From assembly GCA_947629755.1 (NCBI GenBank), contig CANREY010000014.1:1-38085 (forward strand): 38,085 nucleotides of DNA. The letters are read 5' to 3'. Source of the DNA: an uncultured Oscillospiraceae bacterium (GTDB lineage: Bacteria > Bacillota > Clostridia > Oscillospirales > Oscillospiraceae). The translations under genes were made by a program, and so were the position numbers. This document shows, one piece after another, positions 1 to 38,085 of this stretch. Position 1 is the stretch's first letter. Every line of letters starts with the position of its first letter. The notes beneath the pieces were generated by a model that ran no database searches, was not told the origin of the DNA, and saw only the letters and a list, made by a program, of their open reading frames with translations.

Positions 1-80
1 GTTACCCGTTATCCTTGCCCTGTGGAGCCCGGACTTTCCTCACGCGCGTTAGCGCCCGCGGCTGTCCGGCCCGGTCACCG
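1..80 (-). ncRNA. rnpB: RNase P RNA, 5' part, cut by the window edge
   Basis: Read on the minus strand, positions 41-24 give GAGGAAAGTCCGGGCTCC, the near-invariant 5' core (CR-I region) of bacterial class A/B RNase P RNA. It is preceded by a GGCCGGACAGCCGCGGG stretch typical of the P1-P3 start and followed by ACAGGGCAAGGATAACGGGTAAC-like sequence as in family members. RNase P RNA is the catalytic RNA that removes tRNA 5' leaders. Only about the first 80 nt lie in the window; the rest continues past position 1. The 5' end near 80 is placed about 7 nt downstream of a good promoter at 87-115. The gene is divergent from murD. Confidence 0.9.
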
Positions 81-86
81 GTGAGT

Positions 87-115
87 ATGGTATTACATTT
101 TTCAATGATTGTCAA
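87..115 (-). promoter_or_regulatory. rnpB promoter
   Basis: Minus strand TTGACA (115-110), 17-bp spacer, TACCAT (92-87). A perfect -35 with a fair -10, placing transcription start near 80, where the RNase P RNA begins. Confidence 0.75.
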
Positions 116-155
116 GTACCTCCATATTTGTCATTATCCTCATTGGCAGATTTGT

Positions 156-184
156 TTGCAATATGACATCGCCAGTGATATAAT
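156..184 (+). promoter_or_regulatory. murD promoter
   Basis: TTGCAA (156-161), 17-bp spacer, TATAAT (179-184) with an upstream TG (extended -10 flavour). Start near 191 gives a short leader holding the GGAGGG ribosome binding site at 198-203. The TTGCAA/TATAAT pair recurs in front of tgt and yajC. Confidence 0.7.
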
Positions 185-208
185 GTATTGGTTGAATGGA
201 GGGCTTAT

Positions 209-1576
209 ATGACGCTTTGCGATTATATTGACGCACTGAAGGGAAAACGCGTTACGCTCCTTGGCCTTGGCGTGAGCAACAGGCCGCTGGCGAGGCTGCT
301 TGCTGACGCCGGTATCGACCTCACCGTCCGGGACAGGGCAACGAGGGAGGCGCTTGGCGGCATTGTACAGGAGCTTGAGGCCAAAGGGTGCAAATTCGCT
401 TTTGGTCCGGAGTACTTATCGGACATCGACGCCGACGTCATCTTCCGCTCGCCGGGGATAATGCCCTTTGAGCCGGGAATAGCGAAGGCGGTGGAGAACG
501 GGTCGGCGCTCACAAGCGAGATGGAGGCGTTTTTTGAGGTATGTCCCTGCAAAATAGCCGCCGTCACCGGCTCCGACGGGAAGACCACGACGGCCACTAT
601 AATCTCCGAGATACTTAAGGCCGACGGGAAAAAGGTCTGGCTTGGCGGCAATATAGGAACGCCGCTTCTTGATAAGGCGGATTTGATGGGGCCGGAGGAC
701 GTGGCGGTGGTGGAGCTCTCCTCCTTCCAGCTCATGACAATGAACCGATCCCCGGACATGGCCGCGGTTACGAACGTATCGCCAAACCACCTTGACAAGC
801 ACAGGAGCATGGAGGAGTACGTGGAGGCCAAGCGGAACATACTTCAAAATTCGCCCCACCCAAGTATAGTCTCCCTGAACGCCGATAATGATGTGACACG
901 CTCATTCGCAAAAAGGGCGGGGGAGGGCGTCAGGTTTTTCTCCCGGCGGGACACAGTTGAAAACGGCGCTTACTGCGAGGACGGCGTGATTTACGCCTCC
1001 TTAAATTGCAAAGCCGAGAGGATAATGGAGGCGAAGGACATACTTATCCCCGGAGAGCACAACGCGGAAAACTACCTCGCCGCCATCGCGATGCTATACG
1101 GGCAGGTTAAAAACGACGCGATAGTCAGCGTGGCACGGAGCTTCAAGGGCGTTGAGCACCGCATCGAGCTTGTGCGGGAGGTGCGCGGCGTGCGGTACTA
1201 TAACGACTCCATCGCCTCCTCGCCCTCCCGGACACGGGCGGGACTGCGGGCCTTTGATGAGAAGGTCATACTTATCGCCGGGGGCAAGGACAAGGGCGTG
1301 CCCTTTGACGGTTTGGGTGAGGACATAAGGGAGCACGTGAAGGTACTGGTGCTCACGGGCCTTACGGCGGATAAGATCGAAAAGGCCGCTGTTGACGCCG
1401 GATTTGACGGCCCCATAATCAAAAGGGACGACTTTAAGGAGGCGGTCATGGAGGCCGCCGGGGCGGCGGAGCCGGGAGACGTGGTCCTCCTCTCGCCGGC
1501 CTGCACCTCCTTTGACAGGTTCAAGGATTTTGCCGAGAGGGGCAAATATTTTAAAGAGATAGTGACGGAGCTGTAA
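209..1576 (+). CDS. murD: UDP-N-acetylmuramoyl-L-alanine--D-glutamate ligase
   Basis: Cytoplasmic Mur ligase that adds D-glutamate to UDP-MurNAc-L-Ala using ATP, in peptidoglycan precursor synthesis. The 455-aa product has the N-terminal Rossmann domain (VTLLGLGVSNRPLA), the Mur ligase ATP-binding P-loop GSDGKTTT at residues 121-128, the central NVSPNHLDKH motif, HNAENYLAA, YNDSIASSPSRT, and the MurD C-terminal signature LSPACTSFDRF. Length is normal for MurD. A start at 188 is open in frame, but ATG 209 has GGAGGG 5 nt upstream and matches the family N terminus. It is the first gene of a run with the PLP enzyme (2-nt gap), yunB and ligA. No other mur or dcw genes are adjacent, so this murD stands apart from a division/cell-wall cluster. 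Confidence 0.95.
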   Translation: MTLCDYIDALKGKRVTLLGLGVSNRPLARLLADAGIDLTVRDRATREALGGIVQELEAKGCKFAFGPEYLSDIDADVIFRSPGIMPFEPGIAKAVENGSALTSEMEAFFEVCPCKIAAVTGSDGKTTTATIISEILKADGKKVWLGGNIGTPLLDKADLMGPEDVAVVELSSFQLMTMNRSPDMAAVTNVSPNHLDKHRSMEEYVEAKRNILQNSPHPSIVSLNADNDVTRSFAKRAGEGVRFFSRRDTVENGAYCEDGVIYASLNCKAERIMEAKDILIPGEHNAENYLAAIAMLYGQVKNDAIVSVARSFKGVEHRIELVREVRGVRYYNDSIASSPSRTRAGLRAFDEKVILIAGGKDKGVPFDGLGEDIREHVKVLVLTGLTADKIEKAAVDAGFDGPIIKRDDFKEAVMEAAGAAEPGDVVLLSPACTSFDRFKDFAERGKYFKEIVTEL

Positions 1577-1578
1577 AA

Positions 1579-2820
1579 ATGGACGAACTTATGACATTGG
1601 CATCAAAAGCTCAGGCGGATTGCCGGGAGATCTTTTCAAAAATCGACGAGCTTTCGGAGAAAAACACGCAAAAGGTCCTGTCGGCATTTGAGCGCCACCG
1701 GGTCAGCGCCCCCATGTTCGCCGGGACAACGGGCTACGGCTATGACGATTTGGGGCGGGACACGCTGGATCTCATCTGGGCGGACGTATTCGGGGCGGAG
1801 AAGGCGCTGGTGCGGCAAAACTTCGTAAACGGCACCCACGCCATTACTGCGGCAATATTTTCGGCTCTCAGGCCGGGGGATACCCTCCTTGCCGCCACCG
1901 GAGCGCCCTACGACACGCTCCAGACGGCCATCGGGCTTACAGGCGACTACCCCGGAAGCCTTAAATATTACGGCGTAAATTACGCTGAGGTGGGCCTTAA
2001 GCCCGACGGCACGCCGGACATCGAGGCCATAAGACGGGCCGCCTCAAATCCCAAGGTCCGGGAGGTGGAGGTCCAGCGCTCCTCCGGCTACGCCACCCGC
2101 CCGGCCCTCAGCGTGGAGGCCATAGGGGATATATGCCGCGCGGTACATGAGGTGAACCCGTCAGCGGTGGTCGTGGTGGATAACTGCTACGGCGAGTTTA
2201 CGGATTTGATTGAGCCCTGCGAGGTTGGCGCGGACCTCATTGCCGGATCGCTCATTAAGAACCCCGGCGGAGGTCTCGCTCCCACGGGCGGGTATATAGC
2301 GGGCAGGGCAGAGCTTGTAGACGCCGCCGCCATGAGGCTCACCACTCCGGGCATCGGCGGTGAGTGCGGGTGCTCGCCCTACGGCTCACGTCTATTTTAT
2401 CAGGGCCTCTTTATGGCGCCCCACACGGTGGCTCAGGCGCTGAAGACCGCCGTATTCACCGCCAGAATGACTGAGCTTCTGGGCTTTAAGTCCCGCCCGG
2501 CCTTTGACGATAAGCGCTCGGACATAATCCAGTCCATAGACTTCGGAAAGCCGGAGCTTCTTGAAAAATTCTGCCGTGGCATACAGGCCGGCTCCCCGGT
2601 GGACTCCTTCGTCACGCCGGAGGCATGGGACATGCCGGGGTACGAGGACAAGGTCATAATGGCCGCCGGTACCTTCGTACAAGGGGCGTCGATCGAGCTT
2701 TCATGCGACGGGCCCATGCGGGAGCCCTACACCGCCTATCTTCAGGGGGCGCTGACATATGAGGCCGGAAAGCTTGGCGTTCTCCGGGGACTTTCGGGCA
2801 TAATCGGGAAAATTGGATAA
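1579..2820 (+). CDS. PLP-dependent methionine gamma-lyase family protein (aluminium-resistance/YnbB type)
   Basis: A 413-aa fold-type I PLP enzyme of the Met_gamma_lyase ("aluminum resistance") family found widely in Firmicutes, including B. subtilis YnbB. Visible motifs are RQNFVNGTHAI near the N terminus of the large domain, the PLP-ring region VVVDNCYGEF with the conserved Asp, and SLIKNPGGG, whose Lys should form the Schiff base, followed by a GECG segment. The family is named for homology to Cys/Met metabolism lyases, but its physiological substrate is not firmly established, so a C-S lyase activity is only an inference. It starts 2 nt after murD with GGAG at 1566-1569 inside the murD end, so the two are almost certainly cotranscribed and may be translationally coupled. 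Confidence 0.88.
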   Translation: MDELMTLASKAQADCREIFSKIDELSEKNTQKVLSAFERHRVSAPMFAGTTGYGYDDLGRDTLDLIWADVFGAEKALVRQNFVNGTHAITAAIFSALRPGDTLLAATGAPYDTLQTAIGLTGDYPGSLKYYGVNYAEVGLKPDGTPDIEAIRRAASNPKVREVEVQRSSGYATRPALSVEAIGDICRAVHEVNPSAVVVVDNCYGEFTDLIEPCEVGADLIAGSLIKNPGGGLAPTGGYIAGRAELVDAAAMRLTTPGIGGECGCSPYGSRLFYQGLFMAPHTVAQALKTAVFTARMTELLGFKSRPAFDDKRSDIIQSIDFGKPELLEKFCRGIQAGSPVDSFVTPEAWDMPGYEDKVIMAAGTFVQGASIELSCDGPMREPYTAYLQGALTYEAGKLGVLRGLSGIIGKIG

Positions 2821-2856
2821 GCTTCCCGCATAATATACACCGGGGAGGTGTGGCCG

Positions 2857-3516
2857 GTGTATAGAAGCCTCTTTATAAGGCGGCTGATGTTCAGGCTGCG
2901 GGGAGGAAAGAGGATATTTGCAGTTTTGATGCTTTTGTGCGGTATCATATTTATCGCTCTTTCCCTTATTCTCTCCTCCACGCTTACGCCGACTATCGTG
3001 GAGCTTGCCGTGGCCGCGGCCACGGACGACATCACCATCGCCGTGAACGAGACGGTATCCGAGGTCATGGGGGACGGGAGCTTTGATTACTCAAGGCTCG
3101 TGACATTGGAGCGCGACAGCCAGGGGAACATAACGGCCCTTGTCTCCAACGTCGCCACCGTCAATATGCTCCAGGCCAGGATAACCAACGCCGTTGTGGA
3201 AAAATTCGCAGGCTCCGACATGACCCACGTGACCATACCGCTGGGCAACCTTATCGGCGGCCCGGTGTTCTCAGGCCGCGGGCCAAGAATAGGGGTGGAC
3301 ATACTTTCCATCACCAACGTGTCCACCTCATTCAGAAACGAATTTTCCTCGGCGGGCATAAATCAGACGAGACACAGGATAATAATGGACGTACTTGTGA
3401 GCTTAGAGGTGATGCTCGGCGGCCGCACAGGTACGGACAGCGTACTTACGGAAGTAAACGTGGCGGAGACGGTCATCGTGGGCAATGTGCCGGGGGCCTA
3501 CGCCGCGGTTTCCTGA
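2857..3516 (+). CDS. yunB: Sporulation protein YunB
   Basis: A 219-aa single-pass membrane protein: a basic N terminus, one hydrophobic helix at about residues 21-45 (FAVLMLLCGIIFIALSLIL), then an extracytoplasmic domain. The domain carries the YunB pattern: an N-terminal AINETV-like segment, MLQARITNAV, the IPLGNLIGGPVFSGRGPRI block and a C-terminal ETVIVGNVPGAY. In B. subtilis yunB is a sporulation gene of the mother-cell sigma-E regulon; biochemical role unknown. Start choice: an in-frame GTG at 2848 overlaps the ribosome binding site GGGGAGG (2842-2848), whereas GTG 2857 sits 8 nt downstream of it, so 2857 is preferred. It lies between a metabolic gene and ligA with short gaps, so housekeeping read-through transcription is likely besides any sporulation promoter. 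Confidence 0.87.
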   Translation: MYRSLFIRRLMFRLRGGKRIFAVLMLLCGIIFIALSLILSSTLTPTIVELAVAAATDDITIAVNETVSEVMGDGSFDYSRLVTLERDSQGNITALVSNVATVNMLQARITNAVVEKFAGSDMTHVTIPLGNLIGGPVFSGRGPRIGVDILSITNVSTSFRNEFSSAGINQTRHRIIMDVLVSLEVMLGGRTGTDSVLTEVNVAETVIVGNVPGAYAAVS

Positions 3517-5502
<1,986 letters not shown>

Positions 5503-5548
5503 CAACAAATACGAGACATACAAACGGCTATTTTTTCGAGGTATACCA

Positions 5549-7888
5549 ATGAGCAAAAAAACATTCAAAACAGTTTTGGCGCTGTGCCTTGCGATAACAA
5601 TGGCGCTGTCCGCCGTCCCCGCCCTCGCCGCTGTTGGCGGAACAGGGGAGGAGCTATATAAGAACACAAGACAGCTCATGGACGGCTTTTACTTTACGAA
5701 CACCGTGTCCGTGAACGCCTCAGGTAAGCGGGTGGAGACATATACACTTGAAACAACGCCCGCGGGTCCTGTTTACCCCATCGTCCTTGCAAAGGACAAG
5801 ATACACCACACAATGGACATAAACGATATGACCGCCTGGGCCGAGAGCCACGGCTACAACGTCCACGCCGCCATAAACGCCGATTTCTTCTACGAGACCT
5901 ACAACTACCCCTTGGGCGGCGTTATACAGGACGGAAGGTACATATCGAGCATGAACGGCGAAAACCTGCTCGTCTTCACCGACTATGGAGCTTTCTTCAG
6001 CGAAAAGCCCTCCGTCACGCTCACGCTTCAAAATATGGGCGGCGGCTTTAGCATGGACCCGGTGACGGGGGAGTTTGTATCAAACGCGGGAAAGACCGTG
6101 ACGCCTCAGCATTTAAATAAGGTCCGCACAAAGACCGGCGGGCTGTTCCTCTATACCGGCGACTACCACGAGTCCGCCACCTGCACCTCCCGTCCCGGCT
6201 GGGGCGTGCGCTTCAGGGTGCTCGGCGGTGAGCTCACCGTAAGCGGCAGTATGGAGCTTGAGGTCGTAGAGGTCATACCTGACGGGCTGGACTTTGAGCT
6301 TTCGGAGGGCTGCATGGTCCTGACGGCTCCGGCGGACAACCCGGTCTACGCCGATTATTACAATAACTTCGCCGTGGGTGACAGGGTGGAGCTCACCACC
6401 ACCTGCTCCGACGAGCGCCTTATAAACGCCAAATGGGCCTGCGGCTGCGGCGACCTCCTTGTCGAGAACGGCTCCCTCACCGATAAGAGCGCGTGGGACA
6501 AGGCCATAGCCGCCGTAAACCCCCGGACGGGCATTGGTATCAAGCCTGACGGCTCGGTCATAGCCTACGTGGTGGACGGAAGGCAGGGCAACTACTCCAA
6601 CGGCGCGCTTATGGAGGAGATGGCCACGGACCTTCTGGCTCGCGGGTGCGTCGCCGTCGTAAATCTTGACGGCGGCGGCTCCACCACCATGAGCGTCAGG
6701 ATCCCCGGCAACAGTGAGTGTACCGTTGTGAACCACCCCTCCGGCGGCAAGCCCAGAAAGTGCGGCTCCTACATACTTTTCGTCTCCGATAGAGTGCCTG
6801 ACGGCGTGGCGCGCTCGCTCCACATTGAGGAGGACGGGGCGTTTGTACTCGCGGGGTCGTCTATGCCGATAAATGTCACCGCCACAGATTACGCCGGTAT
6901 GCCGGTGTATTTTACCGACAGCGTTTTAGCTAACTGCTCCCTCGGTACTCTCACCGACGGCTTTTACACCGCGGGGCCCGTGGCGGGAGTTGACACGATG
7001 GAGCTATGGTCCGCCTACGGGGCCTCCGGATTTGGGAGCGTACACGTCGTTGACGCCCTTGATACTCTCACCGTCCTTGACGCCGCGACGGGGAAGGCCC
7101 CGGCGCTCACGGAGCTTGAGCCGGGAGACGAGGTACAGCTCACCGTCTCCGGCACGCGCCTTACAAGAGACGTGGCCATGGACACAAGGTCCGTCACTTT
7201 CGCCGTCACCGAGGGCCTTGGTGAGATGACCGAGGACGGGTGCTTTACATTCACGGGCCAGTCCGGCGCCAAGGGCGAGATAACCGTCACCGCCGGTGGC
7301 CTCACCGTGACGGTGCCGGTGGGGTCAAAGCTCCGCTTTACCGACACCTCCGGACACTGGGCCGAGCAGTATATAAACACGCTTTACGACAACAACGTGG
7401 TGACCGGCGTCGGCGATATGATGTACAGGCCCGCCGATACGATAAAACGCTGTGACTTCACCGTCATGCTCTGGCGGGCGCTTGGCAGCCCCGGCAGACG
7501 GGAGGAGGGGGAGGCCGCGCCGGAGAGCCCCTTTGAGGACGTGACCGAGGACCAGTATTTCTATGACGCCGTGGTCTGGGCCGCCAATACGGGTATCGTC
7601 AACGGCGTCGGAAACGGTAACTTCTCGCCCCGCGGTGAGCTCAGCCGCGAGCAGGCCTTTACGATGATCTACCGTCTCCTCACGGCCCTCAGGAAGGAGC
7701 TTCCCGCACCGGACAGGGCGGCCCTTGACATATTCTCCGACGCCGGGAGCGTAAGCGATTACGCCCTTGACGCCATGGCGTCTCTGACGGCATGGGGGCT
7801 CATCACCGGCGACGGCGGGAGCTGTTTCCCACAGCGCCACATGACCCGCGGCGAGATGGCGAAGGTCGTGGTGGAGGCCGTTTACTGA
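5549..7888 (+). CDS. Secreted phosphodiester glycosidase (NAGPA) domain protein with three SLH domains
   Basis: A 779-aa surface protein. Residues 1-27 form a Sec signal peptide (MSKKTFKT, hydrophobic core, cut after ALA). The N-terminal half is a NAGPA-type phosphodiester glycosidase domain: AINADFF (about 108-114) with GGVIQDG, then GIGIKPDGSVIAYVVDG and VNLDGGGSTT (Asp at 374). A beta-rich linker follows, then three S-layer homology repeats from about 597 (FTDTSGHWAEQY; FEDVTEDQYFYDAV; FSDAGSVSDYALDAM) that would bind pyruvylated secondary cell-wall polymer. The domain is named for the human mannose-6-phosphate uncovering enzyme; in bacteria the natural substrate is mostly unknown, perhaps phosphodiester-linked wall or teichoic sugars. 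Ribosome binding site is GAGGT at 5539-5543. A second protein of the same catalytic family lies at 9384-10667. Confidence 0.88.
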   Translation: MSKKTFKTVLALCLAITMALSAVPALAAVGGTGEELYKNTRQLMDGFYFTNTVSVNASGKRVETYTLETTPAGPVYPIVLAKDKIHHTMDINDMTAWAESHGYNVHAAINADFFYETYNYPLGGVIQDGRYISSMNGENLLVFTDYGAFFSEKPSVTLTLQNMGGGFSMDPVTGEFVSNAGKTVTPQHLNKVRTKTGGLFLYTGDYHESATCTSRPGWGVRFRVLGGELTVSGSMELEVVEVIPDGLDFELSEGCMVLTAPADNPVYADYYNNFAVGDRVELTTTCSDERLINAKWACGCGDLLVENGSLTDKSAWDKAIAAVNPRTGIGIKPDGSVIAYVVDGRQGNYSNGALMEEMATDLLARGCVAVVNLDGGGSTTMSVRIPGNSECTVVNHPSGGKPRKCGSYILFVSDRVPDGVARSLHIEEDGAFVLAGSSMPINVTATDYAGMPVYFTDSVLANCSLGTLTDGFYTAGPVAGVDTMELWSAYGASGFGSVHVVDALDTLTVLDAATGKAPALTELEPGDEVQLTVSGTRLTRDVAMDTRSVTFAVTEGLGEMTEDGCFTFTGQSGAKGEITVTAGGLTVTVPVGSKLRFTDTSGHWAEQYINTLYDNNVVTGVGDMMYRPADTIKRCDFTVMLWRALGSPGRREEGEAAPESPFEDVTEDQYFYDAVVWAANTGIVNGVGNGNFSPRGELSREQAFTMIYRLLTALRKELPAPDRAALDIFSDAGSVSDYALDAMASLTAWGLITGDGGSCFPQRHMTRGEMAKVVVEAVY

Positions 7889-7927
7889 TACACGCAAAAT
7901 TTTAAGGTCAAATATGGCCGTGGGTAC

Positions 7928-7956
7928 TTGAAATATTTTTAAAAATGAGAGATAAT
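7928..7956 (+). promoter_or_regulatory. Promoter of the reductase gene at 8000
   Basis: TTGAAA (7928-7933), 17-bp spacer, GATAAT (7951-7956). It places the transcript start near 7963, inside the inverted repeat at 7958-7980. Confidence 0.7.
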
Positions 7957-7957
7957 G

Positions 7958-7980
7958 TAATGAAGCGTTACGCTTTATTA
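7958..7980. promoter_or_regulatory. Operator-like inverted repeat over the transcription start
   Basis: TAATGAAGCG (7958-7967), TTA, CGCTTTATTA (7971-7980): two 10-bp arms with one mismatch around a 3-bp centre. It begins 2 bp after the -10 and covers the predicted start. A repressor operator is more likely than a terminator because there is no T-run and the ribosome binding site follows 8 nt later. The regulator is unknown. Confidence 0.5.
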
Positions 7981-7999
7981 AACGAACGGAGGAAAGAAC

Positions 8000-9274
8000 A
8001 TGGCTGTACATGTAGTCAACGAGGCCCGCAGATGCTTACACTGCAAGAACCCCATGTGCCGCACGGGCTGTCCGATCAACACGAACATTCCTGAGATGAT
8101 CGAGCTTTTCCGCACCGGCCACAAGAAAGAGGCCGGAGATATGCTCTTTGAGAATAATCCGCTCTCCGTTTTCTGCTCTCTCGTCTGCAACCACGAAAAT
8201 CAGTGCGAGGGCCACTGCGTATTGGGGCGCAAGGGCGCTCCGGTGCAGATCTCCAGCATTGAGAACTACATATCCGACGCCTACCTTGACGACCCGGACT
8301 TAAAGCGGGAGCCCAGAGTGGGCCAGAGGGTGGCCATCATCGGCTCCGGCCCCGCCGGCCTCACCATCGCCGTGAAGCTCGCCCAGAAGGGCTACGACAT
8401 AACTATCTTTGAAAGCAAATATAAAATAGGCGGCGTGCTCCGCTACGGTATCCCCGACTTCCGCCTTCCCAAGACGGTCATTGAGAGGTACAAAAAACAG
8501 CTCCTGCGTCTTGGCATAAAAATACGCCCCAACGCCGCCATCGGCCTTGCCCTGACCGTGGACGACCTTCAGCGCGACGGGTACGAGGCCATATTCATCG
8601 GCACCGGTGTGTGGAAGGCCAACAAGCTCAACGTCCCCGGCGAGAGTCTTGGGCACGTCCACTACGCCATCGACTATCTTGTGGACCCGGACGTATTCAT
8701 AATCGGCGAGACGCTGGTGGTCATCGGCGCGGGCAACTCCGCCATGGACGTGGCCCGGACCGCCCTTCGCAAGGGCTCCCGCCATGTGCACGTATTCTGC
8801 CGTGAGCCCAAGGCCGCCGCCAGCGAGCGCGAGCTTGACTACGCCATCGCCGACGGCGTGGACATGATGTACGGCATCGAGACCGTTGAGATCCGCGACG
8901 AGGGCGTTGTTTACCGCCAGAGGACCTTTGATGAGGAGGGCAACGTCACCGACGTGTCAGAGCCCCGGCTTTTTCCCTGCGATAACGTTATCGTGGCTAT
9001 CTCCCAGGGCGCCCAGAGCCGCATCGTCAACACCACCACGGGATTAAACATGAACGAGCGCGGCCTTCTTGCCACCGACGAGCACGGCCGCACCACCCGC
9101 GAGGGCATCTTCGCCGCCGGCGATGTGTCGCTGGGGGCCAAGACAGTGGTGGAGGCCGCCCGCAGCGCCAAGATAGTGGCGGACGAGATGGACCGCTACC
9201 TCACCGAGCGCCGTCAGAGCCGCGCCCCCGTCGAGCCCGACGAGCTCCCCATAACGAACAGGGCAGAGGACTAA
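8000..9274 (+). CDS. gltA: Glutamate synthase small-subunit-like FeS/FAD NAD(P)H oxidoreductase
   Basis: A 424-aa protein of the GltD/NfnB family. The N terminus has two cysteine sets for [4Fe-4S] clusters (RCLHCKNPMCRTGCP, Cys12-24; then CSLVCNHENQCEGHC). Next come the FAD-binding GSGPAGLT (about 113-120), an IPDFRLPK segment, the NAD(P)H-binding GAGNSAMDVA (about 244-253), and the C-terminal FAD motif AAGDVSLGAKTVVEAARSA. Such proteins pass electrons from NADPH to a partner: the large glutamate synthase subunit, or in NfnAB a ferredoxin-NAD subunit. No partner gene is adjacent, so the exact reaction is open. Ribosome binding site GGAGGAAAG at 7988-7996 fixes ATG 8000. It is monocistronic between its own promoter and the terminator at 9288. 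Confidence 0.8.
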   Translation: MAVHVVNEARRCLHCKNPMCRTGCPINTNIPEMIELFRTGHKKEAGDMLFENNPLSVFCSLVCNHENQCEGHCVLGRKGAPVQISSIENYISDAYLDDPDLKREPRVGQRVAIIGSGPAGLTIAVKLAQKGYDITIFESKYKIGGVLRYGIPDFRLPKTVIERYKKQLLRLGIKIRPNAAIGLALTVDDLQRDGYEAIFIGTGVWKANKLNVPGESLGHVHYAIDYLVDPDVFIIGETLVVIGAGNSAMDVARTALRKGSRHVHVFCREPKAAASERELDYAIADGVDMMYGIETVEIRDEGVVYRQRTFDEEGNVTDVSEPRLFPCDNVIVAISQGAQSRIVNTTTGLNMNERGLLATDEHGRTTREGIFAAGDVSLGAKTVVEAARSAKIVADEMDRYLTERRQSRAPVEPDELPITNRAED

Positions 9275-9287
9275 TCAAATAAATTTT

Positions 9288-9319
9288 CTCCCCCGGCCAA
9301 AGGCCGGGGGAGCTTCTTT
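9288..9319 (+). terminator. Terminator of the reductase gene
   Basis: Perfect 11-bp GC stem CTCCCCCGGCC (9288-9298) / GGCCGGGGGAG (9302-9312), AAA loop, followed by the moderately T-rich CTTCTTT. It lies 14 nt after the stop codon. Confidence 0.8.
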
Positions 9320-9336
9320 GCCTTATGCGTAACGAA

Positions 9337-9378
9337 AACGGACTGTGGAGCGGCGCTGGGCCTTCTTCACAGTCCGTT
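9337..9378 (-). terminator. Terminator of the minus-strand phosphodiester glycosidase gene
   Basis: AACGGACTGTG (9337-9347) pairs perfectly with CACAGTCCGTT (9368-9378). On the minus strand it follows the stop codon at 9384 by 5 nt and is followed by TTTTCGTT. With the hairpin at 9288 it separates two convergent genes. Confidence 0.7.
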
Positions 9379-9383
9379 ATTTT

Positions 9384-10667
9384 TCATTCGCCGGCGGTCC
9401 CGGTGGACGGCGGCATTATGAGCCAGGCGTCAGGGAGGTAGCGGCCGTCGGTCTTGGGGCTTGAGGTCTTGGTTATCATCTCGTTCATGTAGGTCATGGA
9501 GGAGCTGGAGCCGCCGTCCATGTTCATGGCGTTATAACAGCCGTAGCGGATAAGAATATCGGCGCAGGTGGACACCGACGCGCCAAGGCCCGTGGTGACG
9601 CTACGGCCCTCGATTACGAGCATAAGGACCGACTTGTCGCTTGTCTGTCCGATGCAGGTGCGGGGCTGTTTGCTCATATAGCCGCCGTCCACGTGCTTTT
9701 CGCCGTTGAGGACGATGATGGGCTGGAACTGCATACCGTCGCGAAGCTCCGAGGTTTTGACCTTGTAGCCCATGCGCAGGTTGTTATCGTAGTCGAAGCC
9801 GCATATCTGATAGGTGCCGCCGGTGGTGCTTGAGTACTTCTCGCCGTCGGAGATAAGCAGCCCAATGCACACATCGCCCCGTCCGTGGCCCTCGAAGTCC
9901 GCAAAGCCGCTGGCGTTGACGCCGAGGACCGCGTTGTTTTCCTTGACAAATTCCGTGACGGTGGAGCCGCGGCCTGAGCGCTTGTTGGCGGCCAATCTCA
10001 CCTGGGCGCTGTCCTTGACTATGGCCAGCTTTCCGGTGTAGTCGGAGTTTGAGAAGGAGATTATGATGAGGTTGTTGGGTGAGTCGATGGCCCAGACGGT
10101 GTCGCCGGCGGTGGTCTTTATCCCAAGCTTCTCGATGTCCTTTATCTGAAGGCCGTGGAAGTCCTCGATGTCCTCCGGCATGGTGTCGGGGTCCAGCTCC
10201 GGGAACTGGGCCAGAAGGTCCTCAAGGCCCGTATCCGGTGGCTCCGTGGCGGTGGTCCCGGTGGGAACGGTGGGCTCGGAGGTGGGCGGCGGAGGCGTGG
10301 TGCTCTGGGTGGGAATGTCGCTCTCGTCCACCATGTTGTTCTTGTCGCGTTGCTCCATGTCGGCCACCACCTTATCCACCACGCTGGCGGGTATGAAATA
10401 GGTGGCCAGCCACTGGTGACTGAGGGTGCTCATGGCGGTCTCGATATACATGGTGCGGAGATTTTTAATAAACGGTATCTGCGAATAAACCGCGGTGAGA
10501 TATAGGCAGACCAGAACGAGGAGCACACTTATAAGGACGATCGGCCATCTGCGTTTTTTACTCCCGCGCTTTTTATTAGCCGTATGCGCCCCCGACGATC
10601 CGCCAAAGATTTTTGAGCCTGACGAGACAGTACTGTTTGTACTGTAATTTGTATTGTTCTTTTCCAT
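9384..10667 (-). CDS. Membrane-anchored phosphodiester glycosidase (NAGPA) family protein
   Basis: A 427-aa protein: basic, Ser/Asn-rich cytoplasmic N terminus, one transmembrane helix (about 40-60; RRWPIVLISVLLVLVCLYL), a Pro/Thr-rich linker (about 120-150; TTPPPPTSEPTVPTGTTATE), then a C-terminal NAGPA domain with AVLGVNASGF, LLISDGEKYS and the signature AMNMDGGSSSSM. The catalytic domain should be outside the cell. It shares its domain with the SLH protein at 5549 but uses a membrane anchor. Start: TTG 10703 is open in frame, but TTGAAA there is the -35 box of a good promoter, so ATG 10667 is preferred although it has no ribosome binding site (see promoter entry). Substrate unknown. Confidence 0.82.
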   Translation of the reverse strand: MEKNNTNYSTNSTVSSGSKIFGGSSGAHTANKKRGSKKRRWPIVLISVLLVLVCLYLTAVYSQIPFIKNLRTMYIETAMSTLSHQWLATYFIPASVVDKVVADMEQRDKNNMVDESDIPTQSTTPPPPTSEPTVPTGTTATEPPDTGLEDLLAQFPELDPDTMPEDIEDFHGLQIKDIEKLGIKTTAGDTVWAIDSPNNLIIISFSNSDYTGKLAIVKDSAQVRLAANKRSGRGSTVTEFVKENNAVLGVNASGFADFEGHGRGDVCIGLLISDGEKYSSTTGGTYQICGFDYDNNLRMGYKVKTSELRDGMQFQPIIVLNGEKHVDGGYMSKQPRTCIGQTSDKSVLMLVIEGRSVTTGLGASVSTCADILIRYGCYNAMNMDGGSSSSMTYMNEMITKTSSPKTDGRYLPDAWLIMPPSTGTAGE

Positions 10668-10674
10668 GTGTCGT

Positions 10675-10703
10675 ATTTTAGCAAAAAACCTCGGAAGTTT
10701 CAA
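10675..10703 (-). promoter_or_regulatory. Promoter giving a leaderless or near-leaderless mRNA
   Basis: Minus strand TTGAAA (10703-10698), 17-bp spacer, TAAAAT (10680-10675). The A of ATG 10667 is the 8th base after the -10, so transcription should start at or within about 2 nt of the start codon. No Shine-Dalgarno could fit. Confidence 0.65.
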
Positions 10704-10780
10704 TAACTATTTGATAACAAAGTGATTAAATTTTATATACAGGCCGGTAAAAAATTATGGCGCTTCAACATCAGGGGCGG

Positions 10781-10809
10781 TTGCAAATTCCATTCACAGA
10801 GGTTATAAT
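10781..10809 (+). promoter_or_regulatory. tgt promoter
   Basis: TTGCAA (10781-10786), 17-bp spacer, TATAAT (10804-10809). The leader is about 25 nt and holds GGAGG at 10830-10834; too short for a preQ1 riboswitch. Confidence 0.75.
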
Positions 10810-10840
10810 GTTGTAACCTTGACATTGACGGAGGTTTCAG

Positions 10841-11971
10841 ATGTTTGAGCTTATTTCCACCTGCGGCAGGGCCAGAAGGGGGCGGTTCACCACGCCCCAC
10901 GGCACGGTCGAGACGCCGGTATTCATGAACGTAGGCACTCAGGCGGCCATCAAGGGCGGCCTGTCCTCCCACGACCTTCATGACTTAAACTGCCAGATAG
11001 AGCTGTGCAACACCTACCATCTCCACCTGCGGCCCGGAGATGAGCTCATTCGTAAAATGGGCGGGCTCCACAAGTTCATGGGCTGGTCGGGACCTGTACT
11101 CACGGACTCCGGCGGGTTCCAGATATTTTCCTTGGCAAAGCTCCGGAAGATAACGGAGGAGGGCACGGCCTTCAACTCCCACATCGACGGGCGAAGGATA
11201 TTCATGTCCCCGGAGGACTCTATAAGGATACAGTCAAATTTAGGCTCGGACATCGCTATGGCCTTTGACGAGTGCATCGGCCTTCCCGCGCCCTACGATT
11301 ACGTGAAGGCCTCCGCCGACAGGACATTGAGGTGGCTTACACGCTGCAAGGCGGAGCTTGAGCGGCTTCGTGACCTTCCCGACACGGTGAACCCCGGACA
11401 GGTGCTCTTTGGCATAAACCAGGGCGCCACCTATCACGACATACGTATAGCCCACATGGACGCCATAGCCGCCCTCGACCTTCCGGGCTACGCCATCGGC
11501 GGCCTTGCGGTAGGGGAGAGCACTCAGGAGATGTACGACACCATTGACGCGGTGGAGGAGCACATGCCAAAGGACAAGCCAAGATACCTCATGGGCGTGG
11601 GCACGCCGTCAAACATAATCGAGGGCGTATACCGGGGCATAGACTTCTTCGACTGCGTCATGCCCGCGAGAAACGGCCGGCACGGTCATCTTTTCACATG
11701 GGAGGGCGTAATCAACATAAAAAACGAAAAACACGCCCAGGACCCAAACCCCATCGACAGCACCTGCCACTGCCCGGTGTGCGAAAAATACTCCCGCGCA
11801 TACCTAAGGCACCTCTTTGCCAGCGGCGAGGTCCTCGGCCTGAGACTGGCGGTCACACATAACCTCTGGTTTTATAACGAGCTTGTTAAAAGGATACGCG
11901 ACAGCCTCGATAACGGCACGTTCAATGAGTTCAGGGACACGTATTCTGAGATTTTGGGGAGAAGAATATAG
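10841..11971 (+). CDS. tgt: tRNA-guanine transglycosylase (queuine tRNA-ribosyltransferase)
   Basis: Exchanges guanine-34 of GUN-anticodon tRNAs for preQ1, the entry step of queuosine into tRNA. The 376-aa product is full length. The active-site Asp is D89 in DSGGFQ and the nucleophile Asp is D271 in FDCVMPARNGRHG; the family usually reads PTR or PAR here. The structural zinc ligands are C309, C311, C314 (CHCPVC) and H340 (AVTHNLW). The start is fixed by GGAGG at 10830-10834, 6 nt upstream of ATG. The usual partner queA is not in the window. yajC follows, a tgt-yajC order common across bacteria, but with its own promoter. Confidence 0.97.
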   Translation: MFELISTCGRARRGRFTTPHGTVETPVFMNVGTQAAIKGGLSSHDLHDLNCQIELCNTYHLHLRPGDELIRKMGGLHKFMGWSGPVLTDSGGFQIFSLAKLRKITEEGTAFNSHIDGRRIFMSPEDSIRIQSNLGSDIAMAFDECIGLPAPYDYVKASADRTLRWLTRCKAELERLRDLPDTVNPGQVLFGINQGATYHDIRIAHMDAIAALDLPGYAIGGLAVGESTQEMYDTIDAVEEHMPKDKPRYLMGVGTPSNIIEGVYRGIDFFDCVMPARNGRHGHLFTWEGVINIKNEKHAQDPNPIDSTCHCPVCEKYSRAYLRHLFASGEVLGLRLAVTHNLWFYNELVKRIRDSLDNGTFNEFRDTYSEILGRRI

Positions 11972-11989
11972 AGCTTTATCAAATAATCC

Positions 11990-12018
11990 TTGCAATTGGA
12001 GCGGCTCTAAGTTATAAT
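11990..12018 (+). promoter_or_regulatory. yajC promoter
   Basis: TTGCAA (11990-11995), 17-bp spacer, TATAAT (12013-12018), in the 83-nt gap after tgt. Same box pair as murD and tgt. Confidence 0.7.
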
Positions 12019-12054
12019 AAATGGTACTTCTACCAGATAATATGGAGGTAAACA

Positions 12055-12537
12055 ATGTTTTCAAAAGATAAAAGCTGTGTACTTCGCGTGATCGCCATAG
12101 TCATGACCGTGGCGATGATAGCTGTCTGCATGACCGGGTGCTTTGCTCCCGCCACCAGCGGAGACGGCACCGGGACCGGGACCGGAACCGAGGGCGGCGA
12201 AAACGCCGGAATGGGCGGCATGGGCATCATGACGCTTGTGCTCTACATGGGCATCATCATCGCCGTATTCTACTTCCTCATGATCCGGCCTGAGAAAAAG
12301 CGCAAGAAGAAGGCCCAGGAGATGAGGGACTCCCTGGCCATCGGCGACAACATCACCACCATCGGCGGCATGGTCGGCAAGATCGTGAACATCTCCGACG
12401 AGTTCGTGACCTTCGAGACCGGCGAGGACCGGGTTCGCATCAAGATCACCAAGTGGGGCATCTCCTCCACCGGCAAGGACACCCAGGAGACCGAGGACAA
12501 GGTGGATAACCGGGGCACAGATACCGAGAGCAAATAA
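12055..12537 (+). CDS. yajC: Preprotein translocase accessory subunit YajC, with lipoprotein-like N terminus
   Basis: YajC associates with SecDF and the Sec translocon at the membrane. The conserved core starts at about residue 60 (MTLVLYMGIIIAVFYFLMIRP, then EKKRKKKAQEMRDSL, IGDNITTIGGMVGKI, ITKWGI). The 160-aa product is longer than most YajC because of an added N terminus: a basic start, a hydrophobic stretch and MTGC at about residues 26-29, which resembles a lipobox, followed by a Gly/Thr repeat (GTGTGTGTEGG) and a Gly/Met-rich segment. This suggests an extra signal anchor or lipoprotein processing before the usual YajC helix. GGAGG at 12044-12048 fixes ATG 12055. The usual downstream secD-secF are absent. 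Confidence 0.9.
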   Translation: MFSKDKSCVLRVIAIVMTVAMIAVCMTGCFAPATSGDGTGTGTGTEGGENAGMGGMGIMTLVLYMGIIIAVFYFLMIRPEKKRKKKAQEMRDSLAIGDNITTIGGMVGKIVNISDEFVTFETGEDRVRIKITKWGISSTGKDTQETEDKVDNRGTDTESK

Positions 12538-12555
12538 AAAGCTGTAATTTTTCAG

Positions 12556-12605
12556 CCTCCCTGAGAATAAGTCTTAACAAGGCTTGTTCTCAGGGAGGTT
12601 TTTTT
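12556..12605 (+). terminator. yajC terminator whose 3' arm carries the next gene's ribosome binding site
   Basis: Stem CCTCCCTGAGAA (12556-12567) / TTCTCAGGGAGG (12587-12598), extended to about 16 bp through one G-T pair (12568-12571 with 12583-12586), then a run of seven Ts. The ATG of the next gene is at 12606, so GGGAGG of the 3' arm is also its Shine-Dalgarno. Confidence 0.85.
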
Positions 12606-13007
12606 ATGTCTAAGCTTAAAAAGGACTGGGTGCGTGTGCTGACGGCGTCCCTTATCGGAGCGCTGGTGACGGCGGCGCTGACGTTTGCCCTTATAGCGGC
12701 TCTGGCGGGGCTCGTGTCCTCCGGCAGGGTAGGGGAGGAGGCCGAGAGGGCCATATCCGTCGTCAGCGTATTCGTCTCCACCGCCGTGGGGGCTCTCGCC
12801 GCCCGGTTGTATGCGGGAGGGGCGGGGCTAATTACGGGGGCGGGGACCTCAATTATCGTCATTTTGGCAAAAATTTTCCTGACGCTCGTCTCCGACAGGT
12901 CAACGGCCTTCGACGGGACGGATCTGACCGTAATCCTGTGTATATTGTGTGCCGGCGTCGCCTCAGGCGCAATATCTCCGCATAAGCGCCGGAGGAGGCG
13001 GAAATGA
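12606..13007 (+). CDS. TIGR04086-type small membrane protein
   Basis: A 133-aa hydrophobic protein with about four membrane helices (LIGALVTAALTFALIAALAG; VVSVFVSTAVGALAARLY; AGTSIIVILAKIFLTLV; LTVILCILCAGVASGAI) and a very basic C-terminal tail (HKRRRRRK). Size, topology and position directly after yajC fit the TIGR04086 family of Clostridia; function unknown. Ribosome binding site is GGGAGG (12593-12598), 7 nt from ATG, lying inside the preceding terminator stem, so expression probably depends on read-through from yajC and unfolding of that hairpin. In many relatives a six-cysteine peptide (scfA) follows; none is visible here. Confidence 0.72.
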   Translation: MSKLKKDWVRVLTASLIGALVTAALTFALIAALAGLVSSGRVGEEAERAISVVSVFVSTAVGALAARLYAGGAGLITGAGTSIIVILAKIFLTLVSDRSTAFDGTDLTVILCILCAGVASGAISPHKRRRRRK

Positions 13008-13022
13008 CGTCAAAATGACAAC

Positions 13023-13051
13023 GCCCGTGATTACAAGTTGTAATCACGGGC
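13023..13051 (+). terminator. Terminator-like hairpin after the TIGR04086 gene
   Basis: Perfect 12-bp stem GCCCGTGATTAC (13023-13034) / GTAATCACGGGC (13040-13051) with AAGTT loop, 15 nt after the stop. The following AAATGTTTA is only weakly T-rich. Confidence 0.6.
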
Positions 13052-13054
13052 AAA

Positions 13055-13194
13055 TGTTTACATAAAAGGCACGCGATAACCAATATATTGTGTTAGCAGA
13101 TAAATGTAAACCTAAATATTGCGGAAATACCCGGTATCACAAGGGCTTTGCAGAGGGGCCATGTTATGTGGTTAACATAATCATGTTAACATAA
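13055..13194. repeat. Cluster of Xer-arm-like TTATGTNAAC elements
   Basis: On the minus strand: TTATGTAAACA (13065-13055), TTATGTTAACC (13180-13170) and TTATGTTAACA (13194-13184), the last two 14 bp apart. A degenerate plus-strand copy AAATGTAAACC starts at 13102. The sequence equals or nearly equals the XerD-side arm of the B. subtilis dif site (TTATGTAAACT). The same element is repeated four times at 22816-22879. It is 150-280 bp upstream of spoIIM-xerD. Confidence 0.6.
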
Positions 13195-13229
13195 TTTATG
13201 TGCATAATTCACAAATTTTCGATTTGATA

Positions 13230-13258
13230 TTGATATTTTATCCCAAATGTATTATTAT
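13230..13258 (+). promoter_or_regulatory. Likely promoter of spoIIM-xerD
   Basis: TTGATA (13230-13235), 17-bp spacer, TATTAT (13253-13258). Start near 13265 gives a leader of about 74 nt. Confidence 0.5.
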
Positions 13259-13338
13259 ATAGAAGACTTCCGGCGACGGAGGAAATTCAGGCATCAATTT
13301 GGCGCTTTGCGAATAAGCTTGACTGGGTGATTGCTTGA

Positions 13339-13959
13339 ATGAACAAAAGAAAGCTTGTGGGCGGACTTTTGGGCCTCCGTGAAAATTGGCTGACCGGTTT
13401 TCTTATTTGCCTGTCGCTCTTTATTTTGGGCGTGGTCCTTGGGAGCCTGACCTCGGCGGATTTTTGCGAAAGCGGGAACGCTATGGAGCTCGTGGGGGCG
13501 TACTTGGATAAGATAGCCGAGGACGGCGGCACCGGCGGCACGGTAAAATTTTTTATTGGCTCCTTTTCCTGCGCCGCGGCGGCCTTTGTGATGGGCTTTT
13601 CCATTCCGGGAGTTGTGGGCATACCGGCCCTCGCGGCACTGCGGGGCTTCTCGGCGGGGTTCGCGATCTCGGTCTTTACGCGTCTTTACGGCTGGGACGG
13701 GGCTCTTATGGGGCTCACCTTGGTGGGCGTCCGGGCGGCGGTATCCACATTCCTTTTCCTGCCGGTGGCGGCATGGTCCTTCCACGCAAGCTTCGAGCTT
13801 GCCTGCCGGGGACTTCTCAGGTCCTGCCAGAGCGGCGGGATATACACAAGGGCGTATTTTTTAAGATTTTTCACGGCGATGATATTATCATTGCTCCTCT
13901 CGGCGGGGGGCAGGGCCCTGATGGCCCTTGGAATTTCAAAGCTCCCCGCTTTTCTCTGA
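13339..13959 (+). CDS. spoIIM: Stage II sporulation protein M (SpoIIM-like)
   Basis: A 206-aa polytopic membrane protein with about five helices: a first one at about 17-38 (LTGFLICLSLFILGVVLGSL), an extracellular loop, then FFIGSFSCAAAAFVMGF, VGIPALAALRGFSAGFAIS, LVGVRAAVSTFLFLPVAAW and a C-terminal FFTAMILSLLLSAGG. Pattern and gene position (just before xerD) fit SpoIIM, a part of the DMP machine (SpoIID-M-P) that remodels septal peptidoglycan during engulfment. ATG 13339 is the first possible start, because an in-frame stop is directly upstream; GGGTGA at 13325-13330 is a modest ribosome binding site. Ends 16 nt before xerD, so the two form an operon. Confidence 0.85.
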   Translation: MNKRKLVGGLLGLRENWLTGFLICLSLFILGVVLGSLTSADFCESGNAMELVGAYLDKIAEDGGTGGTVKFFIGSFSCAAAAFVMGFSIPGVVGIPALAALRGFSAGFAISVFTRLYGWDGALMGLTLVGVRAAVSTFLFLPVAAWSFHASFELACRGLLRSCQSGGIYTRAYFLRFFTAMILSLLLSAGGRALMALGISKLPAFL

Positions 13960-13975
13960 ACGAAAGAAGGTGGCC

Positions 13976-14869
13976 ATGTTGCCAGAGGATAGCTTTATAA
14001 ACGGCTTTGAGGGATACCTGCGCGATGAGCGGCACGTGTCCACGAACACGTTCCTTTCCTATATGCGCGATGTGAATCAGTTCGCGGATTATCTCTCAAA
14101 GCACGTCAATGTGCCCGTCCAGGCGGTGAGCAGAGATACCGTCAACGACTATGTCCAGTGGCTCCACGGCGCGGGAAAGTCCCCTGCCACTGTGGCAAGG
14201 AGCGTGGCGTCCATCAGGTGCTTCTACACCTATCTCATAAGCGCCGGAGTGGTGGACACAAATCCCGTGGTGGACATAACGGTGGAGAAGGCCGAGAAAA
14301 AGCTCCCCCAGATACTCACCAGCGCCGAGGTGGAGTTACTTCTTGACCAGCCCAAGTGCACCGACATGAAGGGCTACCGGGACAGGGCGATGCTGGAGCT
14401 TCTTTACGCCACGGGTATCCGTGTAAGCGAGCTTATCAGCATGAACATTGACGACGTGAAGCTCTCCGCCGGCATAGTGAAGTGCTCCACCCACGGCAAG
14501 GAGCGCTATATCCCCATGTACTCCGCCGCCATAAGGGCCGTGTCGGACTACATCAACCTCGTCCGCAGCCAGATGATCGCCGACCCCACCGAGCAGGCGC
14601 TTTTCGTCAACGTAAACGGCGAGCGCATGACGAGGCAGGGCTTCTGGAAGGTAGTCAAGCACTATCAGGAGATGGCCAAGATAGACAAGGACATAACCCC
14701 CCACACCCTGCGCCACTCCTTCGCCGCGCATCTACTTGAAAACGGCGCGGACCTCCACTCCATTCAGGAGATGCTGGGCCACGCGGACATATCCTCGACC
14801 CAGGTCTACGCTCAGCTCGTGAAAAAACAGTTGAAGGACGTATACAATAAGGCCCACCCACGGGCATAA
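13976..14869 (+). CDS. xerD: Site-specific tyrosine recombinase XerD
   Basis: Tyrosine recombinase that, with XerC, resolves chromosome dimers at dif. The 297-aa product has the N-terminal SAM-like DNA-binding domain (FEGYLRDERHVSTNTFLSYMRDV) and the catalytic residues R149 (TGIRVSEL), H243 and R246 (HTLRH), H269 (LGHAD) and nucleophile Y278 (TQVYAQL). The C terminus (KKQLKDVYNKAHPRA) is XerD-like. An in-frame ATG at 13928 overlaps the spoIIM end; ATG 13976, preceded by AGAAGG at 13965-13970, matches the family start. Convergent with the minus-strand GH120 gene. Confidence 0.93.
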   Translation: MLPEDSFINGFEGYLRDERHVSTNTFLSYMRDVNQFADYLSKHVNVPVQAVSRDTVNDYVQWLHGAGKSPATVARSVASIRCFYTYLISAGVVDTNPVVDITVEKAEKKLPQILTSAEVELLLDQPKCTDMKGYRDRAMLELLYATGIRVSELISMNIDDVKLSAGIVKCSTHGKERYIPMYSAAIRAVSDYINLVRSQMIADPTEQALFVNVNGERMTRQGFWKVVKHYQEMAKIDKDITPHTLRHSFAAHLLENGADLHSIQEMLGHADISSTQVYAQLVKKQLKDVYNKAHPRA

Positions 14870-14875
14870 CTCCTT

Positions 14876-14919
14876 AATAAAAAAATGTGACCGCCCCGGT
14901 ACGACGCCGGGGCGGTCAC
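14876..14919 (-). terminator. Terminator of the GH120 gene, probably bidirectional
   Basis: Perfect 13-bp stem GTGACCGCCCCGG (14887-14899) / CCGGGGCGGTCAC (14907-14919). On the minus strand it is followed by ATTTTTTTATT (14886-14876), a strong intrinsic terminator. It also lies just after xerD on the plus strand, where the T-run is lacking. Confidence 0.85.
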
Positions 14920-14981
14920 ACTGTATCGGTGGCCTTTTCGGATAAAATACTTACAATAAGGTATTTTTCGCAGGGATAGTA

Positions 14982-16946
14982 TTAAACACTGTATTCGCTC
15001 TCCGCCGCGGCGAAGGGGCCGGGGAGGACGTTAAGGGGGCGGAAAGCGCCGGAGTAGTCCCGGTTGAAGGTGATGGGGGAGCCGTCCGGGTCCTCGAAAT
15101 ACTGCTCCGGCTCAAAGGCCCGGCCTAGAGTCTCGGTATCTATGAGCTTTACGGTAAAGCCGGAGAGGACGTCGTAAACATTCGTGCGGAGCGTGTATTT
15201 TCCGTCCCGCTCCTCAAGCTCCACGGTGACGGGCTTTTCGCCGTCAGTGAAGCCGTCGCTCTCGTCCTTCCAGCCCACAGCGCCGCTAAGGTAGGCGTTT
15301 CCGCCGCACCAGACGGGCAGGTGGCCGAAGTGGGCCGGTTCGAGCTGGGAGATGTTGGGGAGCTTTGTAAAGTCGAACTGGGCGCGCCACTCACTCTCCG
15401 TGGGGTAGCCGTCAAAGACCCAGGTGCCGGCGCGGCGGTTGTCCCGGTCGTCCGCGTCAATGGGCTCAATCTTATGGAGCTGGACGAAGATGTTGTTATA
15501 AAACCTGTCGTCCCCGTGGAGGATCGTCATGAAGCCCATGACCTCGGTGCGGTGGGGGATATGGTAGGGCGTGTAGCGCCAGGTGGTACCACGGCCCACA
15601 TCGGTAAGAGCGCCGCAGATGAGGTTGTGTACCACGGCCACGCCCTGAGTCGCAAGGCGCAGACTGGCCGAGGAGAGGAGTATGTTGTTGTCAATGAGGG
15701 TGGGCCCGTGGCTCACCTCCACGAATATGTCCTGAGAGCACATACTGCGGGGAAGGTGCTTTGCGTATGCCGGGCGCTCATTGTCGTGCATCAGATTCTG
15801 GGTTATGCGTGTGCCCTGGGCCTCCCAGTCGCACCAGACGCCCATGGTGGAGTGGTGGATATGGTTCCGCCGTATGACCACGTCGATGGCGGCGTGGAGC
15901 TTGATTCCCGCGATCTCAGCGCCGCGAAGCTCCATCATGTTATTTATGTGGTGTATGTGGTTATCCTCGATGAGACTGAAAACTCCTCCCATGCGGCCGA
16001 TTATGCCGCCCTGCTGACAGTGGTGGATATTGTTCCGGCGTATGATATGCCCGCCGATGTTCTCCTTGAGCCAGCCGTGATACTGCCCCCGGCAGACGCT
16101 GTCCCGCTCCATCTGGGTGGGGCTTTTTACGTATTTTGTGGTGAAGTAGTTATTATTGTCCGGGTCAAAGTACCGTCCCAACGAGATACCTGCGCACTTA
16201 CTGTTTGATATGTCGCAGTCCTCTATGATCCAGCCGCGGCTCCAGTGTGGGCCGATCATGCCGTCCTGAAATGCCGCCGGGGGAGCCCAGTTTGTGGCGG
16301 CCATGGTTATAACGAAGCCTTGAACGGTTATGTAGCTTACGCCAGTCTTATCGGGGAAAAAGCACCTGCGGCGCACGTTTATCTCCACGTTCTCCCGGTT
16401 GGGGTCAGCGCCGAGGAAATTGGCGTAAATGACCGTCTCGTCCTTTTCCTCGTCCTGGCATGTAAACCACTTGTAGCGCGACTCCTCCGGGCACCAGCTG
16501 TACTCATAGACCTGGGCCTTTTCGCAAGCCTCAATGTCCGAGACCTCGTAGAGGGCCCGCCCGTTGAGATACACGGCTCCCGTGTGCTTGTCCGGGTTTT
16601 CGGAGGCGTACCAGTCACCGTAGACAAGCGTCGTGTAGGGGTTATAGTCGCCAAAGACGGAATTTTTCACCCGGCACACCCAAACATTGCCCTTGTATTT
16701 TTCCCATGAGGTCACGCGCTCGCCGCCGGTTATCACAGCCCCCAGCGGCTCCACGCTCCGATATACAATGGGCGCCTCCGCCGTTCCGGCGTTTTGGGGC
16801 ACGACGCACTCCCGGTACACGCCGGGGGCCACAAGGACGGTGTCGCCGGGCTTTGCCGTCTTCGCCGCGTCGTTTATGCTCCGGTAGGGCCGCTTTTCGG
16901 TGCCGTCGCCGTCCCGCGGGGCGTTGATATTCACATAAATGTCCAT
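14982..16946 (-). CDS. GH120-type beta-xylosidase (right-handed parallel beta-helix)
   Basis: A 654-aa protein without signal peptide, so cytoplasmic. It resembles the family GH120 beta-xylosidase XylC of Thermoanaerobacterium along its length: an N-terminal DUF1565-like start (PGDTVLVAPGVYRE), GNVWVCRVKNSVFGDYNPY, YANFLGADPN, EINVRRRCFFP, WAPPAAF, GWIIEDCDISNSKCAGISLG, EIAGIKLHAAIDVVIRRNHIHH. The catalytic pair known for XylC (Asp nucleophile, Glu acid/base) appears as D373 in WCDWEAQGTR and E410 in DIFVEVSHGP. The spacing is 37 residues against 23 in XylC, so a loop of about 14 residues is inserted. Expected role: cleave xylose from imported xylo-oligosaccharides. GGAGG lies 8 nt before ATG. 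No sugar transporter or xylose gene is adjacent. Confidence 0.85.
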   Translation of the reverse strand: MDIYVNINAPRDGDGTEKRPYRSINDAAKTAKPGDTVLVAPGVYRECVVPQNAGTAEAPIVYRSVEPLGAVITGGERVTSWEKYKGNVWVCRVKNSVFGDYNPYTTLVYGDWYASENPDKHTGAVYLNGRALYEVSDIEACEKAQVYEYSWCPEESRYKWFTCQDEEKDETVIYANFLGADPNRENVEINVRRRCFFPDKTGVSYITVQGFVITMAATNWAPPAAFQDGMIGPHWSRGWIIEDCDISNSKCAGISLGRYFDPDNNNYFTTKYVKSPTQMERDSVCRGQYHGWLKENIGGHIIRRNNIHHCQQGGIIGRMGGVFSLIEDNHIHHINNMMELRGAEIAGIKLHAAIDVVIRRNHIHHSTMGVWCDWEAQGTRITQNLMHDNERPAYAKHLPRSMCSQDIFVEVSHGPTLIDNNILLSSASLRLATQGVAVVHNLICGALTDVGRGTTWRYTPYHIPHRTEVMGFMTILHGDDRFYNNIFVQLHKIEPIDADDRDNRRAGTWVFDGYPTESEWRAQFDFTKLPNISQLEPAHFGHLPVWCGGNAYLSGAVGWKDESDGFTDGEKPVTVELEERDGKYTLRTNVYDVLSGFTVKLIDTETLGRAFEPEQYFEDPDGSPITFNRDYSGAFRPLNVLPGPFAAAESEYSV

Positions 16947-16984
16947 TTAAAATACCTCCGAATAATTATTGGTCATTATTACAT

Positions 16985-17014
16985 AAAAATGGCGTAAATT
17001 TCGATTTACGCCAT
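16985..17014 (-). terminator. nadB-nadC terminator
   Basis: Perfect 11-bp stem ATGGCGTAAAT (16989-16999) / ATTTACGCCAT (17004-17014) with a 4-nt loop. On the minus strand it comes 6 nt after the nadC stop and is followed by TTTT. Confidence 0.8.
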
Positions 17015-17020
17015 ATATTT

Positions 17021-17854
17021 TTACTTTGTGAATTTAAGGCTTATATCAAGGGCCGTGACGGAGTGGGTGAGAGCGCCGATGGATATTATATCGACGCCTG
17101 TCCCGGCGACCGCGCGAAGGTCGCGCTCGCCCATGTTGCCGCTGGCCTCGGTAATGGCCCGGTGGTTTATAAGCTCCACACATGTGCGCATGTCGTCAAT
17201 GGACATGTTATCCAGCATTATTATGTCCGCCCCGGCCTCAAGGCACTCGGTGACCTCGTCCACGGTCTCGGCCTCCACCTCGATCTTGAGAGTGTGGGGG
17301 GCGTTGCGTCGGACGGCCTCAACAGCGTTTACGATGCCCCCGGCGGCCACGATGTGGTTATCCTTTATTAGCACCCCGTCGGCCAGGTTGAAGCGGTGGT
17401 TCCTGCCTCCGCCGGCCTTCACGGCGTACTTCTCCAACACCCGAAGGCCGGGTGTCATCTTCCGGGTGTCCACGATAACGGCGTTTGTGCCCTCAACGCT
17501 TTTTACGGCCTTCCTCGTGGCGGTGGCCACGCCTGACATGTGCTGGATAAGATTGAGCGCCACACGCTCTCCGGAAAGGACGCTCCGGGAGGGGCCGGAG
17601 ATGGAGGCTAAGTCCTGTCCCTTTTTCACCTCGTCCCCGTCTGAGACAAGGGGAGTGACTGTGACGCGCTCGTCCACCAGCCGGAATACGCGCTCAAGCA
17701 CCGCCATACCGCAAAATACGCCGTCCATCTTGGCTCTGAAGCGCCCCTCGGAGACGGCGGACTCCGGTATACAGCTCTCGGTGGTAATATCGCCGGTGCC
17801 GATGTCCTCGGCAAGGGCGTCAAGTATAAGCTTATCAAGTCCTATATAGTTCAT
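17021..17854 (-). CDS. nadC: Nicotinate-nucleotide pyrophosphorylase (carboxylating)
   Basis: Quinolinate phosphoribosyltransferase: converts quinolinate and PRPP to nicotinate mononucleotide, CO2 and PPi in de novo NAD synthesis. The 277-aa length is normal. Motifs: EDIGTGDITTE near the N terminus, RVALNLIQHMSGVAT, VDTRKMTPGLRVLEKYAV, GGGRNHRFNLADGVLIKDNH, IEVEAETVDE, ADIIMLDNMS and the C-terminal GVDIISIGALTHS. AAGGAG 6 nt upstream fixes ATG 17854. It follows nadB after 12 nt, so the two are an operon. Confidence 0.97.
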   Translation of the reverse strand: MNYIGLDKLILDALAEDIGTGDITTESCIPESAVSEGRFRAKMDGVFCGMAVLERVFRLVDERVTVTPLVSDGDEVKKGQDLASISGPSRSVLSGERVALNLIQHMSGVATATRKAVKSVEGTNAVIVDTRKMTPGLRVLEKYAVKAGGGRNHRFNLADGVLIKDNHIVAAGGIVNAVEAVRRNAPHTLKIEVEAETVDEVTECLEAGADIIMLDNMSIDDMRTCVELINHRAITEASGNMGERDLRAVAGTGVDIISIGALTHSVTALDISLKFTK

Positions 17855-17866
17855 ATTTTCTCCTTA

Positions 17867-19408
17867 TCAGCTCTCGCGGTAGTGCGCCCCGATGCTCTCA
17901 GTGCGGGCAAGGGCGGCGTCGATGATGGAAGCGGATATTATTGCAAGGCTCAGGTCCTCGTCGTACTCCCTTGAGCTTGAAAAGCCGGAGGAGAGCGTAT
18001 CGAGAATGTCCCGCATCTCGCGCTTCGCCGTCTCAAGGCCGTCCTTTGTGCGTATGACGAAGCAGTACTTGCTCATTATGTGTTGCATACGGGCCCTGAG
18101 TGCCTTGAAGTCCATATCGAGGGCGGGCCGCACGGGGAGGGCGGGCCAGAGCTCCTCGGAGCTTGAGAGGGCAGGGGAGAAGGACCTATTGATGTCCTCG
18201 GCGGCCCTGCGGCCAAATACAAGGCACTCAAGCATGGAGTTGGAGGCCAGCCTGTTTGCCCCGTGTACGCCGGTGGAGGCCGTCTCGCCGCAGGCGTACA
18301 GGCCGTGGACGGCCGTGCGGGCGTAGAGGTCCGTCTTGACGCCGCCCATCATGTAGTGGTGGACGGGGCAGACGGGGATATAGTCGCTGGAGATATTTAT
18401 GCCCCGGCGCATACACTCGTTATAAATGGTGGGGAAGCGCCGGGCCAGCTCCTCCTCAGGCTCGTGAGTTATGTCGATAAATACGTGGCTCTCGCCGCTT
18501 TTTTTCATCTCGTTATATATCCCGCGGGCCACTATGTCACGGGGAGCCAGCTCCGCAAGCTCGTGCTTGCCCACCATGAACCGCTCGCCCTTGGAGTTTT
18601 TGAGAAGGCCGCCCTCGCCCCGGACGGACTCGGAGATGAGAAACGCCCGGCTCTCCCTGTCCGGGGACCAGAGGCCAGTGGGGTGGAACTGGATAAACTC
18701 CATGCCCCGAAGCTCCGCCCCGGCGCGTATGGCCGCCGCCAGCCCGTCGCCGGTTGCCACGGCGGGGTTGGTGCTGGTCTCAAATACCTGCCCGATGCCG
18801 CCGGTGCAGAGGACTAAGTGCCGCGTGGCCACCGTCTCGTATTCACCGTCGTCGTCCTTCACCAAAAGGCCGGAGACGCCCTTTTCATCGGTGAGAATGT
18901 CCACAAAGAAGGTGTTGTCACGGAATATGATATTCTCCCGCTGGGAGGCGATGTAGGCGAGAGTCTTGACGGTCTCGCGGCCCGTGGCGTCGCCGCCGGC
19001 GTGGAGTATGCGGTTTTTGTGGTGTCCGCCCTCCCGTGTGAGGTCCAGCTCGCCGCTCTCGGTGAGGTCAAAGGGGACATTCATCTCTATGAGCTTTCTG
19101 ATGTCCATTGGCCCCTCGTCCACCAGCACGTGGACGGCCGCCTCGTCGCAAAGTCCCGCTCCGGCCACCAGCGTGTCCTTAAAGTGGAGCTCCGGGTCGT
19201 CGTCCGGGGCCGTCACGGCGGCAATGCCGCCTTGAGCAAGCCATGAGTTTGAGATGTCTATTGTCTCCTTGGCAAAGACACAGCATTTGAGGGAAGGGGA
19301 GAGGTTCAGGGCTGAGTATAGCCCCGCGATCCCTGCGCCCACGATGACAACATCGTAATTTGAGTGCCTTTTTGGCCTTATGGAGCCGTCAATGGCGTAA
19401 CGCATCAT
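17867..19408 (-). CDS. nadB: L-aspartate oxidase
   Basis: FAD enzyme that oxidises L-aspartate to iminoaspartate, the first step of de novo NAD synthesis. 513 aa. The N-terminal dinucleotide-binding GAGIAGLYSALNL is followed by SWLAQGGIAAV, the substrate loop GGHHKNRILHAGGDATG, FIQFHPTG, CPVHHYMMGGVKTD and GANRLASNSMLECLVFG, then the helical C-terminal domain. These residues separate NadB from succinate dehydrogenase flavoproteins only in part, but the adjacent nadC settles it. Two adjacent ATGs (19408 and 19405) are possible; AGAAGG lies about 9 nt upstream. nadA, the next enzyme, is not beside it, unlike many nadABC operons. Confidence 0.95.
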   Translation of the reverse strand: MMRYAIDGSIRPKRHSNYDVVIVGAGIAGLYSALNLSPSLKCCVFAKETIDISNSWLAQGGIAAVTAPDDDPELHFKDTLVAGAGLCDEAAVHVLVDEGPMDIRKLIEMNVPFDLTESGELDLTREGGHHKNRILHAGGDATGRETVKTLAYIASQRENIIFRDNTFFVDILTDEKGVSGLLVKDDDGEYETVATRHLVLCTGGIGQVFETSTNPAVATGDGLAAAIRAGAELRGMEFIQFHPTGLWSPDRESRAFLISESVRGEGGLLKNSKGERFMVGKHELAELAPRDIVARGIYNEMKKSGESHVFIDITHEPEEELARRFPTIYNECMRRGINISSDYIPVCPVHHYMMGGVKTDLYARTAVHGLYACGETASTGVHGANRLASNSMLECLVFGRRAAEDINRSFSPALSSSEELWPALPVRPALDMDFKALRARMQHIMSKYCFVIRTKDGLETAKREMRDILDTLSSGFSSSREYDEDLSLAIISASIIDAALARTESIGAHYRES

Positions 19409-19452
19409 TGGTATGACCTTCTTTCGTCTGAAAAGGGAAAAATTTTCTCCTT

Positions 19453-19481
19453 ATTATATCAATATCCCGCCCGCTTGGCAA
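19453..19481 (-). promoter_or_regulatory. nadB-nadC promoter
   Basis: Minus strand TTGCCA (19481-19476), 17-bp spacer, TATAAT (19458-19453) with TG two bases before (TGATATAAT). The start near 19446 gives a leader of about 40 nt. I see no recognisable NAD-repressor operator. Confidence 0.7.
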
Positions 19482-19525
19482 CATCAATCCGCCTGAAATA
19501 ATGAAATAATTTTATGGATAATATT

Positions 19526-19543
19526 AAAAATTCACCGCGTGAA
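19526..19543 (-). terminator. Small terminator after the paralogous membrane protein genes
   Basis: Minus strand TTCAC-GCG-GTGAA (19543-19531) followed by TTTTTAATATT. A short 5-bp stem, so probably weak, 13 nt after the stop at 19557. Confidence 0.45.
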
Positions 19544-19556
19544 CCCACACCCGCTC

Positions 19557-19889
19557 TTACCACCCGTCGATTTTTCGCGCCAGATCCCTTGGAATAAACC
19601 ACCACAGCACGAACAAAATTAGAAGTATCACCGCGTCGATCCCCTCCGTAAGGTCAAAGCGCAACTCAACAAAGGCCCCGGCGAACAGGACGAGGGGAAA
19701 GGTCAGGACCTGTATAACGTACTGAACGAGCTCTCCCAGCGAAAAGGTTGCGAAGAACCTCGGCGGCGGATCGTCACGCGGATATTTCTCCCTTGGGTGA
19801 TAGGGCATGATCAGGTGAATAAAAAACAACACCGCCGCCGCTATAAGCGCCCATTTTGGGTACATTTTCAAACAGTCCTGAATTGTCAC
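19557..19889 (-). CDS. Small membrane protein, second of a tandem paralogous pair
   Basis: A 110-aa protein I do not recognise. GTG start at 19889 with GGGGGG about 8 nt upstream; the nearby ATG at 19894 is out of frame. Three hydrophobic segments: about 13-29 (WALIAAAVLFFIHLIMPY), about 50-72 (ELVQYVIQVLTFPLVLFAGAF) and about 86-98 (VILLILFVLWWF). Between the first two is a basic/proline segment (HPREKYPRDDPPPRFFATFS), and the C terminus ends DLARKIDGW. It aligns without gaps over most of its length to the neighbouring 109-aa protein, so the pair arose by tandem duplication. The gap to the upstream paralog is 36 nt. Confidence 0.7.
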   Translation of the reverse strand: MTIQDCLKMYPKWALIAAAVLFFIHLIMPYHPREKYPRDDPPPRFFATFSLGELVQYVIQVLTFPLVLFAGAFVELRFDLTEGIDAVILLILFVLWWFIPRDLARKIDGW

Positions 19890-19925
19890 GTCATTTGCCC
19901 CCCGTCGTGGAGATTTAAGATCCGC

Positions 19926-20255
19926 TTACCACCCGTCTATCCTCCGCGCCAGGCTTCTGGGGAGGACCCACCATGGTATCAGCAAAAGGAAGGTGACCAC
20001 GCCCCCGGCCTTACTGGAACCAGAGTACGTTATGACGGCAAAGCCGGCAAAAAGGGCGACGGGGAAGGTCAGGACCTTGATAATGTACTCAACGAGCTGT
20101 CCCAGCGAAAAGGTGGCGAAGAATTTTGGCGGCGGGTTTTCGCGGGGAGCCTTCTCCCAGGGGCCGTAGGGCTTTATCAGGTGTATGATAAATAACACCA
20201 CCGCCGCCATACCCGCAAACGTGGGGTAGAGCTCCAGGCATGTCTGAAACGTCAT
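19926..20255 (-). CDS. Small membrane protein, first of a tandem paralogous pair, coupled to the XerC-like gene
   Basis: A 109-aa protein, family unknown to me. Same layout as its neighbour: N-terminal helix (about 13-29; FAGMAAVVLFIIHLIKPY), a cytosolic-looking segment PPPKFFATFSLGQLVEYII, a second helix (KVLTFPVALFAGFAVI), a third (GGVVTFLLLIPWWVLP) and the ending SLARRIDGW. The strongest shared block with the paralog is PPPxFFATFSLGxLVxYxI plus VLTFP, LFAG and the IDGW end. The start codon overlaps the upstream recombinase stop by one base (TAATG), which indicates translational coupling. It may belong functionally with the recombinase, but this is inference. Confidence 0.7.
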   Translation of the reverse strand: MTFQTCLELYPTFAGMAAVVLFIIHLIKPYGPWEKAPRENPPPKFFATFSLGQLVEYIIKVLTFPVALFAGFAVITYSGSSKAGGVVTFLLLIPWWVLPRSLARRIDGW

Positions 20256-21301
20256 TACATCTCATCGTCCTCATTATCATAATCGTCTGCGTCCTCTTGC
20301 GGCTTTGCGGCCTTTTTGTGGCCGGAGAGAGGGGAGAGGAGCGCGGCCTCGCGCAGACCCTCGTTTTCAACGTGGGTGTATATCTCGGTGGTATTCAGGT
20401 GCTCGTGGCCCAGAAGCTCCTGGAGAGTGCGCACGTCCACGCCGTTATGTAGCATCAGCGTGGCGGCTGTGTGGCGGAGTTTGTGGGAGGAGTACTTGGA
20501 CTCGTCAAGCCCCGCGGCGCCAAGGTGCTTTTTCACAAGGGCGTGGACCGTGGATTTGCTTATCCGTTCCCGGCGGGAGGAGAGGAACAGGGCCCGCTCG
20601 CCGCCGGGGGCGATGGTCTTGCGCACAGCGAGATAGTCGTTTATGGCCTCCGCCACGGCATCGTTTATGTAGACGATCCGCTCCTTGTTGCCCTTGCCCA
20701 ATACCCGCAGGTGGTCTGCCCGGACGTCTGTGAGGTTGAGGCCCACAAGCTCCGATATACGAAGTCCGCAGTTTAAAAAAATCGTCAGAATACAGTAATC
20801 TCTTTCCTTATTTTTTCCATCTACGCTGTCAAGGAGCTGTTCGGACTCATTTAAAGTCAGGTACCTTGGCAACGATTTCATTATTTTAGGAGAATCCAAA
20901 TCCTGAATGGGGTTTGAGTCAAGCTGATGTGTCTTTAAGGTGAGATATTTGTAAAATGAGCGTATGGTCGATATTTTTCTGGCCCGTGAGGCGGAGTTGA
21001 GGCCGTACTCAGGGTCCGCGGCGTTCTGATTTTTCACCCGGTCCCGTGACATGTATCCGAGGTAGTCATATACGTCCGATAAGCTCACGGAGCCCACGAA
21101 GGCGAGGTCCACGTCCGAAATCGGAATCTCCTCAAGGGGAGTGTCTCGCGGGACGCGGTTTTTGACGATCTTCATGTAACGGAAAAATGTCCGCAGGTCA
21201 AGATAATATTCGTCCACGGTTTTCCTTGAGTGGCCCTTGACAGTCTCGTGATAAATAAGAAAGCTCCTGATGATCTCCGGGGCCTCGGCGCGGTAGTCCA
21301 T
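20255..21301 (-). CDS. xerC: XerC-like tyrosine recombinase with acidic C-terminal tail
   Basis: A 348-aa tyrosine recombinase. The N-terminal SAM-like domain (FLIYHETVKGHSRKTVDEYY) is followed by the catalytic domain with NCGLRISELVGL (first Arg), LGKGNKERIVYI (Lys on the beta hairpin), SHKLRHTAATLM (His and second Arg), LLGHEHLNTTEIYTHV (His and nucleophile Tyr). It is longer than typical XerC (about 300 aa) because of a longer N-domain loop and a charged tail ending DADDYDNEDDEM. Together with xerD at 13976 it could form the XerCD pair, but a specialised recombinase is also possible. AGGAG lies 9 nt before ATG 21301. It lies downstream of radA and upstream of the paralogous membrane pair, all minus strand. 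Confidence 0.82.
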   Translation of the reverse strand: MDYRAEAPEIIRSFLIYHETVKGHSRKTVDEYYLDLRTFFRYMKIVKNRVPRDTPLEEIPISDVDLAFVGSVSLSDVYDYLGYMSRDRVKNQNAADPEYGLNSASRARKISTIRSFYKYLTLKTHQLDSNPIQDLDSPKIMKSLPRYLTLNESEQLLDSVDGKNKERDYCILTIFLNCGLRISELVGLNLTDVRADHLRVLGKGNKERIVYINDAVAEAINDYLAVRKTIAPGGERALFLSSRRERISKSTVHALVKKHLGAAGLDESKYSSHKLRHTAATLMLHNGVDVRTLQELLGHEHLNTTEIYTHVENEGLREAALLSPLSGHKKAAKPQEDADDYDNEDDEM

Positions 21302-21373
21302 TTTTATCAGCTCCTATGTGGGGGAAGTGGTAATATCATCATAACACACCTCCCCGAAAAAATCCAGATATTT

Positions 21374-21399
21374 TTGAACAAAATAAAAATTTTGTTCAA
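21374..21399. repeat. AT-rich perfect inverted repeat between radA and the XerC-like gene
   Basis: TTGAACAAAAT (21374-21384), AAAA, ATTTTGTTCAA (21389-21399): 11-bp perfect arms. It lies in the 132-nt gap between radA and the recombinase gene. It lacks GC pairs enough for a strong terminator and looks more like a regulator site, though a weak terminator of radA is possible. Confidence 0.5.
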
Positions 21400-21433
21400 T
21401 GTGGGGGAGGGAAAAACGGGCGAAAAGGGCTTA

Positions 21434-22795
21434 TCACACGTCAAGTATCAGCGACATGGCCTCGCGTATGCTTCCGGCCTCGAAAACCTTAAGTCCCTCC
21501 GGCACAGAAAATCTCGCCCGGCGCTGCTTCGATATCATTACCTTTTTAAATCCGTGCCTCGCTATTTCCGAAAGTCTCTGCTCAAGCTGTGTGACGCTCC
21601 GAAGCTCGCCTGTAAGTCCAACCTCGCCAATGGCCACCAAGTCGTCAGGTATCGGTATATCCCGGTAGCTTGACGCCATAGCCAGCATGGCCGCCAGATC
21701 CGCGGCGGGCTCATTTATATATAGTCCGCCTATGACATTTATGTACGCATCAGCGCCGCCGACCCTCAGACCGCCGCGCTTTTCCAATACAGCGAGCAAA
21801 AGCATCGCCCGGTTATAGTCAAGCCCGTTTGACGTCCGCCGCGGCACATTGAAGCTTGTGGCCGTGAGGAGCGCCTGGATCTCCGCCAGTACCGGCCGTG
21901 AGCCCTCCATTATGCACGACACGCATGTGCCCGGCGTATTCTGGGGCCGTCCGCTGAGCAGAAGCTCCGAGGGGTTCGGGACCTCCACAAGGCCGTGCTC
22001 GGCCATCTCAAATACGCCGATCTCATTGGTGGAGCCAAAGCGGTTCTTGGCGGCACGCAATATACGGTAGCTTGCGCTCATTTCGCCCTCAAAATATAGT
22101 ACGCAGTCCACCATGTGCTCCAAAACCTTGGGCCCGGCGATTGCGCCCTCCTTGTTTACGTGGCCTATGACGAATACCGTGACGCCGGAGCTTTTGGCAA
22201 GTTGCATCAGCGTCATGGTGCAGTCCTTCACCTGAGTGACGCTTCCGGGGGCGCTGGAAATATCGGGTGAAAACAGCGTCTGTATGGAGTCGATTATGAG
22301 TATATCCGGCTTTACCTCCTCAACGGACTCAAGAATATCGGTGATATTCGTCTCCGAAAGCACCAAAAGCCGCTCGCTGGTCACATTGAGCCGCTGGGCC
22401 CGCATTTTAAGCTGGCGCTCGGATTCCTCGCCGGTGACATATAATATATCGTGCTCTCTGCCCATGAACTGGCATATCTGGAGCAAAAGCGTGGATTTTC
22501 CGATGCCCGGAGCGCCGCCCACCAGCACCAGCGAGCCCAGCACCGCCCCGCCGCCAAGGACCCGGTCAAGCTCACCGATGCCCGTGCCGAAGCGCAGCTC
22601 CTCGGTGACGTCAAGCTCCTTCAACGTCATGGGCCGCTTGAGGTTGGCGCGGCCTGCGGAGACGGTACGGCTGTCGCTCTTTTTTGCCGTCTGCTCCACG
22701 ATGGTATTCCATGACCCGCAGGCGGGACACTGGCCGCTCCACTTTGGAAACTCATTCCCGCAGTCCGTGCAGAAAAAAACGCGCTTATCCTTCAT
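21434..22795 (-). CDS. radA: DNA repair protein RadA (Sms)
   Basis: RecA-like, hexameric ATP-dependent helicase-type protein that helps branch migration in recombination repair and natural transformation. 453 aa. N-terminal Cys4 zinc finger C9, C12, C23, C26 (CTDCG...CPACG), Walker A GAPGIGKST (94-102), Walker B LIIDSIQTL, the RadA signature KNRFGSTNEIG, and a C-terminal Lon-protease-like domain (SFNVPRRTSNGLDYNRA, VGEVGLTGELR). An upstream in-frame start at 22834 exists, but ATG 22795 with AAGGAG 9 nt upstream matches the family N terminus. The gene lies 78 nt downstream of the cwlD-like amidase, with four tandem repeats in between. Confidence 0.96.
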   Translation of the reverse strand: MKDKRVFFCTDCGNEFPKWSGQCPACGSWNTIVEQTAKKSDSRTVSAGRANLKRPMTLKELDVTEELRFGTGIGELDRVLGGGAVLGSLVLVGGAPGIGKSTLLLQICQFMGREHDILYVTGEESERQLKMRAQRLNVTSERLLVLSETNITDILESVEEVKPDILIIDSIQTLFSPDISSAPGSVTQVKDCTMTLMQLAKSSGVTVFVIGHVNKEGAIAGPKVLEHMVDCVLYFEGEMSASYRILRAAKNRFGSTNEIGVFEMAEHGLVEVPNPSELLLSGRPQNTPGTCVSCIMEGSRPVLAEIQALLTATSFNVPRRTSNGLDYNRAMLLLAVLEKRGGLRVGGADAYINVIGGLYINEPAADLAAMLAMASSYRDIPIPDDLVAIGEVGLTGELRSVTQLEQRLSEIARHGFKKVMISKQRRARFSVPEGLKVFEAGSIREAMSLILDV

Positions 22796-22815
22796 ATCTC
22801 CCCACTCCTTACTTC

Positions 22816-22879
22816 TTATGTAAACTATTAGCATTATGTAAACAAAATTATTATGTTAACTTAAATAATTATGTCAACT
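22816..22879 (+). repeat. Four direct TTATGTNAAC repeats, XerD-arm-like, period 17-18 bp
   Basis: TTATGTAAACT (22816-22826), TTATGTAAACA (22834-22844), TTATGTTAACT (22851-22861), TTATGTCAACT (22869-22879). The starts are 18, 17 and 18 bp apart. The first copy is identical to the XerD-side 11-bp arm of B. subtilis dif; the others differ at one position. The last copy overlaps the stop codon of the amidase gene. All lie in one orientation, so no unit forms a normal dif with an inverted partner arm. Confidence 0.75.
22850..22877 (-). promoter_or_regulatory. radA promoter embedded in the repeats
   Basis: Minus strand TTGACA (22877-22872), 16-bp spacer, CATAAT (22855-22850). The -35 is supplied by the fourth repeat and the -10 by the third; the start near 22843 lies in the second. 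A protein bound to the repeats would therefore block or modulate this promoter. Confidence 0.5.
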
Positions 22880-23584
22880 CACACTCTCAAGGTACGCCCC
22901 GATAACCGTGGCGGCGAGGGCCGTCTGATACTCCGGGTCCTCAAGCCTTTTTGCCTCCACCGCGTTTGAGACGAAGCCGCACTCTATGAGCACCGCGGGA
23001 CAGCTTATATGGTTCATTATGTACACGCTATCCGGTATTTGCGTGGCGTTTTGCCTGTTCCCCGGAGCCAGCTCGCGGAGCTTCGACTGAAAAATATCGG
23101 CGGCCTCCCGGCTTTTATCGGTCGGCGCGTAAAAAACCTGGCTCCCGCTGGGCTTGGCGGAGGTAAATTTGTTCTGGTGTATGCTTATCAAAAAGCCGTT
23201 GTCAACGCCGTTTATATACTCCGCCCTGCCCTTCGTGTCCCACACCTTTTTCGCCCTTATCGTCCCCGCGTCCTCCGGGTAGGCTATGTCCTCGCTCTCA
23301 CGCGTCATAAGTGTATCCACACCGAAAAAGGCGGCGAGCTCCCTTATCTTTAAGCCAATGGCGAGATTTAACCTGCTCTCCGGCGTGCCCGTCACCGACA
23401 CCGCGCCCCCGTCGGCCCCGCCGTGGCCGGGGTCGATTATAAGCGTATATCCGCCCCTTGTGGGACGCTCTAAAAAAGCGGCGACGCCGCCGGCCGGCGC
23501 TTTCGGTCCCGCGATCGCGGCGGCGAGGGCGACCGCCACTATGAGCCCCGCCAAACCGAGCCTTACATATAGCGATTTTTTCAT
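22874..23584 (-). CDS. cwlD: N-acetylmuramoyl-L-alanine amidase, CwlD-like (Amidase_3)
   Basis: Zinc amidase cleaving the MurNAc-L-Ala bond. In spore formers CwlD trims peptides for muramic-delta-lactam formation in the spore cortex. The 236-aa product has a short N-terminal membrane/signal helix (about 5-27; LGLAGLIVAVALAAAIA), then the Amidase_3 domain: LIIDPGHGGADGGA (zinc His), ESRLNLAI (zinc Glu), FLISIHQNKF (zinc His) and AVLIECGFVSN (catalytic Glu). Size and single domain fit CwlD better than vegetative amidases with SH3/SPOR modules, but the assignment is by architecture only. ATG 23584 has GGGGAG 7 nt upstream and is preferred to a start at 23650, which overlaps the predicted -10. 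Confidence 0.75.
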   Translation of the reverse strand: MKKSLYVRLGLAGLIVAVALAAAIAGPKAPAGGVAAFLERPTRGGYTLIIDPGHGGADGGAVSVTGTPESRLNLAIGLKIRELAAFFGVDTLMTRESEDIAYPEDAGTIRAKKVWDTKGRAEYINGVDNGFLISIHQNKFTSAKPSGSQVFYAPTDKSREAADIFQSKLRELAPGNRQNATQIPDSVYIMNHISCPAVLIECGFVSNAVEAKRLEDPEYQTALAATVIGAYLESVS

Positions 23585-23638
23585 GAAGCACTCCCCTTTC
23601 ACGGTGAAAAATATTCGTAAAGGGAAGGCCGTATTCTG

Positions 23639-23644
23639 ATTATA
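23639..23644 (-). promoter_or_regulatory. Extended -10 of the cwlD-like gene
   Basis: Minus strand TGGTATAAT, with TATAAT at 23644-23639. The -35 region is weak (GTGATT at 17 bp). The leader is about 50 nt. Confidence 0.5.
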
Positions 23645-23709
23645 CCACATTCTTTTAAAAAATCACTAATTTTTACGATATTAAAGCTAATTTTCGTGAA
23701 ATATTGCCG

Positions 23710-23738
23710 TTTACACAAACAGGCAAAATAAATAGAAT
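23710..23738 (+). promoter_or_regulatory. Promoter of the Mrp/Mbh-type antiporter operon
   Basis: TTTACA (23710-23715), 17-bp spacer, TAGAAT (23733-23738). It is the only clear promoter for the ten tightly packed genes that follow, divergent from the amidase promoter. Confidence 0.6.
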
Positions 23739-23766
23739 AATAGTATTATTTTAAGGAGGCGATCGC

Positions 23767-24228
23767 GTGTTTGTCCTCTTTTTCGCGGTATGGGTGCTGT
23801 TGAACGGCAAGCTCAACTGGGAGATCGCCGCGTTCGGCGCGGTGATCTCGGCCGCGATATACTTTTTCTGCTGTAAGTTCATGCACTACTCGATAAAGCG
23901 GGATATTGACAATATCCGCAGACTTCCAAGGCTCCTCTCCCTCCTTGGCACGCTTCTCTGGGAGATATGCCGCTCGGCCTTTGCCCTTCTCCCCTACGTC
24001 TACGGCGGCAAAAGGCCGGACCCGCTGGTGGCGAGAATAAAACCTGAGGGTATAGACAGCGACACCGGCAGAGTATTTCTGGCAAATTGCATCACCATGA
24101 CGCCGGGGACCATAACCGGCAGTCTCAAGGACGGGGAGTATCTCGTCCACTGCCTCGACAGGGATCTTGCCGAGGGGCTTGAGGACAGCAGCTTTGTGAA
24201 AAAGATACGTCGATGGGAGGCGAAGTGA
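23767..24228 (+). CDS. mrpE: Cation/proton antiporter subunit E (MrpE/MbhA-like)
   Basis: A 153-aa MrpE/MnhE family membrane protein, first gene of the antiporter operon. N-terminal helices (FVLFFAVWVLLNGKLNWEIA, AVISAAIYFFCCKFM), a third near 55-75 (LPRLLSLLGTLLWEICRSAF), then a soluble C-terminal domain with the family pattern RVFLANCITMTPGTITGSL and DGEYLVHCLD. MrpE is a small accessory subunit at one end of the antiporter complex. GTG start at 23767 fixed by AAGGAGGCG at 23753-23761. The stop overlaps the mrpF start (TGATG), a sign of coupled translation. Confidence 0.9.
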   Translation: MFVLFFAVWVLLNGKLNWEIAAFGAVISAAIYFFCCKFMHYSIKRDIDNIRRLPRLLSLLGTLLWEICRSAFALLPYVYGGKRPDPLVARIKPEGIDSDTGRVFLANCITMTPGTITGSLKDGEYLVHCLDRDLAEGLEDSSFVKKIRRWEAK

Positions 24229-24572
24229 TGGACCCGATGGCTGTATTGGCTCCCCATGTGTTGACCGCGGCGACGGTCATACTGGCCGCCTGCGCCGTGG
24301 CGACGCTTTTCAGGACCCTCATCGGCCCTCGAATGTCCGACAGGATCGTGGGGGTCAACATGATAGGCACCCAGTCCATATGTATAATAGCCTGTCTCGT
24401 CCTAAGGCTCCGGGAGGACTGGATAGTGGACATCGCCATAGTCTACGCCATGTTCAGCTTTTTAGCCGTGGCGGTGCTGACTAAGATGGACATCGGCGTT
24501 TACCGCCAGTGGCGGGAAAATCAGAAGAAAAGCCGTGAGCGTTCAAACGGCGTAAGGAGGGACGGACAGTGA
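24228..24572 (+). CDS. mrpF: Cation/proton antiporter subunit F (MrpF/MbhB-like)
   Basis: A 114-aa protein with three helices: ATVILAACAVATLFRTLI, IGTQSICIIACLVL, and DIAIVYAMFSFLAVAVLTK. Family motif GPRMSDRIVGVN lies between helices 1 and 2. The ATG at 24228 overlaps the mrpE stop; an in-frame start at 24213 inside mrpE is less likely. The basic C-terminal tail is RSNGVRRDGQ. Confidence 0.9.
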   Translation: MDPMAVLAPHVLTAATVILAACAVATLFRTLIGPRMSDRIVGVNMIGTQSICIIACLVLRLREDWIVDIAIVYAMFSFLAVAVLTKMDIGVYRQWRENQKKSRERSNGVRRDGQ

Positions 24573-24979
24573 CAGGACAGTGGATACGCTTTATCTTCGG
24601 CACGGCATTTTTGGCGCTGGGGATATTCTTCATCGTCTCCTCCGTCGTTGGCAATTACAGATTTAAATTTGCCCTCAACCGTATGCACTCCGCCGCCCTT
24701 GGCGACACCATGGGCCTTGCGGGGATAGTTGCCGGCATGTGCTTTTATCACGGCCTCAACGCCGCCACGGTGAAGCTCCTTGTCATCGTGGCGCTGGTGT
24801 GGGTCACGAGCCCCGTGGCCAGCCACCTCATAATGCTCATGGAGCTCACAAGCGGAAAATACAAGGCCGAGGCCCACGAGGAGAGCTCCGATGAGCAGGG
24901 ATTGGAGCTATACTCGGTGGATATGCAGCGCGACGCCATGAGGCGCTACGACAGCGACAGGAAGGAGGAAGATAAATGA
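24569..24979 (+). CDS. mrpG: Cation/proton antiporter subunit G (MrpG/MbhC-like)
   Basis: A 136-aa protein with three helices (GTAFLALGIFFIVSSVVG; TMGLAGIVAGMCFYHG; LLVIVALVWVTSPVASHLI). The family signature RMHSAALGDTMG follows the first helix. GTG start overlaps the mrpF stop (GTGA). The hydrophilic C terminus from about 95 is acidic and longer than in most MrpG proteins. Confidence 0.9.
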   Translation: MTGQWIRFIFGTAFLALGIFFIVSSVVGNYRFKFALNRMHSAALGDTMGLAGIVAGMCFYHGLNAATVKLLVIVALVWVTSPVASHLIMLMELTSGKYKAEAHEESSDEQGLELYSVDMQRDAMRRYDSDRKEEDK

Positions 24980-25254
24980 CACTTCTTGACGGGATACTTC
25001 TTACCTTTCTCATAATCTGCGCCGTGGCCGTGTCGGTAAAGAGAAATCTTCTGGCCTCCATTGTGATCTACATGGGCTTCTCCCTCATAATGTCCGTTAT
25101 CTGGCTTACGCTTGAAGCGCCTGACCTTGCCATAACCGAGGCCGCCGTGGGCGCGGGAGTTACGGGGCTCCTCTTTTTGGCCACCCTTAAGAAGATACAC
25201 GCCATAAAGGCCGATGACGTCAGGGACAGGGAGGATAAGCCGGATGAAAAGTGA
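24976..25254 (+). CDS. MbhD-like (DUF4040) antiporter subunit
   Basis: A 92-aa, three-helix protein with the DUF4040 core IYMGFSLIMSVIWLTLEAPD and ITEAAVGAGVTGLLFLATL. In standard Mrp systems this segment is part of the C-terminal region of MrpA; in archaeal Mbh/Mbs it is the separate subunit MbhD. Here it is separate. ATG 24976 overlaps the mrpG stop (ATGA). Confidence 0.88.
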   Translation: MTLLDGILLTFLIICAVAVSVKRNLLASIVIYMGFSLIMSVIWLTLEAPDLAITEAAVGAGVTGLLFLATLKKIHAIKADDVRDREDKPDEK

Positions 25255-26215
25255 CGGTTTTTTCTCAAAGCTCACGAAGTTCGTGGAATACGGCTCTCTC
25301 CGCGAGGAGGACCTTACCCTCTCCCCTTCCAAAAAGCAAAAATTCGTGGACACGGACTCACCTGAGAACAGGTGGCTCACCACGGTGCAAAACAGCGAAA
25401 AGCCCCTTGCCGCCCGTATCGCCACATGGGTATCCCACTACGGCGTGTCCCTTTTTGACAGGCTCTACCGCGTCGCGGCGGCCTTTATCTGCTTTACGCT
25501 CATCGGCCTTCTCCTCTCGGTCGTGGCCTTCCTGCCGGCCTTCGGCGACGAGAACGCCCCGGCTGTCAACGAGGTGGTGGAGCGGTACGTCTCAAAGTCC
25601 GTTGAGGAGACTGGCACCACCAACGCCGTGGCGGGTATGATCTCCGCCTACCGCGGATTTGACACCCTTGGCGAGGCCCACGTGCTGTTCGCCGCGGCCT
25701 GCAGTGTCATTATCCTCCTTAGAGTCGACGATCCTGAGCGCCGGCACGGGAGGCTCGTGGACCCGGTCATGACCGGTGAGGACATGGATTTTGAGCCCAA
25801 CAGCGACCTTGTACTGCGCAAGGCGGCGAAAATACTTGTTCCCCTCTCCTTCATCTTCGGCCTCTATGTCATTTTAAACGGCACCACCTCCCCCGGCGGC
25901 GGCTTTTCCGGCGGGGCCCTCATGGGCGCGGGGCTCATACTTACCTCCGTGGCCTTCGGCTTTGGGCGGACGGAGCGGTTTTTTGGCGACGAGATGTACC
26001 ACCTTGTGAAGACCGCGTGCCTCGCCGCCTACGCGCTGATGATGGCCTACTTTATCTACATGGGAGCCAACGGCCTTCCTGACGGCGTGTGGCTGGGTAT
26101 CCCCGGCAGTATCATAAGCGGCGGGCTCATACTGCCCATAAACATCGCTGTTGGCTTCGAGGTGGCCTGCACTATGTACTGCTTCTACGCCCTTTTCCGC
26201 AAAGGAGGCCTTTGA
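25244..26215 (+). CDS. mrpB: Fused MbhE-like + MrpB antiporter subunit
   Basis: A 323-aa protein combining two usual subunits. Residues 1-75 are hydrophilic and unassigned. Residues about 77-160 hold a helix (VAAAFICFTLIGLLLSVVAFL), an extracellular stretch, and YRGFDTLGEAHVLFAAACSVI, the signature of MbhE or the MrpA C-terminal end. Residues about 185-323 are MrpB/MbhF: LVPLSFIFGLYVILNGTTSP followed by GGGFSGGALMGAG, then three more helices. ATG 25244 has GGAGGATAAG upstream (25231-25240) and overlaps the previous stop by 11 nt. The fusion explains how a complex without MrpA keeps the MrpA C-terminal modules. Confidence 0.85.
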   Translation: MKSDGFFSKLTKFVEYGSLREEDLTLSPSKKQKFVDTDSPENRWLTTVQNSEKPLAARIATWVSHYGVSLFDRLYRVAAAFICFTLIGLLLSVVAFLPAFGDENAPAVNEVVERYVSKSVEETGTTNAVAGMISAYRGFDTLGEAHVLFAAACSVIILLRVDDPERRHGRLVDPVMTGEDMDFEPNSDLVLRKAAKILVPLSFIFGLYVILNGTTSPGGGFSGGALMGAGLILTSVAFGFGRTERFFGDEMYHLVKTACLAAYALMMAYFIYMGANGLPDGVWLGIPGSIISGGLILPINIAVGFEVACTMYCFYALFRKGGL

Positions 26216-26216
26216 T

Positions 26217-26600
26217 ATGCCGGAGTTTTTGAAAAATCTCTTTACGAATTACTACGAGACCGGCGCCGTCATACTTTTCGGCATCGGCTTCACTACCCTT
26301 CTGATGCACCGAAATCTTCTCAAGAAGATAATCGGCTTAAACTTCATGGACTCCGGCCTCTACCTCTTTCTCGCCGCCAAGGGCTATATCGCGGGCAGGC
26401 TCGCACCAATCATCACGAACGGCGACACCGATCCCACAAAGTACGTAAATCCAATCCCCACGGGCCTTGTGCTCACGGGCATCGTTGTATCCGTGTCCGT
26501 CACTGCCTTTTTGCTGGCGCTGACGTGCAGGCTCTATGATAAATTCCACACACTGGACATCGACGAGATCACGTACCTTGCCCGAAAGGAGCGGGAGTGA
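26217..26600 (+). CDS. mrpC: Cation/proton antiporter subunit C (MrpC/MbhG, NuoK-like)
   Basis: A 127-aa NuoK-type protein with three helices: AVILFGIGFTTLLMHRNLLK, NFMDSGLYLFLAAKGY, and PTGLVLTGIVVSVSVTAFLL. The conserved Pro-containing motif before helix 3 reads NPIPTGLVLTGIVV, where most MrpC have DPLPQALVLTAIVI. AAAGGAGG at 26201-26208 fixes ATG 26217, 1 nt after the mrpB stop. Confidence 0.88.
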   Translation: MPEFLKNLFTNYYETGAVILFGIGFTTLLMHRNLLKKIIGLNFMDSGLYLFLAAKGYIAGRLAPIITNGDTDPTKYVNPIPTGLVLTGIVVSVSVTAFLLALTCRLYDKFHTLDIDEITYLARKERE

Positions 26601-28093
26601 TGGACCTTGTTCAAAATTTTCCGTTTCTGACCATAGTCTTCAGCCTGACCTGCGGGGTGCTCTGCGCCGTATTGCGCCCCAAGGCCGCAAAAAATCTCTG
26701 CCTTACGTGGCTCACGCTGACCTTCGCCATGAGCCTTTCTGTGCTCATTTATACATTGCGTCTTGACGGCAGCTTCGTCTACCGCATGGGCAAGTGGAAC
26801 GCCCCCTGGGGCAATGAGATACGGGTCGGCCCACTGGAGGCACTGATGGCCACGGCCTTCTCCGGCGTCATGCTCCTCTCCCTTCTTGGCGGCATGGGGC
26901 ACATCTTCTCAGACTGCGAGGAGGGCAAGGTGAACCTCTACTTCACCATGTCCTCGCTTCTCATAAGCTCCCTTTTCGCCCTCATTTACACAAACGACCT
27001 TTTCACCGCCTACGTGTTCGTGGAGATAAACACCATCGCCTCCTGCGCCCTCGTCATGCTGAAAAGCTCAGGCCGGACGCTGGTAGCCACCACGAAATAC
27101 CTCATAATGAGCCTTTTGGGGTCGGGACTTTTTCTCTTGGGCATCGTGATACTCTACGGCATCACCGGCGAGCTTCTGATGGAGAGCATCGCCGTGAAGG
27201 TGAGGGAGATATTCGCTACCGGCGAGTACTCCCTGCCCCTCACGGTGGTTATCGGGTTTTTCTCCGTGGGCCTCGCGGTAAAAAGCGCCCTTTTCCCCTT
27301 CCACTCATGGCTTCCCGACGCCCACGGTAGCGCCACGGCCTCCTCCAGCGCCATACTCTCAGGTCTGGTGCTCAAGGGGTACATCATCGTACTTATAAAG
27401 GTATTTTACCGCGTATTCGGCCTTCGGGTCATAATGGCGGAGAGGGTCTCGAATTTCCTCTTTATCTTCGGTATCCTCGCCATGATATTCGGCTCCGTGG
27501 GGGCCCTGAGGGAGCGGGATATAAAGCGTATGCTGGCCTACTCCTCCGTGGCCCAGGTGGGCTATATTTACGTGGGCATCGGCACCCACTCCGAGGCCGG
27601 CATGGTGGCCGCCTGCGTGCAGATACTGGCCCACTGCGTCACAAAGCCAATGCTTTTCTGCGCCGCCGGAGGCTTTATGGACGTGTCGAACGGCAAAAAG
27701 GCTATGACGGACATAAAGGGCGCGGGGCGGCGTGATAAGATAGCCGGCGCGGCCTTCACCGTTGGGGCTCTCTCCATGGTGGGTATCCCCTTCTTCGCGG
27801 GATTTGTGACGAAGCTCACCCTGACCCAGGCCGCCGTAAGCTCCGACAACATAAGAATGGTCATCGCCCTCGCGGCCGTGGCCGTGAGTACGCTTCTTAA
27901 CGCCCTATACTATATCCCCGTTATTTTCAACATCTTTTCAAAAACCGAAAGCACCGGCATCAAAACGGAGCGTCCCAGGGCGGACCACGCCTTCGCCCTT
28001 TGCGTTTTCATGCTCCTCAACGTGTGCTTTGGCGTATTTTCTCAGGAGCTTGTGGACACGGTCCGCCGCGGCCTTGAGCTTTTCGGAATGTAG
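26600..28093 (+). CDS. mrpD: Antiporter-like pump subunit 1 (MrpD/MbhH, NuoM/N-like)
   Basis: A 497-aa polytopic protein of the proton-conducting Complex I antiporter family. It keeps the ion-translocating pair: Glu142 on helix 5 (AYVFVEINTIA) and Lys228 on helix 7 (GLAVKSALFPFHSWLPDAHG), plus the helix-8 Lys in SGLVLKGYIIVLIK. Central KRMLAYSSVAQVGYIYVG and C-terminal GIPFFAGFVTK are family hallmarks. ATG 26600 overlaps the mrpC stop (TGATG); GTG 26597 is an alternative. AAAGGAGCG lies upstream. Its place directly after MrpC matches MrpD in Mrp and MbhH in Mbh. Confidence 0.9.
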   Translation: MDLVQNFPFLTIVFSLTCGVLCAVLRPKAAKNLCLTWLTLTFAMSLSVLIYTLRLDGSFVYRMGKWNAPWGNEIRVGPLEALMATAFSGVMLLSLLGGMGHIFSDCEEGKVNLYFTMSSLLISSLFALIYTNDLFTAYVFVEINTIASCALVMLKSSGRTLVATTKYLIMSLLGSGLFLLGIVILYGITGELLMESIAVKVREIFATGEYSLPLTVVIGFFSVGLAVKSALFPFHSWLPDAHGSATASSSAILSGLVLKGYIIVLIKVFYRVFGLRVIMAERVSNFLFIFGILAMIFGSVGALRERDIKRMLAYSSVAQVGYIYVGIGTHSEAGMVAACVQILAHCVTKPMLFCAAGGFMDVSNGKKAMTDIKGAGRRDKIAGAAFTVGALSMVGIPFFAGFVTKLTLTQAAVSSDNIRMVIALAAVAVSTLLNALYYIPVIFNIFSKTESTGIKTERPRADHAFALCVFMLLNVCFGVFSQELVDTVRRGLELFGM

Positions 28094-28102
28094 GAGGCGC
28101 GT

Positions 28103-29578
28103 ATGGACGGAAATTATCTCATGCTAATACCGATCCTCCTGCCCGTGGCCGGGGCGCTGACGCTCAATGCAAAGGCACTTAAGGCGCCCGGCCCCCGGAG
28201 ATTTTTCGTTACCGGCTGCCTCGTGGCCGAGCTCATTTTCTCGGCTGTCTGCGCCGCCGCGGTCGACGGAGAAATAACGGTCCTGACCGTAACGCCTGAG
28301 CTCTACGTATTTTTAAGGCTCGACGGACTTGGAAGGCTCTTTTCCCTCCTCGTGGCCTTCATGTGGCTCATGTCCGGGCTTTTCTCCCGTGAGTATATGG
28401 CCCACGATAAGGACGAGGGGCGCTACTACGCCTTCCTGCTCCTCTCAGAGGGGGCCCTTGAGACGCTGTGCTTCGCGGGAAATTACATGACGCTCTATCT
28501 TGGCTTTGAGCTCATGACACTGCTCTCCACCCCCCTCGCCCTCCACACCCGGACGGAGGGGGCGAGGCGCGGCGGTATGAAATATCTCCTCTACTCCGTA
28601 TTCGGCGCGTGTCTTGGACTTCTGGGCTTTTTCGTGCTTCACTCATTCGGCGTGACCACGGACTTCACCCCCGGCGGCGTCATCGACCCGGCAAAGCTTA
28701 CGGGACACGAGGGCCTTGTGCTCACAGCCGCCTTTTTGGCGGTGCTGGGCTTCGGGGCCAAGGCCGGCATGTTCCCCCTCCACGCATGGCTCCCCGCCGC
28801 CCACCCGGAGGCCCCGGCAGGGGCCTCGGCGCTGATGTCCGGCGTCATAACAAAGGCAGGGGTACTCAGCATCATAAGGGTCGTATATTACGGGTTCGGC
28901 GTAAAGCTTCTCCGTGGGACATGGGTACAGTACGCGTGGCTTTCCCTTACGCTTATCACCGTCTTTCTCGGCTCCATGCTGGCCTATAAGGAGAAAATAT
29001 TCAAAAAGCGCCTTGCCTACTCCACCGTAAGTCAGGTCTCCTATATCCTTTTCGGCCTCGCCCTGATGACCCCGGAGGCCTTCACCGGAGCCATACTCCA
29101 CGTGGTCGTCCACTCCGCCATAAAAAACGCCCTCTTTTTCACAGCCGGCGCCGTCATACTGAAGACCGGGAAAAAGGACGTCCGGGAGCTTCGCGGCATC
29201 GGCAAGGAGATGCCTGTCACAATGTGGTGCTTCACGCTCTGCTCCCTTGGCCTTGTGGGCATACCGCCCTTGGGGGGCTTTGTGAGCAAGTGGTACCTCG
29301 CCATGGGCTCCCTCGGCTCCGGCATACCCGTCTTCTCATGGCTTGGGCCGGTCATACTTCTTGTAAGCGCCCTTCTGACCGCCGGGTATCTCTTCTCCAT
29401 CACCGTCCGGGCCTTTCTGCCGGGAGCCGATTTTGACTACGCCAGCGTACAGAAAAGAGAGCCCACTGTCTGGATACTCATTCCCCTTGCGCTCCTGACG
29501 GCGCTTACGTTTTTGACCGGTATTTTACCGGGCCCAATAACCGAGATCGCCGCTCAGGCGGCGGGGCTCATTTTCTGA
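28103..29578 (+). CDS. Antiporter-like pump subunit 2 (NuoL/M/N-like)
   Basis: A 491-aa member of the same family with Glu136 (LYLGFELMTLLS) and Lys220 (GFGAKAGMFPLHAWLPAAHP), followed by VITKAGVLSIIRVVYYGF, KRLAYSTVSQVSYILFG and GIPPLGGFVSKWYLA. All residues expected for a working channel are present. GGAGG at 28093-28097; 9-nt gap after the previous gene. Closest by pattern to NuoM/NuoN or the L-type subunit of Mbs/Mrp-like complexes; a single-letter assignment is not safe. Confidence 0.88.
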   Translation: MDGNYLMLIPILLPVAGALTLNAKALKAPGPRRFFVTGCLVAELIFSAVCAAAVDGEITVLTVTPELYVFLRLDGLGRLFSLLVAFMWLMSGLFSREYMAHDKDEGRYYAFLLLSEGALETLCFAGNYMTLYLGFELMTLLSTPLALHTRTEGARRGGMKYLLYSVFGACLGLLGFFVLHSFGVTTDFTPGGVIDPAKLTGHEGLVLTAAFLAVLGFGAKAGMFPLHAWLPAAHPEAPAGASALMSGVITKAGVLSIIRVVYYGFGVKLLRGTWVQYAWLSLTLITVFLGSMLAYKEKIFKKRLAYSTVSQVSYILFGLALMTPEAFTGAILHVVVHSAIKNALFFTAGAVILKTGKKDVRELRGIGKEMPVTMWCFTLCSLGLVGIPPLGGFVSKWYLAMGSLGSGIPVFSWLGPVILLVSALLTAGYLFSITVRAFLPGADFDYASVQKREPTVWILIPLALLTALTFLTGILPGPITEIAAQAAGLIF

Positions 29579-29591
29579 AGGGAGGCGCCAC

Positions 29592-31061
29592 ATGAAAATT
29601 CTTATGCTGATTGCCGTGTTCCTCCCCATAATCGCGGGAGCCGCCCTTCCCCTATTCAAATTCAAAAACCGCCGCCACCGCGAGCTCTACGTCCTCGCCG
29701 CCGTGTGCGTAACGTCTGTAACCGTCCTGACGCTCCTACTAAACGCCCCCGTGAGCGCCTTAAAGCTCGTCTCCTTAACGGCGACTCTCCATATCACCCT
29801 GAGGCTTGACGGCCTTTCCGGCGTATTCTCCGGCCTTGTGGCGTTTTTGTGGCCCCTTGCCAGCGTCTATGCCTTTGAGTATATTAAGCACGAGGGCGGG
29901 GACGACAAATTTTTCGCCTTCTACACCGTGACCTACGGCGTGACGCTCGGCATCGCCATGAGCGCAAATCTTATTACGCTATACCTGTTCTATGAGCTCC
30001 TCACCCTTGTGACGCTCCCGCTGGTGACCCACTCCGGGGACCGGCGGTCCGTGAGAGCGGGCATAAAGTATCTGGCCTACTCCATCGGCGGCGCGGCCTG
30101 CGCCTTCGCGGGAATGATGATACTCTACGCCTACGGCTCTACGTCCCTTGACTTTGTGTACGGCGGCTTTGTCAGCGCCGATACTCAGCGCCGGACGCTC
30201 ATGCTTATAGCGTATCTTCTCTGCTTTTTTGGCTTCGGCGTAAAGGCCGCCATTTTCCCCTTCCACTCCTGGCTCCCCTCAGCCGGTGTGGCCCCAACTC
30301 CGGTGACAGCGCTGCTGCACGCCGTGGCGGTGGTCAAGGCCGGTGCCTTCGCCATAGCGCGGGTGACCTTTTACTGCTTCGGCGTCTCCCTTCTCTACGG
30401 CACATGGGCCCAAGGCGCGGCCATGGGCTTTGCCGTGCTCACCATTGTATTCGGCTCCGCCATGGCCCTTCGGGAACAGCACCTCAAAAGGCGGCTTGCC
30501 TACTCCACCGTCAGCAATTTAAGCTACATCGTCTTCGGCGTGACGCTGATGACACCGGCGGGGCTCACCGGGGCATTGAGCCACATGGTCTTTCACGGCG
30601 TCATGAAGATAACGCTCTTTTTCTGCGCCGGGGCCATAATGTACATGACCCACCGGGAGTTTGTGCCGGAGCTCACGGGCCTCGGCAAATATATGCCCGT
30701 GACCTTCGCGGCCTTCACATTGGCCTCCGCCGCCCTTGTGGGCGTTCCCCTGCTCCCCGGCTTTATAAGCAAGTGGAGCCTCGCCACCGCCGCCATTGCC
30801 GAGGGCGGGGCGTTGCCCATTGCCGGCGTCGCGGCGCTTTTAATATCTGCCGTGCTCACCGCCGCCTACCTTCTCACCACCGTAGTCAACGCCTTTTTCC
30901 CCCCGGCGGGACAGGGCGGCCACGGGCTGGAGCTTGCGAAAGACCCCAATATGTACATGAAGCTCCCCTTTTTCGTCCTGATGCTTGCCATGCTTGCCCT
31001 CGGCATGGGGTCCGGGGGACTTATGGAGCTTCTGTCCCGCGTGGCCGCGGGCGCTATTTAA
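29592..31061 (+). CDS. Antiporter-like pump subunit 3 (NuoL/M/N-like)
   Basis: A 489-aa family member with Glu135 (LYLFYELLTLVT) and Lys218 (GFGVKAAIFPFHSWLPSAG), then VAVVKAGAFAIARVTFY, KRRLAYSTVSNLSYIVFG and GVPLLPGFISKWSLA. Similar in length and layout to the gene before it, so the two may be a duplication within the operon. GGGAGG at 29580-29584 precedes ATG. Confidence 0.88.
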   Translation: MKILMLIAVFLPIIAGAALPLFKFKNRRHRELYVLAAVCVTSVTVLTLLLNAPVSALKLVSLTATLHITLRLDGLSGVFSGLVAFLWPLASVYAFEYIKHEGGDDKFFAFYTVTYGVTLGIAMSANLITLYLFYELLTLVTLPLVTHSGDRRSVRAGIKYLAYSIGGAACAFAGMMILYAYGSTSLDFVYGGFVSADTQRRTLMLIAYLLCFFGFGVKAAIFPFHSWLPSAGVAPTPVTALLHAVAVVKAGAFAIARVTFYCFGVSLLYGTWAQGAAMGFAVLTIVFGSAMALREQHLKRRLAYSTVSNLSYIVFGVTLMTPAGLTGALSHMVFHGVMKITLFFCAGAIMYMTHREFVPELTGLGKYMPVTFAAFTLASAALVGVPLLPGFISKWSLATAAIAEGGALPIAGVAALLISAVLTAAYLLTTVVNAFFPPAGQGGHGLELAKDPNMYMKLPFFVLMLAMLALGMGSGGLMELLSRVAAGAI

Positions 31062-31073
31062 GGAGGCCGTAAA

Positions 31074-33062
31074 ATGAGTGACTACATTCTTCTTCTCCCC
31101 GTCCTCCTGCCAATGACAGGCGCTTTCGCCTCCTTCATACTTGGCCGTCACAGCAAAAAAGCCCGCGATATTTTTGCCGATACCGTCGGCGCGCTGGAAT
31201 TTCTCATCTGCGCCGGACTTTTGATTTTTTCGGCCTCCGGCCGGGAGCTCTCCCTTTCCGTAAAATATATCTGCGGCCTTGGCATCACCTTCAGGCTTGA
31301 CGGCTTCAGGGCCGTCTACTGCCTTATCGCCTCGCTTATGTGGCTGATGACCACGGTATTTTCAAACGAGTACCTCGCCCATTACAGGAACCGCAACAGG
31401 TACTACCTCTTTACGCTCCTCACCTGCGGGGCCACAGTCGGGGTATTCCTGTCCAACGACCTTTTCACCACCTTCATCTTCTTTGAGATCATGTCCTTCA
31501 CCTCCTACGTCATGGTGGTTCAGGACGAAAAGCCCGGAGCCATGCGGGCCGGTGAGACATACATCGCCGTGGCGGTCATCGGCGGCATGGTGATGCTCAT
31601 GGGCCTCTTTCTCCTTGAAAACAGGCTTGGGACCCTTAGCTTTGATGAGCTCAGATTTGCCGTTGAGGCTCTGCCTGACAGATCCGCCCTCTACCTGCCC
31701 GGAGCCCTCATTTTAACGGGCTTCGGCGCCAAGGCCGGCATGTTCCCCCTCCACATCTGGCTGCCCAAGGCCCACCCGGTGGCCCCCGCCCCCGCCTCGG
31801 CGCTCCTGTCCGGTATCCTCACAAAGGCCGGTGTCTTCGGCGTGCTTGTTCTGACATCAAGGGTATTTCTCCACGACGGCCTCTGGGGCAACGTGATCTT
31901 AGCCCTCGGCACGGTGACCATGATCCTTGGCGCTGTGCTGGCCGTATTCTCCGTGGACTTAAAGCGCACCCTCGCCTGCTCCTCCATGTCCCAGATAGGC
32001 TTTATCCTTGTAGGCGTCGGTATGCAGGGACTGCTGGGCAACGATAACACCTTGGCCCTATGGGGCACGGGGCTTCACATGGTGAACCACTCCCTCATAA
32101 AGCTCGTTCTTTTCATGTGCGCCGGGGTGGTGTACATGAACACCCATGAGCTTGATTTGAATAAAATCCGTGGCTGGGGGCGGAACAAGCCCCTTCTCAA
32201 CGTCTGCTTCCTCATGGGCGCTCTCGGCATCGCCGGCGTGCCATTGTGGAACGGCTACGTCAGCAAGACGCTCCTGCACGAGTCAATCGTTGAGTTTACC
32301 GCCCTCGCCGGGTCCGGCGCGTGGATATACAAAACGGTCGAATGGCTCTTTCTCATATCCGGCGGCCTCACGGTGGCGTACATGACCAAGCTCTACGTGG
32401 CCATATTCGTGGAAAAACCGGAAAAACCAATTGAAAAAAAACCGTACATGAGCTTAAAGTCCGCTCTCGCCATCGCTATCCCCGCCCTCGCCTTGCCTAT
32501 TATGGGTATGCTCCCCTCACGTATCATGGCAAGCGCCGCGCGTCTCATGGAAAGCTTCATGGACCCCACCCTCGTGTGGCGTGATACCCAACACACCGCT
32601 GTACAGTGGTTCTCACTTGAAAACCTCAAGGGCGCCCTCATATCCATATCCATCGGCGCGGCGGTATACCTGTTCATTATCCGTCCCCTGCTTACCCGCC
32701 GTGACGGGAGCGGAAAGCGATATTATGTAAACCTCTGGCCGGCAAAGCTCGATTTGGAGGAGCTTGTCTACCGCCCGATTGTTGAAAAGGCCCTCCCCTT
32801 CCTTGGCGCGCTTGTTTGCAGGATACTTGATAACCTCACCGACTGGCTCACGGCGGCCCTCACCCACACGCTCCTCCGCCAGAAGCCAATCCCGCCCAGA
32901 GTCGACGAGGACTATGAGCCCGGCGACTTCGCCTCCAACCCCCACCAGAGCCGCACCTACCAGCGCATCTCCGGCAGTATCTCATATAGCCTCCTCCTCT
33001 ACGGCTTCGGCTTCTGCGCCGCGATGGTCTACCTCGTCATTATTCTGATAATGAGGTATTGA
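31074..33062 (+). CDS. Antiporter-like pump subunit 4, long NuoL/HyfB-like form
   Basis: A 662-aa family member with Glu138 (TFIFFEIMSFTS) and Lys220 (GFGAKAGMFPLHIWLPKAHP), GILTKAGVFGVLVLTSRVFL, LKRTLACSSMSQIGFILVG and GVPLWNGYVSKTLL. After the usual core it has about 200 extra residues: two helices (KSALAIAIPALALPIMGML; LKGALISISIGAAVYLFII), an amphipathic stretch YVNLWPAKLDLEELVYRP with following helices, and a final membrane helix (LLLYGFGFCAAMVYLVIILI). NuoL, HyfB and EchA-type subunits also carry C-terminal extensions that run along the membrane arm. AAGGAGG just upstream. Last gene before the terminator; no hydrogenase genes follow. Confidence 0.88.
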   Translation: MSDYILLLPVLLPMTGAFASFILGRHSKKARDIFADTVGALEFLICAGLLIFSASGRELSLSVKYICGLGITFRLDGFRAVYCLIASLMWLMTTVFSNEYLAHYRNRNRYYLFTLLTCGATVGVFLSNDLFTTFIFFEIMSFTSYVMVVQDEKPGAMRAGETYIAVAVIGGMVMLMGLFLLENRLGTLSFDELRFAVEALPDRSALYLPGALILTGFGAKAGMFPLHIWLPKAHPVAPAPASALLSGILTKAGVFGVLVLTSRVFLHDGLWGNVILALGTVTMILGAVLAVFSVDLKRTLACSSMSQIGFILVGVGMQGLLGNDNTLALWGTGLHMVNHSLIKLVLFMCAGVVYMNTHELDLNKIRGWGRNKPLLNVCFLMGALGIAGVPLWNGYVSKTLLHESIVEFTALAGSGAWIYKTVEWLFLISGGLTVAYMTKLYVAIFVEKPEKPIEKKPYMSLKSALAIAIPALALPIMGMLPSRIMASAARLMESFMDPTLVWRDTQHTAVQWFSLENLKGALISISIGAAVYLFIIRPLLTRRDGSGKRYYVNLWPAKLDLEELVYRPIVEKALPFLGALVCRILDNLTDWLTAALTHTLLRQKPIPPRVDEDYEPGDFASNPHQSRTYQRISGSISYSLLLYGFGFCAAMVYLVIILIMRY

Positions 33063-33076
33063 GCTAAGTAAATACA

Positions 33077-33126
33077 AAACCGCTCAGAAAAGCATTTTCG
33101 CCTTTCTGAGCGGTTTCGCTTTTATT
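33077..33126 (+). terminator. Terminator of the antiporter operon, probably bidirectional
   Basis: Perfect 14-bp stem AAACCGCTCAGAAA (33077-33090) / TTTCTGAGCGGTTT (33103-33116), followed on the plus strand by CGCTTTTATTT. It sits between the convergent antiporter operon and the cotJC-like gene. Confidence 0.85.
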
Positions 33127-33724
33127 TATCGAACGACGGGTTCATGAAGTAGACGTTCTTCTGGTCCAGCTTCTCCAAGGTCTTGCCAAGGGCCTCGCCG
33201 AAGCGCTGGAAGTGGACGACCTCGCGCTCACGCAAAAAGCGTATGACGTTGTTTACGTCCGGGTCGTCGGACAAGCGTAAAATATTGTCGTAGGTTGTGC
33301 GGGCCTTCTGCTCCGCGCCCATGTCCTCGGTGAGGTCGGTGATCGTATCGCCCTTCACGCCTATCGTCGCCGCGGTCCATGGCGTGCCGGAGGCGAACTG
33401 GGGATATATCCCGGCTGTGTGATCCACGAAGTACGTCTCAAAGCCGGCCTTCTTGATCTCCTCCATGGACATGTCACGGGTAAGCTGATGTACGATGGAC
33501 GCCACCATCTCAAAGTGCCCCAGCTCCTCAACGCCGATGTCGGTCAGAAGCCCCCGGAGCTCCGGGTAGGGCATGGAGTAGCGCTGGCTTAAATACCTCA
33601 GCGACGCGCCAAGCTCGCCGTCAGGTCCTCCTGACACCGGTAGACTATTATAGGGGGGTATCACCTCCTCGGTAACACCCTGCTCTCCCCGAACTTCGGC
33701 AGCACCAAGCGGCCATTTTCCCAC
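33122..33724 (-). CDS. cotJC: CotJC-like manganese catalase, native 5' end missing
   Basis: The sequence from GGPDGELGAS onward (plus-strand position 33631 down) is a typical CotJC/manganese-catalase four-helix bundle. In the longest frame (GTG 33724) the metal ligands are E37 (DGEL), E67 and H70 (EELGH), E138 (GAEQKA) and H171 (EREVVHF); it ends NPSFDK like many Clostridia CotJC. The first ~31 residues do not look like CotJC, whose N terminus (about 30 aa, MWIYEKKLQYP-type) is absent; that part is read out of frame through the end of the phage gene. No ribosome binding site fits a start near the homologous part; GTG 33637 is possible. cotJA and cotJB are also absent. Spore coat/peroxide defence role if expressed. 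Confidence 0.75.
   Translation of the reverse strand: MGKWPLGAAEVRGEQGVTEEVIPPYNSLPVSGGPDGELGASLRYLSQRYSMPYPELRGLLTDIGVEELGHFEMVASIVHQLTRDMSMEEIKKAGFETYFVDHTAGIYPQFASGTPWTAATIGVKGDTITDLTEDMGAEQKARTTYDNILRLSDDPDVNNVIRFLREREVVHFQRFGEALGKTLEKLDQKNVYFMNPSFDK
33647..33675 (-). promoter_or_regulatory. Possible promoter at the phage/cotJC junction
   Basis: Minus strand TTACCG (33675-33670), 17-bp spacer, TATAAT (33652-33647). GTG 33637 lies 10 nt beyond the -10, so a transcript would be nearly leaderless. The -35 is weak and the match may be chance. Confidence 0.25.
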
Positions 33725-35973
33725 TTGGCCCCGCTCTTTTCCTCCTGCTCCTCGGTCCCGCTCCCCTTTTGTTCCTGTCGGTTCTTTTCAGTCTCCCTGC
33801 GCTCCTTCTCGGTTTGTACAGCATCATAGACCCTTTGTCCAGCACGGGCATCAAAGGGATTAGAAGTCGGCGTATAGCTCGAATTGGCCAGTTGATACAA
33901 TACGGCTTTCATCTCTTTAGAGATACTAAGCTTGGAAATTGCGCTTATTACCTCATCTTTTTTGACGCTTCCGTCGCCATCGGCGTCCGCGCGAATCACG
34001 CCGTTGTAGTAATTGTCCATGCTGATGCCGTAGCTCTTAGCCGTTTTCATTTTGAACGCCGTCATATCATCCTTCCCGTAAAGCAACTCCATCGCCTTTA
34101 TTTTTTCATCCTCAGTAAGCTTTGAGGTAAGGACCGCTCCTCGCTTCTCTACTGCTTTTTCGGCTGTGGAATACTCCATCAGCATCTTCAACAGCTTCCC
34201 CGAATTTTCACCGACCATCTCAGCCATCTCGTTAATGACCTCCCGCTCCTTGTCGGAGGCGATAAGCGCGTAGTAGGGAATGATTTTGATATTCTCCGGG
34301 ATAGAGGACGCTTTCAGCAGGTCGATTTTATTCTCCTTCTCCGACTTGTCCTCAGTCTTCACCGCCGCTCGAAGCGCGAGTACCAGCGTGTTGGCATCGC
34401 TCCCCCTTACGCCGGCCGCGGTCAGTCCCTGGTATGCGCCGGTCTCAAGGGCGCTGTAATTACGAAATCCGCTGTCCATCCAACTTTGGGCATTAGCGCC
34501 GGACGTCTTACCGAAAAGCGCCCCGCCTACATACGCGCCCACCTTCTCGCCCAAAGTATCTGTGTACACGGGATATTGCATGATGTCGCGTCCCTTATTG
34601 TCCACAGTGTAGCTGCCGCCCTTTATGGCCGCCTCTACTCCCTGGAGGATCTTCTTCATCTGCCCGCCGCCGAAGGGGAGCAAAATGTATGTGAGCGGCT
34701 TTCCGACTTCTTTTATTGCCGTTTGTAGCCTTTTCTTTGCGGACCAATCATTGTCCTTTGAAAACGCCTTTCCGATATTCCCAATATTAGGGATAGCGCT
34801 TTCGACCGACAGACGGCCCGCATCGATGTCCAGTCCGAGCGTATCGTCCAACCCCAGAGCTCCTACGACGCCCATAAAGGGCAGCTGATCCGCCACGTTG
34901 CTTATAAGCCCGCTCACCGCTCCGCCTTTTTGCGTCTTGAATGAGGGCACATTCCCGGTGACCACTCCCTTTGCGAGGCTCACCATGTTTGGGAGCTCAT
35001 AGCCCGTCAGGTCTCCCACCGTGTCGTTGATGATACCGATGGGGTCCAGTGCCGGACGCCGCCCGATAAAGTACTCATACACCTCATCGTAGAGCCACGC
35101 CCCCAGAGCGAATTTAAACAGCGCCAACGCCAGCGCGCCCAGCCCCTTCTCCCGAAGTCCCCGCGGCATGTCCTTGAATACGTATCCGAGCTGGTTGTTC
35201 ACTTCGAGTTGGAATTGAGTAAACAGCTTCGTCAGCGGACTTGACCGGTTAAAAAGAGTCGGCGTGGAGCCCTTACTTCTGTCGGCCATGACGCCGGCCA
35301 CCCAGTTATCGGCCTCCTCCATCGCGGCCTGTTCGCTCATTTGCCGGTTTTGTACGTTCTGCCTGTACCGGGCCCGCACAAGGGAATCCGCCGTGAAATT
35401 ATCTATCCATTCCATGGGACTTGACAGCTTCGCCGACGCGCTTTGTTGCCATGTCCTCACCAGCGGGTCCGACCCGCGCCGGTTTGTAAGGAAAGTACTC
35501 ATATTTACAAAGCCGTCGTCGGTCTTGATTGCCTTAAGCGTATCCCACATTCCATGGATCAACATACCCCCATCCAGCATCGCCCCGCCCTGGGTGAGCG
35601 GAATGAAGTTTGTCAGCCATGAGGCCGGGTTTACCGCCACCATGTTCGCCGCTATGCGCCCCTCAATGGCTTTTACCCTGTTGTACATATCGCGCCCCAG
35701 CGCCTGCTCCATGTTCCTGTCGGCTCGGCTTTTCTTGTTGGCCAGGATATTCGTGTACTCCTCCAGATCCACCACGTAGTTACTCAGGGCGTATCTGCCA
35801 TTCTCGTAGATGTCCTTTATGCGGTTTTCCTTGTCCTGCTCCGCGAGAGACGCGTCCGCTCTTATTTCGTCGACCTGACGTCTCAATCCCTCATCGCCGG
35901 TCCTGTATCTGATTTGCGAAGCCAGTGCCCGGAGCCTTTGGATATTCTCTGTCTGGTAAATGACGTCGGCCAC
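33661..35973 (-). CDS. C-terminal fragment of a large polyvalent phage protein
   Basis: 770 aa from GTG 35973. Motifs typical of phage large polyvalent proteins (LPD38-like region): MVAVNPASWLTNFIPLTQGG, SPLTKLFTQFQLEVNNQLGY, and many amphipathic or hydrophobic segments (ALALALFKFALGAWLYDEVY). Near the C terminus, residues 663-674 form an EF-hand-like DADGDGSVKKDE. The tail is charged (EKERRETEKNRQEQ). Such proteins are usually far longer and injected with phage DNA. Coding-like sequence continues in frame upstream of GTG 35973 (EYDAVEGFDKYIEG) to a stop at 36025-36027, with no good start codon, so the N-terminal part appears deleted. The last codons overlap an AGGAGGTGAT motif. Confidence 0.65.
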   Translation of the reverse strand: MADVIYQTENIQRLRALASQIRYRTGDEGLRRQVDEIRADASLAEQDKENRIKDIYENGRYALSNYVVDLEEYTNILANKKSRADRNMEQALGRDMYNRVKAIEGRIAANMVAVNPASWLTNFIPLTQGGAMLDGGMLIHGMWDTLKAIKTDDGFVNMSTFLTNRRGSDPLVRTWQQSASAKLSSPMEWIDNFTADSLVRARYRQNVQNRQMSEQAAMEEADNWVAGVMADRSKGSTPTLFNRSSPLTKLFTQFQLEVNNQLGYVFKDMPRGLREKGLGALALALFKFALGAWLYDEVYEYFIGRRPALDPIGIINDTVGDLTGYELPNMVSLAKGVVTGNVPSFKTQKGGAVSGLISNVADQLPFMGVVGALGLDDTLGLDIDAGRLSVESAIPNIGNIGKAFSKDNDWSAKKRLQTAIKEVGKPLTYILLPFGGGQMKKILQGVEAAIKGGSYTVDNKGRDIMQYPVYTDTLGEKVGAYVGGALFGKTSGANAQSWMDSGFRNYSALETGAYQGLTAAGVRGSDANTLVLALRAAVKTEDKSEKENKIDLLKASSIPENIKIIPYYALIASDKEREVINEMAEMVGENSGKLLKMLMEYSTAEKAVEKRGAVLTSKLTEDEKIKAMELLYGKDDMTAFKMKTAKSYGISMDNYYNGVIRADADGDGSVKKDEVISAISKLSISKEMKAVLYQLANSSYTPTSNPFDARAGQRVYDAVQTEKERRETEKNRQEQKGSGTEEQEEKSGAKWENGRLVLPKFGESRVLPRR

Positions 35974-36019
35974 GCCCTCTATGTACTTATCAAAGCCCTC
36001 TACGGCGTCGTATTCGGTG

Positions 36020-37333
36020 TCATCTCACACCCTCCAATGCTTTTAGTCTTTTATCGAACTCCCGCGCCTTCGCCCAGACGATCCCTATAAATTCCTCGTG
36101 CCTGAGCAAATATATCGGGTTGCTGTCCTCGTCCACGTCCGCCACATAGCCGCCGAACTCCGTAGAATCTATTCCCAGTGCGTCCATAGCCGCCTTGACG
36201 CTTTGGGCGATAAAGCCCACGTGGTAGCGGCCTGACGTCCCGTCGTTGTACTTAAACCTCACTGGCTCAAGTATGTCTATCATATCAGCGTACTTGTCCG
36301 GCAAAGGCTCAATATCGTGCTTGCGGTTGCGGTCAGACACGGTTATCGAGGAGGACGTAGAGTATATGGTCCCCCATGGCAGAGCCGCCGTGCCCAGCGT
36401 TTCCCGATTTCCGGCCACGAGGGGACCAAGCCCGATCTGTATCCTGTCATCATTAAGTGTGAGGGTCGTGCCGTAGATGTCCGGGTTGCCGCTCCACTTG
36501 TTAAGGGTATATGATGCCAAAAACAGATTGCCGTTGGCGCATACCCTCATACCGCTTGTGGACCACAGCCCAACGCCGGTACCCGTTGTTGTGGGTTGCA
36601 CCTCTAAATATCCGGATATAAGGCCGGAGTCTCCCGATACAAAGTTTATTTGCTCGCCATAGAGGCTCTTAGCCGCCACCACCGCCGAGGTCACCATGCC
36701 GCCGTCTATGCAGGTCCTGCCGTCTACGACCGTCTTCCAGTTGTCTAAAATCCCCTCTACCGTGGTGACTCTCCCCTGTGCGTCTGAGCCCAGATCCTCC
36801 CACGTGATGGCCCCGGTCAGGGCAAGGCTCCCCTTGCTTATGGTGACACTGTTTCCCTCGGCGTCATATACGGTCATACCGTCCGAGCCCAGCCTCAGCG
36901 TATGGCTCATGCCGGTATTCAAATCCGTCACGCTGGCCGACAGCTCCTCGGCAGTGGTTGTCAGCTCCGTCAGGCTCCCCTCCGCGCTTTCCATCCGAGT
37001 ACGGAGCGTATCCGCGGTTGATATGACGGTGGTCAGGTCCCCCTCGGCGTTTGAAAGCCGCAAGTCTATTCCCTCGGCGGTGACAGCCAGCTCCGTAGCA
37101 AATTTCTCGTCCACGTCCTCGATCGCCATGTATACCGGGTCTCTTATGAGCTTCGCCAGTGTGTCAAGCTCCGTGCTGTTGAAATTGTCTACCCCCAGAT
37201 TTCCAAAGGAATACTTCAGCTGTTCCTGAAGGAGACGGAGGTAATTTAATATGTCCCGGTTTATCTGCTCCTGATTTTTCCCGCGCGTTTGCGGAAAGTA
37301 TATATCCGTATCCAACAAATTCCCCGGCATCAT
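36020..37333 (-). CDS. Phage tail fibre/receptor-binding protein with peptidase S74 chaperone domain
   Basis: 437 aa. The N terminus (LDTDIYFPQTRGKNQEQINRD) is a typical adaptor to the tail; residues about 75-160 are a helical trimeric coiled-coil-like region (ELAVTAEGIDLRL, TTAEELSASVTDL); a beta-rich middle follows (GSLALTGAITWEDLG, GTTLTLNDDRIQIG). The C-terminal ~100 residues are an S74 intramolecular chaperone: SDRNRKHDIEPLP with the Ser-Asp cleavage pattern, FKYNDGTSGRYHVGFIAQSV, and a final coiled coil (AKAREFDKRLKALEG). The chaperone trimerises and then cleaves itself off. Two ATGs (37333 and 37330) follow AAAGGAGG; either fits. Confidence 0.85.
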   Translation of the reverse strand: MMPGNLLDTDIYFPQTRGKNQEQINRDILNYLRLLQEQLKYSFGNLGVDNFNSTELDTLAKLIRDPVYMAIEDVDEKFATELAVTAEGIDLRLSNAEGDLTTVISTADTLRTRMESAEGSLTELTTTAEELSASVTDLNTGMSHTLRLGSDGMTVYDAEGNSVTISKGSLALTGAITWEDLGSDAQGRVTTVEGILDNWKTVVDGRTCIDGGMVTSAVVAAKSLYGEQINFVSGDSGLISGYLEVQPTTTGTGVGLWSTSGMRVCANGNLFLASYTLNKWSGNPDIYGTTLTLNDDRIQIGLGPLVAGNRETLGTAALPWGTIYSTSSSITVSDRNRKHDIEPLPDKYADMIDILEPVRFKYNDGTSGRYHVGFIAQSVKAAMDALGIDSTEFGGYVADVDEDSNPIYLLRHEEFIGIVWAKAREFDKRLKALEGVR

Positions 37334-37606
37334 CGCCGCCTCCTTTCATTTGATTTCCTTCCTCTTTGCCCTCTCCCTTTGGAGAAATGGGGCGTAGGGG
37401 CCGATGCCCACATCGGCCCGACGCACCAATTTGACCTCCGGCCAAAATCGACGCTTTATACGATGTTGCGCTTTAACGGGGCGTTGCAATATCGGAACAC
37501 GGGCCGATGTGGGCATCGGCCCCTACGGGTGCGCTTTTTACGGCCCCCAATTCCCCGCGCCTTCCGCCCCTCCCTTGGGAGGGGGTAGGGGGTGGGGCGT
37601 CGTGCG
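37334..37606. other. Intergenic region with REP-like element
   Basis: 273 bp between the tail fibre and endolysin genes with no credible gene. It holds the 27-bp inverted repeat pair (37394-37526) and a further palindrome CCCCTCCC-TT-GGGAGGGG at 37567-37584. Confidence 0.6.
37394..37526. repeat. REP/MITE-like element with 27-bp perfect inverted ends
   Basis: Positions 37394-37420 and 37500-37526 are perfect 27-bp inverted copies. Each arm is itself a hairpin: GGCCGATG-CCCA-CATCGGCC. The 79-bp middle has no gene. Palindromes of this GGCCGATGTGGGCATCGGCC kind look like dispersed bacterial repeats; a transposase-mobilised MITE or a BIME-like REP pair are the two options. Confidence 0.7.
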
Positions 37607-38085
37607 TCATTCAAACAGCCCCACTCGGTCCATGATCACCAGCACCCTCAGCATATCCCTGCTCAGCCCCATCTTCACCGGGTCCCCGTTTTTATCCGTA
37701 TCCGGCGTGTTGCCCGTTATCGCCTTCTTGTCGATGAGCTTCCTCACCGTCCCCTCGGCCCAGGGCGCGCCCTTGCGTATGTCGTCCATTGTGTCGAACA
37801 CCTTCTCCACCTCCTCCCTCTCCACCTTCTCGCCGTCCGTCAGCACCATCACCGTGTGGTGCCCCTCGTAGACCAGCACGTCCCCGCGCTGGAGGTAATC
37901 TGAGCCCGTCAGGTACTTCTTATCCGTCAGCGCCTCAAAGGCCCCGGTTTTCAGAAATTTCTCCCTCATGTACTTCGTGGCCGGGGCGTTCCCTGAGGAA
38001 TAGGCCGCCTCCATGTCCACCCCCGCCGCCTCGGCGCAGACGGCCATAAAAGACGAGCAGTCGCACTCGCAGGGCACGGCGATTT
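37607..38085 (-). CDS. Phage endolysin, NlpC/P60- or CHAP-like, partial
   Basis: The frame stays open to the window end, so the N terminus is missing. Visible from the edge: PCECDCSSFMAVCAEAAG with the probable catalytic Cys (CDCSS), DYLQRGDVLVYEGHHTVMVL with the catalytic His, then a linker and a C-terminal helical module (WAEGTVRKLIDKKAITG, LSRDMLRVLVIMDRVGLFE) seen on many Clostridia phage lysins. Cysteine peptidase/amidase that opens peptidoglycan for lysis. Stop at 37607. Confidence 0.8.
   Translation of the reverse strand, partial: IAVPCECDCSSFMAVCAEAAGVDMEAAYSSGNAPATKYMREKFLKTGAFEALTDKKYLTGSDYLQRGDVLVYEGHHTVMVLTDGEKVEREEVEKVFDTMDDIRKGAPWAEGTVRKLIDKKAITGNTPDTDKNGDPVKMGLSRDMLRVLVIMDRVGLFE

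Follow-up and report, generated by a model that had tools for sequence, protein, structure and literature searches.

Complex I and the Mrp antiporters contain several nearly identical pumps, and the reason for this is a question on which an operon from an uncultured Oscillospiraceae bacterium may bear. It lies at positions 23767 to 33062 of a 38,085-nucleotide stretch of DNA (contig CANREY010000014.1; hereafter the window), and a sequence-only reading of it had left two options: a stand-alone multi-channel Na+/H+ antiporter, or a pump arm that docks a redox module encoded elsewhere. The ten ORFs all run in the same direction, neighbours overlapping by no more than 16 bp or being separated by no more than 13 bp, and a Pfam profile search placed every frame in an Mrp/Mbh family, in the order MNHE, MrpF_PhaF, PhaG_MnhG_YufB, MbhD, an MbhE+MnhB fusion, Oxidored_q2, and four times Proton_antipo_M. 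Two starts were refined, that of the MbhE+MrpB fusion to 25244 (its ORF being open from 25214) and that of MrpC to 26217. The genes are:

23767..24228, + strand: MrpE (MbhA-type), 153 aa, GTG start; PF01899, 1.4e-22
24213..24572, + strand: MrpF (MbhB-type), 119 aa; PF04066, 6.7e-13
24569..24979, + strand: MrpG (MbhC-type), 136 aa; PF03334, 8.5e-19
24976..25254, + strand: MbhD, the initial part of the C-terminal region of MrpA, 92 aa; PF13244, 1.5e-20
25244..26215, + strand: MbhE + MrpB fusion, 323 aa; PF20501 and PF04039
26217..26600, + strand: MrpC (MbhG/NuoK-type), 127 aa; PF00420, 1.4e-20
26597..28093, + strand: pump 1, antiporter-like subunit in the MrpD position, 498 aa; PF00361, 9.9e-59
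28103..29578, + strand: pump 2, middle pump (duplicated, copy 1 of 2), 491 aa; PF00361, 3.9e-55
29592..31061, + strand: pump 3, middle pump (duplicated, copy 2 of 2), 489 aa; PF00361, 3.8e-54
31074..33062, + strand: pump 4, MrpA-N/NuoL-type subunit at the distal end, 662 aa; PF00361, 2.1e-57

The small subunits MrpE, F, G, B and C all score above the Pfam cut-off. The three additional NuoL/M/N-like genes of the sequence-only reading are borne out as well: the four pump genes are the sole PF00361 matches in the whole genome (97.5% complete), giving four proton-channel subunits against the usual two. MrpA had been called absent, which holds for a single large gene (TIGR00940, the single mrpA gene, has no match at E<=1e-150 in genome G000) but not for its parts, which are encoded separately. 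MrpA is split rather than missing: pump 4 shows the fold of MrpA and NuoL, lateral helix included, and MbhD and MbhE make up the MrpA C-terminal part; pump 4, the longest pump, contains neither of these two domains, which are supplied by other genes. In the AlphaFold2 model of pump 4 (mean pLDDT 89) the 14-TM core is followed by a predicted TM15 (helix 515-540) and an amphipathic lateral helix (561-599). Structural alignments extend to residue 586 against MrpA and to about 608-616 against NuoL, ending before a further predicted helix (638-661, TM16) that is surrounded by low confidence; the top single structural Z is to MrpD, for the core only. The tail of the last pump past the residue-425 position measures 238-290 aa in nine ten-gene rows, 171-357 aa in fourteen three-pump rows, 153 aa in the two-pump locus L219 and 197 aa in E. 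coli NuoL. As there is no clean rise with pump number, tail length was rejected as proof that the last pump spans all the others.

The gene order read from the window recurs unchanged elsewhere: the same ten genes stand in the same order in 64 of the 80 best-matching named loci, mostly from gut Clostridia, and the other 16 run into contig ends. This indicates more than a chance arrangement; the ten-gene operon is real and conserved in gut bacteria. Its carriers include cultured bacteria, for example Schaedlerella arabinosiphila (L114) and Fusibacillus kribbianus (L081). Within the order of the host it is carried by 21 of 245 genomes (that of the window and 20 others, with completeness down to 72%). 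Relatives, compared as 60 stretches that form a subset of all matches found, possess from one to four or more pump genes, and one related locus (L214) lacks pump 3. No conserved neighbour gene emerged, the commonest family among the flanking ORFs (up to three per side), which we take to be trmB-like, occurring in 10 of the loci; no riboswitch or other Rfam family reaches the gathering score in the window.

The residues of the ion paths are largely retained. All four pumps have the Glu/Lys pair (E143/K229, E136/K220, E135/K218 and E138/K220 in pumps 1 to 4), as had been noticed earlier, although the first pair was then numbered E142/K228; the TM5 Glu and TM7 Lys are invariant among aligned orthologues of every pump. 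Lysines at the TM8 and TM12 positions are likewise present in the four window pumps, and in pump 1 E143, K229, K260 and K406 are kept in 76 of 76 aligned orthologues. Among the small subunits, conservation in aligned orthologues extends to MrpE P113 (75/76) and H128 (76/76), MrpF D43 (76/76), MrpG P82 (71/72) and D46 (72/72), MbhD E55 (78/78) and MrpC D45 (80/80), while D140 and E144 of the fusion are invariant across 13 aligned sequences. We read MrpF D43 as the probable counterpart of MrpF D35, a residue of the Na+ path according to the accessible part of PMC7419157. The PDB profile matches of the fusion comprise MBS subunit E, MbhE, MbhF, MrpB and the MrpA C-terminus, and the top match of MrpC is MBS subunit G (2.1e-23). 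Mechanistic details may nevertheless differ, since the His ligands of Bacillus-type MrpC are replaced here by Asp45 and Tyr49, and the TM8 Lys of pump 3 is not kept in 95% of orthologues. The pump tree, restricted to proteins longer than 300 aa with scores above 60 bits, joins pumps 2 and 3 as sister clades (support 0.999). They are sister copies of the pump at the middle position in three-pump clusters, for instance that of Peptoclostridium, whose pump 1 is sister to pump 1 here (0.999).

Does the operon serve a redox module after all? A membrane arm docking a hydrogenase-like or complex-I-like module encoded elsewhere would make it a modular respiratory complex, and its gene order is indeed that of Mbh. 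In some relatives from the phylum (L256, L260 and L269) the genes behind the two pumps are NuoH-, NuoB-, NuoCD- and ferredoxin-like, and one-pump Mbh-like operons with parts of this kind occur within the taxonomic order of the host (L051, L052, L206, L207). Against this, PF00146 (NuoH-like) was found in none of the 21 carriers, being present in 19 of the 245 genomes of the order, and PF01058 (NuoB-like) in none of the 21 either, although a comparison genome (G125) was positive in the same search. None of the ORFs in the stretches around the 80 named loci resembles any of nine redox query proteins or a large subunit. Nor does a redox gene occur downstream in the window, as the sequence-only reading had stated: pump 4 is followed by an opposite-strand ORF matching Mn catalase, then by a 770-aa ORF that matches nothing and by a gene for a tail fibre. 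An anticorrelation between the operon and NuoH-containing genomes (0/21 carriers against 19/224 others) was considered and rejected as not significant (about 0.15 by chance, an estimate), and the NuoH data are used here solely as absence from the carriers. Because NuoH- and NuoB-like families were not found in the carrier genomes, docking of a complex-I, Mbh or Ech type module is not supported, its form with a NuoH-type anchor being already largely refuted, and we regard a hydrogenase-like or complex-I-like arm as very improbable.

A softer form of docking, a functional pairing with Rnf, fares better. In 12 genomes from eight families rnfC-D-(G)-E-A-B lies directly upstream, on the same strand, of a two- or three-pump mrp cluster, an arrangement of which we found no report in the accessible portions of the open-licence literature on Mrp, Rnf and complex I. 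Judged by ORF ends, rnfB and mrpE overlap by 4 bp at one extreme (L258) and lie 661 bp apart at the other (L232). Two ten-gene carriers (L042 and L044) have rnf divergently adjacent to the operon. Among 58 stand-alone loci whose upstream sequence reaches 5.5 kb or more, 14 adjoin rnf, a count of loci to which a few genomes contribute two and from which 21 of 79 were omitted (redox module, mrpE not found, or less than 5.5 kb upstream); for loci of the ten-gene order with enough upstream sequence the figure is 2 of 12 (11 and the window). This adjacency in 12 plus two genomes suggests some connection to Rnf, the ferredoxin:NAD pump, and the recurrent neighbourhood offers a concrete hypothesis for the exchange of Na+ and proton gradients in some Clostridia. 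It is possible, though we hold it tentatively, that the multi-pump Mrp is a dedicated partner of Rnf, forming with it a functional and perhaps physical unit in which ferredoxin oxidation might set up a Na+ gradient that Mrp might re-gear into a proton gradient. Rnf occurs in 18 of the 21 ten-gene carriers, but nearly every genome of the order has it in any case (222 of 245); RnfD was not detected in the remaining three carriers (G099, G205 and G215, 77-88% complete), nor near any of the 80 named ten-gene loci in the stretches examined, whose upstream part varies in length.

It is also rather unlikely that the antiporter contains just one or two of the pumps, with the others in a separate complex or acting as condition-dependent alternatives. 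Relatives with one to four or more pumps indicate that an Mrp cluster can persist without four, but retention of all four pumps in the 64 loci, their invariant Glu and Lys, and the single overlapping or abutting gene row argue otherwise, and we also count locus L214, without pump 3, on that side. The ten genes probably specify an enlarged Mrp cation/proton antiporter of group 3 that works on its own, the first option of the sequence-only reading and the one that the missing redox families fit. We infer the assembly of four pumps in one complex, the direction of transport, its stoichiometry and the physiological role. In such an antiporter MrpE-F-G, MbhD, MbhE, MrpB and MrpC would form the Na+ path; pump 1 would take the MrpD place beside MrpC, the duplicated pumps 2 and 3 would lengthen the row, and pump 4 would end it in the MrpA-N/NuoL position, its lateral helix bracing the array. 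One ion gradient would drive the other, with Na+ moving along the ladder of small subunits and protons, in exchange, by way of as many as four coupled half-channel units. Its role in an acid-producing gut anaerobe would most likely be the interconversion of Na+ and proton gradients and the balance of pH and Na+, with a Na+ gradient whose source may be Rnf and on which a Na+-type ATP synthase perhaps draws. A secondary antiporter, however, has no obvious need for four proton units, and the ATP-synthase part is based on one motif, which its source paper also places in other bacteria. An unlikely further reading is a variable-gear Na+/H+ transformer, in which the number of pumps would set the H+:Na+ ratio and which in some Clostridia would be one unit with Rnf. 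Pump units number one in Pyrococcus furiosus and two to four or more here; were the idea correct, for which the chances seem small, Rnf and antiporter together would constitute a ferredoxin-driven pump with its ion currency re-geared. These operons provide a natural series with the same small-subunit ladder, differing numbers of pump genes and no electron transfer, so that an effect of pump number on the ion ratio would be directly measurable in vesicles.

Among known systems, Mbh, Mbs and Mbx share the small-subunit order and the position of pump 1, but they possess a NuoH-like anchor and a NuoB-like subunit, neither of which was found in ten-gene carriers. The 2M complex I of Nitrospira and the five-pump complex I of Manganitrophaceae, in the accessible part of PMC9040806, also have extra middle pumps and a distal pump with lateral helix; they differ in their redox arm and in a lateral-helix insert of about 26 residues tied to the extra pump, whereas the ten-gene operon has no clean relation of tail length to pump number. 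Canonical Mrp of groups 1 and 2 has all seven functions present here if MrpA is equated with pump 4, MbhD and MbhE, yet it combines pump and MbhE-like parts in a single MrpA gene, behind which come B-C-D-E-F-G and thus one MrpD (L201, L202, L205), and the N-terminal part of its MrpA branches separately from pump 4. In the three-pump clusters of Peptoclostridium acidaminophilum (plasmid EAL2_808p), two haloarchaeal plasmids and Rhizobium rosettiformans (p4), the same small-subunit order, with various fusions, precedes three pumps, the middle one single instead of double. Every Peptoclostridium pump is sister to the corresponding ten-gene pump, whereas the haloarchaeal third pump belongs to a different clade and has no TM7 Lys, and that of Rhizobium lacks the TM5 Glu. 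Three-pump relatives are already published in passing, as far as the accessible text of these sources goes: 'MrpEFGBBBCD, MrpDD' in Unc8 (PMC6305446) and, in Ca. Nitrospira alkalitolerans, an mrpD with two NuoM/NuoL-like genes behind it (PMC7784846). For the four-pump, ten-gene operon we found no report in the same portions of the open-licence literature. The contrast drawn by the sequence-only reading between canonical Mrp and Mbh order overlooked group 3 Mrp, which, according to the available part of PMC8415708, is without mrpA and may have several mrpD. The group 3 system of P. furiosus (mrpEFGBB'CD) described there agrees in gene order, in the lack of a single large MrpA and of a redox module, and in its conserved Na+ and H+ paths; it has one MrpD and no MrpA-N-type subunit, against four pumps here, the last of MrpA-N/NuoL type, and the MbhE+MrpB fusion. 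The operon thus looks like a new, larger form of a known exchanger and not like a respiratory complex of a new kind.

The genome of the window (2.2 Mb in 130 contigs, completeness 97.5%; the window is its contig C14) carries at 23767-33062 ten ORFs on one strand, overlapping or almost abutting, which Pfam and NCBIfam identify as MrpE, MrpF, MrpG, MbhD, an MbhE+MrpB fusion, MrpC and four Proton_antipo_M pumps. The Glu/Lys pairs that the sequence-only reading had reported in these pumps are correct, with the numbering in pump 1 off by one residue, and the positions in TM8 and TM12 are Lys in every pump. The four pumps are the only PF00361 matches genome-wide; by this family, therefore, there is no sign of complex I, Ech or a second Mrp. 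The surroundings in the window are as follows:

14982-16946: GH120-insert/beta-helix protein
17021-17854: quinolinate phosphoribosyltransferase, nadC-like
17867-19408: FAD-dependent oxidoreductase, nadB-like
33122-38085, minus strand: phage-like stretch, starting about 60 bp past the ten-gene operon
within 33122-38085, minus strand: Mn-catalase-like ORF (PF05067, phrog_7573)
within 33122-38085, minus strand: 770-aa ORF without match
within 33122-38085, minus strand: tail-fibre gene

The genes 3' of the operon differ from the phage-like stretch in four close relatives (L035, L073, L074, L075), and no flanking gene family was common to more than 10 of the loci compared.

The MbhE+MrpB fusion protein as query gave a match in 31 of 245 Oscillospirales genomes; the top 21, all with E ≤ 3.8e-27, are treated here as carriers of the operon type. 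The full gene order is found in 10 of these 21 (the window, L035, L036, L038, L039, L042, L044, L045, L047 and L048); in L037 pump 4 is split over two ORFs and the sequence starts at a contig end, and in nine further carriers the neighbourhood is truncated by a contig end or by the limit of the examined stretch. Exceptions in the ten-gene lineage are L043 (genome G069), with the rest of the operon and no mrpEFG in the 8.6 kb examined upstream, and L214 (G352), which keeps the fusion with pumps 1, 2 and 4 only. Among named genomes, a scan with alignment A1 kept the best 80 of at least 545 relatives, a sample biased to close relatives, and the order described by the sequence-only reading is complete in 64 of these 80: 63 by a gene-order pattern, plus L099 with pump 3 in two pieces. 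The remaining 16 are incomplete, at contig ends. Most of these best 80 loci are labelled Lachnospiraceae, Oscillospiraceae or Clostridia; they include Hungatella hathewayi, Schaedlerella arabinosiphila, Fusibacillus kribbianus and Butyricicoccus pullicaecorum, besides rabbit-gut MAGs and one MAG labelled Muribaculum.

It had been suggested that the pumps might dock a redox module encoded elsewhere. PF00146, to which the membrane anchor in modules of the complex-I and group-4 hydrogenase type belongs, occurs in 19 of the 245 genomes of the order, the 21 carriers not among them; PF01058 is likewise found in 0 of 21, comparison genome G125 being positive; and nine redox query proteins met no similar ORF in the examined stretches of the 80 named loci (best 80 of at least 545). 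Docking is therefore unsupported for these module types. In 8 of the 19 genomes (G013, G125, G194, G046, G080, G093, G106, G134) PF00146 is no more than about 3.4 kb away from a different, weaker match to the fusion query, and each of the four such loci inspected (L051, L052, L206, L207) has an Mbh-like operon with a single pump and genes similar to those of NuoH, NuoB and ferredoxin. Separately, L256, L260 and L269 combine Mrp small subunits and two pumps with NuoH-, NuoB-, NuoCD- and ferredoxin-like genes, and are read as Mbx/Mbs-like.

RnfD (PF03116) is present in 222 of the 245 genomes; of the 21 carriers 18 have it, the search finding none in G099, G205 and G215. In 12 of 60 stretches from the wider phylum, spread over eight families (L217, L222, L223, L232, L234, L239, L246, L248, L251, L255, L258, L271), rnfC-D-(G)-E-A-B lies directly upstream of a two- or three-pump mrp cluster and co-directional with it; an RnfG-like ORF was found in only 3 of the 12, the RnfB-like ORF of L251 is short, and the extremes of the rnfB-mrpE spacing, by ORF ends, are a 4-bp overlap in L258 and 661 bp in L232. 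Of 58 stand-alone mrp loci whose upstream sequence reaches 5.5 kb or more, 14 have an rnf neighbour; chance adjacency is expected at less than about 1%, a rough estimate from one or two rnf sites per 2-3 Mb genome. Two ten-gene loci of the order, L042 and L044, adjoin rnf divergently. An RnfD-like ORF was found neither in the window nor in the examined stretches of the 80 named loci (0 of the best 80 of at least 545), which counts against a special tie of this operon to Rnf.

Beyond the order, stand-alone clusters share the same small-subunit genes and vary in pump number as a series, the counts being minima wherever the stretch ends: two (e.g. L219), three (e.g. L050, L156, L216-L218, L222-L229, L232), four (L220, L231, L243), five (L215, L241, L259) and seven (L265). 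L259:6331-16857 and L265:1-13831, the latter cut at the stretch end, show a rearranged order, MrpB-C-pump-E-F-G-MbhD-MbhE, followed by four and six more pump genes, respectively. Plasmid records supply named three-pump examples from Peptoclostridium, two haloarchaea and Rhizobium rosettiformans. In a FastTree phylogeny of 130 pump sequences (482 columns), pumps 2 and 3 form sister clades (0.999) and are joined by the Peptoclostridium and L220 middle pumps (0.938). The first Peptoclostridium pump is placed with pump 1 (0.999) and its third with pump 4 (0.913), while the haloarchaeal third pump and that of L216 branch elsewhere. From these placements we read the operon as, putatively, a three-pump Mrp of the Peptoclostridium type in which the middle pump was duplicated and MbhE became fused to MrpB, a reading that does not rest on the weak deeper branches.

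On our reading the complex would serve to exchange gradients. The window's genome has Rnf, and the c subunit of its F-type ATP synthase (L233:1462-1707) shows a two-carboxylate Na+-site pattern, with the residues that form this site in the Fusobacterium rotor; the paper on that rotor notes the same motif in other bacteria too. According to passages of PMC3160891, a pairing of Rnf with Mrp has been proposed for Methanosarcina acetivorans. The stand-alone Mrp of P. furiosus, which has no subunit of the pump-4 type, is reported in PMC8415708 to use Na+ and to be important when the medium acidifies.

Mrp of group 3 that lack mrpA and have multiple mrpD genes (PMC8415708) and irregular mrp clusters with duplicated subunits (PMC5703873) are already published, as passages of these papers state, and brief mentions of three-pump clusters occur in the literature excerpts. 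No description of a conserved four-pump unit of gut Clostridia whose middle pump is duplicated was found in those excerpts. The operon is read as a variant of a known Mrp kind, and its extra middle pump has a parallel in complex I with an added NuoM.
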